A stretch of DNA of 64,000 nucleotides from Hyphomicrobiales bacterium (GTDB lineage: Bacteria > Pseudomonadota > Alphaproteobacteria > Parvibaculales > Parvibaculaceae), in NCBI GenBank assembly GCA_016124805.1, contig WGND01000001.1, forward strand, positions 248,001 to 312,000. The letters are read 5' to 3'. Under the pieces are notes generated by a model that had not been told where the DNA came from, did not search any database, and was given only the letters and a program-made list of their open reading frames with translations. Each line of letters opens with the position of its first letter. Within the stretch, counting starts at the first letter, position 1. Made by a program: the position numbers and the translations under genes. Below are positions 1 to 64,000 of this stretch, piece after piece.

Positions 1-27
1 GGCCCGCAATTCTTCACCGTCGCCTAG
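1..27 (+). CDS. 3' end of an upstream gene, probably hydroxymethylbilane synthase
   Basis: The first 27 bases read in frame as GPQFFTVA followed by TAG. A terminal G-P-x-F-F is the kind of ending seen in alphaproteobacterial porphobilinogen deaminases (HemC), and hemC commonly precedes hemD, so this is probably the HemC C-terminus. The stop lies 9 bases before the hemD start and overlaps the hemD ribosome-binding site (AGGAG at 26-30). Only eight codons are visible, so the identity rests mainly on gene order. Confidence 0.4.
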   Translation, partial: GPQFFTVA

Positions 28-36
28 GAGCTTTTC

Positions 37-759
37 ATGCGTCTGCTGGTAACGCGCCCGCGTGAAGATGCCCTGCCGCTTGCAGATGCGCTGGGCGAGA
101 TCGGGCATGAGGTGATTGTGGCCCCGTTGCTCGACATCCTGTTTCGCGATGAAGTCGTGCTGCCGGAAGGCCCGTTTCAGGCATTGCTCATTACCAGTGC
201 CAATGGCGCCCGCGCGCTGGCGCGACGTGGCGATGTCGCCACCCTAAAGCCGCTGCGCGTTTTCACGGTGGGCGCGGCAAGTGCCGATGCCATGCTTGCA
301 GCCGGTTTCCGCTGGGTTGAAAGTGCCGATGGCGATGTCGACTCGCTGGCCGCCGCCGTCTCGATCGAGCTCTCGCCCGTGGCCGGTCCCCTGCTGCATG
401 TGGCGGGCAGTGTGGTGGCAGGCGATCTCACATCCGTGCTGGCGATGCAGGGCTTTGAGACAAAGCGCGCCGTTCTTTATGAGGCGCGTGTGCCCAGCCA
501 TCTGCCGACAGAGATTGTGGACGGCTTGAGCGCAGGCAATATTGATGGCGCGCTGTTTTTCTCGCTCCGCACGGCAAAGAGCTTTCTGCAGCTTGTCGAG
601 GTGGCCGGTCTTATGGAGAGCGCGCGCGAAATCACCTTTTTTTGCCTCTCCCCAAATGTTGCCCAAATTCTTCGTGAAGCTGGCTTTTCACGCTGCCTTG
701 TGGCGTCGGAACCCACGCAGGCTGCACTTCTGCGCCTGATTGCCGCTCGCAAGGCGTGA
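37..759 (+). CDS. hemD: Uroporphyrinogen-III synthase
   Basis: The 240-residue protein fits the HEM4 family, cytosolic enzymes that cyclise hydroxymethylbilane to uroporphyrinogen III with inversion of ring D. It opens with the usual LLVTRPREDA strand, has the ITSANGARAL segment near residues 52-62 and the bilobed pattern of alternating Rossmann-like strands. Catalytic residues are poorly conserved in this family, so the call rests on overall pattern and on neighbours: a probable hemC just upstream and a mitofilin-like gene plus hemY downstream, an order typical of alphaproteobacteria. AGGAG lies 6 bases before the ATG. Length is normal for the family. Confidence 0.9.
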   Translation: MRLLVTRPREDALPLADALGEIGHEVIVAPLLDILFRDEVVLPEGPFQALLITSANGARALARRGDVATLKPLRVFTVGAASADAMLAAGFRWVESADGDVDSLAAAVSIELSPVAGPLLHVAGSVVAGDLTSVLAMQGFETKRAVLYEARVPSHLPTEIVDGLSAGNIDGALFFSLRTAKSFLQLVEVAGLMESAREITFFCLSPNVAQILREAGFSRCLVASEPTQAALLRLIAARKA

Positions 760-829
760 AGATCACCTGACCGGGCGGTGCGAACGCCCTATAGTGGTGA
801 CTCAATAAGGAAAAAGGTCGAAAACGCAT

Positions 830-2116
830 ATGACATCTGCCCCCTCAGATTCCGACGGCACATCCGATTCCAGGAAGACGGAAAGTGATGCCGAAGTCAT
901 CAGCCCGGATACAACCGGCCGGGCGCATCAGTCCCGTTCGAAAAAGGAACCGCCCGTGATTGACGCAAAGGCAGAAGCGACGTCCTCAAAGAGCGGTGTG
1001 GCGATGGGTGTCATCGGTGGCGGCGTCGCCGGCGTTATCGGCGCGGCGGGCCTGCTCGCGCTGGCTTATGGCATGGGCTATGGCCATCGCGTGGAAACGG
1101 CGCCGCTCGCCAGCCAGATTGACGCGGTTTCGACAAATGTTGCAGCGCTGGAAAAAAGCAGTGGCGAGGCGCGAAGCGAACTGGAACAGAAGCTTGAAGC
1201 TCAGCTTGAAGCAAATGATGCCCGCATCGCGGCACAGGAAAAGGCGCTGGCCGAGCTGCCGCCCATTCCTGAAAATGTCACCTCCAATCAGGCTGCCGTC
1301 GAGGCGCTGAATGCGCGTCTCGACAAGCTCGCAAGTCAAAGCGAGGCCCTGCAGGCCTCACTCAATGAAACACGCAGTGCGAGCCTCACATTGACCGGCC
1401 GTGTGGATGAGCTGGCCAAGGCCATGCCGCCGGCTGACATTGCCCAGCGCGTGGACCAGCTCTCGGCGATGATCACCGCGCTCAACACCGCGGTTGATGC
1501 GCTTGCCCCGCGTGTCGAAGAATTGCATGGCCGGGTGGCGGCGATCGAAGCCAAGGCCGCCGAACCTGATCCGGCCGCGCGGGCCGCCTTGGGGCTGGCG
1601 CTTGCCAATCTTGCACGCGCCTCGCAGGGTCCGGGCGGTTTTGATGCCGAGCTTGAGGCTGTCGCGACATTGCTGCCGGGCATGCCTGAAATTGACGAGT
1701 TGCGGGCTGCCTCCAAAGCCGGCGTGCCAACCATGGCCCGGCTGAAACAGGATTTTCCGCAGCTGCTGGATAATGTCTTTCAGGCCGAGGCCAAGTCGGA
1801 CGAGAGCAGTCTGTGGACGAAATTTCTCGGCAATGCCATGTCAATCATCACGGTCCGCCGTACCGGCGAAGTGTCGGGTGACTCAACCGAAGCCATTATG
1901 GCGCGGATGGAAGAGCGCCTGAAAGTCGACGATCTGGCAGGCGCTGTTGCCGAGGCCAAGGGTCTTGATGCCACGGCAAAGGATGCCGCCGCGACATGGC
2001 TTGGCCAGGCCAAGGCGCGGTTGCGCACTGATCGGCTGGTGCGTGAACTCTCCGCACGCGTGGCCGCCGGTCTTGCCACGAAAGAACCCTCGGCACCGTC
2101 GGCGGATAAAGGCTGA
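830..2116 (+). CDS. COG4223/mitofilin-like inner-membrane protein
   Basis: This 428-residue protein has a polar N-terminal tail of about 60 residues, one glycine/alanine-rich membrane segment (about 62-85), a long coiled coil (about 95-240, rich in Ala, Glu, Gln and Lys heptads) and a C-terminal helical domain. This is the layout of the alphaproteobacterial COG4223 proteins, the bacterial relatives of mitochondrial mitofilin/Mic60 that are encoded between hemD and hemY. The family is proposed to shape or tether the inner membrane; a direct haem-synthesis role is unproven. Its stop overlaps the hemY start (TGATG), suggesting coupled translation. Confidence 0.85.
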   Translation: MTSAPSDSDGTSDSRKTESDAEVISPDTTGRAHQSRSKKEPPVIDAKAEATSSKSGVAMGVIGGGVAGVIGAAGLLALAYGMGYGHRVETAPLASQIDAVSTNVAALEKSSGEARSELEQKLEAQLEANDARIAAQEKALAELPPIPENVTSNQAAVEALNARLDKLASQSEALQASLNETRSASLTLTGRVDELAKAMPPADIAQRVDQLSAMITALNTAVDALAPRVEELHGRVAAIEAKAAEPDPAARAALGLALANLARASQGPGGFDAELEAVATLLPGMPEIDELRAASKAGVPTMARLKQDFPQLLDNVFQAEAKSDESSLWTKFLGNAMSIITVRRTGEVSGDSTEAIMARMEERLKVDDLAGAVAEAKGLDATAKDAAATWLGQAKARLRTDRLVRELSARVAAGLATKEPSAPSADKG

Positions 2117-3705
2117 TGGCGATGTGGCGGGTCATATATATCTTCCTTATTCTTGTCGCCCTCAGTGTGCTGGCGATGTGGCTGGCCGACAATCCCGGCG
2201 ATCTCGTCATGCATTGGCGCGGCTATGAAATCCGCACGAGCTTTGTGGTCGGTCTCGGGCTGCTGGTGGTCGTCGCCTTTCTGGTTCTCTTTGCCTATCG
2301 GGTCACGAGCGCGATCATCACGAGCCCGCAGGGCGTGGCGTCGCTGCTGGCCGAGCGTCGTCGCCAGAAAGGTTTTTCGGCGCTGTCGCGCGGCATGGTG
2401 GCGGTGGCGGCAGGGGATGCTGTTGAAGCGCGACGCTATGCCGGACAGGCGCACAAGCTTCTGGACGCGCCGCCGCTGACATTGCTGCTGGCTGCGCAGG
2501 CCGCCCAGCTTGAAGGCGATGAGAGTGCCGCAAGCGGCTATTTCACGGCGATGCTCGAAGCGCCGGAAACAGAATTTCTGGGATTGCGCGGGCTCTTCAT
2601 TCAGGCGCGCCGGGCGGGTGATCGCGACCGGGCGCTGGAACTGGCGCGTCGTGCCTTCCGTCTGCGGGCAAATACGCCCTGGGCCTCGCAGGCCGTGTTT
2701 GAAATTGAATCGGCCAATGAAGACTGGTCTGCCGCCCTTCAGACACTCGACAAGACATTGTCAGCCAAGCTGATCAGCCGCGAAGATGCACGCCATCGCC
2801 GCGCGCTACTGCTGACGGCTCAGGCCATGACGGCGGAAGCTGCAGCGCGCAACCAGATCGGCGATGCCCGTCAGGCCGCTTTCGGAGAGGCGCTGACGCT
2901 GGCGCAGCAGGCGCTGTCGCTGGAGACCGATTTTGCGCCCGCCATCGCGCTCAATATCCGTCTCTGTGCGGCGCTCACCAAGACGCGGCGCGGCGTGAAG
3001 CTCGCCGAGGATGCCTGGGCGCGGGTGCCCCATCCTGATATTGCCGAAGCCTTCATGCAGCTGATCGATAGCGAAGCCGCCTTTGAACGGTTGGCCCGCG
3101 TGCGTCAGCTTGTCGGTCGCAACCCGGATCATGTGGAAAGCCATGTGCTGCTGGCACGCGCTGCCATTGAGGCTCGTGACTGGGCGACGGCGCGCGCAGC
3201 GCTTGTGCCCTATGTCGGCGCGGTGGCCAGCGAACAGCCTTCGCAGCGGATCTGTGAATTGATGGCTGATCTGGAGGATGGCGAACATGGGGATCGTGGC
3301 TCTGCCCGTGCCTGGCTCGCGCGCGCGCTGCATGCGCCGGAAGATGCCATGTGGATGGGGGAAAATTATCGTTCGAAGCGCTGGTCGCCGGTCAATCCGG
3401 TGACGGGCGAATTTGACGGCCTGGTCTGGCAGGCGCCGGTCGGAACCCTTTCGCCTCCCGGCGTGGCGCCGGTCATGCCGACATCGCCGGCAGCCGAAGC
3501 GCCTGCAGAGGGGGCGGTGCCTGCCGACGAAAAGGCTGAAGCTTCGCTCGAGACAGCAGCGCCTGCCACGCCGGAAAGCGAAACCGTCGAGGTGGAAGAG
3601 GTCGCAGACGAACCATTTGCCTTTTTCCCCGTGGTGCCGGACGATCCGGGTCCTGAGGGCGCGGAAGAAGACGCCCGTGAAGCGGAACGAGGGGGGACGT
3701 GGTGA
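2116..3705 (+). CDS. hemY: HemY N-terminal domain protein with TPR-like repeats
   Basis: The 529-residue protein starts with two membrane helices (about 4-22 and 42-62) separated by the short periplasmic loop characteristic of the HemY_N family. These are followed by helical TPR-like repeats on the cytoplasmic side and a Pro/Ala/Glu-rich tail from about residue 450. The segment RSKRWSPVNPVTGEFDGLVW near the tail is the conserved W-x-P-V-x-P-x-T-G-x-F-D signature of alphaproteobacterial HemY. The biochemical role in haem synthesis is not established, although it is genetically tied to hemC/hemD. This is not the protoporphyrinogen oxidase also called HemY in Gram-positives. Confidence 0.88.
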   Translation: MAMWRVIYIFLILVALSVLAMWLADNPGDLVMHWRGYEIRTSFVVGLGLLVVVAFLVLFAYRVTSAIITSPQGVASLLAERRRQKGFSALSRGMVAVAAGDAVEARRYAGQAHKLLDAPPLTLLLAAQAAQLEGDESAASGYFTAMLEAPETEFLGLRGLFIQARRAGDRDRALELARRAFRLRANTPWASQAVFEIESANEDWSAALQTLDKTLSAKLISREDARHRRALLLTAQAMTAEAAARNQIGDARQAAFGEALTLAQQALSLETDFAPAIALNIRLCAALTKTRRGVKLAEDAWARVPHPDIAEAFMQLIDSEAAFERLARVRQLVGRNPDHVESHVLLARAAIEARDWATARAALVPYVGAVASEQPSQRICELMADLEDGEHGDRGSARAWLARALHAPEDAMWMGENYRSKRWSPVNPVTGEFDGLVWQAPVGTLSPPGVAPVMPTSPAAEAPAEGAVPADEKAEASLETAAPATPESETVEVEEVADEPFAFFPVVPDDPGPEGAEEDAREAERGGTW

Positions 3706-4808
3706 AAAAATTTTTCGGGGGCGCGTTGACGCTCATCGCCCTGGCGCTGGTCATTATCGCCGTTTCCTTTGTGCGATTTGATATACCGCGCGAGGAACTT
3801 GCCAAAAAATATGCCAATGGGGCCTCGCAGTTTCTGATGCTGCCCGATGGTGCCACGGCGCATGTGCGCGACGAAGGCAACCGGGACGGACCGGCGCTGG
3901 TGCTCGTGCATGGCTCCAATGCCTCGCTGCATACCTGGGAGCCCTGGGTTGAACGGCTGGGGGACCGGTTCCGCATTGTCACGCTGGATATGCCGGGCCA
4001 TGGGCTGACGGGCGCTGTGCCCAGCGGCGATTACAGCCGGGCGGGCATGGTGGCCTTCACCCATGAAGTCGTCGAGATGCTGGGCCTGACGAAATTTGCC
4101 CTGGGTGGCAACAGCATGGGGGGCGGTGTGGCCGCTCTTTATGCCGAGACCTATCCCGATGAGCTGACGGCGCTCATTCTGGTGGATGCAGCGGGCATTC
4201 CGCGCGAACAGGTCAACAAGGACGGGATGCCGCTGGCTTTCCGTCTGGCGCGCATGCCGGTGCTCAACAAGATCATGCTTTATGTCACGCCGCGTTCGGT
4301 GGTGGCCGAGGGGCTGCACAAGGCCTTTCATGACCAGTCGCAGGTCACGCCCGAGATGGTGTCGCGCTATTATGATCTGGCGCTGATGGAAGGGAACCGC
4401 AAGGCGACGGTCGCGCGCTTTGCCAATTCTGATTACACCGATTCCACGGTTGCAGACGGGCTCAGCGCCCTCAAGATGCCGGTGCTGATCATGTGGGGCG
4501 ATCAGGATCGCCTGATCCCGGTCGAGATGGCCTCGGAGTTTGCTGACCGTATCCCGCAGGCCCAGACGGTCATTTATCAGGATGTCGGCCATATTCCGAT
4601 GGAGGAAGCCGCCGAGGCGAGTGCCGCCGATTTGCGCGGTTTTCTGGAATCAGCCCTGGCGGTTCAGGACATGGGAGAGAGCCGCGCCAGTCAGCCTGAT
4701 GAGCCGCAAGCCGGCGCCGTAACCGTGCCGGCGCTTGCGGGCAAGGGCGAGGTGGAGGTCATGCAGGGCTCGCCTATGGACGCTCCGGCAGAGGCGGTCG
4801 CCCCCTGA
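3702..4808 (+). CDS. Membrane-anchored alpha/beta hydrolase
   Basis: From the GTG at 3702 the protein has 368 residues. A Lys-rich start and one hydrophobic helix (about 5-23) anchor it, with the enzyme domain probably periplasmic. The oxyanion segment LVLVHGSNAS, the nucleophile elbow GNSMGG (Ser about 138), an acid in WGDQD (Asp about 269) and VGH (His about 297) complete the triad of an epoxide-hydrolase/MhpC-like alpha/beta hydrolase. The last 55 residues are a low-complexity tail. The start overlaps the hemY stop as GTGA, so I prefer 3702 to the GTG at 3699. The substrate cannot be told from sequence. Confidence 0.85.
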   Translation: MKKFFGGALTLIALALVIIAVSFVRFDIPREELAKKYANGASQFLMLPDGATAHVRDEGNRDGPALVLVHGSNASLHTWEPWVERLGDRFRIVTLDMPGHGLTGAVPSGDYSRAGMVAFTHEVVEMLGLTKFALGGNSMGGGVAALYAETYPDELTALILVDAAGIPREQVNKDGMPLAFRLARMPVLNKIMLYVTPRSVVAEGLHKAFHDQSQVTPEMVSRYYDLALMEGNRKATVARFANSDYTDSTVADGLSALKMPVLIMWGDQDRLIPVEMASEFADRIPQAQTVIYQDVGHIPMEEAAEASAADLRGFLESALAVQDMGESRASQPDEPQAGAVTVPALAGKGEVEVMQGSPMDAPAEAVAP

Positions 4809-4922
4809 GCGCGGATTTTTGCGAGACGGTTGCCAAAAGCCGCGCGGCAGGCTATCTCAGGGCCTCTTTCGGGATCACCCCCGCGCCAGTCCTTATGGTG
4901 CCGGGCCGGTGCGCCGGAGCGG

Positions 4923-4998
4923 GCCGCTTTAGCTCAGTTGGTAGAGCACATCATTCGTAATGATGGGGTCGGGTGTTCGAGTCACCCAAGCGGCACCA
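4923..4998 (+). tRNA. tRNA-Thr (CGU anticodon)
   Basis: The 76-base cloverleaf has acceptor GCCGCTT pairing with AAGCGGC, a D arm GCTCAGTTGGTAGAGC, anticodon stem CATCA/TGATG with loop TTCGTAA (anticodon CGT, reading ACG) and a T arm GGGTG-TTCGAGT-CACCC. It ends in discriminator A and an encoded CCA at 4996-4998. Its last 33 bases form most of the left copy of a 36-bp repeat that recurs at 10993-11028, so this gene was evidently the attachment site of the island to its right. The gene itself is intact. Confidence 0.97.
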
Positions 4999-5001
4999 TT
5001 T
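4966..5001 (+). repeat. attL-like copy of 36-bp direct repeat (tRNA-Thr 3' end)
   Basis: The repeat runs from GGGTC in the variable/T-arm region through the encoded CCA and three following T residues. It is identical over 36 of 36 positions to 10993-11028, and identity ends on both sides (G versus A before it, C versus T after it). A repeat that starts inside a tRNA and ends just past its 3' end is the classic core left by tyrosine-recombinase integration. Confidence 0.9.
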
Positions 5002-5064
5002 CTCGCGCTTTGCCCGGCGGGCGCCTTGGATATTGAGTGTCTTTAATCTTTCGCACGGTAGAGT

Positions 5065-6528
5065 TCATGCGCCAGATTGCTCCGGCAAAGATAAGTCGCG
5101 GGGCAGTATCAATATCACTCCAAGCCCGCCCATCTCCCGATTCTGGAGACGTATCGAGCCCCCATGATTTTTTATGACATCGCGCGCAATCGTTAATCCC
5201 AGTCCGACACCCGAAGCCCCACTGCCTCTTGACGGATCAAGGCGCCTGAATGGAGCAAACGCTTCTTCAATGAGATCTGTCCGAATGCCGGGTCCTCTAT
5301 CGTCAATCTCAATTCTTACGGCATCTTTCTCTATGTCGAGCTGAACAAAAGCGACTTTCCCGTATTTAATGGCATTATCAATCAAGTTCCAAAGAGCGCG
5401 TTTGAGAGATAAAGGATGGCCATGGATTTCAATATGATCCGGCCCGTTATAAGCGCAGTCTTTGCCTAGATCGTTTGCCTGATCCACAAGACTGATAAGC
5501 AAAGCGGCGATATCCAGGGTTTGCGAAGACATCGCTTCAGCATCACCGCTTGCAAAAGCCAATGTCGATTCAACCATCGCCTGCATGTCGTCAATCTCAT
5601 TGAGAAGGGAGAGCCTGTCCTCAATTTGCTCAGCGTTTTCGGCAGCAATTCTCACTCTCGTCAGAGAAGACCGAAGGTCGTGAGAGATCGCCGCCAGCAT
5701 TCGTGTGCGATCATTGATGAAATGAAACAGGCGCTTTTGGACCTCTTCAAATGCGACAGCAACCGGCACGAATTCTCCAAGCCCGCTCGTTGAAATGGGT
5801 ACAAAATCTCGTGTCGTTCCAATCTTGTTGGCTGCAACAAGAAAACGGTCGAGCGGCGAAAGAATGCGCCAAGCGGTTAGAGTTGAAAATATAGCAATGA
5901 TCAGACCACCCATAATCAGGGGACCAAAGGGAAACCCAGACGGCGCATTGCGTTTGTCAAATGGGTTTGGCCTAACATAAAGCCAGGTGCCGTCGAGACC
6001 TTGTATCGCGATAGCCAAATTTGAGGGCAGAAGTACTTCGGGTTGATTGGCAGCTAATGACGACTGATCAATATCTTTCGTGATGGATGTGGGAAGCAAT
6101 CTGATTTTGAAAGCATGATTGGGAAACGGGTATTTGACTGACGTCTCGCGAATTTCGATTGCCTGTATCTTGCCGCGGAGCTTTCCTTTCAGTGTCGTTT
6201 CCAATTTTTGGGCCGCCGGATTTAGATGCTCCACAGGGCCATTCCACGGGCGTTGAGGGCTCCATAAAAATGTAACCGGATCTTCGCGCATGACGGTGGA
6301 TAGAAAATCATTTCTCAGCGAATCCTCTTTTGAGAATATGTCCTCTGCAACCTCAGAAACATTGTTCGCGAGCCAATTTGTGCCATAGAAGTAAATTTCC
6401 GGACTGCCATAAAGCCACATTTGCGTCACGGCCTGGGCTTGAACGGCAATGAGAGACAGAGTGATCGCGAGCGCTATTTGCCAACGAATGCTGAGCCCAA
6501 AAACCCTGGCAAGAAGGTGATTTCTCAT
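5065..6528 (-). CDS. Two-component sensor histidine kinase (EnvZ/OmpR-type partner)
   Basis: The 487-residue kinase has a first membrane helix (about 15-35), a periplasmic domain of about 165 residues with no family I recognise, a second helix (about 203-222) and a HAMP-like linker. The H-box ISHDLRSSLT follows (His about 283), then an N-box WNLIDNAIKYG and G-boxes DDRGPGI and GVGLGL. The H-box lacks the usual Pro after the Arg (R-S-S-L instead of R-T-P-L), a minor oddity. It starts in a 4-bp ATGA overlap with the response-regulator stop, so the pair is co-translated. It lies 64 bases inside the left island boundary. The stimulus is unknown. Confidence 0.92.
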   Translation of the reverse strand: MRNHLLARVFGLSIRWQIALAITLSLIAVQAQAVTQMWLYGSPEIYFYGTNWLANNVSEVAEDIFSKEDSLRNDFLSTVMREDPVTFLWSPQRPWNGPVEHLNPAAQKLETTLKGKLRGKIQAIEIRETSVKYPFPNHAFKIRLLPTSITKDIDQSSLAANQPEVLLPSNLAIAIQGLDGTWLYVRPNPFDKRNAPSGFPFGPLIMGGLIIAIFSTLTAWRILSPLDRFLVAANKIGTTRDFVPISTSGLGEFVPVAVAFEEVQKRLFHFINDRTRMLAAISHDLRSSLTRVRIAAENAEQIEDRLSLLNEIDDMQAMVESTLAFASGDAEAMSSQTLDIAALLISLVDQANDLGKDCAYNGPDHIEIHGHPLSLKRALWNLIDNAIKYGKVAFVQLDIEKDAVRIEIDDRGPGIRTDLIEEAFAPFRRLDPSRGSGASGVGLGLTIARDVIKNHGGSIRLQNREMGGLGVILILPRDLSLPEQSGA

Positions 6529-7271
6529 TCGTGCTCTGACTGCTGTGCGCAGCCTTCGCTAACGATTGGCGTGAAGATATATCCGCCATTTCGTACTGTT
6601 TTTATCATTTGCGGATTTTGAGGGTCTATTTCGATCTTCCGTCTCAAACGCATGACCTCAACATCAATTGCGCGGTCCAGCGCAATGCTTGACCGGCCGT
6701 GGGCAAGATCAAGCAGTTGATCCCTGGTCAAAATCCTGTTCGGTGTTTCAACAAATACACGCAACAGGTCGAGTTCGCCCGTCGTTAATGCAACATAGCC
6801 GCCGGTGCGAGAGGTCAAAGTGCGCGTTCTTACATCCAATGACCAGCCATCAAATATAAACCTGGTAACTGGTTTTCTTGTTGCAGCGTTCTCTGGGAAA
6901 TTACCTCGTCGCCTGACGACGACACGCACTCTTGCAAGCAGTTCTCGGAGGCTGAACGGTTTGCAGATATAATCTTCCGCACCAATTTCCAAACCGATAA
7001 CTCGATCCGTTTCAGACGCAAGGGCCGTGAGCATGATCACGGGAATATTTCCGTTGCCACTCAAATCCTTTAGCAAAGAAATTCCGTTCTCACCTGTCAG
7101 CATAATATCCAAAATTATCAGATCAATTCGCGAGACGGAAAGTATGTCACGCATTTCAGTGCCGTCGGCAACAACGGTCACCCTCAGTCCGTGTTGCTCG
7201 AAAAATTTCGAGATTCCGTTTCGTATTTTCGGGTCATCATCGACGACCAAAATATGAGGCGAATGAGGCAT
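6525..7271 (-). CDS. OmpR-family response regulator
   Basis: The 248-residue protein has a receiver domain with the acidic pair DDD at 11-13, phospho-acceptor Asp about 55 in LIILDIML, the switch Thr about 82 and the conserved Lys about 104 in CKPFS. A C-terminal winged helix (about 140-240) contains the LTTGELDLLRV and MRLRRKIE recognition segments of OmpR/PhoB regulators. It overlaps the kinase gene downstream by 4 bp. The 714-bp gap ahead of it separates it from the divergently transcribed DUF1302 gene, a natural target of this regulator, though I cannot prove a binding site. Confidence 0.94.
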   Translation of the reverse strand: MPHSPHILVVDDDPKIRNGISKFFEQHGLRVTVVADGTEMRDILSVSRIDLIILDIMLTGENGISLLKDLSGNGNIPVIMLTALASETDRVIGLEIGAEDYICKPFSLRELLARVRVVVRRRGNFPENAATRKPVTRFIFDGWSLDVRTRTLTSRTGGYVALTTGELDLLRVFVETPNRILTRDQLLDLAHGRSSIALDRAIDVEVMRLRRKIEIDPQNPQMIKTVRNGGYIFTPIVSEGCAQQSEHE

Positions 7272-7514
7272 GCCTTTAATTTCGCTTCAGAGTTAGAAGT
7301 AAGCAAGTACCGAGTTGTAACCGACTGTTACAGCTCGGCCTCTCCTTGTTATCAATCCATTTGCGCGCTTTTTGGAAAAATCTGACACCTTTTGATTTGG
7401 CTAGAAACAGCGTTGTTTGTCGGCTTGCATGGTGTCATGCCTCGCTCACGCTGTGGCTTATTGCCGAGCATTATCGACCGCTTCCCGCATGCCAATGGTT
7501 CGTGAGCGCATGAG

Positions 7515-7530
7515 TTAAACACGTGTTTAA
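7515..7530. promoter_or_regulatory. Perfect 16-bp palindrome, possible operator
   Basis: TTAAACACGTGTTTAA is a perfect dyad lying between the divergent two-component and DUF1302 genes. A palindrome of this size in a divergent regulatory region suits a dimeric repressor or activator. The island's own PadR or OmpR-type regulator is a candidate, but OmpR-type proteins usually prefer direct repeats, so the binder is uncertain. Confidence 0.35.
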
Positions 7531-7847
7531 TGATGACGCGTCGGCCGACGGCGTCAGGAAAACCAAGTGCCCAAAGCTCTCTACTGCAGCGGGGATGCTG
7601 CACCTAAATCCATGAGTGACGATGTTGTTCAAGGAGACGCGTGATCGGAGAAAAATTCCAGGCGTTATGATTGGAGTGTATTTTATTCAGTGATGACTGC
7701 TGTCCACTTGCATCGCGCCTAGGCCCCACTTTTTTCACAGAAATGACAATATGCGAGCCAGCACCAGCGGGTCTGTATACGTATTTGTGTTCGACTGTGT
7801 TTCTCAAACAACGAAATATATAAATAAAAAATAATATTATACCTATG

Positions 7848-7853
7848 TATAAT
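7848..7853 (+). promoter_or_regulatory. Candidate -10 element upstream of the DUF1302 gene
   Basis: A TATAAT hexamer sits in an AT-rich stretch about 130 bases before the DUF1302 start. No good -35 hexamer is seen 16-18 bases upstream, which would fit an activator-dependent promoter, for example one driven by the neighbouring response regulator. AT-rich DNA gives such matches by chance, so this is weak. Confidence 0.25.
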
Positions 7854-7985
7854 TCAGTATTCACGCCTAAAAACAGGCTGTTAACTTGTTGAAAGAGTAC
7901 ATCCTCTCTTAATGTTTTGCCTCAGCTGCCCTTTCAGAAGCCTTCGTAAGGGTGCGGGCAGCGAAACAAATGGAGGGGGAAGCGC

Positions 7986-9875
7986 ATGCGCGCAGATATA
8001 ATAAGCAAAGTAATCATCGCCTCATTGACCGTCTTTATTGTCTCGAAGGCGCAGGCAGTTGAGATGCAAGTAGGAAAAGTTGATGTCGATATAAACACCA
8101 CTGTATCGATTGGCGCGAGCATGCGCACAGGCGGTCAGGATTGTTCAAAAATCTCGTCAGCGAACGGTGGATGCCCTGATTCAGTGTCACAACCAACCGT
8201 CTACGGCATTAACGACGATGATGGTAACGTCAACACAAAGCGATATGGCCTTATCTCGACAACTGTGAAGGCCGTCTCTGACATCGGGCTCAAATATGAA
8301 AATTATGGAGCCTTTTTTCGTGTTAAAGCCTTCTATGATTATTGGAATGCGGAAGAGCAGGGAAACAATGCTACCCGATTTGGAAATCGTTCTATGGACG
8401 ATGCCCAACGTGGAACAAACCCAACAGACTCCGCAGGCAGTGGCCTTGATCTCCTTGATGCCTTTGTTTACGGCAAATTTAGCGTAGCCGATGCGCCTCT
8501 CACACTTCGTCTCGGAAGTCAGGTCGTGAACTGGGGTGAAAGTGTTTTTATCACAGGCGGTATTAACTCGTATCTGCCTGTCGATGTCCAAGCGCTGAGA
8601 ACGCCGGGATCGGAAGTAAAAGACGCTCTCTTGCCAGAGGGCTCCCTCTTTTTCTCGTTGGGCCTGCCAGGCGAAGTGTCTATCGAGGGTTTCTACACAT
8701 ACGACTACAAAAAAACAAAGCTCGACGCGTGTGGCACTTTTTTCAGCACAACTGACGCTGCTTGTCAGGGCGGCGCATATGTCCTGAGTGTCGGGCCGGA
8801 TGATCCGGACACTTCAGTTGTCTATATTCCCCGCATTGCCGATGACAATGCCCGAGAGGATGGCCAGTATGGCCTTGCTCTGCGCTACTATGCTGATTGG
8901 ATGAATAACGGGACAGAACTCGGCCTCTATTTTGTCAACTATCATTCCAAGTTGCCAATTGGTACTTTTACAGCGGCAAATTTGGGTGATGTGTCTGGTG
9001 CATTCACCGGCAACGTAGCGCAGGATATAGTTGTCGGTTCCAACACCAAGGAGTATCAGAGTGTCTATGTGGAAGACATCAAAGAGTTTGGTTTGAGCTT
9101 CAATACGATACTCTCGAATGTTTTAGGCGGCACCGCACTTCAGGGTGAAATTCTCTACACTGTAGATATGCCGTTCCAGTTGTCTGATGTCGAAATTAAT
9201 GCAAATGACGTCGAAAACTATTTCACCAACTACAACCCTGGCCTAGGTGCTGCGTATGCAGGTGTTTTTGGTACGTCGGTTAGCAGCATCTATTCGGGAA
9301 GCTCTGTTGCTGAAGGTGATGTGATCCGCGGTTATTCAAGTTATGATGTCGTCACAGGACAACTTGGCACAACCAGCACATTTTCAGGCTCGTCTGCTCT
9401 GGCAAATCTGATCAACTCAGATCTGGTCGTCATACTCGGCAATGCTGGGTTTCAGTGGCTTCAGGATTATGAGGCATCAGAAGACTTTTTGGCAGTTGCG
9501 CGATCAGGAACAACACACAGCAATGCATTTACAGCCGCAATCCTTGGCAACAGTTGTGGTTGCGGTACTGTTCAGTATGCTGATGATTTTTCTTGGGGTT
9601 ATCGCATCGTGATGCTGGCTGACTACAACAATGTCTTTGATACGCCGTTCAAGGTTCAACCCTTTCTACAGTTCGGACATGATGTCCACGGCTACTCAGC
9701 CGGACCGAATGGTCCAGGGTTTGTGGAGGGCACAAAATCTGTCACCATCGGGACGAATGTCTCAAGAGATGCTTGGACTGCTTCGATAAGCTGGACCAAT
9801 CGTTTTGGGAACAAATACTACAACAGCTCGTGGGACAAAGATTTCGCCTCGGCCACTTTGTCTTATGCCTTCTGA
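7986..9875 (+). CDS. DUF1302 family outer-membrane protein
   Basis: The 629-residue protein has a signal peptide of about 24 residues ending SKAQA, then the N-terminal DUF1302 pattern (VDVDINTTVSIGASMRT). Gly/Tyr/Asp-rich beta-strand segments follow, with the family motif RLGSQVVNWGES near residue 177, and the chain ends in a barrel-like ATLSYAF with terminal aromatic. Family members are large outer-membrane proteins linked to uptake or turnover of hydrophobic compounds, often encoded beside DUF1329, YCF48-like and RND genes. Here it stands alone on the island, divergent from the two-component genes. A strong GGAGGGGGA ribosome site (7972-7980) fixes the start. Cysteines in the predicted extracellular loops are a minor oddity. 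Confidence 0.85.
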   Translation: MRADIISKVIIASLTVFIVSKAQAVEMQVGKVDVDINTTVSIGASMRTGGQDCSKISSANGGCPDSVSQPTVYGINDDDGNVNTKRYGLISTTVKAVSDIGLKYENYGAFFRVKAFYDYWNAEEQGNNATRFGNRSMDDAQRGTNPTDSAGSGLDLLDAFVYGKFSVADAPLTLRLGSQVVNWGESVFITGGINSYLPVDVQALRTPGSEVKDALLPEGSLFFSLGLPGEVSIEGFYTYDYKKTKLDACGTFFSTTDAACQGGAYVLSVGPDDPDTSVVYIPRIADDNAREDGQYGLALRYYADWMNNGTELGLYFVNYHSKLPIGTFTAANLGDVSGAFTGNVAQDIVVGSNTKEYQSVYVEDIKEFGLSFNTILSNVLGGTALQGEILYTVDMPFQLSDVEINANDVENYFTNYNPGLGAAYAGVFGTSVSSIYSGSSVAEGDVIRGYSSYDVVTGQLGTTSTFSGSSALANLINSDLVVILGNAGFQWLQDYEASEDFLAVARSGTTHSNAFTAAILGNSCGCGTVQYADDFSWGYRIVMLADYNNVFDTPFKVQPFLQFGHDVHGYSAGPNGPGFVEGTKSVTIGTNVSRDAWTASISWTNRFGNKYYNSSWDKDFASATLSYAF

Positions 9876-9902
9876 CTGAAGAATATTTTTACATGGATGA
9901 GA

Positions 9903-9931
9903 GGGGTCACATAAATGTGACCCCTTTTGTT
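9903..9931 (+). terminator. Rho-independent terminator after the DUF1302 gene
   Basis: A perfect 9-bp stem (GGGGTCACA at 9903-9911, TGTGACCCC at 9916-9924) with loop TAAA is followed by TTTTGTTT. It lies 27 bases past the DUF1302 stop, so that gene is probably monocistronic. Confidence 0.85.
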
Positions 9932-10154
9932 TGCAAAGACATCAATTCTCGGAAGTTCGAAAGGCCGAAGGCGCATGGAGACAATAGTGGAAAGCCGAGC
10001 GCCTTAAGATCGACCGCTCAGTGACGTCTGTAATTTTTTGTTACAAAATGACATGTTAAAAAATATCTCTGTAAAATTATTCACTCTATAATTTTTACTT
10101 ATACATGAGGCGCATTGCTCAACTAAAAATGCATAATATCGCAATGGGGAAATC

Positions 10155-10754
10155 ATGAAAGTTAAAGACATGATTCTGTGTCTGCTTCTGGACGGTCCGC
10201 TGTCTGGTTATGACATCAAAAAAAAGTACGAAATGACTTTCACCGACTATATTGATGTTGCTTTAAACAATATCTACACGGCCCTTATAGATCTTGATGA
10301 TGCGGGCTTTCTTGAGTGCGAACGAGTAGATCAGAATTCGCGACCCAACAAGAAACTCTATAATCTCACCGCCCTGGGCAGACGGACAGCCATAAGCGCG
10401 TTACTGCATGTGGAGCCGCGCCAGCAAATCACCTCTGATTTTCTTTTCATTATCAGCTTCGCCTCCCACATGCCGCAAACTCGCGTCAAGCAGCTCATTA
10501 ATCAAAGGCTGAATCAATTAAGCAAAATGCTGGTGCGGCAGAGCGTCAGATTTAGTAGTGACGAAAGAACGCCTTACGAGATTTTTGTAGAAGGCATGAT
10601 TGATGCCGCAATAAAGGCGGAGATCGAATATCTTGTTACAAGAAGGGATGATCTTCTGGAATCCAAAAAGGGAAACAAAACGAGAGCATTTCTCAATAAA
10701 GAGGAGATTCTGGAAGCAGCGACTGTGAAGGGCAAGCGTCTGCTCAAACAATAA
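10155..10754 (+). CDS. PadR family transcriptional regulator
   Basis: The 199-residue protein starts directly with the PadR winged helix: MILCLLLDGPLSGYDIKKK, then a recognition helix and wing in NIYTALIDLDDAGFLECERV and YNLTALGRR. A C-terminal helical dimerisation region (about 90-175) follows, as in longer PadR proteins such as those joined to Vir_act_alpha_C. PadR proteins repress by binding palindromes and release on small aromatic or lipophilic ligands. It lies at the right end of the island behind an AT-rich promoter region with TATAAT at 10087-10092. Regulation of itself and of the DUF1302 gene is plausible but inferred. Confidence 0.88.
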   Translation: MKVKDMILCLLLDGPLSGYDIKKKYEMTFTDYIDVALNNIYTALIDLDDAGFLECERVDQNSRPNKKLYNLTALGRRTAISALLHVEPRQQITSDFLFIISFASHMPQTRVKQLINQRLNQLSKMLVRQSVRFSSDERTPYEIFVEGMIDAAIKAEIEYLVTRRDDLLESKKGNKTRAFLNKEEILEAATVKGKRLLKQ

Positions 10755-11121
10755 TCTAGTGCCTTTTTGGATTACGGCACGTCTTTGCTTTGAATAAACC
10801 TCGGAAATGGGATGTGCTGCACCAAACAGTCAGGCTGCTGGCCATCCCGGAAGTCAGTCCGTCTCTCAGGCCAGACGGGAATCATCTCCGTTGAGACGAA
10901 AAAGGAAGGCGGGGTGATTTGTCAAATTCTGAAGCATTCCGATAGCCCCCTTTGCTGTCAGGTACAAATACGCTTTGGTACTTCATAATTTAGGGTCGGG
11001 TGTTCGAGTCACCCAAGCGGCACCATTTTTCACCCAAGCATTCAAAGCTGATCTATTTGATGCACGGCAAGAGCCCGACTATGTCATACTGCATGCCACT
11101 AGTTCCGTTCGGGGGTTTCCA
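10755..11121. other. Intergenic region holding the right island boundary
   Basis: No gene is supported in this 367-base stretch. It holds the end of the island, the 36-bp right repeat (10993-11028) and about 90 bases of original flanking DNA before the next gene. No integrase remnant could be recognised in any frame. Confidence 0.6.
10993..11028 (+). repeat. attR-like copy of 36-bp direct repeat (tRNA-Thr 3' end fragment)
   Basis: This is identical to 4966-5001, covering the T arm, acceptor 3' strand, CCA and TTT of tRNA-Thr. The 5' half of the tRNA is absent here, so this is a fragment and not a second tRNA gene. Open frames reading rightwards from it artificially lengthen the next gene. 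Confidence 0.9.
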
Positions 11122-12081
11122 TTGTCTGTGTCTTATCTGCGCCCATCTCGCCATGCGCTTCTGTGTTCTGTTTCCACGCTTGCGCTTCTTAGCGCCTTCT
11201 CGCCATCCGATATGGCGATGGCTGGGGAACAGGGGCGTCCTGTCTGGTCGCTGGAGCTTCAGGGCCAATATATGATCGATGCAAGCGGTGACGCGGAGAG
11301 TTTTGTCCAGTCGCCACTCAGCCAGATTACAGATCGGCAGATCGCGCCGCGCAATGGTTATCAGGGCTCTGCCAAGGCCACCTATCAGCCGCCGCTCTCG
11401 CCTTTCAGCTATGCGATGGCGATGCGCATCGGGCGCGGCCATCAGGCCGCCAAGACGTTCTCCGATACCCACCCCACGACCTTCAGCACCTTCAACCAGA
11501 ATGTGGATGCGACGGAACGCTCCACCCATTTTGTGGTCGATTTCGAGGTCGGCAAGGATATCGGCATTGGCCTTTTTGGCTCCGGCACTACAACGCTGGG
11601 TGGCGGCCTGCGCTATGCCCATTTCGACTCCGAAACGCGGGGAACATTCGCAACCTCTGAAAAATATACCAATGCGGGCAGCTTCAATCTTTCGCGCTAC
11701 TCCGATCTGGCCGGCCCCCGTTTCTTTGCCCGGTCGACCTCCCCCTTCAACGGGATGATGGGGCGCGAGGGCTTTTCGCTTGGCTTGAGTGCCGGGGTGG
11801 GCGTCCTCTTTGGCGAACAGAGCGCCGAGAACGACGTGACGGTCACATCAGGTTCCATTGTCAGCCATCGGCCTTTCTCGCGCAGCAAGCATGTTGCCGT
11901 GCCGGTGCTGGACGGATCGGCACAGCTGAACTGGGATATGCCCCATGCGCCGCTGAAACTGATGGCCGGTTACCGCTATGATGCTGCTTATGGCGCCGTT
12001 GATGCCGGTTATCTGGATGCCGATCGGCAGAACAGCGTGCAGCACGGCCCCTTCCTGGGTATCGTCTGGAGCTTCAACTAG
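11122..12081 (+). CDS. Outer-membrane beta-barrel protein (Lpg1974/MOMP-like)
   Basis: A signal peptide (RHALLCSVSTLALLSAFSPS, probable cleavage near AMA-GE) is followed by amphipathic strands and the closing pattern GYRYDAAYGAVDAGYLDADR ... GPFLGIVWSFN typical of Legionella major outer-membrane protein-like barrels. I place the start at TTG 11122, 7 bases after GGGGG; GTG 11128 is equally possible. The frame stays open back to 10975 through the right island repeat, but that extension would precede the signal peptide and is not credible. The protein is then 317-319 residues. The function beyond an outer-membrane barrel is unknown. Confidence 0.65.
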   Translation: MSVSYLRPSRHALLCSVSTLALLSAFSPSDMAMAGEQGRPVWSLELQGQYMIDASGDAESFVQSPLSQITDRQIAPRNGYQGSAKATYQPPLSPFSYAMAMRIGRGHQAAKTFSDTHPTTFSTFNQNVDATERSTHFVVDFEVGKDIGIGLFGSGTTTLGGGLRYAHFDSETRGTFATSEKYTNAGSFNLSRYSDLAGPRFFARSTSPFNGMMGREGFSLGLSAGVGVLFGEQSAENDVTVTSGSIVSHRPFSRSKHVAVPVLDGSAQLNWDMPHAPLKLMAGYRYDAAYGAVDAGYLDADRQNSVQHGPFLGIVWSFN

Positions 12082-12104
12082 CCGCGAAGGCGAGGGTTCC
12101 CTGG

Positions 12105-12605
12105 ATGGACAAGATCACGCCTTCCATTGATGTCGACATAAGGATCGCCTGGAAAAAGGCCGACCCTGACATCATGGCGGATGCGCGCGATCTCTGGCGT
12201 CGCCTGAGCGTGTTGCCCGAAACGGGCGACGTTGATTTTCGCGCCGATGAAATTGTCGTGGCCGCCTATGTCGGAGACCGGCTGGCCGGCGTCGCCACGG
12301 CCTTTGTGCGTGAACTTGAATTTCTGCGACACAAGTTTTTCATGCTGCGCGGCCTTGTCTCGCCGGACTTCCGGCAACATCAGCTTGCCCGCCTGATGCT
12401 GGCGCATAGCTATGGCGTGCTCAAGCAATGGTCGATGGATCACCCGGAAGAAAAAGTGATGGGGGCAGCAGGCGTTCTGCAAAGTTCTGCCCTGACGGCG
12501 AAAAAACGCCCGCCGAGTTCACCCGTCGGGGCTTTTGTTCTGATGGGCTATACGCCGACAGGCGAGCAAATCCGCGTGTCGTGGTTTGACCATGTCGTCG
12601 TCTGA
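12105..12605 (+). CDS. GNAT-like acetyltransferase fold protein
   Basis: The 166-residue protein has the order of a GNAT fold: an acidic N-terminal region, strand VVAAYVGDRLAGVATAFV, a strand MLRGLVSPDFRQHQLARLML that matches motif A with Arg/Gln residues where acetyl-CoA phosphates would bind, and a C-terminal strand FVLMGYTPTGEQIRVSWFDH. Similarity is distant, and the usual R-G-x-G-x-G/A loop is degenerate (FRQHQLAR), so acyl-CoA binding is uncertain. Its end overlaps the sulfotransferase gene by 14 bp, implying joint expression, perhaps in modifying a shared small molecule or surface product. Confidence 0.55.
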   Translation: MDKITPSIDVDIRIAWKKADPDIMADARDLWRRLSVLPETGDVDFRADEIVVAAYVGDRLAGVATAFVRELEFLRHKFFMLRGLVSPDFRQHQLARLMLAHSYGVLKQWSMDHPEEKVMGAAGVLQSSALTAKKRPPSSPVGAFVLMGYTPTGEQIRVSWFDHVVV

Positions 12606-13485
12606 CGCCGCACCGGCATCTGCAGAGAGCGGCATTGTCTGGCTTGCCTCCTATCCCAAATCCGGCAACACATGGACGCGCAGCTTCCTGCATAATCTCT
12701 TTGATCTGCTGGCGGGCAAGGAGACCGAACACAGCATCAACGAGATCAATGAATTCACGACATGGGATCTTGCGGCCAAACGCTATGAAGCCCATCTCGG
12801 CAAGCCGGTTCTTGCCGCCACGCGCGCGGAAATTGCCGCGACCCGCCCGCTTGTGCAGGCCGATATTGAGGCGCAGTCCGATGGTGTCGTGCTCGTCAAG
12901 ACGCATCATGCGCTGGTGATGGATCGGGGTCATCCGACGCTGAATTTCGGTGTCACCTCGGGTGCCGTTTATCTTGTGCGCAACCCGCTGGATATCGCGA
13001 TTTCCTATGGCCATCATCTGGGCGTGGATGTGGATCGTGCCATTGACCAGATGGAATGGACGGGCTTTGAGACGGAGGTTGATGCACGACGCGTGCATGA
13101 GGTCTATGGCTCGTGGAGCGAGCATGTTGCAAGCTGGACCGCCAAACCGCATCGCGCTGTTTGTGTCCTGCGCTATGAAGACCTTCTCGAAAATCCCTAT
13201 GACAGCTTTGCGCGCCTGTCGCGTCACCTGCTGCTTCGTCCGTCGCCGGAGCAACTGGAAGAAGCCATCGAGCGCTCTTCCTTTGCGCGGCTGCAGGCGC
13301 AGGAGGTGCGCGAGGGTTTTCGCGAGAAGCCGGATGCCGCCGAAGCCTTCTTTCGTTCCGGCACCGCCGGGCAATGGCGTGAGGGACTTACGCGGCGGCA
13401 GGTGCGCCGCATCGTGCAGGTGCATGGCGCGCAGATGAGTCGTTTCGGCTATCTGAGCGACGATCTCGTCAAACTCGCGCAATAG
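12592..13485 (+). CDS. Sulfotransferase domain protein
   Basis: The protein of 297 residues carries the 5'-phosphosulfate loop YPKSGNTW (about 21-28) near the N-terminus and the 3'-phosphate motif region YLVRNPLDIAISYGHH (about 125-140). Near the C-terminus is the family's FFRSGTAGQWREGLT segment, equivalent to R-K-G-x-x-G-D-W-K. It should transfer sulfate from PAPS to a hydroxyl or amine of an unknown acceptor in the cytosol. ATG 12592 is preferred over the TTG two codons upstream. It overlaps the GNAT-like gene, and no PAPS-synthesis genes are nearby. Confidence 0.88.
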   Translation: MSSSDAAPASAESGIVWLASYPKSGNTWTRSFLHNLFDLLAGKETEHSINEINEFTTWDLAAKRYEAHLGKPVLAATRAEIAATRPLVQADIEAQSDGVVLVKTHHALVMDRGHPTLNFGVTSGAVYLVRNPLDIAISYGHHLGVDVDRAIDQMEWTGFETEVDARRVHEVYGSWSEHVASWTAKPHRAVCVLRYEDLLENPYDSFARLSRHLLLRPSPEQLEEAIERSSFARLQAQEVREGFREKPDAAEAFFRSGTAGQWREGLTRRQVRRIVQVHGAQMSRFGYLSDDLVKLAQ

Positions 13486-13517
13486 GTCCTTCCGCGTCAC
13501 CTTTCGCGGCGGGCATT

Positions 13518-13543
13518 GTCATTCCCGCCTCAAGCAGGAATGA
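13518..13543. repeat. REP-like hairpin (single copy)
   Basis: TCATTCC (13519-13525) and GGAATGA (13537-13543) enclose CGCCTCAAGCA. The pattern resembles the GTCATTCCCGC...GCGGGAATGAC palindromes scattered between alphaproteobacterial genes. Only one copy is seen in this window, so membership of a repeat family is inference. Confidence 0.35.
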
Positions 13544-13580
13544 TGACGACCAAGCGTCGCAAAGGCGCATCAGGGAGGAC

Positions 13581-14393
13581 ATGCTCATGGTTCAGCCAGA
13601 AAAATTCGGGGACTTCATATCGCTGCAGCGCGAGGGGCGTGTGGCCCATGTCCTGCTCGACAGGGGCGACGGCCTCAATGCCATGTCCATTCAGCTGCTG
13701 CGCGATCTGCGTGCCGTGGCACTGGCGCTGCGCGATGATGTCACGACCAGCGCCGTCGTTCTTTCCGGTGCACGCGCTTTTTCAGCGGGTGCCGATCTTG
13801 CCGATCCCGAGGCGGGGCGCCGCGCGACCGTTTCGCTGCTGGAGCGGCGTGAAATTCTGCGGGCAGGCCCGGATATGTGCGATGCCTGGGAGGCGCTGGA
13901 TCAGGTGACGATTGCCGCTGTTGAGCGCTTCTGCATTGGCGGCGGTGTGGCGCTGGTGGGGGCCTGCGATTTTCGCATTGCCGCGCGCGGCGCGCATTTC
14001 CGCCTGCCGGAAATTCCGCTGGGCATGAATATGAGCTGGCACAGCCAGCCGCGCCTTGTGAATCTGATCGGCCCCTCGCGCACCAAGCAGCTTGTCATTT
14101 TCGGGGCGCGCGTCAGCGCTGAAGAAGCGGAAAGATGGGGCCTTGTTGATCGCGTTGTGGGGGATGGCGAAAGTCTTGCCGCCGCCGATGCCTGGGCGCA
14201 GAAAGTTGCCGCCCTGCCGCCGGTTGCCGTGCGCATGGCCAAGCGCGGCATCACCCAGATCGCCACCGCGCTCAATCAGGCCACGACCTATATGGATCTC
14301 GACCAGTTTGCGCTGGCTGCAACCGGCGAGGACCACCAGGAAGCGGTCAGTGCCTTTCTGGAAAAGCGGACGCCGGATTTTACCGGCCGCTGA
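13581..14393 (+). CDS. Enoyl-CoA hydratase/isomerase family protein
   Basis: The 270-residue protein shows the crotonase fold: the first oxyanion-hole segment ARAFSAGADL (about 69-78), the second in VERFCIGGGVALVGACDFRI (about 114-133), and the helix EIPLGMN. The GxxxGG segment is CIGGGVAL. The acidic pair of true hydratases is not clearly kept (position after GMNMSWH lacks the usual Glu), so it could be an isomerase, hydrolase or other crotonase member. GGGAGG at 13573 supports the ATG at 13581. It seems to be a single-gene unit. Confidence 0.85.
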   Translation: MLMVQPEKFGDFISLQREGRVAHVLLDRGDGLNAMSIQLLRDLRAVALALRDDVTTSAVVLSGARAFSAGADLADPEAGRRATVSLLERREILRAGPDMCDAWEALDQVTIAAVERFCIGGGVALVGACDFRIAARGAHFRLPEIPLGMNMSWHSQPRLVNLIGPSRTKQLVIFGARVSAEEAERWGLVDRVVGDGESLAAADAWAQKVAALPPVAVRMAKRGITQIATALNQATTYMDLDQFALAATGEDHQEAVSAFLEKRTPDFTGR

Positions 14394-14451
14394 GGCGCGG
14401 GCGTCCGAAAAGTCGCGAAAAAGGGGCTTGCAGCTCCCCGATTTAGATGCT

Positions 14452-14470
14452 ATTGCGAGTCATTATCAAT
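14452..14470. promoter_or_regulatory. Fur-like iron box upstream of hemP
   Basis: ATTGCGAGTCATTATCAAT closely resembles the alphaproteobacterial Fur-box type TTGCGAATCATTCTCAA. It lies 20 bases before the hemP ATG and at the head of the haem-uptake genes, which are usually repressed by Fur or a relative under iron sufficiency. This is a pattern match, with no measured binding. Confidence 0.6.
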
Positions 14471-14489
14471 ATTGACTTGCCGGTATCAC

Positions 14490-14660
14490 ATGTCCTGCAG
14501 TTCCAAAATCGATCGACTGGTGCTTCTGAAAGGGGACGATCCGCCCGTGATCAGCAGCGAAGCGCTATTTGGCAAAACCAGAGAGCTCACCATTCAACAC
14601 GGGGCCGAGCTTTATCGACTTCGACTGACGGCAAGCAACAAACTCATCCTGATCAAATAG
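14490..14660 (+). CDS. hemP: Haemin uptake protein HemP
   Basis: The protein is 56 residues from ATG 14490; a TTG at 14472 would add six. It ends with the HemP family pattern: SSEALFGKTRELTIQHG, then Y-R-L-R-L-T and a terminal K-L-I-L-x-K. HemP proteins are small regulators or accessory factors encoded beside TonB-dependent haem receptors; in Bradyrhizobium and Burkholderia relatives they promote receptor gene expression. Position between a Fur-like box and the receptor fits exactly. It is easy to miss in automated annotation because of its size. Confidence 0.85.
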   Translation: MSCSSKIDRLVLLKGDDPPVISSEALFGKTRELTIQHGAELYRLRLTASNKLILIK

Positions 14661-14773
14661 ATCAGACCGACGGACCATCACAACGGCACCAAGCCAGCCA
14701 GAGCGCCCCCAAAGGGATCCGCGCCAGCCAGCCAGGACTGCTTCTTCACGCATTCACCTGAACTGGAATTCAA

Positions 14774-16936
14774 ATGGCTGGGAAAACCTCCACCTCACTC
14801 TGTCTATCATTTGTCACGGCGACATCGCTTCTCGCCCTCTCATCGGCCTTTGCCGCCGAGCCTGACATTGCACCGACGCAGCTTGATGCCGTGACCGCAA
14901 CGGCAACACGCAGCGCAACAAGCCTCGACAATATCGCCGGGACGGTGTCGGTCATCGATGCTGAAACGCTTGAGCGCAACAATGCGCAGACCATCCGCGA
15001 TGCGGTGCGCTATGAACCGGGCATTTCCGTCAGCAGCCAGCCGACGCGAACAGGTGCAGGCAACTACACCATTCGCGGCATCAGCGACAATCGCGTGAAG
15101 CTTCTCATTGATGGTCAGAACGTGCCTGACTTCCCCGGCTCCAATGCGGGGGCGGGCACCTATACGCGCGATTTTGTTGATCTTGATGCCATCAAGCAGA
15201 TCGATATCATTCGGGGGCCAGCCTCGGCCCTTTATGGCAGTGATGCGATTGGCGGTATCGTCGCCTATGTGACCAAGGACCCGTCCGACTATCTCGATCT
15301 TGTCGGCAAGGACTGGTTTGTCAGTCTGAAGGGAGCCTATTCCAGCGCGGATACCAGCTTTTCGGAAACGGCAACGGGTGCGATGCGCGCCGATAATGTC
15401 GAAGTGCTGGGACTCTATACGCGCCGCGACGGCCATCAGGTCGAACCCAATAGCGACGCTATCGTCAATCCGCAGGATTACGCATCCAATAATTTTCTCG
15501 GCAAGCTCGTTTTCAATCTGCCCGATAATGACCGCCTGAAATTCACCGGCGAATTTCTCGACAAGCGCGTCGACACTGATCTGCAGACAGAGCTGAGCGG
15601 CACCGTGCTGGATTCGCAGGGTGAGGACACGACCAAGCGCACACGAGTGAGTGTGGATTATGAAATCGGCTTGCCGTTCTTTCTCGCCGATAGTGCCAGC
15701 TTCAAGGCCTATTACACAAAGCTTGATCGCAATGAACATACCGATCAGCTGCGTGTGTCGGGCGCCGACAATGTCCTGCGTGTGTCAGACAATGAGTTCC
15801 TGCAGGAAATATATGGCGGCGAAGCCCAGTTCAATCTGGCAAGTGACCTGTTTGGCCTGACCCATGCCTTCACTTATGGCGCCAGCTTTGATGTCACCAG
15901 TACATCGCGTCCCCGCAATCGCACGGAAACAAATCTCACAACCCTCACCACGACCAATGTGATTGCGGGCGAGACCTATCCCAACAAGAACTTCCCCGAT
16001 ACCGATACCTATAATGCGGGCCTCTTCCTGCAGGATGAAATGGTGCTTGGCCGTTTCACGGTGACGCCGGCGGTGCGCATCGACTATTACCATCTTGAGC
16101 CCAATCCGGATCAGGCTTTCCTCAATTCGAGTGGCGGTGCCTTCACGGTTGAGAGCGTGACCAAGGTGCCGGTGTCGCCCAAGCTCGGTGTCACCTATGC
16201 GGTCACGGAGACCTACAAGCTCTTTGGTCAATATGCGCATGGCTTCCGCGCGCCGCCCTATGACAATGCCAATTTCGGTTTCCGGAATTCGGTCTATGGC
16301 TATGAGATCATTCCCAATGGCAATTTGAAGCCGGAAACAAGTGACGGTTTTGAAGCTGGACTGCGCGGCCGGTTCGGCAATGGCAGCAGCTTCAGCGTAG
16401 CCGGCTTCTATAACAAGTATCAGGATTTTATCGACACGGTCACACTGGGCGTCTCGGGTGGCTTGCTGCAGTTCCAGTATCAGAACCTGCCAAATGTCAC
16501 GATCAAGGGCATTGAAGCCAAGGGAGAGTGGCGCTTCCATCCGGGCTGGTCGGTACTGGGCAGCGTTGCCTATGCCGATGGCGAGGATGAGGCGACGGGC
16601 AATCCCATCGACTCGGTTGATCCGCTCAAGCTTGTCGCCGGTCTTCGCTATACGAGTGAATATTGGGGCGCTGAACTCACGACGACGCATGCCTGGGAGC
16701 ATGATCAGGTGAGCAGCCCGACATATTACAAGACACCGTCCTATACGGTTGTCGACCTGACGGTCTATGTCGAAGTGATGCCTTCCTTCACCATCAATGC
16801 CGGTGTCTTCAATCTTCTGGACGAGACCTACACGCTCGCCCGTGACGTGAACGGCGTGGCAGCAAGCAGCGCGACGCTTGATCGCTATGTGCAGCCGGGC
16901 CGCAATCTCGGCGTTAATGCGACGATCCGCTTCTAG
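14774..16936 (+). CDS. TonB-dependent haem/haemoglobin receptor
   Basis: The 720-residue outer-membrane receptor has a signal peptide (cleavage near SSAFAA), a TonB-box region (PTQLDAVTATATRS), a plug domain (about 55-160, with RDAVRYEPGISV and IDIIRGPASALYGSDAIGG) and a 22-strand barrel ending in aromatic Phe. FRAPPYD and NGNLKPE match the FRAP/NPNL boxes of haem receptors. No His lies between those boxes, whereas classical HemR-type receptors have one, so haem ligation may differ. It is 11 bases upstream of tonB and in the same direction as the rest of the hmu operon; iron regulation via the upstream Fur-like box is likely. Confidence 0.92.
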   Translation: MAGKTSTSLCLSFVTATSLLALSSAFAAEPDIAPTQLDAVTATATRSATSLDNIAGTVSVIDAETLERNNAQTIRDAVRYEPGISVSSQPTRTGAGNYTIRGISDNRVKLLIDGQNVPDFPGSNAGAGTYTRDFVDLDAIKQIDIIRGPASALYGSDAIGGIVAYVTKDPSDYLDLVGKDWFVSLKGAYSSADTSFSETATGAMRADNVEVLGLYTRRDGHQVEPNSDAIVNPQDYASNNFLGKLVFNLPDNDRLKFTGEFLDKRVDTDLQTELSGTVLDSQGEDTTKRTRVSVDYEIGLPFFLADSASFKAYYTKLDRNEHTDQLRVSGADNVLRVSDNEFLQEIYGGEAQFNLASDLFGLTHAFTYGASFDVTSTSRPRNRTETNLTTLTTTNVIAGETYPNKNFPDTDTYNAGLFLQDEMVLGRFTVTPAVRIDYYHLEPNPDQAFLNSSGGAFTVESVTKVPVSPKLGVTYAVTETYKLFGQYAHGFRAPPYDNANFGFRNSVYGYEIIPNGNLKPETSDGFEAGLRGRFGNGSSFSVAGFYNKYQDFIDTVTLGVSGGLLQFQYQNLPNVTIKGIEAKGEWRFHPGWSVLGSVAYADGEDEATGNPIDSVDPLKLVAGLRYTSEYWGAELTTTHAWEHDQVSSPTYYKTPSYTVVDLTVYVEVMPSFTINAGVFNLLDETYTLARDVNGVAASSATLDRYVQPGRNLGVNATIRF

Positions 16937-16947
16937 GAGATCGCGCC

Positions 16948-17754
16948 ATGTCTCTTGCCGCCATCACAGACAGCAACCTTCCGGATCGGGGGCGACGTTC
17001 CTCGATGACCCCGATCCGTGGTCCCCGATTGCCTCTGTCGATGGCGGCATCCCTTGTCGTTCACCTGGCCCTGTTCAGCGGCGCGCTGATCTGGTTTTCC
17101 CCTGAGGGTGGCCTGTCGGAACCTGCAGGCACAGCCGCCACGGCGCGGATCTCCGGGCCGATTGAAATATCGCTGGTGGCCTGGTCGCCGCCCGCGCCAA
17201 AGCCTGTCGCCACGCCTGAAAAATCCGACCGTCCAAAACCCAAGCCAGCACCGCGCGAAACTGTTGTGGCAAAACCGGAGATGGCTGTTGTCAAAACTGC
17301 CCCTGCCAAAGAAGCGATTACGTCATCGCAGCCTGTCGCAACAGAGACAAATTCCGGCATGGCTGAGGCCTCAAAGGATTCTTCTGCCATGGCGGCAGGC
17401 GAGGCGGGCTCGCAAGCCGGTGCGGGCGACGGCAGCGCCAGCACTTCCCCTGCAGGCGAAAGCGCGGCGCCGGTCTTTGTGTCGGAGCCGAAATTTCGTG
17501 TGCCGCCCCGACCGCCTGTCTATCCGCTGCGGGCGCAGCGTCTGGGCCAACATGGCGAGGCGCTGATCCGCGCCCGACTCGACCGGCGAGGCATGCCTGC
17601 CGATGTGCGCCTCTGGAAAAGCACGGGCCATGTGTTGCTCGACAATGCGGCACTTGCAGCCGTGCGCCGCTGGCAATTTGAGCCGGCCCGCAGGCAGGGC
17701 ATTCCCGTTGAAGGCTGGGTTCAAATTCCCGTTCGTTTCGCACTCAAGAATTAA
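16948..17754 (+). CDS. tonB: TonB family energy transducer
   Basis: The 268-residue protein has one N-terminal membrane anchor (about 29-52, with the S-x-x-x-H motif as SLVVHLALF), a Pro/Lys-rich periplasm-spanning region (about 85-120), an Ala/Ser-rich linker and a C-terminal TonB domain (about 185-268) with YPLRAQRLGQHGEALIRARL and the final P-V-R-F strand. It transmits ExbB/ExbD proton-motive energy to the receptor. It lies between receptor and hmuS, so it is probably a dedicated haem-uptake TonB. No exbBD genes are in the window, so they must lie elsewhere. Confidence 0.92.
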   Translation: MSLAAITDSNLPDRGRRSSMTPIRGPRLPLSMAASLVVHLALFSGALIWFSPEGGLSEPAGTAATARISGPIEISLVAWSPPAPKPVATPEKSDRPKPKPAPRETVVAKPEMAVVKTAPAKEAITSSQPVATETNSGMAEASKDSSAMAAGEAGSQAGAGDGSASTSPAGESAAPVFVSEPKFRVPPRPPVYPLRAQRLGQHGEALIRARLDRRGMPADVRLWKSTGHVLLDNAALAAVRRWQFEPARRQGIPVEGWVQIPVRFALKN

Positions 17755-17773
17755 TCATGAAAGGTATGACGTG

Positions 17774-18838
17774 ATGATGGAAAACATGCAGAGAGAGGGA
17801 CGCGGCAATCTTGTCGAGCGGCGCGCAGATATTCTGTCGCGCGAACCCAGGCTGAGGGCGCGTGATCTGGCCTCGCGTCTTGGCATCAGCGAGGCGGAGC
17901 TTCTTGCCATCGGGACGCCCACCAGCCATGTGACGCCGCTGGCGGCCAACTGGCCGGGCATCATCGCCGATGTGTCAAAGCTTGGCTATGTTATGGCGCT
18001 CACGCGCAATGAATCCGTTGTCCATGAACGCAAGGGTGTTTATGGCAAGCTGGAAGGCGGCGCGCATGTGGGTCTGATTGTCGGCGACGATATTGATCTG
18101 CGTATTTTCTTCAGCCGTTGGCGTTTTGGTTTTGCCGTTGTGGAAACGGGCGAGGAGAGCGTTAAACGCAGCCTGCAGTTTTTCGACGCGCAGGGTGTTG
18201 CCGTTCACAAGATCTATCTGACGGATCAGTCGGATGTTCAGGCTTTTGACCGGCTTGTCAGTGAGCATCAGTCGCTGGAGCTGATCGCCGTTGAAACCGT
18301 GCCACCGGCAGCCGCACCCGTTGTGCTTCCCGATGCAGAGATTGATGTTGCCGGGTTTCGCCTGGCCTGGGATGGTCTGAAGGACACCCATGAATTTCAC
18401 GGGCTTCTCAACAAATTCAAGCTGCAGCGTTTGCAGGCCATGCGTCTGGCGGGTCACCGGCGCGCGCAGCGCGTGGCGCCTGCCGCTCTTCGTGATGCGC
18501 TGACTGAGGCTTCAAAAACCGATCTTCCCATCATGGTCTTTGTTGGCAATCACGGCATGATCCAGATCCATACAGGTCCTGTGACCCATCTCAAAGCCAT
18601 GGGGCCCTGGTATAATGTGCTCGACGACCGCTTCAATCTGCATCTGCGTGAAGACCATATCGGTTCTGTCTGGGTGGTGCGCAAACCGACCGATGATGGT
18701 GTCGTCACCTCGCTGGAAGTGTTTGACGCGCAGGGCGAGCTGATGGTCACGCTTTTTGGCAAGCGCAAGCCCGGCATGAAAGAGGATGCAGGCTGGCGCG
18801 CCGTTGTTGAGGGTGTTGCCGAAAGAGAGGTCGCCTGA
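17774..18838 (+). CDS. hmuS: HmuS/HemS haemin-handling protein
   Basis: The 354-residue cytosolic protein has the two repeated HemS/ChuS domains. The start region LRARDLASRLGISEAELLAI is typical; RNESVVHERKGVYG carries the His expected to ligate haem, and the second half repeats the pattern with FVGNHGMIQIHTG and VWVVRKPT. Such proteins bind incoming haem and either degrade it or pass it on. ATG 17774 follows AAGG; the open frame extends further upstream into tonB but that part makes no sense. Its TGA overlaps the hmuT ATG. Confidence 0.93.
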   Translation: MMENMQREGRGNLVERRADILSREPRLRARDLASRLGISEAELLAIGTPTSHVTPLAANWPGIIADVSKLGYVMALTRNESVVHERKGVYGKLEGGAHVGLIVGDDIDLRIFFSRWRFGFAVVETGEESVKRSLQFFDAQGVAVHKIYLTDQSDVQAFDRLVSEHQSLELIAVETVPPAAAPVVLPDAEIDVAGFRLAWDGLKDTHEFHGLLNKFKLQRLQAMRLAGHRRAQRVAPAALRDALTEASKTDLPIMVFVGNHGMIQIHTGPVTHLKAMGPWYNVLDDRFNLHLREDHIGSVWVVRKPTDDGVVTSLEVFDAQGELMVTLFGKRKPGMKEDAGWRAVVEGVAEREVA

Positions 18839-19692
18839 TGCGTTGTTCACTCTTCGCGCTTCTGGGTCTGCTGCTCAGCACCTTGCCGCTGCATGCGGCC
18901 GAACCTCTGCGCATCGTCTCGCTGGGTGGTGCGGTGACGGAAACAGTGCATGCGGTCGGTGCGGGCGATGCGCTGGTGGGGATCGACTCCACCAGCCTTT
19001 ATCCTGCTGATGATCGCAACCTGCCCGATGTGGGTTATGTCCGGCAGCTGGCTGCCGAGGGCATCCTGTCGCTTCGTCCGACATTGATCCTTGCCGGTCC
19101 TGAAGCAGGTCCGCCTGCCACGCTTGACCAGTTGAAAATCAGCGGCGTGCCTATGATGGTGTTGCCCTCAGGCTATGACCTGTCCTCAGTCACCCAACGG
19201 ATCAGACTGATTGGTCAGGCAACCGGGCATGCTGCGGCAGGTGAAAAGCTGGCGGCGGATGTCGACAGAGAGATGCAGATCGTTCAGGAAAAAATTGCAA
19301 CCCTGACGACAAAACCCCGTGTTCTCTTCCTGCTGCAGGCCGGTCGCGGGGCGCCGATGGTGTCGGGTGGCGGGACCGCCCTCGATGCGATGATCCGGCT
19401 GGCGGGCGGCATCAATGCCGTTCAGGGCTTTCAGGGATATAAGCCGCTGACGCCTGAAGCGCTGGCCGGGCTTGAGCCGGATTATATTCTTGTGACGACG
19501 GATACGAGTGAGGCGCTCGGTGGCAAGGCAAGCCTCGCCGAGATGCCGGGGATCAAACTCATGTCTGCGGCACGTGACGGGCGCATTATCGAAATGGATG
19601 CGCTGCTGCTCTCAGGCTTCGGTCCGCGTCTGCCCGAGGCAACCCGCCTGCTGGCTGCCGCACTCCATCCTGATGCCGCGGTGACCTGGTAA
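18838..19692 (+). CDS. hmuT: Haemin ABC transporter periplasmic binding protein
   Basis: The 284-residue protein has a signal peptide (about 1-20, ending LHAAEP) and a cluster-9 type III solute-binding fold. It starts RIVSLGGAVTETVHAVGAGD, with VGYVRQLAAEGILSLRPTLI carrying the Tyr that normally ligates haem in HmuT/ShuT. It binds haem in the periplasm and hands it to HmuUV. It overlaps hmuS and hmuU by one base each (TGATG/TAATG), so the three are translationally coupled. Confidence 0.93.
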   Translation: MRCSLFALLGLLLSTLPLHAAEPLRIVSLGGAVTETVHAVGAGDALVGIDSTSLYPADDRNLPDVGYVRQLAAEGILSLRPTLILAGPEAGPPATLDQLKISGVPMMVLPSGYDLSSVTQRIRLIGQATGHAAAGEKLAADVDREMQIVQEKIATLTTKPRVLFLLQAGRGAPMVSGGGTALDAMIRLAGGINAVQGFQGYKPLTPEALAGLEPDYILVTTDTSEALGGKASLAEMPGIKLMSAARDGRIIEMDALLLSGFGPRLPEATRLLAAALHPDAAVTW

Positions 19693-20741
19693 TGCGGGCA
19701 GCTGTCCTCACGCGTCCTGCGTCTGATCTCTGGCGTCGTCCCGAGACGCTGCTGGTCATGCTCGGGTTGCTGTTGGTGGCAAGCTTTGTGATGTCGCTCA
19801 GCATCGGGGCGATGGCGATTGGCCCGGTTGATATTCTGCTCAGCCTGTTCGGCCTGACCAGCGACCATACCGTTGCGTCTGTGGTGATGGAGCTTCGGTT
19901 GCCTCGTGCCTTGATGGCGGTGGTGACGGGGGCAGCGCTTGGTGTTTCGGGGGCCGCCCTTCAGGGGCTCTTTCGAAATCCACTGGCTGATCCGGGCTTG
20001 ATCGGTGTCTCGAGTGGCGCGGCGCTGGGGGCGGTCTGCGCCATTGTGCTGGGTGCCACGCTGACATTGTGGTTGCCCCTTTTCGGGTCGCGCTTTCTTG
20101 TGCCGGTTTTCGCCTTTGCAGGTGCCCTGGCTGCCTGCCTTGCCACACAGATGCTTGCCCGGCGACATGGCTCCACCGCCTTGTTGCTGCTCGGCGGGAT
20201 TGCGATCAATGCGCTGGCAGGAGCCATGACGGGCTTCTTCGTCTATGCCAGCAATGACAACCAGCTGCGCGACTTCACCTTCTGGAGCATGGGCAGTCTG
20301 GCGGCGGCGGGATGGCAGGGTCTTTATATCGCTGTGCCGATGACTTTGCCGGCGCTTTATCTGATCTGGACCTCCGCCCGCTCGCTCGATGCAATGCTGC
20401 TCGGAGAGCGAGAAGCGCGCCATCTCGGGGTCGATGTCGTGTGGCTCAAGCGGCGCATATTCATCTGCTCGGCGCTGGCGGTCGGCATCTCCGTGGCGCT
20501 TTGCGGCGTCATCGCCTTTGTCGGCGTTGTCGTGCCCCATCTCGTCCGTCTGGTGGCGGGCCCTGCTCATCGTCTCGTCCTGCCCGGCTCGGCCATGCTC
20601 GGCGGCGCGCTTCTTCTGCTGGCTGACAGTCTGGCGCGGGTCAGCGTGGCGCCGGCCGAGCTTCCGGTCGGGCTTGTAACCGCCGCCCTCGGCAGCCCCT
20701 TCTTCATCTGGCTTCTGATGCGGCAAAGGAGCTTTTCATGA
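19692..20741 (+). CDS. hmuU: Haemin ABC transporter permease
   Basis: The 349-residue membrane protein belongs to the FecCD/BtuC family with about ten helices. Conserved segments are LRLPRALMAVVTGAALGVSG, GLFRNPLADPGLIGVSSGAA, the coupling region GEREARHLGVDV and GVIAFVGVVVPHLVRLV. It forms the dimeric channel through which HmuV drives haem into the cytosol. The ATG overlaps the hmuT stop and the 3' end overlaps hmuV by 4 bp (ATGA). Confidence 0.95.
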   Translation: MRAAVLTRPASDLWRRPETLLVMLGLLLVASFVMSLSIGAMAIGPVDILLSLFGLTSDHTVASVVMELRLPRALMAVVTGAALGVSGAALQGLFRNPLADPGLIGVSSGAALGAVCAIVLGATLTLWLPLFGSRFLVPVFAFAGALAACLATQMLARRHGSTALLLLGGIAINALAGAMTGFFVYASNDNQLRDFTFWSMGSLAAAGWQGLYIAVPMTLPALYLIWTSARSLDAMLLGEREARHLGVDVVWLKRRIFICSALAVGISVALCGVIAFVGVVVPHLVRLVAGPAHRLVLPGSAMLGGALLLLADSLARVSVAPAELPVGLVTAALGSPFFIWLLMRQRSFS

Positions 20742-21523
20742 TCGAGGGGCGGGATATCAGCGTCGAGATTGGCAGGCGGCGTCTGCTTGACCAGATCAAT
20801 ATCGACATCGAGCCCGGTCGCATCATGATCATTGCCGGGCCCAATGGGGCTGGAAAATCGACGCTCATGTCGGTGCTTGCCGGTGAGCGCGTTCCCGCCA
20901 CGGGGGGCGTGATGATGGATGGCGTGCCGCTTTCTGCGATCAGCCATCGGCAACTCGCCATGCGCCGGGCCGTGCTGCTGCAACAAAGTGCACTTGATTT
21001 TGCCTTTACTGTCGCCGAGGTCGTGGCGCTTGGACGGCTGCCGCATGTCGACGCCCCTGATGTGGCGGATGATCCAGCGGCGATTGCCCAGGCGGCGGCG
21101 CGTGCCGATATTCAGCATCTCATGGCCCGGCACTATCCGACATTGTCGGGCGGTGAAAAGCAGCGCGTCCAGTTTGCCCGTGCCCTTGCACAGCTATGGC
21201 ATCGCGACGGCGGCACCCGGCGCTACCTCTTTCTGGATGAGCCGACATCGGCACTGGATTTGCGGCATCAGCGTCTCCTGCTCAATGTCGCGGCGGCGCT
21301 GAAAGGGGAATCGGTCGGTGTGCTTGCCATTCTTCACGATATCAATCTGGCAGCGGCCTATGGCGATGACCTGATGTTGCTGCGCGATGGCCGATGCGTG
21401 GCCGCGGGGCCGGTCGATGAGGTCCTGAATCCGGTCGAAATTGAAGCCTGTTTTGACCTTGGCGTGGAGATGATGACCAGTGCCCAAGGGCAGCGCGTCT
21501 TTGTGCCTCGACTGATGTCTTAA
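20738..21523 (+). CDS. hmuV: Haemin ABC transporter ATP-binding protein
   Basis: The 261-residue ATPase has Walker A AGPNGAGKST, a Q-loop at LLQQ, signature LSGGEKQRVQFARAL and Walker B YLFLDEPTSALD, with the switch His in LAILHDIN. Insertion of LWHRDGGTRRY between signature and Walker B is typical of HmuV. It is the last gene of the haem-uptake run. I see no terminator in the 95 bases before the next gene, so read-through is possible. Confidence 0.95.
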   Translation: MIEGRDISVEIGRRRLLDQINIDIEPGRIMIIAGPNGAGKSTLMSVLAGERVPATGGVMMDGVPLSAISHRQLAMRRAVLLQQSALDFAFTVAEVVALGRLPHVDAPDVADDPAAIAQAAARADIQHLMARHYPTLSGGEKQRVQFARALAQLWHRDGGTRRYLFLDEPTSALDLRHQRLLLNVAAALKGESVGVLAILHDINLAAAYGDDLMLLRDGRCVAAGPVDEVLNPVEIEACFDLGVEMMTSAQGQRVFVPRLMS

Positions 21524-21561
21524 CGCGCGTTAACCCTGCCGTTGTTTACGAGTAGGAAACG

Positions 21562-21612
21562 AAACTTCTCTATAAATTTTACCAAGTGCCAAGGATGGCA
21601 CAGGAGAAGTTT
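21562..21612 (+). promoter_or_regulatory. Leader hairpin masking the kinase ribosome-binding site
   Basis: AAACTTCTC (21562-21570) is perfectly complementary to GAGAAGTTT (21604-21612), and the latter contains most of the GGAG Shine-Dalgarno sequence (21603-21606) before the ATG at 21619. Inside it a second perfect 6-bp hairpin forms (GTGCCA 21586-21591, TGGCAC 21596-21601). If transcribed together, the ribosome site would be double-stranded. This suggests translational control, perhaps thermal or ligand-based, but it is structure read by eye. Confidence 0.4.
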
Positions 21613-21618
21613 GTGTAA

Positions 21619-22485
21619 ATGAACGACCGGCAACAGCATGGCCGTCGGAAATCATCCCTTTTGTCCCAGTATTCTGCCGATATGGGGACCATGATTTCGC
21701 GAAGGCGCTCGGAAGAGGCTTTGCTTGCAGCGAGCCTTGAGTCTGAACTTGCCAACAAGACAAAATCTGAATTTCTCGCCAATATGAGCCATGAGCTGCG
21801 TACGCCTCTCAATGCCATTATCGGCTTTTCCGACTTTATCCAGCATCTGGCCGCCACGGGTCAGCCCTCGGACAAGACTGTTGATTATGCCGCCAATATT
21901 GCGCAGGCAGGCCGCCATCTGCTGAATATCATCAATGACATTCTCGATATTTCAAAGATTGAGAGCGGCAGCTTTTCGCTGAATTTTGATGAATGTGATC
22001 TCGTTGAGCTTCTTGAATCATGCATCACGCTTGTCGAGCCGCGCATTGTCGAAAAGAAGCAGCTTCTTGAGCGTCGCATCGCCCCCGACCTGCCTGTTCT
22101 CAATATAGACACGCGCCGCATCAAGCAGGTGGTGATCAACCTTCTTTCAAATGCGCAGAAATTTACTCCGGAGGGCGGGCGCATCTTGATCATGGCGACG
22201 GGGGCTGTCGATGGCGGGGTTACCATTGCCGTGGCCGATACCGGGATCGGCATGACGAAGGAACAGATCGACTGTGCCATGAAGCCTTTTGGTCAGGTGC
22301 AGTCGAGCTATTCGCGCAATCACGAAGGGACCGGTCTGGGCCTTCCCATCGCCAAGGCGCTGGTGCGCCAGCATGGCGGGGAGTTCCATCTCTCCAGCCA
22401 ACCAAAAGAGGGCACGAGTGTTCTTTTCACTCTGCCCGCGCGTCCGGCACATTCAGCTGATGCCTCAAGGGAGGGGCGACCATGA
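21619..22485 (+). CDS. Soluble histidine kinase without sensor domain
   Basis: The 288-residue protein has no membrane helix and no PAS or other sensor domain. A basic N-terminus and a short coiled coil (about 28-52) lead directly into the H-box EFLANMSHELRTPLNAIIGF (His about 58). HATPase motifs follow: N-box INLLSNAQKFT, G1 VADTGIGM, F-box and G2 GTGLGLPIAKALV. It should autophosphorylate, but no response regulator is adjacent. Instead its stop overlaps the start of a HerA-like ATPase by 4 bp (ATGA). The upstream leader may mask its ribosome site. The sensory input may come from partner proteins. Confidence 0.9.
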   Translation: MNDRQQHGRRKSSLLSQYSADMGTMISRRRSEEALLAASLESELANKTKSEFLANMSHELRTPLNAIIGFSDFIQHLAATGQPSDKTVDYAANIAQAGRHLLNIINDILDISKIESGSFSLNFDECDLVELLESCITLVEPRIVEKKQLLERRIAPDLPVLNIDTRRIKQVVINLLSNAQKFTPEGGRILIMATGAVDGGVTIAVADTGIGMTKEQIDCAMKPFGQVQSSYSRNHEGTGLGLPIAKALVRQHGGEFHLSSQPKEGTSVLFTLPARPAHSADASREGRP

Positions 22486-24179
22486 CAGTCAAGCCAAGCA
22501 TCCTTACACCCAGCGCCGAAACATTTATCGAGCGGCGCGGGAAGCCGGCCTCGCCGCCGCGCTGTATCGCCCATGTTGTCTCTGTTTCCGGTGCCAGCGC
22601 CGTTGCCGTGCTGGAGTGGACAGATGGCGCCAATAGCGAACGCGAGCGTGTGGATATTGGTGGGCTTGTCAAAATCCCCACGCCCAACTCCGATGTTGTG
22701 GGCATTGTATCGGCTGTCAATTCCCCCTTGCCCGGTCGCCCAGGCTCGGATGACGATATGGGGCTGATCGAAATCAATCTGGCCGGCGAAGTGGTGACCG
22801 ACCCCAAGAACGGGCGGCTGACTTTCCGGCGCGGCGTGTCGCATCTCCCCAGCCTTGGTGATCTGGTCATGCTGGCGGATCGCCATGATCTGACACGCGT
22901 CTATAATCAGCCCAATACCGCCACCATTGAAGTGGGACAATTGTTTCAGGATCCTGACGTGCCGGCACGCCTGCTGATGGATGAGCTGCTGTCCAAGCAT
23001 TTCATCGTCGTGGGCACGACAGGCAGCGGCAAGTCATGCGCCCTGACATGCATCCTGCAGCGTGTGCTGGAAGAACATGACCATGCACATATTGTCGTCC
23101 TCGATATTCACAATGAGTATCCGGCCGCTTTCGGTGACAAGGCCGAACAGATCAATCCGTCCAATCTTCATCTGCCGTTCTGGTTGCTGAATTTTCAGGA
23201 ACTTTCGGCGGCTTTCACCGGCAATGACATTCATCACGAGGCCGAGGTTGATATTCTGACCGAGGCGGTGGTGTGGGCCAAGCGCCGTTATTATGAAGCC
23301 TCGACAGGGCGTCATACAACGATCACGCGCCGCATCGGTGAAGGACATGGGTTCTCCGTTGAAACCCCTACACCGTTCCGTCTTTCGGATCTCATTGCCT
23401 ATATTGATGAACAGCTCGGCAAGCTGGAACGCGCCCAGGCCACGCTCCCCTATCGCCGTCTGAAAATCCGTATCGAGAGTCTGGCGAGCGATGCCCGTTA
23501 CAGTTTCATGTTTGGCAATCTCACCATTCAGGACACGATGAGCGATGTGCTGGCGCAGCTTTTCCGCGTTCCCAATGAGGGCCGTCCGATCACGGTGATT
23601 GATCTTTCGACCGTGCCGGCCGAAATTCTCGACGTTGTGGTCTCCGTGATTTCGCGCCTTGCCTTTGACCTTGCTGTCTGGAGCAAGGGCGGCTTGCCGA
23701 TGCTGCTTGTCTGCGAGGAAGCCCATCGCTACGCGCCTGCCGGTTCGGGTGACCGCTTCATGCCGACTCGTCAGGCGCTTTCGCGCATCGCAAAAGAGGG
23801 CCGCAAATATGGTCTCTCGCTTGCGCTTGTGACGCAGCGCCCTTCCGAGCTCGACCCGACAATTCTCTCTCAATGCAGCACCGCTGTCGTGATGCGGCTC
23901 TCAACCGCCCGCGATCAGGATGTGATGCGCAGCAATACCCATGACGGGGCGCTGGATCTCCTCGACTTCCTGCCTTTGCTGGGTGATCGCGAAGCCATCA
24001 TCCTCGGCCAGGGTGTGGCCATGCCCATGCGTATCCGGTTCGATGATATCGGGATCAATGGCAAGGGTGTGCCGAGCACGCGCCATGAAGGCTTCTCGAC
24101 AGCCTGGCGGTCGCCGAATCTTGATCGTGCCGGCCTGGAGTCGATCGTGCAGCGATGGCGTCAGCTTGGACGCATCTGA
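22482..24179 (+). CDS. HerA-like (DUF87/FtsK-fold) ATPase
   Basis: The 565-residue protein has an N-terminal beta-barrel of the HAS type (about 25-150). The RecA-like ATPase core has Walker A GTTGSGKS (about 178-185), VVLDIHNEYPAAF as in HerA, Walker B MLLVCEEAH (about 407-415) and the ALVTQRPSELDPTILSQC segment. Family members are hexameric DNA translocases; archaeal HerA works with NurA nuclease, and bacterial ones can join Sir2 or nucleases in defence. No nuclease is beside this one; it is coupled only to a histidine kinase. It could be a DNA pump under phospho-control or a housekeeping ATPase. The role is unknown. Confidence 0.88.
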   Translation: MTVKPSILTPSAETFIERRGKPASPPRCIAHVVSVSGASAVAVLEWTDGANSERERVDIGGLVKIPTPNSDVVGIVSAVNSPLPGRPGSDDDMGLIEINLAGEVVTDPKNGRLTFRRGVSHLPSLGDLVMLADRHDLTRVYNQPNTATIEVGQLFQDPDVPARLLMDELLSKHFIVVGTTGSGKSCALTCILQRVLEEHDHAHIVVLDIHNEYPAAFGDKAEQINPSNLHLPFWLLNFQELSAAFTGNDIHHEAEVDILTEAVVWAKRRYYEASTGRHTTITRRIGEGHGFSVETPTPFRLSDLIAYIDEQLGKLERAQATLPYRRLKIRIESLASDARYSFMFGNLTIQDTMSDVLAQLFRVPNEGRPITVIDLSTVPAEILDVVVSVISRLAFDLAVWSKGGLPMLLVCEEAHRYAPAGSGDRFMPTRQALSRIAKEGRKYGLSLALVTQRPSELDPTILSQCSTAVVMRLSTARDQDVMRSNTHDGALDLLDFLPLLGDREAIILGQGVAMPMRIRFDDIGINGKGVPSTRHEGFSTAWRSPNLDRAGLESIVQRWRQLGRI

Positions 24180-24201
24180 GACCCGGGCGGCATCTGCGAC
24201 T

Positions 24202-24257
24202 TTGACAGTGTCTTGACAGTGATGTGACGCAAACATAGCGTGACAATTCAATTGTCA
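24202..24257 (+). promoter_or_regulatory. MarR-gene promoter region with palindromic operator
   Basis: Two copies of TTGACAGTG (24202-24210 and 24213-24221) supply -35-like hexamers. A perfect 17-bp palindrome TGACAATTCAATTGTCA (24241-24257, centre C) lies 15 bases before the ATG at 24272, where transcription would start. MarR-type regulators bind dyads of about 16-20 bp, so this is a likely autorepression site. Confidence 0.55.
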
Positions 24258-24271
24258 ACGCATTGGGTGTC

Positions 24272-24841
24272 ATGAGCGCGACTGAAAAAGACAAACCGAT
24301 AAAAACAAAATCGCTTCCGGCGGGCCCCTTGCCGGGCTCGCTTGTCGGCATACCGGCAGCTCATGGCAAGAAGCTGCAACTGCTGATGGGCTTGCTGGAT
24401 GAGGTGAGCCGACTTCATTACAGCCTGTCGGCCGTGGCCGAGCGCATTCATGAAAGCGGGGAGGCCGGATCGGCGCGCCGCGCATTGCTGCGTGCATTGG
24501 TCGAGCTCGGCGCCCACACGGTGCCCGACCTTGCGCGCATGCGCTCGGTGTCGCGCCAGTTCATCCAGATGGAAGTGAACGGACTGCTGGCGGATGGCTT
24601 CGTGGAATATGTCGATAATCCCGCTCATAAGCGGTCCAAATTTGTGCGGATTACGCCGAAGGGGTTTGCGCTTTACAAGGCTTTGCGCCATCGCGAGGAG
24701 CCATTGGGGCAATGGCTTGTGGATACCTTTTCAAAATCCGATCTTCGAACGGCGATGGACTTTCTTGAGCGGTTGCGTCTACGGGCGGATGATTTTGTGC
24801 CCGGCATGCCTGCCGTACCGGCGGAGAGCGAGCCTGACTGA
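24272..24841 (+). CDS. MarR-type winged-helix regulator
   Basis: From ATG 24272 (a TTG at 24263 is also in frame) the protein has 189 residues. A basic tail is followed by helices, then a winged helix: RRALLRALVELGAHTVPDLA, recognition helix SRQFIQMEVNGLLADGFVEY, and wing NPAHKRSKFVRITPKGFAL. The typical MarR D-x-R wing is modified to HKRSKF. A C-terminal helix region would dimerise. The upstream 17-bp palindrome is a probable autoregulatory operator. The downstream gene is a copper chaperone-like protein with its own gap, so co-regulation is only possible. Confidence 0.85.
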   Translation: MSATEKDKPIKTKSLPAGPLPGSLVGIPAAHGKKLQLLMGLLDEVSRLHYSLSAVAERIHESGEAGSARRALLRALVELGAHTVPDLARMRSVSRQFIQMEVNGLLADGFVEYVDNPAHKRSKFVRITPKGFALYKALRHREEPLGQWLVDTFSKSDLRTAMDFLERLRLRADDFVPGMPAVPAESEPD

Positions 24842-24965
24842 CGGCATATTCCATTACCGATCAACAGGAATGCCGCGACCATATGTCGTGATCTCTTCGC
24901 TGCGAAACGCACGACTTTTTGTTAGCCTGCGCTCATGCCAACCCTTTCTTCGACTGGAGACTGCC

Positions 24966-25442
24966 GTGCGCCTGTTTCATCCGATGTTTGCGATCCTTCT
25001 TGTGCTGATGACGGGTGCGCCGCTTTCGCAGGCCGCCGAGACCGGTTCTCCCATTACCTTCAGTGATGTCTGGGCGCGCCCGAGCGCGACAGCAACAGGC
25101 GCTGTCTATCTCACCATGACCAATGAGGGCGAAAGCGATGATGCGCTTGTCAGTGTCGCGTCAGACGTGGCGGCGAAAACCGAAGTTCATGAAATGACCA
25201 TGACGGATATGGTGATGCGCATGCGCAAGGCGGACAGCGTTGCCTTGCCCGCAGGCCAATCGGTTGCCTTTGCGCCGGGTGGCTACCACGTCATGCTGAT
25301 CGGGTTGAAGCATGCTCTTGCGGCAGGGGATGATCTTTCCCTTACGCTCCGCTTTGAAAAGGCTGGCGAGATTGTGCTGACGGTGCCTGTTGAAGACAGA
25401 AGCCCTTCAAAAATGCCGTCCATGGAGCATATGGGGCACTGA
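24966..25442 (+). CDS. PCu(A)C family periplasmic copper chaperone
   Basis: Starting at GTG 24966 (GGAG at 24956-24959), the protein is 158 residues with a signal peptide ending SQAAE. The PCu(A)C domain has WARPSATATGAVYLTMTN, the copper-binding cluster EVHEMTMTDMVMRMR and the partner motif GGYHVMLIGLK, plus a Met/His-rich C-terminus (MPSMEHMGH) that may bind further copper. These proteins deliver Cu(I) to the CuA site of cytochrome oxidase. No oxidase or Sco gene lies nearby. An ATG six codons further on would cut into the signal peptide. Confidence 0.9.
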   Translation: MRLFHPMFAILLVLMTGAPLSQAAETGSPITFSDVWARPSATATGAVYLTMTNEGESDDALVSVASDVAAKTEVHEMTMTDMVMRMRKADSVALPAGQSVAFAPGGYHVMLIGLKHALAAGDDLSLTLRFEKAGEIVLTVPVEDRSPSKMPSMEHMGH

Positions 25443-25780
25443 TCGGGTGCTTTATATTTGCGCCATCAGGTCCTTTTGCAGCTGCACAAATTTGTCCGCA
25501 TACCGACAAGTTGAGAATTGCATCATATCGCAGACAAAACTGCTTTTGTGATGTCGAAAGTCATTGTGCGCTGCAGTATATTAAAAATATTTAATCGAAA
25601 GATGTCACAGCAGGTCGAAAAAACACGCCTAATAAGGGACTTAGGGGCGACTCTGACCTGACTGCATGTTTGCGCTGTGTCAGCAATTTGTTATCATGAC
25701 CTACGAATTGGCGGGGAAACCGGCTGCGGATAAAAATGTAAGACCGCTAGCCCCATAAGAATCCAGTGGAGGGAAAATAT
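25443..25780. other. Intergenic region before the DUF1329 gene
   Basis: This 338-base gap holds no supported gene. It is AT-richer than the surroundings, especially around 25575-25600, and must contain the DUF1329 promoter. The strong ribosome site GGAGGG is at 25768-25773. I saw no clear operator. Confidence 0.5.
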
Positions 25781-27142
25781 ATGAAAAGGACGACCATGTT
25801 GGTCTCCGCACTCGTGTTCGGCGCGCTCAGCACGAGTGCTCTGGCTCAGGTGCCGGATAGCCAGGTCAACCGCCTTGGTGCGGATTTGACACCGTTGGGC
25901 GGCGAGAAAGCCGGCGATGGCGGTGATATTCCTGCGTGGACAGGTGGTCTTGCCACTGTGCCCGCCGGTATCACTTACACGCCAGGCGGACGTCTTCCCA
26001 ATCCGTTTGCAAGCGATCCGATCAAAGTGACGGTCACGGGCTCGAATGCGGCCCAGTATGCCGATAACCTGACTGAAGGTTACAAGGCGATGCTGAAGGC
26101 CTATCCGGATTACAAGATGAACGTGTATCAGACACGCCGCACCTGTGCGCTGCCTGACCGCGTTTATGCCGCGACAAAGAACAACGCCAAGGTCGCTGAG
26201 CTGATCAGTGGCGGTTCGGGCGTTGGCAAGGGCATCATGGGTGCTCCTTTCCCGATCGCGAACAATGCACTTGAAATGATCTGGAACCACACACTGCGTT
26301 ATCGTGGCTTCAAGCTGACACGTCAGTTTGCTGCTGCTCCCGTGACGCGCGGTGGTGACTACACGCTGCAGATCGTGCAGGACGAAGCCATCCTGACGTG
26401 GTCGGATCCTTCCAAGAAAGCCGCGGAAGAGCTGAACAACATCTCGATCTATTACATTGCCAACACGATTGCTCCTGCCCGTGCTGCCGGTTCCGTGATC
26501 CTTGTTCACGAAGCCCTGAACGCAACACTGAATGGCGGCCGTCAGGCCTGGCAGTACAGCCCCGGTACGCGTCGCGTGCGTCGTGCGCCTAACATTGCTT
26601 ACGACAATCCCGGTACGAACACGGACGGTCTGTCGACCTCTGACTCCTTCGACGGCTATAATGGCGCGCCGGATCGTTATGACTGGACCGTTCTTGGCAA
26701 AGCCAAGCGTTTCATCGCCATGAACGACTATGACGCTGAAGCAACGCCTTACAAGGACTTCATTCAGCCGGGCCATCTCAACCAGGACAAGATTCGTTAC
26801 GAACTGCGTCGTGTTTGGGAAATCGAAGCCAAGCTGAAGCCCAGCACACGTCACGTCTATTCACGTCGCGTTTTCCACAATGACGAGGATAGCTGGCAGG
26901 TTCAGGCGACCGAACTCTATGACGGTCGTGGCCAGCTGTGGCGTACGCAGGAAATCCAGGGCATCCAGCGCTATAACGTGCCGCAGTGCGGTTCGGGTGC
27001 GGAAGTCGTGTATGACCTTCAGGCCGGTCGTTATCTGGCTCTGACCATGCAGAATGAAGAGCCGGCGGTTAACTATTTCGCCGACGAGCTCGACGTCAAC
27101 CGCTATACACCGAACGCCATTCGTCAGCTTGGCGTTCGCTAA
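25781..27142 (+). CDS. DUF1329 family periplasmic protein
   Basis: The 453-residue protein has a signal peptide (MKRTTMLVSALVFGALSTSA, cleavage near LAQ) and the DUF1329 hallmarks LGADLTPLGGEKAGD and IPAWTGGL near the N-terminus. The body contains W-N-H-x-x-R-Y-R-G (about 168-176), RRVRRAPNIAYDNPG and the DW...KAKRFIAMNDYD region. The fold is expected to resemble LolB/LppX-type lipid-binding half-barrels. Family members are usually paired with DUF1302 proteins; here the only DUF1302 gene is 16 kb away on the island. GGAGGG 7 bases upstream fixes the ATG; a GTG at 25766 would lie inside that site. Codon use looks like that of a well-expressed gene. Confidence 0.9.
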   Translation: MKRTTMLVSALVFGALSTSALAQVPDSQVNRLGADLTPLGGEKAGDGGDIPAWTGGLATVPAGITYTPGGRLPNPFASDPIKVTVTGSNAAQYADNLTEGYKAMLKAYPDYKMNVYQTRRTCALPDRVYAATKNNAKVAELISGGSGVGKGIMGAPFPIANNALEMIWNHTLRYRGFKLTRQFAAAPVTRGGDYTLQIVQDEAILTWSDPSKKAAEELNNISIYYIANTIAPARAAGSVILVHEALNATLNGGRQAWQYSPGTRRVRRAPNIAYDNPGTNTDGLSTSDSFDGYNGAPDRYDWTVLGKAKRFIAMNDYDAEATPYKDFIQPGHLNQDKIRYELRRVWEIEAKLKPSTRHVYSRRVFHNDEDSWQVQATELYDGRGQLWRTQEIQGIQRYNVPQCGSGAEVVYDLQAGRYLALTMQNEEPAVNYFADELDVNRYTPNAIRQLGVR

Positions 27143-27162
27143 AAAAGCGAATAAAGTAAGCG

Positions 27163-27200
27163 GGCCGGATCTTGGGCAACCAAGGTCCGGCCTTCTTCTT
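27163..27200 (+). terminator. Rho-independent terminator after DUF1329
   Basis: A 13-bp stem with one G-U pair (27163-27175 with 27180-27192) and a GCAA tetraloop is followed by TTCTTCTT. It lies 20 bases after the stop. Confidence 0.85.
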
Positions 27201-27357
27201 GCCAGCTTGCCGGTGGTGCCCGTTGGTGAGAAGCGTGCTAAACAATTGAGATAACTGCGCCAAATAGCGTAGAAAACAATAAGTCGTTGCCGCATTGGTC
27301 TGGGTAAACCGGCAAAACGACATTCAAATGCCCGGGTTGAGGAGCAAAAGTAAAATC

Positions 27358-28446
27358 ATGTTGCAGACCTTTCGTCGCGGCGTTGCAGACCGCATGACCT
27401 TCAAAACGGCCTCGATGATCGGCGCTTGTGTCGCAGTCTTGCTTCTTGCCGGACTTGTTTCACCCCAGGCGCGCGCGGAGGCCTTGACGGGCGCCTCGAC
27501 AACCGAGGGCGTTGTCTATGCCGTGCCGTCGGCGCTAGCCTCCAAGTCACTTCTGCTCGACAGCGCCCATGCGGGTGATCGCGTGGTGGCGGTGGGCGAG
27601 TTTGGCCACATTGTCTATTCCGATGACCAGGGCAAGACCTGGGTGCAGGCGGCCAAGGTGCCGACCCAGGCAACGCTCACCAGCGTCTTTTTTGTTGATG
27701 ACAAGCTCGGCTATGCCGGCGGCCATGACACAACAATTCTGCGTACGGAAGATGGCGGTTCCAACTGGACCCTTGCCTATCATGACCCGGAAGCTGAAAC
27801 GCCGATCATGAGTGTCTGGTTTGAAAATGCCAATCATGGTTTTGCCATGGGTGCTTTTTCCTTTGTCGTTGAAACCAATGATGGCGGCAAGACATGGGAG
27901 CAGCGTCCGCTGACCGAAGGTGATGAAGATGACTTCCATCTGAACAAGGTTTTCGCGGACAATGATGGCGACATCTTTGTTGCCGCCGAATTCGGCGTTG
28001 TCTATCACTCCAATGATCATGGCGCGACGTTTGAAAAACTCCAGACACCCTATGAAGGCTCGTTCTGGAATGGTCGCGGCCTTGCTGATGGCTCGGTGAT
28101 GATTTTCGGTATGCGCGGCAATGTGTTCCGTTCGGCGGACAAGGGCCAGACATGGGTCAAGGGTGATACGGGCGCGGAACAATCTGTCAGCGGCGTCACG
28201 CAGCTGACCAATGGCACGATCGTCATTACCGGTCTTCAGGGCTATCTGGGGTTCAGTACGGATGACGGGAAGACATTCACGCCCATCACCATTGCCGACC
28301 GCCTGAACTATGCCTCGGTCATTCAGGTTGGCGATGACTCGATTGCTGTTTTCGGCGAGCCCGGCGTCCATGTCGTGCCCGCCACGGCAGAAGGTGCGCA
28401 GGATGCCATCGGCTCCAAGATTGGTGCGACCGCTTCCGGCAGCTAA
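27358..28446 (+). CDS. YCF48-like beta-propeller protein, exported
   Basis: I use ATG 27358, giving 362 residues with a signal-anchor (about 19-38, ending QARAEA). The domain has repeated BNR/YCF48-type blades: DDQGKTWVQAA, EDGGSNWTLAY, NDGGKTWEQRPL, NDHGATFEKLQ, DKGQTWVKGD and DDGKTFTPI. YCF48/HCF136 relatives outside photosynthetic organisms lie beside DUF1329/DUF1302 and RND exporter genes and are thought to help assemble envelope complexes. It follows DUF1329 after a terminator and a 215-base gap, so it is probably a separate transcript. Starts at 27328 or 27394 cannot be excluded. No RND gene is nearby. Confidence 0.82.
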   Translation: MLQTFRRGVADRMTFKTASMIGACVAVLLLAGLVSPQARAEALTGASTTEGVVYAVPSALASKSLLLDSAHAGDRVVAVGEFGHIVYSDDQGKTWVQAAKVPTQATLTSVFFVDDKLGYAGGHDTTILRTEDGGSNWTLAYHDPEAETPIMSVWFENANHGFAMGAFSFVVETNDGGKTWEQRPLTEGDEDDFHLNKVFADNDGDIFVAAEFGVVYHSNDHGATFEKLQTPYEGSFWNGRGLADGSVMIFGMRGNVFRSADKGQTWVKGDTGAEQSVSGVTQLTNGTIVITGLQGYLGFSTDDGKTFTPITIADRLNYASVIQVGDDSIAVFGEPGVHVVPATAEGAQDAIGSKIGATASGS

Positions 28447-28471
28447 AAAACGAACTATTCAGTGACGACAA

Positions 28472-28499
28472 AACCCCGATGCGCTGCATCGGGGTTTTT
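28472..28499 (+). terminator. Rho-independent terminator after the YCF48-like gene
   Basis: AACCCCGATGC (28472-28482) pairs with GCATCGGGGTT (28486-28496) around a GCT loop, followed by a T run. It lies 25 bases past the stop. Confidence 0.9.
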
Positions 28500-28564
28500 C
28501 TTTGCTGCATCTCGGCATCATGAGCGGATAGACTGCGGCGCATAAAATCAACAGGGAGAGACTT

Positions 28565-29341
28565 ATGGGACGCGTTGACGGAAAAATGGCCTTTATTACG
28601 GGTGGGGCACAGGGACTGGGCAGCGCCACCGCCATGATGATGGCGCGCGAGGGCGCCAAGGTGACGGTGGCCGACATCAATGGCAAGGGTGCCGAGGATG
28701 TCGCCAATCAGATCAATGCGCGTCATCCCGGCAGCGCCTTTGCGGTGATGCTGGATGTCACGAATGAGGACCAGTGGAAGCAGGCGCTGGCCGCAGCCAA
28801 TGACGCGATGGGGGGCATCAATGTGCTCTTCAACAATGCCGGCATTGGTGGCGGTACTACGGTTGAGGATACGGACTTCGAAACCTTCAAGCGGGTTCAG
28901 GCGGTGGACGTCGATTCTGTTTTTCTCGGCTGCAAATATGCCATCCCCTATATGGTACCCCATGCGCCGGGCTCCATTATCAACACCTCGTCGATTGCCG
29001 GCCTGATCGCCGGCCACAATATGGCTGCCTATAATGCGGCCAAGGCGGGTGTCTGGCTGTTGTCGAAATCTGTCGCCCTTCATTGCGCCAAGCGCGGCTA
29101 CCGTATCCGCTCCAATTCCATTCATCCGACTTTCATCGATACGCCCATCCTTGACGGCATGATGGCGCGTGGCGGGATTTCACGTGATGACCTGAAGGCG
29201 AAGCTCGCCCGTCAGGTGCCGCTCGGCGTGGTGGGTGATCCTGATGACGTGGCCTATGCGGTTCTCTATCTGGCGTCGGATGAGTCCAAATTCATCACGG
29301 GTTCGGAAATCAAGATTGATGGCGGCATTAGCGCGATGTAA
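28565..29341 (+). CDS. Short-chain dehydrogenase/reductase, hydroxysteroid-dehydrogenase-like
   Basis: The 258-residue enzyme has cofactor motif TGGAQGLG (about 12-19), Asp in VADIN favouring NAD, NNAG (about 89-92), catalytic Ser in NTSSIAG and Y-x-x-x-K in YNAAKAG. The segment YRIRSNSIHPTFIDTPIL resembles bacterial 3-beta/17-beta-hydroxysteroid dehydrogenases (IRVNSIHPxxIxTPM) more than fatty-acid FabG. It therefore probably oxidises a secondary alcohol on a bulky hydrophobic substrate. It follows the DUF1329/YCF48 genes but behind a terminator, so a functional link is suggestive only. Confidence 0.88.
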   Translation: MGRVDGKMAFITGGAQGLGSATAMMMAREGAKVTVADINGKGAEDVANQINARHPGSAFAVMLDVTNEDQWKQALAAANDAMGGINVLFNNAGIGGGTTVEDTDFETFKRVQAVDVDSVFLGCKYAIPYMVPHAPGSIINTSSIAGLIAGHNMAAYNAAKAGVWLLSKSVALHCAKRGYRIRSNSIHPTFIDTPILDGMMARGGISRDDLKAKLARQVPLGVVGDPDDVAYAVLYLASDESKFITGSEIKIDGGISAM

Positions 29342-29410
29342 TCCCGTTTTCAGGACAGGGCCTGTCTTGTCTCTTGCAAGGCAGGCCGGTCCACCCCAGA
29401 TTATTCAGTC

Positions 29411-30183
<773 letters not shown>

Positions 30184-30387
30184 ATGCCGGGCTGAAGCAG
30201 GGCTTCAGTCCAGAAAGCGTTATTAGGCGGCGCCCTGCCGGGTGTCAAGTGAGGCGATGGGGCCTCATCTGCGGCCTCTTCCACAGAGTGTGCTTGAACC
30301 GACGCGCGGGCGCGTTTACATCTTTATGTGGAAAAGAAACGAGCCGAGACCATCTCGGCCCCACCCCACGCGCCAAGCCGAGGGCCC

Positions 30388-30681
30388 ATGCAATCCGTTC
30401 TCATACTCATCACGCAGGTCATCCAGCTCTATGTCTGGGTCATCATCATCCAGGCTGTCCTGAGCTGGCTCATCGCCTTTGGCGTGGTCAACACGCGCAA
30501 CCGTTTCGTCTATACGGTGGCTGACGTGCTCTACCGTCTGACCGAGCCTGCGCTGCGGCCCATCCGCCGCGTGCTGCCAGATCTGGGTGGTATCGATATT
30601 TCGCCCATCGTTCTTATTCTGGGCCTCTATTTCCTGCAAAACCTGATCTGGGAAATTTACGGCTCTGTCATGGCCGGCTGA
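30388..30681 (+). CDS. YggT family membrane protein
   Basis: The protein is 97 residues from ATG 30388, with two membrane helices (about 3-27 and 70-92) around the conserved loop LYRLTEPALRPIRRVLPDLGGIDISPIV, which is the YggT/CcmB3 signature. Its role is unclear; relatives affect osmotic tolerance and, in plastids, cytochrome b6f haem attachment. It is followed after 5 bases by a DUF167 gene and then folD, a common arrangement. The open frame upstream to 30328 lacks conservation. Confidence 0.9.
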   Translation: MQSVLILITQVIQLYVWVIIIQAVLSWLIAFGVVNTRNRFVYTVADVLYRLTEPALRPIRRVLPDLGGIDISPIVLILGLYFLQNLIWEIYGSVMAG

Positions 30682-30686
30682 CCGGG

Positions 30687-31067
30687 ATGACTGAAGGGCA
30701 TGATCATGCGGAGATGCCCTTTCGTGTTCAGCGTGGCGCCTTGATGGTTGACCTGCGTGTGACGCCGAATGGCGGCAGTGACCGTGTGGAGGGGCTGTCG
30801 TCGGACGCCTCGGGGCGATTCTTTCTGCGGGCGCGGGTGTCGGCCAGTCCTGAAAAAGGCAAGGCCAATGCAGCTGTTCTCAAGTTGCTTGCCAGAAGCT
30901 GGGGGCTCGCCCGTTCGCGGCTCGAACTGGTGGCGGGCGAGACGGATCGAAACAAGGTTGTTTGCATCAGTGGGGATGTGGCCGAGCTGTTGCCGCAATT
31001 GCAGCGCTGGTTGACCCGCCACATGAATTCCATTCAAGACAGCAGCAAGGCAGAGATAGGACGATGA
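30687..31067 (+). CDS. DUF167 (YggU) family protein
   Basis: The 126-residue protein has the DUF167 core [18 protein letters not shown] (about 19-36), the [19 protein letters not shown] helix and [16 protein letters not shown], all typical of YggU. A C-terminal extension of about 30 residues is beyond the family core. The function is unknown. It sits between yggT and folD, and its stop overlaps the folD ATG (ATGA), so it is probably co-translated with folD. Confidence 0.9.
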
Positions 31068-31963
31068 GCGCGGTTCTGATTGACGGGAAAATTCTTGCAA
31101 TGGCACTCAAGGCGCGTGTGCGTGATGAGATCAGCCGCCTCAAATCCGAATTTGATCTGACGCCAGGTCTTGGCGTCGTGCTGGTGGGTCACGATCCGGC
31201 AAGTGAAATCTATGTCCGCAACAAGGGTATTGCCTCTGTGGAAGCGGGCATGAATTCCTTCGAATACAAACTACCGGCAACGGCCACCCAGGACGAGGTG
31301 CTGGCACAGGTGCGCCAGCTGAATGAGGATACCAATGTGCATGGCTTTCTTGTGCAGTTTCCGGTGCCCGATCAAATCAGCCAGCAGGCGGTGATTGACG
31401 CGATTTCACCCGAAAAGGATGCCGATGGCCTGCATCCGCTGAATGCCGGGCGGCTTGCCAGTGGTTTGCCCGCCATGGTACCGGCAACGCCGATGGGCTG
31501 CCTCATCATGGCAAAGCATGCGCTGGGTGGGGATCTTTCCGGCAAGCATGCAGTGATCATCGGACGCTCCAATCTGGTCGGCAAGCCGATTGCGCAATTG
31601 CTGCTGGCTGAAAACTGCACGGTAACGATCTGCCATTCACGCTCGCATGATCTGCCAGCCCTTTGCCGGGAGGCCGATATTCTGGTTGCGGCTGTCGGGC
31701 GTCCTGAAATGGTGCGGGGTGACTGGGTGAAACCGGGCGCTGTCGTGATTGATGTCGGTATCAATCGCATTCCCGCACCTGAGCGCGGCGAGGGCAAGAC
31801 GCGCCTGGTCGGCGATGTGGCCTTTGCCGAAGCTGCCGAGATTGCCTCTGCCATTACGCCTGTGCCGGGCGGTGTGGGGCTCATGACTGTTGCCTGCCTC
31901 ATGCGCAATGCAGTGGTGGCCGCCGCGCGACAATCCGGCGTCAGCCTGTCATCTGATTTTTGA
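31064..31963 (+). CDS. folD: Bifunctional methylenetetrahydrofolate dehydrogenase/cyclohydrolase
   Basis: The 299-residue enzyme interconverts 5,10-methylene-, methenyl- and 10-formyl-THF using NADP. The first signature is [15 protein letters not shown] with Tyr and the catalytic Lys; QFPVPDQI and [17 protein letters not shown] follow. The second signature is [18 protein letters not shown] in the Rossmann domain, with [18 protein letters not shown] at the end. ATG 31064 overlaps the DUF167 stop. Length and motifs are normal. Confidence 0.97.
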
Positions 31964-31973
31964 GGACTGCGCG

Positions 31974-32981
31974 ATGAACATGCACAAACTTGGGGATCTC
32001 TGGCCGGTCAGTGCATTGACATTGGGCGGGGGTGGTCTTGGGCAGGGCTGGGGTGAGACGACGCGCGAGGAAGCCGTGGCTACGGTGAAGCTTGCCGTTG
32101 ATCGTGGCGTCAATCTTCTGGATCTGGCGCCCTATTATGGCGATGCGGAGCGTGCGGTCGGCGCCACATTTGAAGGTGTATGGCCCTCACATATTCACGT
32201 CACGACCAAATGCATGATGGGCTCGCGCCATTTTGAGGACATTCCCGGACGACTGCGCAAATCGCTCCGGCTCAGTCTGGCGACGCTGCAGCGTGATCAC
32301 GCCGACATTTATTTTCTGCACTCCAATATCTGCCCTGATGACTATGTCTATGAAGATTATCCCGACTATCACGTCAATGGCGTCGTCCCCTGGACACGAT
32401 TTGTTGAGGAAGTCGTGCCCACCTTTGAAGCGTTGAAGGCCGAAGGGCAGATTGGCGCCTGGGGCATTACCGGTATCGGCCTGCCGCGCTCAATCATGAA
32501 TGCCTTGCGGGAAGACATCAAGCCAGACGTTGTGCAGGCCATTGCCAATCTGATGGACAGTCCGGGCGCCCTGCGGCGCTATGAGGAACCCCCTGAGCCA
32601 CGCAATATCATTCGCACGGCAAAGAATAATGGTGTCGGCGTGATGGGTATCCGTGCGGTGCAGGCAGGCGCCCTGACGGCCGCCATTGATCGTCCGCTAC
32701 CGGATGATAATCCCGATATGCGGGATTATATGAAGGCCAAACCATTTCGCGATCTGTCTGCCGATCTTGGTGAAGACCCGGCAGAGCTTGCACATGCCTA
32801 TGCGCTGGCGATGGAGGGCGTCGACACGATTGTTCTTGGCGTCAAGAACCGCGACGAACTCAATGCTGCCATTGACGCTGAAGCGCGAGGTCCCCTTTCG
32901 CCCGAGATCATCGCCAGGATTGATGCGCTGGGTCTTCGTCGGCAAATTCCGCGCATGCCCATTGATGGCGAGGCGCAATGA
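31974..32981 (+). CDS. Aldo/keto reductase
   Basis: The 335-residue (alpha/beta)8 oxidoreductase has catalytic Asp/Tyr in NLLDLAPYYGDAERAVG, Lys in HVTTKCMMG and His in YFLHSN. The C-terminal cofactor region is VDTIVLGVKNRDEL. An insertion with EDYPDYHVNGVVPW in the loop after the His strand suggests the L-fucose/pyridoxal dehydrogenase-like branch, although the substrate is unknown. It starts 10 bases after folD and overlaps the next gene by 4 bp (ATGA). Confidence 0.88.
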   Translation: MNMHKLGDLWPVSALTLGGGGLGQGWGETTREEAVATVKLAVDRGVNLLDLAPYYGDAERAVGATFEGVWPSHIHVTTKCMMGSRHFEDIPGRLRKSLRLSLATLQRDHADIYFLHSNICPDDYVYEDYPDYHVNGVVPWTRFVEEVVPTFEALKAEGQIGAWGITGIGLPRSIMNALREDIKPDVVQAIANLMDSPGALRRYEEPPEPRNIIRTAKNNGVGVMGIRAVQAGALTAAIDRPLPDDNPDMRDYMKAKPFRDLSADLGEDPAELAHAYALAMEGVDTIVLGVKNRDELNAAIDAEARGPLSPEIIARIDALGLRRQIPRMPIDGEAQ

Positions 32982-34471
32982 AGCGTCGTGTTGGTCTGGG
33001 GGGGCTGACTTTCATTCTGTCATTCATGATCTGGATGCAGGCGGGTATTGCCGCCGATGAGCGCACCGAAGGCGGCATGGTCAGATGGCCTTTGCCCGTC
33101 ATGTCGCAGGCGCTGGATGTTGTGGTGCCGGCGCATATGGAGGCTGAAAAAGTTTCAGGGGTCGCCATCGCCGTTGTGAAGAACGGCCATATTGTCTATC
33201 GCGGCAATTTTGGCCTGGCTGACCGCGCGCTCGATGTGCCCGTGACATCGGACACGCTTTTTGAGGCCGGTGATCTCGGTGCTGTCGTGGCCGCTTACGG
33301 CGCCATGACAATGGTGCGCGACAAGCTGCTCTTTCTTGATGCGCCCCTCTCACGCGACCTGAATGAGAAATGGCTTCAAAGTGAGGCCGCTGACAAGGAT
33401 GTCACGCTGCGCCGCGTTCTCAGCCACATGTCTGGTTTGGGGGATAATAAAGTCTATCCCTCCCGCAAGGTGAGCGGGCGGCCCGGCGAGGCTTTTTTTC
33501 ATTCAAGCGAGGGCTTTCTCTATCTGCAATATGTGATGGCCCATGTTGCCGGGAAGCCCTTTGAGCAGCTCATGCGCGCACGTGTGTTCGAGCCACTTGG
33601 CATGGCGCGGTCAACTTTCATCGGTGCCCTGCCGGGCGAGGGCGCGCAAACGGCGGGGCTTGTGGCGCGGGGCTATGTGCCCGTTCGTTATCCGCTCGCC
33701 CTTTTCTTTTTCCCTTTCATTGTGTCGCTCGCCGTTGCCATTGTCCTGATGCTGGTTGTGCTGCGTGTTGTCTATGACGAACATCGGCCCGAAATGCGTC
33801 ATCTTCTGCTGCCGGTGGTTTTGGCCTTTGTCGTGACCCTGGTCGTGGTGACCCTGAATGTCGGCTATGCCATGACATTGCTTGTGACTTTGATCGCCTT
33901 GGGGTTTGCGATGCTGCTGGGCGTGCTCATTCTGATCTTTAGGGCGATCGGGCGTTTGCTCGGGCTTGATCAGAGTGGCGAGGGCGTGCTGACGCGAGGG
34001 CGGGATATGCAGACGACGCGTTTTTATGTCGTCACGATTGTTCTGGCCTGCCTGACACTTGTGCCGCTGTTGCGTTTCAATCTGCCTGTCAAGCATTTGC
34101 CATTCGGACAGGTTGCGCAGCCCAATGTGTCCCTGAGCTTCCGAACCTCGGCAAATGACATGGGGCGTTTCATGATTGAATTGCTCGACGGGCAGGAAAT
34201 CGGGCGGGCCATGCGCAGCCAGATTTTTTCGCAACAGACCCGTATCGGCAAGAACAGGGGCTGGGCCATGGGGCTGGGCATTCAGCGCAATGACAACCGC
34301 ATCACCTATTGGGAACGTGGTGCAACGCCCGGCTATGTCAGCCTCATGGTGCTGGAGCCCGCGCGGCAGACAGGCGTTGTTGTTCTGACGAATTCCAGTG
34401 AGGGGGGGCTTCTCACCCAGGCGATCATGCGTGATATGCTGGGCATTGAAGCGGTATGGGCCTTGCCCTGA
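32978..34471 (+). CDS. Membrane beta-lactamase-like protein lacking catalytic residues
   Basis: The 497-residue protein has a signal peptide (about 1-25) and a serine beta-lactamase/DD-peptidase fold: VSGVAIAVVKNGHIVYRGNFG, HMSGLGD, GKPFEQLMRARVFEPLGM and, at the end, ERGATPGYVSLMVL. The catalytic S-x-x-K is replaced by D99-L-G-A102, and Y-x-N by H175-S-S177, so hydrolysis by the usual route is impossible. Between the two halves of the fold sits an insert with about four membrane helices (about 240-262, 275-298, 300-322, 349-366). I infer a membrane-bound pseudoenzyme, perhaps a sensor or binding protein for peptidoglycan or a related ligand. Confidence 0.82.
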   Translation: MKRRVGLGGLTFILSFMIWMQAGIAADERTEGGMVRWPLPVMSQALDVVVPAHMEAEKVSGVAIAVVKNGHIVYRGNFGLADRALDVPVTSDTLFEAGDLGAVVAAYGAMTMVRDKLLFLDAPLSRDLNEKWLQSEAADKDVTLRRVLSHMSGLGDNKVYPSRKVSGRPGEAFFHSSEGFLYLQYVMAHVAGKPFEQLMRARVFEPLGMARSTFIGALPGEGAQTAGLVARGYVPVRYPLALFFFPFIVSLAVAIVLMLVVLRVVYDEHRPEMRHLLLPVVLAFVVTLVVVTLNVGYAMTLLVTLIALGFAMLLGVLILIFRAIGRLLGLDQSGEGVLTRGRDMQTTRFYVVTIVLACLTLVPLLRFNLPVKHLPFGQVAQPNVSLSFRTSANDMGRFMIELLDGQEIGRAMRSQIFSQQTRIGKNRGWAMGLGIQRNDNRITYWERGATPGYVSLMVLEPARQTGVVVLTNSSEGGLLTQAIMRDMLGIEAVWALP

Positions 34472-34499
34472 ACCGGCGGCATTGCGGGGAGACACAGCC

Positions 34500-35168
34500 A
34501 TGCAGAGCTTCAAGGTGATTTATGCCCGGGCCGTCAAACGTCATGGCGAAGATATTGTCGAGGCAAGCCTGTCGCGTCCGAAGAAGTCGGCAGCGCTGAA
34601 GAAAATCACCGATGATCGCTGGCTTGCCGGCATGACACGGGCCGTTTTTCAGGCGGGCTTTGTGTGGAAAATTATTGAAGCCAAATGGCCGGGCTTTGAA
34701 GAGGCCTTTGACGGCTTCAATCCCCATCGCGTGGCCTTTTATTCCGATGAGGATTTGGGGCGTCTTGTCAGCGACAAGCGCATTGTGCGTAATGGCGCCA
34801 AGATCAAGGCAACGGTTGAGAATGCGCGCTTTGTCACCGAGCTCATCGCCGAGCATGGTTCGGTCGGCGCGTTTTTTGCCGCGTCAAAGCCTGAAAATTA
34901 TGTGGATCTTCTCGAAACGCTGAAAAAGCGCGGGAGCCGTCTTTCCGGTGCGTCAGCCCAATATTTCCTGCGCATGCAGGGCGTGGACAGTTTTATCCTT
35001 GCACCCTCCGTTGTTGCGGCACTCGTCAAGGCGGGTGTTGTGGACAAGGCGCCGACCTCGCGCAAGGCGATGCTTGCCGTGCAGGCCGCTTTCAATACAT
35101 GGCAAAAAGAAAGCGGCCGATCCCTCAACGAGATCAGCCGCATCCTTGCCATGTCGATTGATGGGTGA
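34500..35168 (+). CDS. Divergent DNA-3-methyladenine glycosylase I-like protein
   Basis: The 222-residue protein aligns by pattern with Tag: FQAGFVWKIIEAKWPGFEEAFDGF, then DEDLGRLVSDKRIVRNGAKIKATVENAR and LKKRGSRLSGASAQYFLRMQGV. True Tag has zinc ligands (N-terminal C/H and C-terminal C/H) and a catalytic Glu in LCLEGxQAGLSW. Here there is no Cys at all and the Glu position reads AVFQAGFVW. It keeps the helix-hairpin-helix scaffold but not the zinc snap or catalytic Glu. It could be a glycosylase using another residue, or a DNA-binding relative. It is separate from the pseudo-lactamase gene by 28 bases. Confidence 0.8.
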   Translation: MQSFKVIYARAVKRHGEDIVEASLSRPKKSAALKKITDDRWLAGMTRAVFQAGFVWKIIEAKWPGFEEAFDGFNPHRVAFYSDEDLGRLVSDKRIVRNGAKIKATVENARFVTELIAEHGSVGAFFAASKPENYVDLLETLKKRGSRLSGASAQYFLRMQGVDSFILAPSVVAALVKAGVVDKAPTSRKAMLAVQAAFNTWQKESGRSLNEISRILAMSIDG

Positions 35169-35171
35169 GGT

Positions 35172-35714
35172 TTACTTCCTGGTCGCGTCCGCTTTTGCGG
35201 AGTCAATCGCGTCCATGATGATCTGGCGGGCTTCGGTGGCATCGCCCCAGCGTTCGATCTTGACCCATTTGCCTTCTTCAAGATCCTTATAGTGCTCGAA
35301 GAAATGCGCCACGCGCTTGAGCAGGATCTCGGGCAGGTCGGTATATTCACGTGTGTTCTTGTAATAGGGATTGAGCTGTTCGACGGGCACGGCGATGATT
35401 TTTTCATCCATGCCGGCTTCATCGCGCATCATCAGCACGCCGATGGGACGGGCGCGCACCACAGCGCCGGGAACAACGGGAATACGGCTGACAACGAGCA
35501 CGTCCACCGGGTCGCCGTCGCCTGACAGCGTGTGCGGGATGAAGCCGTAATTGGCTGGATACTGCATGGCTGTGTGAATGAAACGATCAACAAAGAGTGT
35601 ACCGGACGCCTTGTCCATTTCATATTTCACAGGATGGCCGCCATGCGGCACTTCGACGATGACGTTCACATCTTCGGGGGGATTGACGCCGATCGGGATG
35701 GCTTCGATACGCAT
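35172..35714 (-). CDS. ppa: Inorganic pyrophosphatase (family I)
   Basis: The 180-residue soluble enzyme hydrolyses pyrophosphate with Mg2+. It has [18 protein letters not shown] with the conserved Lys/Glu, [23 protein letters not shown] including the D-G-D-P-x-D-V-L signature, and [14 protein letters not shown]. Its ATG overlaps the argG TAA stop by one base (TAATG), so argG and ppa form one unit; removing PPi made by argininosuccinate synthase would be a sensible pairing. It converges on the Tag-like gene with 3 bases between stops. Confidence 0.97.
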
Positions 35715-36943
35715 TACTTGGAGTTCCGTTTGTTACGTGCTGCGAGGAGTCGCAGACGGAGGGCATTGAGCCTGATAAAGCCTTGGGCATCCTTCTGATC
35801 ATAGGCGCCCGCATCGTCTTCGAAGGTCACATGGGCTTCCGAATAGAGCGAATAGGGGGAGCTGCGGCCAACGACAGTCGCGTTGCCCTTGTAGAGTTTG
35901 ACGCGGACGGCACCTGTAACCATTTCCTGACTTTTGTCGATCAGGGCCTGCAGCATTTCGCGTTCGGGCGACCACCAGAAGCCGTTATAGATCATTTCTG
36001 CATAGCGCGGCATGATCTCGTCCTTGAGATGGGCGGCACCACGGTCGAGCGTGATGGTTTCGATGCCGCGATGGGCAGCAAGAAGAATTGTACCACCCGG
36101 TGTTTCGTATATGCCGCGCGATTTCATGCCGACGAAACGGTTTTCCACCAGATCAAGACGGCCGATGCCATTGGCCCCGCCGAGCTCGTTGAGCCTGGTG
36201 AGGAGTGTGGCTGGCGACATTGTCACGCCATCAATGGAGACGGCATCGCCCTTTTCAAAACCGATTTCGATATAGGTCGGCTTGTCGGGCGCGTCTTCCG
36301 GCGCGACACTGCGGGAATAGATATATTCAGGCGCTTCTTCCGCTGGATTTTCTAGGACCTTGCCTTCAGCGGAGATGTGCAGGAGGTTTGCATCGACCGA
36401 GAAGGGCGCTTCGCCGCGCTTGTCCTTGGCGATCGGAATCTGATGCTTTTCGGCAAATTGAATGAGTGAAGTGCGTGACGTCAGGTCCCATTCGCGCCAA
36501 GGCGCGATGACCTTGATGTCGGGATTGAGCGAATAATAGCCCAGCTCGAAGCGGACCTGATCATTGCCCTTGCCGGTGGCACCATGACAGACGGCGTCGG
36601 CGCCTGTCAGTGCGGCAATCTCGATCTGGCGTTTGGCAATTAGCGGGCGGGCGATGGAGGTGCCCAGCAAATAGACGCCTTCATAAAGCGCATTGGCGCG
36701 GAACATGGGGAAGACATAGTCGCGGACGAATTCTTCGCGCAAATCCTCAATGAAGATTTCCTTGATGCCGAGCATCTCGGCCTTTTTGCGGGCCGGTTCC
36801 AGTTCCTCACCCTGACCGAGATCGGCGGTGAAGGTCACGACTTCACAGCCATATTCGGTCTGAAGCCATTTCAGGATGATGGAGGTGTCCAGACCGCCTG
36901 AATAGGCGAGGACTACTTTTTTGACGTCTTTTTTCGCGCTCAT
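35714..36943 (-). CDS. argG: Argininosuccinate synthase
   Basis: The 409-residue enzyme joins citrulline and aspartate using ATP in arginine synthesis. It starts [22 protein letters not shown], with the PP-loop AYSGGLDTS. The second signature [13 protein letters not shown] is at about 120. The reading frame continues upstream of 36943, but that part shows no conservation and there is a clear start at MSAKK. Downstream it overlaps ppa by one base. The 224-base divergent gap to lemA should hold its promoter. Confidence 0.97.
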
Positions 36944-37167
36944 CTGTGCCGCTCCGCTGGCCACAGGGGACCATCTGACCTTTGCGAGCCCCTGGGGATT
37001 TTGCGGGCATAATAGGCATATTGTGCGTCTGCACAACCACGTGACGGGCCCTGTGCCGGCTTTGTTTTCATGAAAAGAGGTCAAAAAGGGCCCATAGGGG
37101 GGTGCTGGGCGGTCTGCTTGACCGTATGCTGGGTTTCTCATTCCACCGGTCAATCCGAGGGCGCGAT

Positions 37168-37743
37168 ATGTCGATCATGGGCTTTATTCCTCTTCTGCTA
37201 TTGGTGGCAGGCTATGCTTGGTATGTCAGCCTGATTTCCAGGCGCAACAAGGCCCGCGAGGCCATGTCCTCGATTGATGTGCAGCTGCGCAAGCGCTTCG
37301 ATCTGGTGCCCAATGTCGTGAAGCTTGCCCAGAACTTCATGACCCATGAAAAGAGCCTGCTGAACGAACTGACGGCGCTGCGGGCGCAGGTGGATCAGCC
37401 CTATCGCCCCAATGACCCGGAAGATGTGAAGGCGCATATGGAGGCCGCCAACAAGCTCAATGCCGGGCTGCGGCAGCTCTTCGCGGTGGCGGAGAATTAT
37501 CCTGAATTGCGTTCATCCGACACGATTGTCCGGGCGCAGGAAACCTTTGAAGAGGTCGAGGCCAATATTGCCGCTGCCCGCCGCTTCTATAATGCCTCGG
37601 TTACCCAGCTCAATAATGCCGTTGAAATCTTCCCGGGCTCGATCATTGCGGGCTTTGCCAATGTCCTGCCGATGCCTTTTTATGAGGTCGAGGAAGCCTC
37701 GCGCGCCCCGATCGATGTGAATGATTACATGAAATCAGAATAG
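37168..37743 (+). CDS. LemA family protein
   Basis: The 191-residue protein has one N-terminal membrane helix (about 4-20) and a helical domain with the LemA signature: Y[13 protein letters not shown], then [20 protein letters not shown] and a final [24 protein letters not shown] at 37157-37160 supports ATG 37168. LemA proteins are envelope proteins of unclear function, often encoded with a DUF3137 or TPM-domain partner, and the next gene is indeed DUF3137. Confidence 0.93.
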
Positions 37744-37755
37744 GCCGGAGCCTCT

Positions 37756-38700
37756 GTGACCATGTCGCGTGATCCAGATGCCCAGCTTGCTGCCTTTGAG
37801 GCCTATTGCCGGTCGGACCTTTTGCCATGGCTGCAGGAGGCAGAGCTGACCCGGCGACATCTTGCCAATCAAGCCTATCGCCGGGTTGCCGTGGTTGTCA
37901 TTGTCTGTGCCTTGATCGGCATCGTTGGTTTGCGGCTCAATGCGGCATTGTGGATTTTTCTGGCTTTCGGGCTCTTCGGTTTTGGCATTTCAATGGCGCT
38001 GAAGCCTTTGCGTGCCTGGGGCGGGCGCTTCAAGGCGGACCTCTTTGCCCAGGTTTTTGGCTGGTTTGGCTATGACTACAGCTCTGATGTGCCTGACATG
38101 CTGTTTGAGCCGCTCTGGGCCAGTGGCATATTGCCAGCCTATGACAAGCGTGTGCTGCAGGATCATGTGCGCGGCCATGTTGAGGCTGCCAGTTTTGAGC
38201 TCGCCGATTGCCATCTTATTCGGGTGAACCGGGACAGCAAGGGCCGGCGCAGTGAGAGCACCGTCTTTCAGGGCTTGATCGGCTATTATTCAATCCCGAA
38301 AAAATTTGCCGGACGGACTGTTCTTTTCACCGATAATGGCATTTTCAATATGTTGCAGGGTATCGGGCGTGCTGGCGAGCGGGTGCATCTGGAAGACCCG
38401 CGCTTTGAAGAGGCCTTTGAGGTCTATTCAACCGATCAGATCGAGGCGCGCTATCTGTTGACACCTGCCTTCATGGAGCGTGTGCTGGCGATGCGCGACA
38501 GGCTGGGCGGGCGCATGCAGGCAGCCTTTACAGGTGGCCGCTTTTATCTGGCGGTGCATCTGGGCCGGGACCAGTTTCCCAAACCATCCATTTTTTCATC
38601 GGTTGATAATCTGGACGGGATCAACAAGCTCGTCAGTCCCATCATGTTTATTGCGTCTGCCGTTGATATTCTGAAACTCAATCAAGAGACACATATATGA
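37756..38700 (+). CDS. DUF3137 (galanin-like) membrane protein
   Basis: The 314-residue protein has two close membrane helices (about 42-60 and 64-84) and a long cytoplasmic C-terminal region containing the DUF3137 features: F-x-G-x-x-Y-Y-S-I, R-T-V-L-F-T-D and LEDPRFEEAFEVYSTDQIEARYLLTPAFMERVL. The start may be GTG 37756 (5 bases after GGAG) or ATG 37762. It is coupled with LemA by a 12-base gap and overlaps the next gene by 4 bp. The role is unknown; LemA/DUF3137 pairing is widespread. Confidence 0.88.
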   Translation: MTMSRDPDAQLAAFEAYCRSDLLPWLQEAELTRRHLANQAYRRVAVVVIVCALIGIVGLRLNAALWIFLAFGLFGFGISMALKPLRAWGGRFKADLFAQVFGWFGYDYSSDVPDMLFEPLWASGILPAYDKRVLQDHVRGHVEAASFELADCHLIRVNRDSKGRRSESTVFQGLIGYYSIPKKFAGRTVLFTDNGIFNMLQGIGRAGERVHLEDPRFEEAFEVYSTDQIEARYLLTPAFMERVLAMRDRLGGRMQAAFTGGRFYLAVHLGRDQFPKPSIFSSVDNLDGINKLVSPIMFIASAVDILKLNQETHI

Positions 38701-39296
38701 CGCAGCAAGTCGAATTCTGGTTTGAATTTGCCAGCACCTATTCCTATCCCGCTGCCATGCGTGTAGAGGCGATGGCGCGCGCGGCGGGGGTTGGCCTTGT
38801 CTGGCGGCCCTTTCTTCTCGGTCCCATCTTTGGCGCACAGGGCTGGAATGACAGCCCGTTCAATATTTATCCTGCCAAGGGGAGATATATGTGGCGCGAC
38901 ATGGCGCGGATCTGCGACGCGCAGGGGCTGGTTCTGAAAGAGCCGCTGCGCTTTCCCCAAAACGGATTAAAGGCCGCGCGGATTGCCATGCTTGCGACGG
39001 ACGAAGGCTGGGCCGGTGATTTCGTGCGCGGCGTTTATCTGGCCAATTTTGCCGGACAGAAAGATATTTCAGATGAGGCCGTGTTGCGTGATCTGCTGCA
39101 TGCGCTCGGCAAGGACGCCCCCGATGTGATGACGCGTTCGAATGATCCGGCAAACAAGGATCGCCTTAAGGTGCAGACCCAGACCGCCATCGGAAAAGGC
39201 ATTTTCGGGGCGCCGAGTTTCACGGTCGGTGAGGAGCTGTTCTGGGGCAATGACCGGCTGGAACAGGCGCTCGACTGGGCGGGAAAATCCGCTTAG
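38697..39296 (+). CDS. 2-hydroxychromene-2-carboxylate isomerase family (DsbA-like)
   Basis: The 199-residue protein has the thioredoxin/DsbA fold of the HCCA isomerase/GST kappa family: FWFEFASTYSYPAAMRVE with the Ser that replaces the CxxC, WRPFLLGPIF, a helical insertion, and GIFGAPSFTVGEELFWGNDRLEQAL. Classical HCCA isomerase acts in naphthalene breakdown using glutathione. No other aromatic-degradation gene is here, so a general glutathione-linked isomerase or reductase is as likely. It overlaps the DUF3137 gene (ATGA) and converges on the permease gene with stops overlapping by 4 bp. Confidence 0.88.
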   Translation: MTQQVEFWFEFASTYSYPAAMRVEAMARAAGVGLVWRPFLLGPIFGAQGWNDSPFNIYPAKGRYMWRDMARICDAQGLVLKEPLRFPQNGLKAARIAMLATDEGWAGDFVRGVYLANFAGQKDISDEAVLRDLLHALGKDAPDVMTRSNDPANKDRLKVQTQTAIGKGIFGAPSFTVGEELFWGNDRLEQALDWAGKSA

Positions 39297-40531
39297 GCAA
39301 AAAGCTGCGCCGTCGCAAAGACAAGCACGGCCAGGCTCATCACCGCACCAAAGATCGGCACCCATAACGGCACGGTGTAATGCGGCGTTGTGTCTTTGTC
39401 GCGCAGTTTGATGCGCACAAGGGCGAGATTGACGATTGTAAAAATGATCAACGCAGCAAAGGTGGTTGTCTGTGCTAGTCCGCCCAGCGGAAAGGCGAGG
39501 GCAAGTGTCAGGATGATCACGACGGCAATCAGTGTTGCCATGAGAGGCGTTCTCGTGTCGGGGTCGATCCTGCCAAGGATGGCCGGCATGGTGCCCGAAG
39601 AGACCATGCCATAAAGCACGCGTGCGGCCATGACGACCTGCACGAGCACGGTGTTGACGGTGGCGATGACGGCGACGCCTGCAAAGGCTGCCGCATTCAT
39701 GCCGGTGGAATGTTCGAAAACGAGCGCAAGCGGGGCATCGCTTGCCGCCAAGATTGCCGGTGGGACAACGGCAACGGCGACAGCGACAACCACAAAATAA
39801 AGCAGCGTTGTGATGGCCAGTGTCAAGGCGATGGCAATCGGCATGACGCGTTTGGGTTCGCGCACTTCTTCGGCCATGTTGACGAGGTCTTCAAAACCGA
39901 TAAAGGCGAAATAGGCGACGAACATGCCGGATATCACACCAATGAAAGAGACGGGCATGTTTTCTGGTGCGGTAAATGTTGCCAGCGGCGGCAAGCCACC
40001 CAGATCGTAAAGCCCGGTGCCAACAATCACCAAAAGGCCTCCCATCTCGATGATGGTGAGAAGAACGGTGAGCGCGACCGACTGCACCACGCCCCATCCG
40101 GCAATGAGGCCGAGGGAGCCGACAAAAATGATTTTGGTGAGCCAGCCCGGCACATCCCATATCTGTTCGAGATAGCCCGCCGCGCCATTGGTGACGGTGG
40201 CGGAGGAGACGACACCTGCAAAAACGACAAGCAGCCCCACTACCTGTGAAAGGCGGGGACTTTGAAATGCTTCCAGCACATAGATCGCTTCACCCGCACT
40301 GCGCGGCATGCGCGATGAGAGTTCGGCAAAGGAAAAGGCGGAGGGCGCGGCGATGAGGGCGGCAAGCAGAAAGGACAGCGGTGCGAGCGTGCCCGCCATG
40401 CCAGCCGTGACGCCGACCAGCACATAGATGCCCGCACCCACCGTGACGCCGACGCCGTAAAGCACAAGCGGCCAGAGCCCGATGCTGCGGCGAAGTGTGG
40501 GGGGAAGGGGAAGCGGGGGTTCTGCATTCAT
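39293..40531 (-). CDS. APC family amino-acid permease
   Basis: The 412-residue inner-membrane protein has about twelve helices. The N-terminal APC motif is GVGVTVGAGIYVLVG; SRMPRSAGEAIYVLEAF and FIGFEDLVNMAEEVREPKR (helix 6-7 region with the Glu-rich loop) are typical of cationic or neutral amino-acid/polyamine transporters (COG0531). The substrate cannot be assigned. It lies 22 bases downstream of rlmN's stop in the same direction, so it may share a transcript running rlmN to permease. Confidence 0.9.
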   Translation of the reverse strand: MNAEPPLPLPPTLRRSIGLWPLVLYGVGVTVGAGIYVLVGVTAGMAGTLAPLSFLLAALIAAPSAFSFAELSSRMPRSAGEAIYVLEAFQSPRLSQVVGLLVVFAGVVSSATVTNGAAGYLEQIWDVPGWLTKIIFVGSLGLIAGWGVVQSVALTVLLTIIEMGGLLVIVGTGLYDLGGLPPLATFTAPENMPVSFIGVISGMFVAYFAFIGFEDLVNMAEEVREPKRVMPIAIALTLAITTLLYFVVVAVAVAVVPPAILAASDAPLALVFEHSTGMNAAAFAGVAVIATVNTVLVQVVMAARVLYGMVSSGTMPAILGRIDPDTRTPLMATLIAVVIILTLALAFPLGGLAQTTTFAALIIFTIVNLALVRIKLRDKDTTPHYTVPLWVPIFGAVMSLAVLVFATAQLFA

Positions 40532-40553
40532 TGTCTGTCACCCCTCCAACGCG

Positions 40554-41783
40554 TCAGATCGTTTCGCTGGCTTCCGCTTTTTCTGTCTTGAAGCGGTCGC
40601 TGGCGCGAGCCTTCACGGTATCACTTTTGAGCTGGCCGCAGGCTGCCATGATGTCGCGTCCGCGCGGTGTGCGCACGGGGCTCGCATAGCCAGCGCGATT
40701 GACGACATCGGCGAATTTCTCAATCGTCGCCCAGTCCGAGCATTCATAGTCCGTGCCTGGCCAGGGATTGAAGGGGATGAGATTGATCTTGGCCGGAATA
40801 CCCTTCAGCAGGCGGACGAGTTCCTTGGCGTCAGCCAGACTGTCATTCACGCCTTTCAGCATCACATATTCAAAGGTGATGCGGCGCGCATTGGAAAGGC
40901 CCGGATAATTGCGGCAGGCTTCCAGCAATTCGGCGATGGGGTATTTCTTGTTCAGCGGCACAAGCTTGTTGCGCGTCTCGTCATTCACCGCGTGAAGCGA
41001 GATTGCCAGCATGGAGCCGATCTCTTCGCCGGCGCGCACGATCTCCGGCACGACGCCCGATGTTGACAGGGTGATGCGGCGCTTGGAGAGCGACAGGCCT
41101 TCGCCGTCCGAAACAATGTCGAGCGCATCGCGGACATTGTCGAAATTATAGAGCGGCTCACCCATGCCCATCATGACGATATTGGTGAGCAGGCGGTCGC
41201 TGCTGTTGCGGCCTGAATGGGGCCATTCGCCCAGCGCATCGCGCGCAATCATGATCTGCCCGATGATCTCGCCCGCGGTCAGATTGCGTACGAGCTTCTG
41301 CGTGCCCGTGTGGCAGAAGGTGCAGGTAAGCGTGCAGCCGACCTGGCTGGAGACGCAGAGCGTGCCTCGGCCTTCCTCGGGAATGTAAACGGCTTCGACT
41401 TCCGGTCCGGGCAGGCCTGGCTTGTCGGACGGCAGGCGCAGCAGCCATTTGCGTGTGCCGTCGGTTGATTTCTGCTCCACGACAATTTCAGGGCGCGCAA
41501 TGACAAAGGCTTCGGCAAGTTTCGCACGGGCTTCCTTTGAGAGCGTTGTCATCTCTGCAAAGTCGCTCAAGCCGTGGTGATAGATCGCATTCCAGAGCTG
41601 GCCGACACGCATGCGGATCTGCTTTTCAGGCAGGCCGAAATCGCGCAGCGCCTGCGCCATGCCTTCGCGGGTGAGGCCCATGAGATTGATTTTGGACGCG
41701 GGCGCGTCTGCAGGCGTCGCTACCCCGGAAGCGGGCGGGACGGTGCCTGAGTTTTTATGAGAAAGATCGAGTGTCGCGCCCAT
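40554..41783 (-). CDS. rlmN: 23S rRNA (A2503-C2)/tRNA (A37-C2) methyltransferase RlmN
   Basis: The 409-residue radical-SAM enzyme has the cluster motif C-T-F-C-H-T-G preceded by a third Cys in GCTLTC (CxxxCxxC), [11 protein letters not shown], and the conserved SAM-binding segment [19 protein letters not shown]. The methyl-carrying Cys lies in [11 protein letters not shown] near the C-terminus. An N-terminal accessory domain (about 30-110) is present. It methylates A2503 in the peptidyl-transferase centre. It lies between an IalB-like gene and the permease. Confidence 0.96.
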
Positions 41784-41799
41784 ATGTGGCTGTCATTTC

Positions 41800-42351
41800 C
41801 TAGCGGCAGGCCTGATCGATACGGTCGATTGCCGCCGAGCTGCCTTTGAGCGAATAGGTGTCTGTTGTCAGCGTGTCGCGCGAGGACGTGCCCTTGACGA
41901 CCATGGAGCGGCCGGCGCGCAGCGCCTTGACCATTTTGCCCTCTTCGCGTGTGTTTTCCAGCCAGGCCCAGAATTGGTGTTCACCGCCCTGCGGCACACC
42001 GGAGAACATCTGGAAGCGCTCATTGTCGATGGTCGCGAAAGGACGGCTGGTGGGTGAGAAAGGATAGCCGACACGCATGCTGACTTCGTTCTTGATGCCG
42101 CGCCCGGGGCGGTGGGTGACCATGAAATAGACATCGCCGCGATTGGCGCCGGCAGGCAGCATGGTTTTGGGTTCGCTGAGTACATAACAGATGCGGTCAT
42201 TGCCGCTGCCATAGGTATAGGCAGCCCAGTCGTCAAATTTGCCGAGAAGTTTGGGGGCATCCGCTGCCCATGCGCCTGTCGCGGGGGTGAGGGCAAGGAT
42301 GGCTGCGGTCAGCGCTGTGGCGGCAAGAACGCGCAAGCGATTCAAATTCAT
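41800..42351 (-). CDS. IalB-like (invasion-associated locus B) exported protein
   Basis: From ATG 42351 the protein is 183 residues with a signal peptide (cleavage near GAWAAD) and the family pattern: LLGKFDDWAAYTYGSGNDRICYVLSEPK, then VYFMVTHRPGRGIKNEVSMRVGYPF and MVKALRAGRSMVVKGTSSRDTLTTDTYSLKG. It has a likely disulfide pair (Cys in RICYV and in the terminal QACR). The family was named in Bartonella but is common in free-living alphaproteobacteria and is periplasmic with unknown function. It is 16 bases upstream of rlmN in the same direction. Confidence 0.88.
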   Translation of the reverse strand: MNLNRLRVLAATALTAAILALTPATGAWAADAPKLLGKFDDWAAYTYGSGNDRICYVLSEPKTMLPAGANRGDVYFMVTHRPGRGIKNEVSMRVGYPFSPTSRPFATIDNERFQMFSGVPQGGEHQFWAWLENTREEGKMVKALRAGRSMVVKGTSSRDTLTTDTYSLKGSSAAIDRIDQACR

Positions 42352-42617
42352 ATCCAACTCATTCTGTTATCGGCGGGAATGGCCCCAGACCATAACGGGC
42401 CTCAGGCCGGATTTCCAGCCATGCCGGTTCTGCAACGCCCGGCCTCGTGGCCTGCGTCGCCATTTGCCAGAATATCACATGAATCTCGGCGAAAATGGGG
42501 AGATGGGCTGGGTTTGTGTAAAAATATCTCTGAAGCTCCAATCTGGCGGAATTTGCCCCGGCTGTGCTAAGCCAGTGGCAGTCAAAATTTGAAGAACAAC
42601 CTTTAGGGAGATGCCAA

Positions 42618-43619
42618 ATGAAAGCCGTTTTGTCCAAGCATGTCGGTCCGCCTGATTCACTGGTCTTGGAAGAGGTCGCCAGCCCCAAGCCGGGCAAGGG
42701 CCAGATCGTTCTCACCATGAAGTCGGCGGCGGTCAATTTTCCCGACGTCTTGATCATCGAGGACAAATATCAGTTCAAGCCTGAACGCCCCTTTTCACCC
42801 GGCGGCGAAGTCGCCGGTGTGGTCAAGGACGTCGGCGAAGGCGTCACCAATCTGAAGGTGGGCGACCGTATTCTCGCCTCTGCCGGCTGGGGCTGCTTTG
42901 CCGAGGAAGTGCTGCTGGAGGCCAATCGGGCCATTCCGATCCCCGATGAGATGGATTTTCCCACAGCTTCCGCCTTTCTGATGACCTATGGCACGTCGCA
43001 TCATGCGCTCAAGGATCGCGCGTATATCCAGCCGGGCGAGACCCTGCTGGTGCTGGGCGCGGCTGGTGGCGTGGGGCTGGCGGCTGTCGAGCTCGGCAAG
43101 GTGATGGGGGCCAGGGTGATTGCGGCGGCGTCCTCGGAAGAAAAGCTGCAGGTCTGCCGTGATCATGGGGCGGATGAGACGATCCTCTATCCGGGTGGCC
43201 CCGATCTCGACAAGGAACAAATGAAGGCGCTTTCCGAAGAGATCAAGAAGCTGACGGGCGGCAAGGGCGCCGATGTCGTCTATGACCCCATTGGCGGTGA
43301 TTTCTCCGAGGCGGCGTTGCGGGCCACCAATTGGGAGGGGCGTTTCCTTGTGGTTGGCTTTGCCTCGGGCCCCATTCCCAAAATCCCGCTCAATCTCGCC
43401 CTGCTCAAGGGCTGCCAGATCGTCGGTGTCTTCTGGGGGGCCTTTGTGGCGCGCAATCCCAAGGGCAATGAAGAAAATATCAAGGAGCTCATGGCATTGT
43501 TTGCCAGCGGCAAGATCAAGCCGCATGTGTCAAAGACCTATAAGCTCACCGAGACGGCGCAGGCGCTCAAGGACATGGCTGCCCGCAAGGTCAAGGGCAA
43601 GATTGTCATTGTTCCCTGA
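42618..43619 (+). CDS. NADPH:quinone oxidoreductase-type medium-chain dehydrogenase
   Basis: The 333-residue zinc-free MDR enzyme starts MKAVLSKHVGPPDSLVLEEV, with AAVNFPDVLIIEDKYQ and PFSPGGEVAGVV for the substrate domain and VLGAAGGVGLAAVELGKVMGARV for NADPH binding. DVVYDPIGGDFSEAALRATNWEGR is typical of quinone reductase/crotonyl-CoA-reductase-like enzymes. There are no zinc-ligand cysteines. AGGGAG at 42605-42610 fixes the start. The electron acceptor in vivo is unknown. Confidence 0.92.
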   Translation: MKAVLSKHVGPPDSLVLEEVASPKPGKGQIVLTMKSAAVNFPDVLIIEDKYQFKPERPFSPGGEVAGVVKDVGEGVTNLKVGDRILASAGWGCFAEEVLLEANRAIPIPDEMDFPTASAFLMTYGTSHHALKDRAYIQPGETLLVLGAAGGVGLAAVELGKVMGARVIAAASSEEKLQVCRDHGADETILYPGGPDLDKEQMKALSEEIKKLTGGKGADVVYDPIGGDFSEAALRATNWEGRFLVVGFASGPIPKIPLNLALLKGCQIVGVFWGAFVARNPKGNEENIKELMALFASGKIKPHVSKTYKLTETAQALKDMAARKVKGKIVIVP

Positions 43620-43671
43620 ACGGGTTGATGCGCAAGACCGGCGCTGCGGCGTCTAACGTGGGGGTGCGCCG

Positions 43672-44391
43672 ATGAGGCGACCACTGGCTAAAATCGCCCT
43701 GGCCGTCATGCTGGCTGCCGTGGCGATATTCGGCTTTCTCGTCTATGTGCTGCTGGCCTCTGGCGATGCAGATTACTGGCGTGCCGAAATAGCCGAATTT
43801 GAGCGGCGGGATGTGTCAAACCCGCCGCCACCCGATGCGGTTCTTTTTCTGGGCGGGCGGGATCTGCGTCTCTGGCCGCGCCTTGATCTGGATATGCGCC
43901 CCATCAAGGTCATTAATCGCGGCTTTGGCGGGGCGCAGATCGCCCATGTGACCCATTATATCTCGCGCATTGTCGTGCCCTATGAGCCGCGCGCCATTGT
44001 TTTGATGGCGGGTGAGGCTGATCTTGCCGACGTGCATGGGCGGCGGCCTGAAGATGTGCTCGATGATTTCAAGAACTTCGTGGCCGAGCTGCGAGCGCGC
44101 AAGATTACGGCCCCTGTCTATTTCGTGTCGATCCACCCCTCGCCAATGCGGGCGAGCCGGTGGTTTGGCGGTCAGCGGGCCAATGCGCTGGTCAAGGATT
44201 TCATCCAGCGCGATCCAAGCCTGCATTACATTGAAGCGGCTGACGGCATTGTCGATGCGCGCGGAAATGTGCGCGACAACCTGTTTCGCTGGGATGGGCT
44301 GACGCTTAACGCGCAGGGCTATCAGGTGTTGACGGCCGAGATCAAGCCATCGCTTCTTGCGGCTGGACTTGGCCAGCCCCCTCGTCCCTAA
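43672..44391 (+). CDS. SGNH/GDSL-like hydrolase family protein, membrane-anchored
   Basis: The 239-residue protein has an N-terminal membrane helix (about 8-28) and a domain with the SGNH layout: VLFLGGRDLRLWPRL where block I is altered (G-G-R-D in place of G-D-S), INRGFGGAQIAHVTHY for block II and GEADLADVHGRRPEDVLDDF for block III (Glu replacing the usual Asn). Block V appears as WDGLTLNAQGYQVL with T-L-N in place of D-x-x-H. Since nucleophile, Asn and His are all altered, it may be inactive or only distantly related. It follows the quinone reductase by 52 bases. Confidence 0.75.
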   Translation: MRRPLAKIALAVMLAAVAIFGFLVYVLLASGDADYWRAEIAEFERRDVSNPPPPDAVLFLGGRDLRLWPRLDLDMRPIKVINRGFGGAQIAHVTHYISRIVVPYEPRAIVLMAGEADLADVHGRRPEDVLDDFKNFVAELRARKITAPVYFVSIHPSPMRASRWFGGQRANALVKDFIQRDPSLHYIEAADGIVDARGNVRDNLFRWDGLTLNAQGYQVLTAEIKPSLLAAGLGQPPRP

Positions 44392-44427
44392 TTCACTCCC
44401 GCCATCAAGAAAAAAAGGAAGAACACC

Positions 44428-45651
44428 ATGAGCAAGACCGTATCCATTGAAACATCAGCCGGCCTTGTTGAAGGCGTTTGTGATCCGAAGTTCAAGGGGC
44501 TTCAGGATGCCTTTGTCGAGAATTTTGAAAAGCGCGATGAAGTCGGCGCCAATGTCTGTGTGACGCTGGAAGGCAAGACGCTGGTTGATCTCTGGGGAGG
44601 TCGCAAGGCCCCCGACGGCGAGGCCTGGGAACAGGACACGGTGTCGATCGTCTTTTCCTGCACCAAGGGCGCGACAGCCCTTTGCGCGCATATTCTGGCA
44701 GATCGCGGCGCGCTTGATCTGGATGCGCCGGTATCAAAATACTGGCCGGAATATGCCAGGAACGGGAAGGAAGCGACGACGGTTTCCATGATGCTCGACC
44801 ATTCCGCCGGTGTGCCGCATGTGCGCACCAAGCTCAAGGATGGCGGCTATAATGATTATGACTACATGGTGAAACTGCTCGAAGAAGAAAAGCCCTTCTG
44901 GCAGCCCGGCATCCGCAATGGCTATCACGGCGTCACCTTTGCCTGGACGGTTGGCGAGATTGTCCATCGCGCGTCGGGCAAGCGCACGGGCAAGTTTTTT
45001 GCCGATGAGGTGGCTGGGCCTCTGGGGCTTGATTTCTGGATCGGTACACCCGAGGCCGTTGAGCCGCGCATCGCGCCGATGATTTTTGCCATCCCTGATG
45101 AAGCCACGCTGCAATCAAAATTCACGCAAGCCGTGATGACGGATCCCGACTCGCCAGCGCATCTCTTCCTCATGAATGGCGGCAATGCCAATTTCAACAC
45201 GCGTGAAACACATGCCGCTGAAATCGGCTCGGCCAATGGCATTACCAATGGTCGCGGGCTCGCGGGCATGTATGCCCCTCTTGCCAATGGCGGCGGCAAG
45301 CTTGTCTCGCCCGACACGATTGCGCGGATGGGCCGTATCAGCATGGGCACGCATGAAGATGCGACATTGCTCATCCCCAGCCGTTTTGCCCTTGGCTATA
45401 TGAAGAGCATGGATAATCGCAGCTTTCCCAATTCAGCGGGCATGAGCTGCATCATGTCGGAATCGGCTTTTGGCCATGTCGGCATGGGTGGTTCCATCGG
45501 CTTTGCCGATCCGCAGGCGGGTATGAGCTTTGGCTACAACATGAACCAGATGGGCAACGGCATATTGCTTAATGCGCGGGGCCAGTCGCTGGTCGATGCG
45601 GCCTATCGCTCGATTGGCTGCACCAGCAATGCCAGCGGGGCCTGGCGCTAG
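44428..45651 (+). CDS. Serine beta-lactamase-fold esterase (EstB-like)
   Basis: The 407-residue protein keeps the active residues of class C/EstB enzymes: SCTK at 77-80 as S-x-x-K, NGYHGVTFAWTVGEIVHRASG supplying the Tyr (about 166), and a C-terminal GHVGMGGSIGFADPQAG corresponding to the H/K-x-G element. No signal peptide is evident, so it is probably cytosolic, as are many family VIII carboxylesterases. It should hydrolyse small esters rather than beta-lactams. AAGGAAG upstream supports the ATG. It converges on the DUF1232 gene with stops overlapping by 4 bp. Confidence 0.9.
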   Translation: MSKTVSIETSAGLVEGVCDPKFKGLQDAFVENFEKRDEVGANVCVTLEGKTLVDLWGGRKAPDGEAWEQDTVSIVFSCTKGATALCAHILADRGALDLDAPVSKYWPEYARNGKEATTVSMMLDHSAGVPHVRTKLKDGGYNDYDYMVKLLEEEKPFWQPGIRNGYHGVTFAWTVGEIVHRASGKRTGKFFADEVAGPLGLDFWIGTPEAVEPRIAPMIFAIPDEATLQSKFTQAVMTDPDSPAHLFLMNGGNANFNTRETHAAEIGSANGITNGRGLAGMYAPLANGGGKLVSPDTIARMGRISMGTHEDATLLIPSRFALGYMKSMDNRSFPNSAGMSCIMSESAFGHVGMGGSIGFADPQAGMSFGYNMNQMGNGILLNARGQSLVDAAYRSIGCTSNASGAWR

Positions 45652-46079
45652 CTTGCCCGGCTGTCGTCATCGGAATCTTCCTGCGGCGGCAGCCCCAGCG
45701 CGAGGCGCGCTGCCTGTCTGTGCCGTGCCTTGATATGGCTGGAGACAAGGCCCAGGGCAGCCGTCAGCACAGTTGCGTCATCGGTGAAGCCGAAGCCTGC
45801 AATGATGTCGGGCACAAAGTCCGCCGGCATGATGAAATAGGCAAGGGCTGCCAGAATGGTTGCTTTCACACGCAGCGGTGTCTTGGGGTCACGGGCACAG
45901 AACCATGACGCGGCGGCTTCCTCGGCGAAAGGAATGCGACCGGCATAGCGGGCCATCTTCTTCCAGAAACCTTCCTGCACGGCCTGTTCGTTGCGCGCCA
46001 GAACGGCGGGCAGCTGGGTCTGCTCTTCATCCAGTGGATCGCCGAGACTGTGGCTCGAACCGGGGGGCGAAATCGTCAT
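45648..46079 (-). CDS. DUF1232 (YkvA) family membrane protein
   Basis: The 143-residue protein has the DUF1232 core ALAYFIMPADFVPDIIAGFGFTDDATVLTAAL (about 80-112) with its P-x-D-x-x-P-D signature and two weak membrane helices, preceded by a polar N-terminal region. The function is unknown. Its start region is preceded by AGGAGG on the minus strand. The gap to 46305 contains no other gene I can support. Confidence 0.88.
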   Translation of the reverse strand: MTISPPGSSHSLGDPLDEEQTQLPAVLARNEQAVQEGFWKKMARYAGRIPFAEEAAASWFCARDPKTPLRVKATILAALAYFIMPADFVPDIIAGFGFTDDATVLTAALGLVSSHIKARHRQAARLALGLPPQEDSDDDSRAS

Positions 46080-46304
46080 TTGCGTCCTCCTGCCAAGGGG
46101 AAGTCCTTTTCTTTTGTAAAGATGGTGTCGAATTCGGCCTCGCGCAAGGCAAGGCTGCCGCTGCGTTATTCGGCGATTGTCTCAAAAGTTGAGGAATTGC
46201 AGCGTTTCCGCGCAGATTTTGGGCTCGCTCTTTAGCCCGCGAGTTTGTAAAACGGCCTCAAACAAGGCGGGCCCATCCCGCGAATATGGACAGGGAGATT
46301 TCCA

Positions 46305-47087
46305 ATGAAACTCGACTCAAGCATTAGCGCCGTTGTGACAGGTGGTGCTTCCGGCCTCGGTGAAGCCACAGCCCGCGCCCTTGCCGCGCATGGCGTGAAG
46401 GTTGCCCTTTTCGATCTGCAGGAAGAAAAAGGCGAGAAGGTTGCCAAGGACATCGGCGGCGTTTTCTGCAAAGTGAACGTGACGGATGATGCCAGCGTTG
46501 ATGCCGGCTTTGCCAAGGCGCGCGCCGCCATCGGCCAGGAGCGCATTCTCGTGAACTGCGCCGGTACGGGCAATGCCATCAAGACCGCCTCGCGCAACAA
46601 GGAAACGGGGGCGCCTGAATCCTTCCCGCTCGACAAGTTCAACCTCATTATCCAGATCAACCTGGTGGGCACATTCCGCTGCATCGCCAAGTCGGCGGCC
46701 GGCATGATGACGCTTGATCCGCTGCCCGACGGCGACCGTGGCGCGATCGTCAACACCGCTTCCGTTGCCGGTGAAGATGGCCAGATCGGTCAGGCAGCCT
46801 ATTCCGCTTCCAAGGCCGGCGTGATCGGCATGACACTGCCCATCGCCCGCGACCTGTCGCGTGAAGCCATCCGCATCAACACGATCCTGCCCGGCATTTT
46901 CGATACGCCGCTGCTCGCCGGTGCCCCTGAAAAGGTGCGTCAGGCGCTTGGCGCGCAGGTGCCGTTCCCGTCCCGTCTCGGCCAGCCGGACGAATATGCC
47001 AATCTGGCGCTGACCATGATCCAGAACGGCTATTTCAACGGCGAAGATGTGCGTCTTGATGGCGCCATCCGCATGGCGCCGCGCTAA
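46305..47087 (+). CDS. Short-chain dehydrogenase, 3-hydroxyacyl-CoA dehydrogenase type 2-like
   Basis: The 260-residue enzyme resembles HSD17B10/HSD10: VVTGGASGLGEATARALAAHG for NAD binding, FDLQEEKGEKV with Asp, NCAGTGNA, a long loop before catalytic Ser (TASVAG), and Y-x-x-x-K in YSASKAG. The end, PSRLGQPDEYANLALTMIQNGYFNGEDVRLDGAIRMAPR, is diagnostic of this subfamily. It likely oxidises short 3-hydroxyacyl-CoAs or related alcohols. AGGGAGA precedes the ATG and a terminator follows, so it is a single-gene unit. Codon use suggests good expression. Confidence 0.93.
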   Translation: MKLDSSISAVVTGGASGLGEATARALAAHGVKVALFDLQEEKGEKVAKDIGGVFCKVNVTDDASVDAGFAKARAAIGQERILVNCAGTGNAIKTASRNKETGAPESFPLDKFNLIIQINLVGTFRCIAKSAAGMMTLDPLPDGDRGAIVNTASVAGEDGQIGQAAYSASKAGVIGMTLPIARDLSREAIRINTILPGIFDTPLLAGAPEKVRQALGAQVPFPSRLGQPDEYANLALTMIQNGYFNGEDVRLDGAIRMAPR

Positions 47088-47110
47088 GCTTTCAGCGCAT
47101 CGACAAGATC

Positions 47111-47141
47111 AGGCCCCGGCAGCAATGTCGGGGCCTTTTTT
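47111..47141 (+). terminator. Rho-independent terminator after the HSD10-like gene
   Basis: AGGCCCCG (47111-47118) pairs with CGGGGCCT (47129-47136), followed by a T run. It lies between two converging genes but has a T tail only in the plus direction. Confidence 0.88.
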
Positions 47142-47143
47142 GT

Positions 47144-47443
47144 TCAGAGACCGGCCGCCTTGTCCATGAAGCGGGCCATATCGATATCATTCTGCGAAAT
47201 GCCGTCGACATCATGGGTGGCAAGTGTCACTTCCACCCGGTTATAGACATTGAACCATTCAGGATGGTGGTCCATTTTTTCGGCGACCAGTGCGACGCGC
47301 GCCATGAAGCCGAAGGCTTCGTTGAAATCAGCAAATTTGAACTTGCGGGTGAGGGCATCCCTGTCGCTGGCAAGTTTCCAGTCGGGCAGGGTGGCTAGTG
47401 CATCGGCACGGGCTTTGCCTGTTATTTTTTCAATCATATTCAT
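47144..47443 (-). CDS. 4a-hydroxytetrahydrobiopterin (pterin-4a-carbinolamine) dehydratase
   Basis: From ATG 47443 the protein is 99 residues, the usual size. It shows [39 protein letters not shown] with the conserved E-x-x-x-H-H-P-E-W active-site histidines. It recycles the pterin cofactor of aromatic amino-acid hydroxylases or aids molybdopterin-related chemistry; no hydroxylase gene is seen here. CAGGAG lies just upstream. The 5' end overlaps the end of the thpR gene by 14 bp. Confidence 0.95.
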
Positions 47444-47990
47444 CTCCTGGAAATTGCGGCGTATCGGGATAGAGACATTCGCAGACATAAGGCCCGCCGC
47501 CGACGCTGTCACGTGACGAGTAGAGCCCAAACTGCGTGACGTCAAATCGCGGTGACGCAAACAGGTTCTGTGCGCTCACAAACCGGTAGGCGAGATCGGT
47601 GTCAACGGCACGCAGGCGGGCGAGTGTCACATGCGGCATGAAGTTTCGCTTTTCCGGTTTGAGGCCGACACGCCGTGCCGCCGCCTCATGGCGCTGCTGC
47701 AGGATGCGCAAGGGCTCGCTGGGTTTGACGCCCGCATAAAGCGCCTTGGGTCTTTCGCCGCCAAAAACACCAACGCCTTCGAGTTCCAGTTCAAAGGGCG
47801 TGAAAGGGATGCGACGCAATTCGCCATCAAAATCATCGGCTATATTTTCCGGCACATCCCCCAGAAACCGGAGCGTGATGTGCAGGTCGTCGCGGTCGAT
47901 CCAGCGTGCGCCTTCCAGACCACGCTGCAATTGCGCAAGGCGCTCTGCAATCAGGTCGGGAAGGGCAAGGGCCGTGAAAAGACGGATCAT
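47430..47990 (-). CDS. thpR: RNA 2',3'-cyclic phosphodiesterase
   Basis: The 186-residue 2H phosphoesterase has both H-x-T-x motifs: [12 protein letters not shown] (about 39) and HVTLARLR (about 124). It also has the start [10 protein letters not shown] and the [17 protein letters not shown] strand typical of LigT/ThpR. It opens 2',3'-cyclic phosphates on RNA. It lies 13 bases downstream of an aldo/keto reductase gene and overlaps the pterin dehydratase gene, so the three minus-strand genes are probably one transcript. Confidence 0.94.
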
Positions 47991-48003
47991 ATTCTCGTCA
48001 GCA

Positions 48004-49044
48004 TCATGGGCAGGGGTTGGGCTGGCTCAGATGGATGGCTTCCACTTCGGCTTCCAATTCGTCGGTCCATTTCAGATTGACGGAATCAACCGCGATCTTG
48101 AGCTGCGGCATGTCCGTTGCGCCGATGATATTGGAAGTGACGAAGGGGCGGGTCGTCACAAACTGGTTGGCGAGCTGCGAGGCATCGAACCCATGCTTCC
48201 TGGCAAGTGCGAGATATTTTTCAAAGGCCGCATCTGCCATGGGTGATTCATAGCGCTGCAACCGGTTGAAGAGCTGCTTGCGTGAGCCCTTGGGCAGGGC
48301 GCCATTGGCATATTTGCCGGTGAGATAGCCCTGCGCCAATGGCGAGTAAGCCAGCAGGCCGACATGGTCGCGCAGCGCAATTTCGGAGCCGCCCAGTTCG
48401 AAGGTGCGGTTGACGAGATTGTAGGCATTCTGGATCGACTGCACGCGCGGCAATTTCTTTGCCTCGGCATAATGCAGGAATTTCATCGTACCCCAGGGCG
48501 ATTCATTGGAGAGCCCGATATGGCGGATTTTGCCCGCCTTGACGAGCTCATTGAGTGTTTCGAGGATTTCCTCAATGGGATGGCTCGGCGCTTCGATATG
48601 CTTGTAGCCCAGACCGCCAAAAAGATTGATCGGGCGATCGGGCCAATGCAGCTGGTAAAGGTCGATATAGTCGGTCTGGAGGCGGGCAAGGCTCTTGTCG
48701 ACTGCTTCAAAAATTTGCGCGCGGCTCTGCTCGGTAGGCGAGCCATCCTCGCGCAGCCAGGTCATGGGGCTGCGCCCGGCAACCTTGGTGGCCAGAATGA
48801 CCTTGTCGCGGTTTTTGCGCGCCTTGAACCAGTTGCCGATGATGCGCTCTGTCGCGCCCTGCGTTTCCTTGCGCGGCGGCACGGCATACATCTCCGATGT
48901 ATCGAAGAAATTGATGTCATGGGCGAGCGCGTAATCCATCTGCTCATGACCAACCTCTTCGCTGGTCTGCTCGCCAAATGTCATGGTGCCAAGACAGATG
49001 GCACTGACTTTGAGATCGGTTGTGCCGAGTTTGTGAAATTCCAT
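48004..49044 (-). CDS. Aldo/keto reductase (Tas-like)
   Basis: The 346-residue protein has the AKR catalytic set: Asp/Tyr in INFFDTSEMYAVPP, Lys in VILATKVAG and His in LYQLHWPDRP. GLLAYSPLAQGYLTGKY and the final PNP tail match the Tas/YajO branch. It begins MEFHKLGTTDLKVSAICLGTMTFGEQ. The natural substrate is unknown. It heads the minus-strand unit that continues into thpR and the pterin dehydratase. Confidence 0.93.
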   Translation of the reverse strand: MEFHKLGTTDLKVSAICLGTMTFGEQTSEEVGHEQMDYALAHDINFFDTSEMYAVPPRKETQGATERIIGNWFKARKNRDKVILATKVAGRSPMTWLREDGSPTEQSRAQIFEAVDKSLARLQTDYIDLYQLHWPDRPINLFGGLGYKHIEAPSHPIEEILETLNELVKAGKIRHIGLSNESPWGTMKFLHYAEAKKLPRVQSIQNAYNLVNRTFELGGSEIALRDHVGLLAYSPLAQGYLTGKYANGALPKGSRKQLFNRLQRYESPMADAAFEKYLALARKHGFDASQLANQFVTTRPFVTSNIIGATDMPQLKIAVDSVNLKWTDELEAEVEAIHLSQPNPCP

Positions 49045-49081
49045 TGAAGTTCCCCCGTATGGTGCTGTGTTGTAATTGCGC

Positions 49082-49783
49082 TTATGGCTGTTTGCGTGCG
49101 CGTATGTCGGAAATCAGTTTGTCGATTTTGGGCATGATGTGGTCGATCATGACCAGGACGCCGGCCTCATTGGGATGCATGCCATCGCCCAGATTGAGGT
49201 CCGGATCGGCGGCGACCCCGTCGAGAAAGAAGGGATAGAAGACGAGTTGATAGCGCTCGGCAAGCTCGGGATAGAGCGAGTTGAAGGCATCCCCATATTC
49301 CCGGCCGAGATTGGGGGGCGCATACATGCCGGCAAGCAGCACGACAATACCGCGCGCTTGAAGCCGTGTGATGATGGTTTCGAGGTTTTTGCGTGTGATG
49401 GCCGGATCAATGCCGCGCAAGGCGTCATTGGCACCGAGCTCCAGGATCACACCATCGGTGTTTTCGCCAACCGCCCAGTCGAGGCGGGCAAGGCCGCCGG
49501 AGCTTGTATCGCCCGAGACACCGGCATTCTCGATTTCAACATCTTCAATACCCTTTTCACGCAGGGCCTTCTGCAGCTGCTCGGGAAAGCCCTTTCCCGG
49601 CGGCAGCATGTAGCCTGCACTCAGGCTGTCGCCCAGCGCAACAATGCGGATGCTGCTATCAGCATGGGCGGGCGCTGTCGCCACTATGGCCAAAAGCAGG
49701 GCCAAAATGGCGGCAAGCTTGCAAATGCGGGCGGAAAGGCCATATCGCATGAGAAGGTTCTGAGGCGGGCGGCGAAATGTCAT
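49082..49783 (-). CDS. Periplasmic arylesterase/lysophospholipase (TesA-like SGNH hydrolase)
   Basis: The 233-residue protein has a signal peptide (ending APAHADS) and intact SGNH blocks: IVALGDSLSAGY (Ser), NAGVSGDTSSGG, ILELGANDALRG and DGMHPNEAGV (Asp-His). It belongs with E. coli TesA and related periplasmic esterases. ATG 49783 is used; ATG 49750 would also leave a signal peptide. It is divergent from an ABC transporter pair of the YbbA/YbbP type, the same arrangement as tesA-ybbA-ybbP in E. coli, which supports the assignment. Confidence 0.93.
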   Translation of the reverse strand: MTFRRPPQNLLMRYGLSARICKLAAILALLLAIVATAPAHADSSIRIVALGDSLSAGYMLPPGKGFPEQLQKALREKGIEDVEIENAGVSGDTSSGGLARLDWAVGENTDGVILELGANDALRGIDPAITRKNLETIITRLQARGIVVLLAGMYAPPNLGREYGDAFNSLYPELAERYQLVFYPFFLDGVAADPDLNLGDGMHPNEAGVLVMIDHIMPKIDKLISDIRARKQP

Positions 49784-49841
49784 CAATGGCCTATGCTCTT
49801 GATGCGGATTGGGGAATGGCGATTTGGGAGTGGATGGTCGG

Positions 49842-50534
49842 GTGAGCGGACATATTATTCAACTGAAAGACGTGAAGCTCAGCCTGCCGAGCCATGCCGG
49901 ACAGGTCAACATCCTGCGCGGGATCAGTCTGGATGTGCAACCGGGCGAAGCTGCGGGTCTTGTGGGGCCGTCTGGGTCTGGCAAATCGACACTTCTCATG
50001 GTGCTCGCGGGTCTAGAGCGCCCCTCATCAGGCAGCATCAAGGTCGCGGGTGAGGAATTGACCGGTCTGAGTGAAGATGGATTGGCGCGCTTCCGTCGGC
50101 AACATATAGGGATTGTTTTTCAGTCTTTCCACCTCGTGCCGACGATGACGGCGCTTGAAAATGTCGCCATTCCGCTGGAATTTGCCGGTCGCAAGGATGC
50201 ATTTGAGCGGGCCGAAGATGAATTGCAGCAGGTGGGGCTCGGCCACAGGCTTGATCATTATCCGGGTCAGCTCTCGGGCGGTGAACAGCAGCGTGTGGCG
50301 CTGGCCCGCGCTGTGGCTGGCGATCCGGAAATTCTTCTCGCCGATGAGCCGACCGGCAATCTCGACCAGACAACGGGCGACTCCATCATTTCCCTGATGT
50401 TTGATCTGCATGCGCGCAAAAACACCACGCTGGTGCTGATCACCCATGATGAGGCGCTGGCCGAGCGATGCCATCGCGTGGTGCGGCTGCGAGACGGGCT
50501 GATTGAGAGCATTTCGGAAGGGATGCCCGCGTGA
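49842..50534 (+). CDS. ABC transporter ATP-binding protein (YbbA/LolD type)
   Basis: The 230-residue ATPase has Walker A GPSGSGKST, signature LSGGEQQRVALARAV, Walker B ILLADEPTGNLD and the switch His in LITHDEAL. GTG 49842 is my start; GTG 49830 remains possible. It overlaps the permease gene (GTGA). MacB/LolD-type ATPases power mechanotransmission by FtsX-like permeases. By analogy with YbbAP next to TesA, it may help release hydrophobic molecules or lipids from the inner membrane. Confidence 0.92.
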   Translation: MSGHIIQLKDVKLSLPSHAGQVNILRGISLDVQPGEAAGLVGPSGSGKSTLLMVLAGLERPSSGSIKVAGEELTGLSEDGLARFRRQHIGIVFQSFHLVPTMTALENVAIPLEFAGRKDAFERAEDELQQVGLGHRLDHYPGQLSGGEQQRVALARAVAGDPEILLADEPTGNLDQTTGDSIISLMFDLHARKNTTLVLITHDEALAERCHRVVRLRDGLIESISEGMPA

Positions 50535-53092
50535 GGGCTGACAGCGCAACCTCTTGGGCGCTGGCGTTCCGGCTGGCGCGGCGCGAATTGCGCGGCGGCC
50601 TCTCGGGCTTTCGCGTTTTCATCGCCTGTCTTGCGCTTGGCGTGGCGGCGATTGCCGGTGTCGGCTCCATCTCGACAGCATTGACGCGCGGTCTTGCCGA
50701 AAAGGGTCAGGAAATTCTCGGCGGCGATGTCGATGTGCGCCTCATCCATCGCCCGGCCAGTGCCGATGAACTCAGTGCGCTGAAGGCTGGCGGGCGTGTG
50801 GCCACGAGCATCGAGATGCGGGCCATGGCGCGGGTGCCGGCCCGCGATGAAGAGGCAGCCAGCCAAAGCCTCGTCGAGCTGAAAGCGGTTGATGGCGTCT
50901 ATCCGCTTTATGGTGCGATGGTGCTGGAGCCGTCCATTCCGCTGGCGCAGGCTCTTGCCTTGTCCGATGGTCATTATGGCGTGGTGGCGGAAGCCAATCT
51001 CGTCAACCGGCTGAAGGCAAAACCGGGCGATCTCATTTCGATCGGGGAGGCGCAATTTGTCCTTCGCGCCGTCATCAATCATGAACCGGATCGCGTCGGC
51101 GATGGTTTCACGCTGGGGCCGCGCGCGATGATCAGCGAGGCGGCACTTGCCTCCACGCAGCTTATTCAGCCGGGCAGTCTGGCAACCTGGCATTATCGCA
51201 TTCGCATGCCGGACGACGCGCGCGCCGTGGCTGATCTGAAAGGCTTTACCGAAGGGCTGCAGAGCCGCTTCCCCGATGCAGGCTGGCGCATTGCTGATCG
51301 TACCGACAGCGCGCCTTCCATGCGTCGCTTTGTCGAGCGCGTGGCCTTGTTTCTGTCGCTTGTCGGGTTGACGGCGCTGGTTGTGGGCGGTGTCGGCGTT
51401 GCCAATGCCGTCAAATCCTATCTGGATCGCAAGCGGCAGGTGATTGCGATCATGAAATGTCTGGGCGCGCCGGGGGCGCTGATTTTCCGGCTCTATCTCA
51501 TGCAGGTGATGGCGCTTGCCCTTGTCGGCATTGCGATTGGCGCGATCATCGGCGCGGTCGCGCCCTATATTGTTGACTATGTAGCTGGCGACATGATCCC
51601 CATTCCGGCGGAACTTGGCGTCTATGCCGGGCCGCTTGTTCTGGCCGCTGCCTATGGCGTGCTGACGGCGCTTGCCTTTGCCATCTGGCCTTTGGCGCGG
51701 GCGCGCGAAGTGCCTGCGACAAGCCTCTTTCGTGATCTGATTGCGCCCATGCGCCGCTATCCGCGCCCTGTCTATATGGCGGCGACGGCAGGCGCTTTGG
51801 GACTGCTCACCGCATTGGCGGTCGGTCTGGCCGAAGAGCGACTCTTCGCCTTCTATTTCGTTCTCGCCGCCATCGCTGTTTTCTGTGTGCTGACATTGGC
51901 GGCGCGTTTTATCGCCTGGCTTGCCGCTCGTGCACCCTCAGGCGGCTCGCCTGATTTACGACTTGCGCTTGCCAATATCCATCGCCCCGGAGCACCGACC
52001 CATGCGGTGGTGCTGTCCCTTGGTCTCGGCCTGACGCTGCTTGTGGCCGTCTCGCTTATCAATGGCAATCTCTCGGGCGAAATCACCAGCGAGTTGCCGG
52101 GGCGGGCGCCCTCCTTCTTCTTTCTGGATATTCAGCCCGATCAGGCAGACCCCTTTGAAAAAATGGTTCGCGAAACGCCAAGCCTTGAGGCCTTTGAACG
52201 TGTGCCCATGCTGCGCGGGCGCATTGCCTCGGTGAATGGTGTGCCTGCCGATCAGTTGAAGGTCGCGCCCGATGTGCAATGGGCCCTGAAGGGTGACAGG
52301 GGGCTTACCTATTCGGCTGATCTACCCAAGGGCTCGACGCTTGGTCAGGGCACATGGTGGGCCAAGGATTACAGCGGTCCCCAGCTTGTCTCCTTTTCCG
52401 AAGATCTGGCCAAAGGCTTTGGCGTCAAGATCGGCGACACGGTGAGCGTCAATGTGCTGGGGCGCGAGATTACCGCGACCATCGCCAATACCCGGGTAAT
52501 CGACTGGTCGAGCCTTGGCATCAATTTCATTTTCGTTTTTTCACCGGGTGTTCTCTCTTCGGCACCGCACACGATTCTGGCAACCGTCAGCGTGGCGGCG
52601 ACCGATGAGCAGGCGCTCGAAACGCGGGTGACGGATGCCTTTCCCAATGTCACCTCCGTCCGCGTCAAGGAGGCGCTGGAAAGCGTCAACAGCCTGCTTG
52701 AGAATTTCTCGCTTGCCGTCCGCGCAACAGGCGGCATCACGCTTGCCTCGGGCATATTGGTGCTGGCAGGCGCCATGGCGGCGGGCTTTCAGGCCCGGAT
52801 GCGTGACGCCGTGATCCTGAAAGTGCTGGGCGCGACCCGGGCGCGCATTGTCGGCATTTATGTGCGTGAATATGCCCTGATTGGGCTTTCAACTGCCCTG
52901 ATGGCGGCGCTGGCGGGCACGGGGGCAGCCTATGCCGTTGTCGTGCTGGTGATGGACCTGCCCTGGTCCTTCCTGCCATGGACGCTTCTCGGAACCGTTC
53001 TGGGGGCGACTGTCGTGACCGTTTTGCTTGGGCTTGCGGGCACGTGGCGGGTGCTGTCGGTCTCCTCCGCCAGTGTCCTTCGCGGCGAATAA
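50531..53092 (+). CDS. FtsX-like ABC permease (YbbP type)
   Basis: The 853-residue inner-membrane protein has an N-terminal helix, a large periplasmic domain, two FtsX domains (about 275-400 and 740-850) and extra central helices (about 410-480), roughly ten helices in all. FLSLVGLTALVVGGVGVANAVKSYLDRK and GAMAAGFQARMRDAVILKVLGATRARI are the duplicated FtsX signatures. This is the YbbP family layout. It starts at GTG 50531, overlapping the ATPase stop by 4 bp. The substrate is unknown. Confidence 0.93.
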   Translation: MRADSATSWALAFRLARRELRGGLSGFRVFIACLALGVAAIAGVGSISTALTRGLAEKGQEILGGDVDVRLIHRPASADELSALKAGGRVATSIEMRAMARVPARDEEAASQSLVELKAVDGVYPLYGAMVLEPSIPLAQALALSDGHYGVVAEANLVNRLKAKPGDLISIGEAQFVLRAVINHEPDRVGDGFTLGPRAMISEAALASTQLIQPGSLATWHYRIRMPDDARAVADLKGFTEGLQSRFPDAGWRIADRTDSAPSMRRFVERVALFLSLVGLTALVVGGVGVANAVKSYLDRKRQVIAIMKCLGAPGALIFRLYLMQVMALALVGIAIGAIIGAVAPYIVDYVAGDMIPIPAELGVYAGPLVLAAAYGVLTALAFAIWPLARAREVPATSLFRDLIAPMRRYPRPVYMAATAGALGLLTALAVGLAEERLFAFYFVLAAIAVFCVLTLAARFIAWLAARAPSGGSPDLRLALANIHRPGAPTHAVVLSLGLGLTLLVAVSLINGNLSGEITSELPGRAPSFFFLDIQPDQADPFEKMVRETPSLEAFERVPMLRGRIASVNGVPADQLKVAPDVQWALKGDRGLTYSADLPKGSTLGQGTWWAKDYSGPQLVSFSEDLAKGFGVKIGDTVSVNVLGREITATIANTRVIDWSSLGINFIFVFSPGVLSSAPHTILATVSVAATDEQALETRVTDAFPNVTSVRVKEALESVNSLLENFSLAVRATGGITLASGILVLAGAMAAGFQARMRDAVILKVLGATRARIVGIYVREYALIGLSTALMAALAGTGAAYAVVVLVMDLPWSFLPWTLLGTVLGATVVTVLLGLAGTWRVLSVSSASVLRGE

Positions 53093-53194
53093 GGCCCTGA
53101 TCGGATTGAGGATTGTTCATTTACGACACATAAGTGAAGTTTGATAAGCCCCTGAAAGATATTACAAATTTTTCACACGAATTGACCGGTTTTC

Positions 53195-53223
53195 CTTGAA
53201 TTTCCGCCCGCGCAGGCCAATAT
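53195..53223 (+). promoter_or_regulatory. Sigma-32-like promoter upstream of the Bax-inhibitor gene
   Basis: CTTGAA (53195-53200), 16 bases, then CCAATAT (53217-53223) resembles the alphaproteobacterial RpoH consensus CTTGAA-N16-CCxxAT. It lies 34 bases before the ATG at 53257. It is a pattern match only. Confidence 0.4.
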
Positions 53224-53256
53224 GAGATCAAGCACTTTTCAGGAGGGTGCAGAGAT

Positions 53257-54012
53257 ATGTCAAATCTGAATCAAGACCAGATGCGCGCTGGTGCGCATAC
53301 AGCAGATGCCGCAGCCATCGATCAGGGGCTGCGCAGCTACATGCTTGGCGTTTACAACTACATGGCGGGCGCGCTCGCCATCACGGGCCTTGTCGCCTAT
53401 GCCGCCTTTGCCATGGCCGTCACACAGACAGCCGGTGGTCTGGAGCTGACCTCATTCGGTCAGATGATTTATACCAGCCCGCTGCGCTGGGTTCTGATGC
53501 TGGCGCCGCTCGGCATGGTATTTTTCCTCGGCTTCCGTATCAACAAGATGAGCCTGTCGGCCGCGCAGATCACCTTCTGGGCCTATTCAGCCCTGATGGG
53601 TCTGTCGCTTTCGACGATCTTCCTCGTCTTTACCGGTAACAGCATCGCGACGACCTTCTTCGTCACGGCCGCCGCCTTCGGGTCGCTCAGCCTTTATGGC
53701 TACACCACCAAGCGCAGCCTGTCGGCCATGGGCTCCTTCATGATGATGGGCCTCTTCGGCATCATCATCGCGATGCTGGTCAATCTCTTCCTGCAGAGCT
53801 CGGCCCTGCAGTTTGCGATTTCGGCGATTGGTGTTGTGATTTTCGCAGGCCTGACGGCTTGGGATACGCAGCGCATCAAGGAAATGTATTTCGTGGGTGA
53901 CAGCGCTGTTGTTGCCGGCAAGAAGGCCGTGATGGGCGCGCTTTCGCTCTATCTCGACTTCATCAACATGTTCATGTTCCTGCTGCAGTTCCTCGGCAAT
54001 CAGCGCAGCTGA
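53257..54012 (+). CDS. Bax inhibitor-1/YccA family membrane protein
   Basis: The 251-residue protein has seven membrane helices and the UPF0005 signature region GLTAWDTQRIKEMYFVGD before the last helix. The N-terminal YMLGVYNYMAGALAITGLVAY segment is typical of alphaproteobacterial members. YccA modulates FtsH proteolysis in E. coli; other members are pH-gated calcium leak channels. CAGGAGGG gives a strong ribosome site. A heat-shock-like promoter upstream would suit an FtsH-linked role. A strong terminator follows. Confidence 0.94.
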   Translation: MSNLNQDQMRAGAHTADAAAIDQGLRSYMLGVYNYMAGALAITGLVAYAAFAMAVTQTAGGLELTSFGQMIYTSPLRWVLMLAPLGMVFFLGFRINKMSLSAAQITFWAYSALMGLSLSTIFLVFTGNSIATTFFVTAAAFGSLSLYGYTTKRSLSAMGSFMMMGLFGIIIAMLVNLFLQSSALQFAISAIGVVIFAGLTAWDTQRIKEMYFVGDSAVVAGKKAVMGALSLYLDFINMFMFLLQFLGNQRS

Positions 54013-54039
54013 TCGTCTTCGCAGCGACGACAATGATGA

Positions 54040-54067
54040 CCCCGGTGCCTCAGGCACCGGGGTTTTT
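54040..54067 (+). terminator. Rho-independent terminator after the Bax-inhibitor gene
   Basis: CCCCGGTGCC (54040-54049) pairs perfectly with GGCACCGGGG (54053-54062) around TCA, followed by TTTTT. Confidence 0.93.
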
Positions 54068-54083
54068 CATGTTTGTCATGCGC

Positions 54084-54506
54084 CTAATCGATGAGGCGCA
54101 GCTTGCGCTTCTCAAAGACTTTCAGCACCTGTTCCAGTTCGTGGCCGCGCTTGAGGATCTGGCCGCTGGCGGCAATCACGCAATAGGCACCCTGCTTGCG
54201 GGCAAGCTTTGGCCGCTTCTCGATGCGGTAGAGCGCGACTTCGCTCGACCGGCGGAAGACGGAGAAGATGGCGACGTCGCGCGATGCGCCCATGGCATAA
54301 TCCCTCCATTCGCCTTCCGCGACTTTGCGGCCATAAAGCGAGAGGATGGTGTCGAGCTCGCGCCGGTTGAAAAAGACCTGGGGTTCGACGGACCGCCGCG
54401 GCTGGGACGGGCCTGTCGCCTCTGCGGGCGCCGAGGAGGGGACAAGCGTGAGGCCTATATTCGCGTCCAGGCTATCCGACATGCGCTTTGGCTCTCCCTT
54501 TTTCAT
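54084..54506 (-). CDS. DUF2794 family protein
   Basis: The 140-residue protein contains the DUF2794 block VFFNRRELDTILSLYGRKVA, then EWRDYAMGASRDVAIFSVFR and LYRIEKRPKLARKQGAYCV, with a C-terminal GQILKRGHELEQVLKVFEKRKLRL. The family is almost restricted to alphaproteobacteria and has no known function. An N-terminal 35-residue tail is low complexity. It is transcribed toward the Bax-inhibitor gene. Confidence 0.9.
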   Translation of the reverse strand: MKKGEPKRMSDSLDANIGLTLVPSSAPAEATGPSQPRRSVEPQVFFNRRELDTILSLYGRKVAEGEWRDYAMGASRDVAIFSVFRRSSEVALYRIEKRPKLARKQGAYCVIAASGQILKRGHELEQVLKVFEKRKLRLID

Positions 54507-54644
54507 TACGGTTCGGTCACGTCAGCGGCAGAAATCCGTTCTGTAACAACAGTATGACGCGCCTTTTTTGAGAAATGAAGCCGCGACACAAAATTGCCCC
54601 TTTTTGGCCTTTGACCGAACACAGTGAACAACCAATCTCTAATC

Positions 54645-54787
54645 GTTGCCTCACGGCCCGGTTCTTATTTTTTCCGGTCATCCAGCCCCCCAGCCCCAAC
54701 CGGGATCAAGGAACCGGGCCACCCCTTCCCCCAAGGGATCAAGACAGCAGCATCAGCCGCCCAGGACCCCCCGCCTGGGCGGTTTTG
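54645..54787 (+). ncRNA. Candidate C-rich structured small RNA
   Basis: Four helices follow each other. An outer stem pairs GGCCCGGTTC (54655-54664) with GAACCGGGCC (54711-54720), perfect over 10 bp. Inside it CCGGT (54674-54678) pairs with ACCGG (54699-54703). Next comes a hairpin CCCTT/AAGGG (54723-54727, 54733-54737) with a CCCCC loop. Last is a terminator CCGCCCAGG/CCTGGGCGG (54757-54765, 54774-54782) with a C-rich loop and TTTT. A possible -35 TTGACC is at 54611-54616. Unpaired C runs could pair with Shine-Dalgarno sequences, as in alphaproteobacterial CCUCC-loop sRNAs. The 5' end is estimated. Confidence 0.5.
54757..54787 (+). terminator. Rho-independent terminator of the candidate small RNA
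   Basis: A 9-bp GC-rich stem with an ACCCCCCG loop is followed by TTTTGCTT. No protein gene ends just upstream on this strand, which is why a small RNA is suspected. Confidence 0.75.
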
Positions 54788-54854
54788 CTTTGTGGGGTTC
54801 CCTCATGAGCATTCTGACCTGCTAGACTTTCCCAAAAACAAAGGGAGAGACGCG

Positions 54855-55592
54855 ATGAGGCTTCAAAACAGGGTGGCGGTGATTACAGGCGCGGCTTCGG
54901 GGATCGGGCGGGCAAGTGCGGCCCTTTTCGCCAGTGAAGGGGCCCATGTTGTGGCGGTTGACCTGCCGGGCAAGGGGCTTGCTGAGGCCCATAAGGACCA
55001 TCAGGGCGTTTCCACGCTGGAAGCCGATGTGAGTGCGGCAGATGCGGCTGACCGCATCATCGAAGGCACGGTCAAGGCGCAGGGTCGCCTCGATATCCTT
55101 TTCAATAATGCCGGCGTTGCCCTTGGCGGGCCGGTGGAGAGCCTAAGCGATGCTGACTGGGACCGCACCATGCAGGTCAATCTGCGGGCCCATTTCATCC
55201 TGTGCCGCGCGGCGATCCCGCATCTGCGTCATTCAGGGCAGGGGCGCATCATCAATGTGGCCTCTGTCATGGCCGAAGGGACCGATTACGGCCTGGCGGC
55301 CTATAGCGCCTCCAAGGCTGGTGTCGCGGGGCTCACCCGCAATCTGGCGCTTGAACTCGGCAAATCGGGCATCACGGCCAATTACATTCTGCCCGGCGCC
55401 ATTGTGACCGGCATGACCACCAATTTTGATGATCCAGCCATTGCCGAAATCTGGGCGAAGAAGTCGCCGCTGCGGCGACTGGGCGAGCCGCTGGATATTG
55501 CGCGCGCCGCCCTCTTTCTGGCTTCTGACGAGGCGAGCTTCATCACCGGGCATGGCCTCAATGTCGATGGCGGGCTGATGCTGCGGGTCTGA
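54855..55592 (+). CDS. Short-chain dehydrogenase/reductase
   Basis: The 245-residue classical SDR has TGAASGIG (about 11-18), Asp in VVAVDLPG favouring NAD, NNAGVALGG, catalytic Ser in NVASVMA and Y-x-x-x-K in YSASKAG. NYILPGAIVTGM and GLNVDGGLML match FabG-like dehydrogenases. The substrate is unknown. GGGAGA lies 7 bases before ATG 54855; the upstream open frame runs through the small-RNA region and is not coding. Confidence 0.92.
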   Translation: MRLQNRVAVITGAASGIGRASAALFASEGAHVVAVDLPGKGLAEAHKDHQGVSTLEADVSAADAADRIIEGTVKAQGRLDILFNNAGVALGGPVESLSDADWDRTMQVNLRAHFILCRAAIPHLRHSGQGRIINVASVMAEGTDYGLAAYSASKAGVAGLTRNLALELGKSGITANYILPGAIVTGMTTNFDDPAIAEIWAKKSPLRRLGEPLDIARAALFLASDEASFITGHGLNVDGGLMLRV

Positions 55593-55749
55593 CCGGGAAG
55601 ATGAAACATCTTTCACTTGTTCCCTGATGGCGCTGCGCCTACACAAATCGATGGCCTTTGACGATAAACATGGCATAAGTCCGTGATGTTGAAGCGCCTG
55701 TCGGGAGCGCCAAGAGGGAGTGTGCAGGAGACGAGATCCTGCTTTGACC

Positions 55750-56763
55750 ATGACGGATGCCATGATCGAAATTGATGGACTGACCAAGCGCTTCGGCCCC
55801 TTTACGGCTGTTGACGGGATCAGCTTTTCCGTAGCGCGGGGCGAGGTGCTCGGCTTTCTCGGGCCCAATGGCGCGGGCAAATCCACCACCATGAAAATGA
55901 TCACGGGCTTTCTCTCGCCAAGCGACGGCAAGGCCAGTATCTGCGGCCATGACGTGGTGGCCGACACGCTTGCCGCCCAGCGCCAGCTCGGTTATCTGCC
56001 CGAAGGGGCGCCGGCCTATGGCGACATGACCCCGCGCGGGTTCCTGCGCTTTGTTGCGCATATCCGTCGCCTGCGCGGCGCAGAGGCCGACAAGGCCATT
56101 GATCGCGCTGTCGAGGCGACCGAACTCAGATATGTGCTGGAGCAGCCGATTGATACGCTCTCCAAGGGCTTCCGGCGTCGTGTGGGCCTTGCCCAGTCCA
56201 TTCTGCACAACCCGCCCGTGCTGATCATGGATGAGCCGACAGACGGTCTTGATCCCAATCAGAAATATGAAGTGCGTCGCCTCATCAACAATATGGCCGC
56301 CGAAAAAGCCATCATCATCTCGACCCATATTCTGGAAGAAGTGGATGCGATCTGCACACGCGCGGTGATCATCGATCGCGGGCATGTTGTAGCCGATGGC
56401 ACCCCTGCCGCGCTGATGGCGCGCTCGCGCTATCACAATGCGGTATCGCTGACACTGGGTGAAAATCTGACGGTGGCCGCCGCCGAGGCGCTCAAGGCGC
56501 TGCCTGGCATTGCCTCAATTGAGGTAATCCCGCGCGGAACGGAAACAACACTGACACTCTTTAGCCATCAGCAGGGGGATACCAGCGACATTGCAGGCGA
56601 AGTCCGGTTGATTGATGCGGTCGCCGATCTGGTGCGCGAAAAGGGCTGGGAAGTGCGCTCGCTCTATGGCGAACCGGGACGGCTTGATGAAGTGTTCCGC
56701 AAACTCACGCGACCCGATACGCATGTGGCCGAAACACCCCGCAAGGGAGAGGCTGCCGCATGA
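55750..56763 (+). CDS. Gliding-type ABC transporter ATP-binding protein (GldA-like)
   Basis: The 337-residue ATPase has Walker A GPNGAGKST, a changed signature LSKGFRRRVGLAQS, Walker B LIMDEPTDGLDPNQ and switch region IISTHILEEV. The last 100 residues extend beyond the ATPase core, as in GldA/NosF-type exporters. The start may be ATG 55750 or ATG 55762. It overlaps the permease gene by 4 bp (ATGA). Together with the next three genes it forms an ABC-2 system whose role outside gliding Bacteroidetes is not known. Confidence 0.92.
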   Translation: MTDAMIEIDGLTKRFGPFTAVDGISFSVARGEVLGFLGPNGAGKSTTMKMITGFLSPSDGKASICGHDVVADTLAAQRQLGYLPEGAPAYGDMTPRGFLRFVAHIRRLRGAEADKAIDRAVEATELRYVLEQPIDTLSKGFRRRVGLAQSILHNPPVLIMDEPTDGLDPNQKYEVRRLINNMAAEKAIIISTHILEEVDAICTRAVIIDRGHVVADGTPAALMARSRYHNAVSLTLGENLTVAAAEALKALPGIASIEVIPRGTETTLTLFSHQQGDTSDIAGEVRLIDAVADLVREKGWEVRSLYGEPGRLDEVFRKLTRPDTHVAETPRKGEAAA

Positions 56764-57494
56764 ACGAGCTGATTGCCATTTTCCGTCGTGAGCTGGCGGG
56801 CTATTTTGCGACGCCGCTCGCCTTCGTTTTCATCGTGATTTTTCTCTTCACCATGGGCGCCTTCACCTTTTACATGGGTGGCTATTTCGAGAGCAATCAG
56901 GCTGATCTCTCGATCTTCTTCAATTTCCATCCCTGGCTCTATCTCTTCCTGATCCCCGCGATTTCCATGCGGCTCTGGGCCGAGGAACGCCGCACCGGCT
57001 CAATCGAGCTGCTGCTCTCGCTGCCAGTGCCGCTCTGGTCGGCGGTGCTGGGCAAGTTTCTTGCCGCCTGGGTTTTTTCCGGCATTGCCCTGCTGCTCAC
57101 CTTCCCGGTCTGGTTGACGGTGAACTATCTCGGCGATCCCGATAATGGTGCCGTTCTGGCAGGCTATATCGGCAGCTTCCTGATGGCAGGCGGCTATCTC
57201 GCCATTGGCTCGTGCCTCTCGGCCATCACAAGCAATCAGGTCATCGCCTTTGTCATCAGTGTGGTTGTCTGTTTCCTCTTTACGGTGTCGGGCCTGCCTA
57301 TCGTGATTGATTTCTTTTCAGGCTGGGCGCCGCAGCAGGTCGTGAACACGATTGCATCCTTCTCTTTCCTCACCCATTCGCAGGCCATCACGCAGGGTGT
57401 GATTGATCTGCGCGACTTCATTTTCTTTGCCACGCTGATTGCCGCCTGGCTTGTGGCCTGCGGCATCGTCGTCGACATGAAGAAGGCGGGATGA
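56760..57494 (+). CDS. ABC-2 type permease (GldF-like)
   Basis: The 244-residue protein has six membrane helices and the conserved segments ELAGYFATPLAFVFIVIFLF, ISMRLWAEERRTGSIELLLSLPV and LGKFLAAWVFSGIALLLTFPV typical of GldF/ABC-2 permeases. It should form the membrane channel with the preceding ATPase. It overlaps the ATPase stop and is 4 bases ahead of the GldG-like gene. Confidence 0.93.
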   Translation: MNELIAIFRRELAGYFATPLAFVFIVIFLFTMGAFTFYMGGYFESNQADLSIFFNFHPWLYLFLIPAISMRLWAEERRTGSIELLLSLPVPLWSAVLGKFLAAWVFSGIALLLTFPVWLTVNYLGDPDNGAVLAGYIGSFLMAGGYLAIGSCLSAITSNQVIAFVISVVVCFLFTVSGLPIVIDFFSGWAPQQVVNTIASFSFLTHSQAITQGVIDLRDFIFFATLIAAWLVACGIVVDMKKAG

Positions 57495-57498
57495 AGTC

Positions 57499-59430
57499 AT
57501 GCCAGTGAAAAGCAATGCCTATCGCGTGGTCATGCTGGTTCTGGTGGCGGTGCTCTTTCTTGCCGTCAACATGATCTCGAACGTCGTTTTCCGCTCCGCC
57601 CAGATCGATCTCACCCAAGGTGGTCTCTTCACACTGTCGGACGGCACGAAGAATGTGATTGCCGCAATTGACGAGCCGATCACGCTGCGCTTTTTCTATT
57701 CTGAAAAGCTTGCCAATGATTATCCAAGCGTGCGCACCTATGCAGGCCACGTCCGCGATCTGCTGGAAGAAATGCGCGACCGCTCCAATGGCAAGATCCA
57801 TCTTGAGGTGATCGATCCCGAACCTTTCTCCGAGCAGGAAGATCTTGCCGTTTCGATGGGCCTGAACGGCGCGCCGACGACGGAAGGCGATATTGTCTAT
57901 TTCGGTCTCGTCGGCACGAATATGGTCGACGGGCTTGAATCGATCCCCTTCTTCTCCGACAAGCGCGCGCAATATCTTGAATATGACGTAACGCGCATGG
58001 TGCAGAATCTGACGCGGCCGAAAAAGCCGGTCCTCGGGATTGTCACCAATCTGCCGCTTGACACCGGTGCTGGTGGCTTGACGGCGGCGATGCGCGGCCA
58101 GTCCCAGCCCTTCATGATCTATGAAGAATTGCGGGCCCGTTTCCAGATCGAATTTCTCGAACAGAAATTCGCAACCGTGCCTGACGATGTGGATGTGCTG
58201 ATGATCGCCCATCCGCGTCCGCTTGATAAGCCGACGCTCTATGCCATCGACCAGTTCGTGATGCGTGGCGGGCGCGTGCTTGCCTTTATCGACCCACATT
58301 CGGAAGTGAGCCTGACGGCGGGCGCCGATGGCCAGCCTGTGCGCGGCTATACCGAAGCTTCCAATCTGGAGCCGCTGCTGAAAGATTGGGGTGTGGCCTA
58401 TGACCCGCTCAAGGTTGTTGGCGACCGGGCGCTTGCCCAGCGCGTGCAGACCGGTCTTGATGCCCGTCGTCAGGAAAGTGACTATGTGCTCTGGCTCTCG
58501 GTGCCGCGCGAGGAGATGAACCAGGACGACATCGTGACCACGAATGTCGACCATCTCAATCTCGGTACGGTCGGGGCACTCTCTCATATTGATGGCGCGA
58601 CGACACGCTTCACGCCGCTGATCTGGTCGTCGAAAGATTCCGCCCTTTATGATCTCGACTATGTGAAGAGTGGGCCGACGCCGGACATGCTTCTGCGCAG
58701 CTTCAAGCCGGGCGAAGGCGGTTATGTCATCGCTGCGCGCATTGCCGGGCCCATCAAGAGTGCCTTTGACGCCGCCCCCGCGCTGGAAGCCAAAAAGGAT
58801 GACGATCCGTCGGGGCCGGATATGACAGCTGCGATGCTACCTGCCTACCTCGCGTCGACATCAGGCGATGCCAATATTATCGTTTTCGCCGACAGCGACA
58901 TTTTTGATGACCGCTTCTGGGTGCAGGCGCAGCAATATCAGGGCGACCGCGTGGCCGAGCCGATTGCCGACAATGCCAAATTCGTTTTGTCGGCGATTGA
59001 TAATCTGATGGGGTCGGATGACCTCATCTCGCTGCGCGCCCGCGAAAAGATTGATCGTCCCTTCAAGGTTGTCGAAGCCTTACAGCGGGATGCCGAGCGG
59101 CGCTTCCTGAGCGAACAGGCAAACCTGCAGGACAAGATTTCCGATACGGAAAAGCGCCTCAAGGCCCTTCAAACCTCATCGACAGGTCAGGGCGAGGATG
59201 ATGCGCGCGTGCAGGCCGAGATCAACAAGTTCCGTGCCGAGCTTGTGGAGAGCCGCAAGGCGCTCCGCAATGTGCAGCGCAATCTGCGCCGGGATATTGA
59301 CGATCTGGCGGGCAAGATACGCTTCCTCAATGTGATTGCCATGCCCCTGCTGGTGGCTGTGATCGCCCTGGTTCTGGCCTTCTTCCGCCACCGCCGCCGC
59401 AAAGCACGTGTTGCCCGAGGAGGTGCCTGA
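57499..59430 (+). CDS. GldG-like ABC transporter auxiliary protein
   Basis: The 643-residue protein has a membrane helix near each end (about 11-30 and 610-630). Between them is a large extracytoplasmic domain of the ABC_transp_aux family: FSDGTKNVI-like segment LFTLSDGTKNVIAAIDEPI, VIDPEPFSEQEDLAV and GGRVLAFIDPHSE. A coiled coil (about 540-605) precedes the last helix. It acts with GldA/GldF-type components, probably as a periplasmic adaptor. Adjacent gene spacing shows a single operon. Confidence 0.92.
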   Translation: MPVKSNAYRVVMLVLVAVLFLAVNMISNVVFRSAQIDLTQGGLFTLSDGTKNVIAAIDEPITLRFFYSEKLANDYPSVRTYAGHVRDLLEEMRDRSNGKIHLEVIDPEPFSEQEDLAVSMGLNGAPTTEGDIVYFGLVGTNMVDGLESIPFFSDKRAQYLEYDVTRMVQNLTRPKKPVLGIVTNLPLDTGAGGLTAAMRGQSQPFMIYEELRARFQIEFLEQKFATVPDDVDVLMIAHPRPLDKPTLYAIDQFVMRGGRVLAFIDPHSEVSLTAGADGQPVRGYTEASNLEPLLKDWGVAYDPLKVVGDRALAQRVQTGLDARRQESDYVLWLSVPREEMNQDDIVTTNVDHLNLGTVGALSHIDGATTRFTPLIWSSKDSALYDLDYVKSGPTPDMLLRSFKPGEGGYVIAARIAGPIKSAFDAAPALEAKKDDDPSGPDMTAAMLPAYLASTSGDANIIVFADSDIFDDRFWVQAQQYQGDRVAEPIADNAKFVLSAIDNLMGSDDLISLRAREKIDRPFKVVEALQRDAERRFLSEQANLQDKISDTEKRLKALQTSSTGQGEDDARVQAEINKFRAELVESRKALRNVQRNLRRDIDDLAGKIRFLNVIAMPLLVAVIALVLAFFRHRRRKARVARGGA

Positions 59431-59431
59431 C

Positions 59432-60541
59432 ATGTCCGAGCGTTTTGCCGACATCTGGAACAACAAGCCGCTGCGCCAATTGATCATTCTGGCCGGCATC
59501 ACCATTCTGGCTGTCTTTGCGGCCATCTATGCCGTGACGCGCGATACGCGCGGGGTCAGCGCCCGCTTTGAACCGGTCAAGCTTTTTGCCGGGCTTGATA
59601 CGCATCTGGAACATGTCGCGAAGATTGTGCTCACCATCCCGCGTGGCATGCAGGGACCGGAAAAGCTCATCATGACAAAGGATGCCGATGGCATCTGGCA
59701 TATGCCGGGCTTTGGCGGTTATTCCGCCCGGCAGGACAAGGTGAAGGATCTTCTGGTCGGACTGGGCAATCTTGAAGCCTATGAGCCGCGCACAAAGCGG
59801 CCGGAGTGGCAGCGCAATCTCGGCCTGCTGGCGCCGGAGGATCTGGGCACGGCCATGCGCGTTGAACTTCTCGACGACAAGAATACGCGCATTGCCGCGC
59901 TGCTGACCGGCAAGATACCTGAAGAATCTGTCGATGTGCAGGGGCAGGGGATGATCTATGTCCGTCGTGATGGCGAGGATCAGACATGGCTTGCGCGCGG
60001 GCGCCTGCCGCTGTCGAAAGTGGCGTCGGACTGGCTTGATACGGATTTCCTTGATCTGAAGAAGAATGATATTGCCAGCGTGACGCTCTGGGCAGGCACG
60101 GCGTTGCCGGCTGTGGTGTCCCGCAGCGATCCTGACGAGCCCAATTTTGAGCTTCAGAATGTTGAAACCGATCGCGCCTCGCGCGGGGCGCCTGTGATGA
60201 ACGGCATCGCCAATGCGGTGGCAGAGGCCTCCTTTGATGATGTTGCCGCCCGGGACACAATCACCTTCCCCGATAGCTCGCCGCATATCGTAGTCGATAG
60301 TTTCAGCGGCCTGCGCTACGAGATCGTGATGACCGGTCTTGGCACGAATATCTGGGCAACGGTCAAGGTCTCGCCAATGGCGGAACTGCCAGCGGGCGTT
60401 GATGCCGTTGCGGTGCAGGCCAAAGCTGCCGCGCTCAACAAGCGGCTTTCAGCCTGGGCCTATCAGATTCCAAATGCCGTCTCCGGGCCTTTGATGCAGA
60501 CCAAGGATGTGCTGACGCGCGAAGGTTCGCCGTCACTCTGA
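59432..60541 (+). CDS. DUF4340 domain membrane-anchored protein
   Basis: The 369-residue protein has one N-terminal helix (about 19-37) and an extracytoplasmic DUF4340 domain: FAGLDTHLEHVAKIVLTIP, then KDADGIWHMPGFGGYSARQDKVKDLLVGLGNLEAYEPRT and GRLPLSKVASDWLDTDFLDLK. DUF4340 proteins typically follow GldG-like genes and may complete the transporter complex. GAGGAGG at 59417-59423 fixes ATG 59432. Its 3' end overlaps the converging DUF1223 gene by 9 bp. Confidence 0.88.
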   Translation: MSERFADIWNNKPLRQLIILAGITILAVFAAIYAVTRDTRGVSARFEPVKLFAGLDTHLEHVAKIVLTIPRGMQGPEKLIMTKDADGIWHMPGFGGYSARQDKVKDLLVGLGNLEAYEPRTKRPEWQRNLGLLAPEDLGTAMRVELLDDKNTRIAALLTGKIPEESVDVQGQGMIYVRRDGEDQTWLARGRLPLSKVASDWLDTDFLDLKKNDIASVTLWAGTALPAVVSRSDPDEPNFELQNVETDRASRGAPVMNGIANAVAEASFDDVAARDTITFPDSSPHIVVDSFSGLRYEIVMTGLGTNIWATVKVSPMAELPAGVDAVAVQAKAAALNKRLSAWAYQIPNAVSGPLMQTKDVLTREGSPSL

Positions 60542-61276
60542 TGCCACCGGCACCTGCGGCAGGGATATGAGGCGGATGGCCGAGAGAATCGGGCCTGCCT
60601 TGTCTTCCTGGAGCAGCGCCAGATAAGCATCCCCATTATCGTTAGCGAGCGCTGACGGCGCGATCTTGACCGTCAGCGTCTTTCCCTGCCAATGCGCGAG
60701 CGGCGTCATTTCGCGGACCGTATTGGTGTAGGTGATGTTGCGACCACGATTTTCCCCGCGCTGGATTTCAACTTTGATCTCAGGGGCATAGCGCAGGAGC
60801 CAGAGCGTGGCGGGTTTTGCAGATCGCGCGTCCGCGGTTGCCGGCAGGGTCAGCGTTGTCTCTGTGCCGGTTTGCGAGAGACGGAGTATCGGCCTGTCTG
60901 CACCCTTGCGTGTTTCGATCAGCCTGTCGATCACGCTGCGCTGGCTGCCGACGCCCTCCAGTTGGCCATCGACAACGATTTGCGGCGTATAGACGCCGCG
61001 CAGGCCAAGGCTCATGGCATAGTCGCGCTGTCGCTGGCTATAGGCGGCTTTGCCGAGCGTGTCCTTCCAGCCGAGATAATCCCAGTAGTCGACATTGAAG
61101 GAGAGCGGCAGGACATCCGCGCGCGCGGCAAGGTCCTTCACATAGGCATCGGCGGGCGGGCAGGAGGAGCAGCCCTGGCTGGTGAAAAGCTCGACGATAA
61201 CGGGCGTGGTGCCCGCCTGCGCCATGCTGCCCAGACTGATCAGCAGGAGGCTGCCAAGGGTGAGTGTCTTGATCAT
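60533..61276 (-). CDS. DUF1223 family periplasmic thioredoxin-like protein
   Basis: From ATG 61276 (GGAG six bases upstream) the protein is 247 residues. It has a signal peptide ending MAQAG and a thioredoxin-fold start VELFTSQGCSSCPPADAYV with the C-x-x-C pair. NVDYWDYLGWKDTLGKAAYSQRQRDYA and VYTPQIVVDGQLEGVGS are DUF1223 hallmarks. The family may be periplasmic thiol oxidoreductases, with unknown partner. The ATG two codons upstream lacks room for the ribosome site. Confidence 0.93.
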   Translation of the reverse strand: MIKTLTLGSLLLISLGSMAQAGTTPVIVELFTSQGCSSCPPADAYVKDLAARADVLPLSFNVDYWDYLGWKDTLGKAAYSQRQRDYAMSLGLRGVYTPQIVVDGQLEGVGSQRSVIDRLIETRKGADRPILRLSQTGTETTLTLPATADARSAKPATLWLLRYAPEIKVEIQRGENRGRNITYTNTVREMTPLAHWQGKTLTVKIAPSALANDNGDAYLALLQEDKAGPILSAIRLISLPQVPVASE

Positions 61277-61371
61277 CGTCATCTCCTTTACGGCATTTGA
61301 CGATAGGTCGCGAGAGCAGTGTGGGCCACTCACGTTGCAGTGAACGGTTGCGTGATCCGGCGTGAGGGGAA

Positions 61372-61403
61372 CAAAAAAGGGGCGTACCTTGCGGAACGCC
61401 CCT
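61372..61403 (-). terminator. Rho-independent terminator of acnA
   Basis: On the minus strand, AGGGGCGT (61403-61396) pairs with ACGCCCCT (61385-61378), followed by a T run (complement of 61372-61377 region). It lies 23 bases past the acnA stop. Confidence 0.85.
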
Positions 61404-61425
61404 GATTTATGCGGTGTGGCAGCGA

Positions 61426-64000
61426 TCAGGCTGCGAGGTGGCGCAGCACATATTGCAGAATGCCGCCATTCTCGTAGTAGTCGAGCTCGTCCTGCGTATC
61501 GATGCGGCAGAGCAGGTCAATCGACTTCTTGGCGCCATCCTTGTAGGTGATGACAGCCTTGACCTTGTTGCGCGGCTTGACCTTGGCCAGACCCTCGATG
61601 GTGACCATTTCGGAGCCGTCGAGATCCAGCGACTTCCAGCTCATGTCATTGATGAACTGGAGCGGGGCAATGCCCATGCCGACGAGATTTGAACGATGGA
61701 TGCGTTCAAAGCTCTGCGCGATGACAGCCTTCACACCGAGAAGCATTGTGCCTTTGGCCGCCCAGTCACGCGATGAGCCCGTGCCATATTCCTTTCCCGC
61801 GAAAATCACGAGCGGCACGCCACGACGCTTATATTCCATTGCCGCGTCATAGATCGGCATCTGGGTGCCTTCCGGTTCCAGCTTGGTCAGACCACCTTCA
61901 ATACCGTTCAGCATCTGATTCTTGATGCGGATATTGGCGAAGGTGCCTCGCATCATGACTTCGTGATTGCCACGGCGGGCGCCGTAGGAATTGAAGTCCT
62001 GTGCACCGACCTGCTTGTCATTGAGGTAGGAGCCGGCGGGGCTGGCAACCTTGATGTTGCCGGCAGGCGAGATGTGGTCTGTGGTGATGGAGTCACCAAA
62101 GAGACCAAGGATGCGGGCTTCCTTCACATCGGTGAGTTTGGGAAGCTCTTTCTTGAGGCCTTCAAAGTAAGGCGGGTTCTGCACATAGGTTGAACCGCCG
62201 TCCCAGTCATAGGTGAGACCACCTGTGACCTTGATGGCCTGCCATGGCGCATCGCCTTCGAAGACGTTGGCATAGCGTTCGGCAAACATCTCGGGCGTCA
62301 CGCAGCTGCGCACTGTCTCGGCCACTTCGTGGGTGGTCGGCCAGATGTCGGCCAGATAGACGGGCTGACCGTCGCTGCCTGTGCCGATGGCGTCCTTGGT
62401 GAGGTCGATCTGCGTGGAGCCGGCGATGGCATAAGCCACCACGAGCGGCGGTGAGGCGAGATAGTTGGCCTTCACATCCGGGCTGACACGGCCTTCGAAA
62501 TTGCGGTTACCCGAGAGCACAGCCGAGGCGACCAGGTCATATTTGTTGATGGCCTGGCTGATTTCGGTAGGCAGCGGACCGGAATTGCCGATGCAGGTGG
62601 TGCAGCCATAGCCGACGAGATCGAAGCCGAGGGCGTCGAGATCGGTCTGCAGGCCGGAGTTGGTCAGATAGTCGGTGACGACCTGGGACCCGGGTGCCAG
62701 CGAGGTTTTGACCCAGGGCTTCACATTGAGGCCTTTGGCGCGGGCCTTGCGAGCCACCAGACCGGCGGCGACCAGCACCATTGGGTTTGAAGTGTTGGTG
62801 CAGGAGGTGATGGCGGCAATCACGACATCGCCATGACCAAGGTCATAGGATTTGCCTTCAACGGGCACACGCTGGTCGGCCTGACCGGGTTTGCCAAATT
62901 CATTGGCGAGCGCATTGCCGAAATTGGTCGCCATGTCGGTGAGCGCGACACGGTCCTGCGGACGCTTGGGACCGGCAAGGCTCGGCACGACCGAAGAGAG
63001 GTCGAGTTCCAGCATGTCGGTGAAGACAGGGTCGGGCGTGTCCGACTCGCGGAACATGCCCTGTGCCTTGGCATAGGCTTCGACCAGATCAACACGATCG
63101 GAGTCACGGCCCGTGGCGCGAAGATATTTGATTGTCTCCTTGTCGATCGGGAAAAAGCCGCAGGTCGCGCCATATTCCGGCGCCATATTGGCGATGGTGG
63201 CCCGATCCTCAAGCGTGAGGTAATCGAGACCTGTGCCGAAATATTCAACGAATTTGCCGACCACGCCCTTTTTGCGGAGCATCTCGGTGACGGTGAGCAC
63301 CATATCGGTGGCGGTGACGCCGTCATTGAGCTTGCCGGTGAGGCGGAAGCCGATGACTTCCGGGATCATCATGGAGACGGGCTGGCCGAGCATGGCTGCC
63401 TCGGCTTCAATGCCACCCACACCCCAGCCGAGCACGGCCAGGCCATTGACCATGGTTGTGTGGCTGTCGGTGCCCACGCATGTGTCGGGATAGGCGACTT
63501 CCGTCTTGCCTTCGGTCTTCGTCCAGACGGTCTGGGCGAGATATTCAAGATTGACCTGATGGCAGATGCCGGTGCCGGGCGGCACGACGCGGAAATTGTT
63601 GAAGGCCTTGGAACCCCAGCGCAGGAACTCATAGCGTTCCTTGTTGCGCTGATATTCGATTTCGGTGTTTTCCTTGAAGGAGGTCGGCGTGCCGAACTTG
63701 TCGACCATGACCGAATGGTCGATCACGAGGTCCACAGGGACGAGCGGGTTGATCTTTGTGGGCTCGCCGCCGAGATTTTTCACAGCGTCGCGCATGGCGG
63801 CGAGATCCACCACGGCGGGCACGCCGGTGAAATCCTGCATCAGCACGCGGGCCGGGCGATAGGCGATTTCACGATCCGATGTGCGGTTCTTGAGCCATCC
63901 CTGAACGGCCTTGATGTCGGCGGCACTGACGGTGCGGCCATCTTCAAAACGCAGCAGGTTTTCGAGCAGCACCTTCAGCGAGAAGGGCAGGCGGGAAATG
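61426..64000 (-). CDS. acnA: Aconitate hydratase A, 5' end beyond the window
   Basis: At least 858 residues are present; the frame is still open at the window edge ([12 protein letters not shown]...), and AcnA is usually about 890-900 residues, so only the first 30-40 are missing. The 4Fe-4S ligands lie in ITSCTNTSN and [46 protein letters not shown] and [15 protein letters not shown] are diagnostic of the AcnA/IRP branch. It converts citrate to isocitrate in the TCA cycle. It has a clear terminator and seems monocistronic here. Confidence 0.98.

Follow-up and report, generated by a model that had tools for sequence, protein, structure and literature searches.

The 64-kb window (by which we mean the whole stretch of DNA analyzed) contains a complete tRNA-Thr(CGT) gene, preceded by a conserved hydrolase gene, and the 3' end of this tRNA is repeated some 6 kb downstream. 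Between the two copies lie four genes, all with open and intact reading frames, which encode a sensor histidine kinase, an OmpR-type response regulator, a DUF1302 outer-membrane barrel and a PadR-family regulator (Table 1). An earlier reading of this locus, made from the sequence only, was right in placing one outer-membrane protein here, but it counted two regulators' worth of signaling genes, and there are three regulatory genes (kinase, OmpR-type and PadR). To the right of the island, the stretch from 14774 to 21523 holds genes for a TonB receptor, a HemS/ChuX-like protein and an ABC ATPase, which is probably a haem-uptake cluster, and this is followed by a kinase-HerA pair conserved in relatives.

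Table 1. Positions, in the window, of the island, its boundaries and the neighboring genes discussed in the text
Feature	Position	Strand	Evidence or remark
Alpha/beta hydrolase, conserved left flank	3699-4808	+	Pfam Abhydrolase_1; homologue in 38 of 40 family genomes, including the window's own
tRNA-Thr(CGT), integration target, still complete	4923-4998	+	ARAGORN; also in 36 of 38 relative loci
36-bp direct repeat, proximal (attL-like)	4966-5001	+	
Sensor histidine kinase, EnvZ-like	5065-6528	-	Pfam HATPase_c 6e-22; HisKA just under the cut-off; GC3 0.49
OmpR-type response regulator	6525-7271	-	Response_reg and Trans_reg_C; 4-bp overlap with the kinase gene; GC3 0.49
DUF1302 outer-membrane barrel	7986-9875	+	PF06980 1e-148; divergent from the two-component genes
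PadR-family regulator	10155-10754	+	PF03551 1e-12; GC3 0.51
36-bp direct repeat, distal (attR-like)	10993-11028	+	
Right-junction sequence	11026 onward		...TTTTTCACCC
Legionella_OMP-like barrel, first gene right of the island	11125-12081	+	PF05150 7.5e-07
PCuAC-DUF1329 gap, about 0.3 kb	25443-25765		DUF1302 gene there in 20 of 20 comparable relatives
Resident DUF1329, usual DUF1302 neighbor missing	25766-27142	+	PF07044 3e-133; 77% identical to the G034 gene

The direct repeat is exact over 36 bp, with the starts of the two copies 6,027 bp apart, just as the sequence-only reading had stated, and it continues past one mismatch for two more matching bases (38 of 39 positions identical). It is the longest exact repeat within the window, and no repeat exceeded 15 bp in 200 dinucleotide-block shuffles of positions 4000 to 12000. 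The proximal copy consists of the 3' part of the tRNA followed by TTT. Throughout the window's genome (20 contigs, 99.76% complete) the T-arm-to-CCA pattern is found at two places, namely the two repeat copies, and a search for other copies of the 36-mer adjoining integrases, which had been proposed from the sequence, found no further copy in this genome. Only one other of the 40 family genomes, G004, has the pattern twice. We considered that the distal repeat might reach into the anticodon loop (TTCATAAT versus TTCGTAAT) and rejected this, as the resemblance is not significant (0.25 and 0.054).

The two repeat copies also bound a change in composition. The GC content of the island is 0.475, which is lower than in any of 112 windows of the same size from its own genome (0.576 ± 0.035), a non-random sample of 177 kb made up of the rest of the 64-kb window and of stretches mostly around integrase or DUF1302 genes; that the enclosed DNA is AT-richer than its flanks, as had been noticed earlier, is thus confirmed. 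GC3 is 0.49-0.51 in the four island genes, compared with 0.66-0.74 in the five flanking genes that were measured. Normalized tetranucleotide usage is not unusual, 29 of the 112 windows being as far or further from the norm. This AT-rich island of ~6 kb is probably foreign DNA.

The AlphaFold model of the DUF1302 product is a β-barrel (pLDDT 81, pTM 0.80). When aligned to the PDB with VIA-align, OprD/Occ-type porins rank first (Z 19.4 over 311 residues, 3.2 Å, about 10% identity), and the top Foldseek matches are Campylobacter MOMP and AlgE, with E about 1e-10; a sequence search with the DUF1302 profile (E ≤ 0.01) gave no solved structure. As modeled, the protein has a porin-like fold, a structural likeness that gives the fold and not the substrate. 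A PadR gene stands beside a DUF1302 gene at five further loci in the family (C19 of the window's genome, C94 of G034, and L233, L239 and L240, which are three of 29 DUF1302 loci fetched later), and we therefore regard the two as a recurrent pair. At the C19 locus (L130, G000:C19:50000-62000), two DUF1302 genes, one of 880 aa, adjoin the PadR gene.

We compared the locus with that of 38 relatives, 37 of which were located by the hydrolase gene and one (G021, where the hydrolase match is weak) by the tRNA pattern. In 33 of the 36 loci in which tRNA-Thr(CGT) was located, no second copy of the tRNA 3' end is present within the fetched stretch at up to eight mismatches, several of these stretches being short because of contig ends. 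Two relatives from a genus other than the window's have islands at this tRNA, beside the same hydrolase gene: a 14.2-kb island bounded by a 52-bp exact repeat in G004 (L104, G004:C42) and a 9.3-kb island whose repeat has one mismatch in G005 (L105, G005:C8). Each encodes an integrase (387 and 397 aa, 63% identical to each other) with Arm-DNA-bind_3 and Phage_integrase domains. Methylase or restriction genes are present as well, as are genes for Prim-Pol or VapE proteins; G005 has a C5 methylase gene adjoined by two genes that match BglII endonuclease. In this family, integrase-bearing elements thus target the tRNA and, counting the window's own, 3 of the 37 genomes with a located tRNA have it occupied, by integrase-bearing and integrase-less islands. 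A second copy in G008 was considered as a decayed att repeat and dropped, since most of the tRNA is repeated there in degenerate form. This copy lies about 1.5 kb from the gene (at about 3800-3870 of L121 reverse-complemented), has TTT in place of the CGT anticodon, and is not called by ARAGORN. The empty site that had been predicted, in which the tRNA would be followed directly by the barrel gene at the right of our island, was not seen: the barrel gene is unmatched (E ≤ 1e-4) across the 38 relative loci, where the right flanks differ, and a contig scan with its protein found no relative.

None of the eight PF00589 matches in the window's genome falls inside the island; the two strongest, judging by rank and mutual similarity, look like XerC/XerD. 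When ten integrases (the eight own and two from relatives) were searched against the island by tblastn, the best piece (E 0.008, 26.2 bits, 24% identity over 130 columns) lay inside the kinase gene, on the kinase strand. The best E among 30 shuffled islands was 0.012, and no shuffle reached 0.008; we nevertheless treat this piece as a chance match, since the gene that it overlaps is intact and belongs to another family. The sequence-only reading that no recombinase can be seen is therefore borne out, there being neither a PF00589 match nor a credible remnant in the island. Elsewhere in the genome, L125 (G000:C4:44000-60000) has two tyrosine-integrase genes, one of them about 1.3 kb from a tRNA-Ala(GGC) gene (L125 14781-14856), and is possibly another island.

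Nor does the island hold a conjugation or mobilization gene, its four genes being those named above. Of the small ORFs listed for two intergenic stretches, two were scanned against PHROGs, with no match. As candidates for defense cargo, the kinase and the response regulator have only weak PADLOC matches (E 0.0005-0.009), and as candidates for phage cargo these two and PadR match PHROGs of the unknown, 'other' or transcription categories, none of them structural or a recombinase. The viral contigs contain no relative of the integrase or of the DUF1302 protein, and the exact 33-mer is absent from them. On plasmids, only DUF1302 and PadR have homologues at the protein level, below 60% identity, and at the DNA level, among the matches listed (20 of 30 records), there is only a 115-base piece of response-regulator genes.

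As for the origin of the cargo, the island DUF1302 protein is 69-71% identical to proteins encoded on C2 of G022 and C16 of G034, with which it forms a 100/100 clade. These two genes are found at other loci and have a GC3 of 0.77-0.80; that of G022 lies in DNA of ordinary GC, with no tRNA in the 35 kb fetched, and that of G034 lies at a contig end. The nearest relatives found belong to the same genus, and so the gene need not have come from afar. Homologues of the kinase reach 37-40% identity in the 40 family genomes, over the C-terminal part only, and 29-45% among the matches listed from 385 genomes of the class. For PadR, the best homologues in these 385 genomes (five of which are from the family, own included) are 38-39% identical. 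From the low GC3 of the island we infer a donor of lower GC, which was not found.

The repeats, the deviant composition, the absence of a recombinase and the use of the same tRNA by integrase-bearing islands in two relatives are direct observations, and we consider it likely (a probability of roughly 0.8) that they reflect an island which was inserted by a tyrosine integrase and later lost that integrase, leaving a CIME-like stranded remnant with intact cargo. Recombination of attP with attB would have placed the island in the 3' end of tRNA-Thr(CGT), so that the tRNA was made whole by the proximal repeat, and the distal repeat would be its displaced original end. The integrase, presumably of the tyrosine class, would then have been lost, either through a deletion inside the island or when an integrase-bearing tandem partner departed, so that two att-like repeats are left around an intact cargo that would now be immobile. 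The two-component system, perhaps together with PadR, may control the DUF1302 porin-like channel, whose substrate would likewise be a matter of inference. Some points count against this reading. In the islands of G004 and G005 the repeats start within the anticodon loop, which is 13 bases upstream of the start of ours, and for this reason we have to assume another integrase, another crossover point or a decayed copy; the ordinary tetranucleotide usage and the same-genus relatives of the island DUF1302 weigh on this side as well. The integrases at the same tRNA in these two relatives support the earlier proposal that the tRNA island was made by a tyrosine integrase, and its description as a possible cargo-only remnant fits as well.

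The same proposal had named a second possibility, a small satellite-like element that depends for its movement on an integrase supplied in trans by another element using the same tRNA-Thr site. In its favor, neither repeat is damaged, all four genes are open, and integrases for tRNA-Thr(CGT) do exist in the family. However, homologues of these (E ≤ 1e-40) are confined to G004 and G005 among the 40 family genomes; by E-value, the nearest integrase of the window's own genome is only 26-27% identical, and no further copy of the repeat stands there beside an integrase. That no helper is visible in this genome argues against movement in trans, as does the lack of close copies of the kinase or DUF1302 gene in other islands of the 40 family genomes (at most 71% identity for DUF1302, and about 40% over part of the protein for the kinase), or of the exact 33-mer in any viral contig. 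We thus find this suggestion unsupported and consider it improbable.

It is less probable still that the repeat was made without an integrase, for example if foreign DNA was inserted by homologous or illegitimate recombination and the tRNA end was duplicated in the process. While the whole-tRNA-like copy in G008 shows that copies can arise in other ways, the repeat in the window comprises just the tRNA 3' end, much like those of the integrase-bearing islands in G004 and G005, and it bounds the change in composition. Least credible of all is that the repeat is incidental and the island genes have belonged to the locus since ancestral times. Many relatives also have a kinase gene and a DUF1302 gene downstream of the tRNA, but these are different genes, and the window has its resident kinase and HerA genes separately, at 21619-24179. 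The clade that unites the island DUF1302 with two genes at other loci and the GC3 of the island likewise speak against residence.

The preferred reading, that of a remnant whose integrase was lost, places the island among elements that have been described elsewhere. CIMEs are defined, in the passages devoted to them, as decayed ICE or IME remnants which keep attL and attR but have lost the genes for integration and transfer (PMC5704250, PMC7563491), and published examples are given as 1.2-13 kb (PMC7563491). Our island resembles them in the pair of att-like repeats that mark the target's 3' end, in carrying cargo only, with no gene for recombination, conjugation or mobilization, and in a size within this range; unlike the CIMEs described there, it has no parent element and no tandem ICE or IME in sight. 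We chose the term CIME-like because these structural features are present; descent from an ICE or IME and cis-mobilization would have to be added for a CIME proper. In Dehalococcoides, as reported in the account consulted, 15 islands without an integration module are found at one site in ssrA (PMC3146451). Like these, our island is integrase-less and occupies a site also used by integrase-bearing islands of relatives; unlike them (the recombinase there is a serine recombinase), its site is tRNA-Thr and the integrases of its relatives are of the tyrosine type. In the section on Sinorhizobium meliloti that bears on this, another tRNA-Thr gene (GGU) is named as an integration hot spot (PMC11476347). 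With CIMEs, integrase-less ssrA islands and a tRNA-Thr hot spot already published, this kind of island is known. Among the papers that a literature search on Parvibaculum genomic islands and integrases listed, none has a title concerned with such an island.

With the G004 and G005 islands, ours shares the tRNA, the gene on the left flank and a direct repeat of the tRNA 3' end, and it differs from them in having no integrase, Prim-Pol or VapE-type protein, methylase or restriction genes. The hallmark of Prim-Pol/VapE-type elements, an Arm-DNA-bind_3 integrase together with a primase or VapE, is thus present in both relatives and absent here. As in a tRNA island with its own integrase, the tRNA 3' end is duplicated at the far boundary, but no integrase lies inside. 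In Castellaniella defragrans, the published description of ameABCD has AmeA as a DUF1302 and AmeB as a DUF1329 protein, linked to an RND pump (PMC6394551); compared with the system so described, the island has DUF1302 in common, which stands with regulators only and has no DUF1329 or RND pump gene beside it.

The part most worth following is a missing resident DUF1302 gene. In 17 relatives, the conserved kinase-HerA pair starts 1.4-4.1 kb after the tRNA, whereas the kinase gene in the window starts 16.6 kb after it. Compared with those of G034, the resident kinase is 67% and the resident HerA 73% identical, and the gene order is kept in the window, namely kinase, HerA, PCuAC, DUF1329 and YCF48-like, with the PCuAC-DUF1329 part at 24594-27142. 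DUF1329 lies within the fetched stretch of 20 of the 38 relatives (it is not reached or is absent elsewhere), and in all 20 a DUF1302 match starts 2.1-3.2 kb upstream of it. In the window, the space between PCuAC and DUF1329 is only about 0.3 kb, and the other DUF1302 genes of this genome, on C19 and C13, share 30-37% identity with the G034 resident gene; the resident copy thus seems to have been lost. The island DUF1302 is 43% identical to the G034 resident gene and belongs to a different clade. This absence should be read with caution, as the slot itself varies: 7 of the 20 relatives carry in it a DUF1302 only 30-36% identical to that of G034, and the one in G014 falls outside the main resident clade.

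A possible but unlikely scenario is that the island porin arrived, that the resident DUF1302 was then lost and that the host has come to rely on the copy in the island. On one alternative reading, the resident gene was lost independently, with the paralogues on C13 or C19 standing in.

Our analysis shows tRNA-Thr(CGT) as a site of integration in this family, and the island in the window is a clear example of what stays behind after loss of the integrase. A true replacement would make a testable case in which a resident function has passed to an accessory mobile gene; loss of the integrase and loss of the resident partner would together have fixed a mobile element within an envelope transport system.
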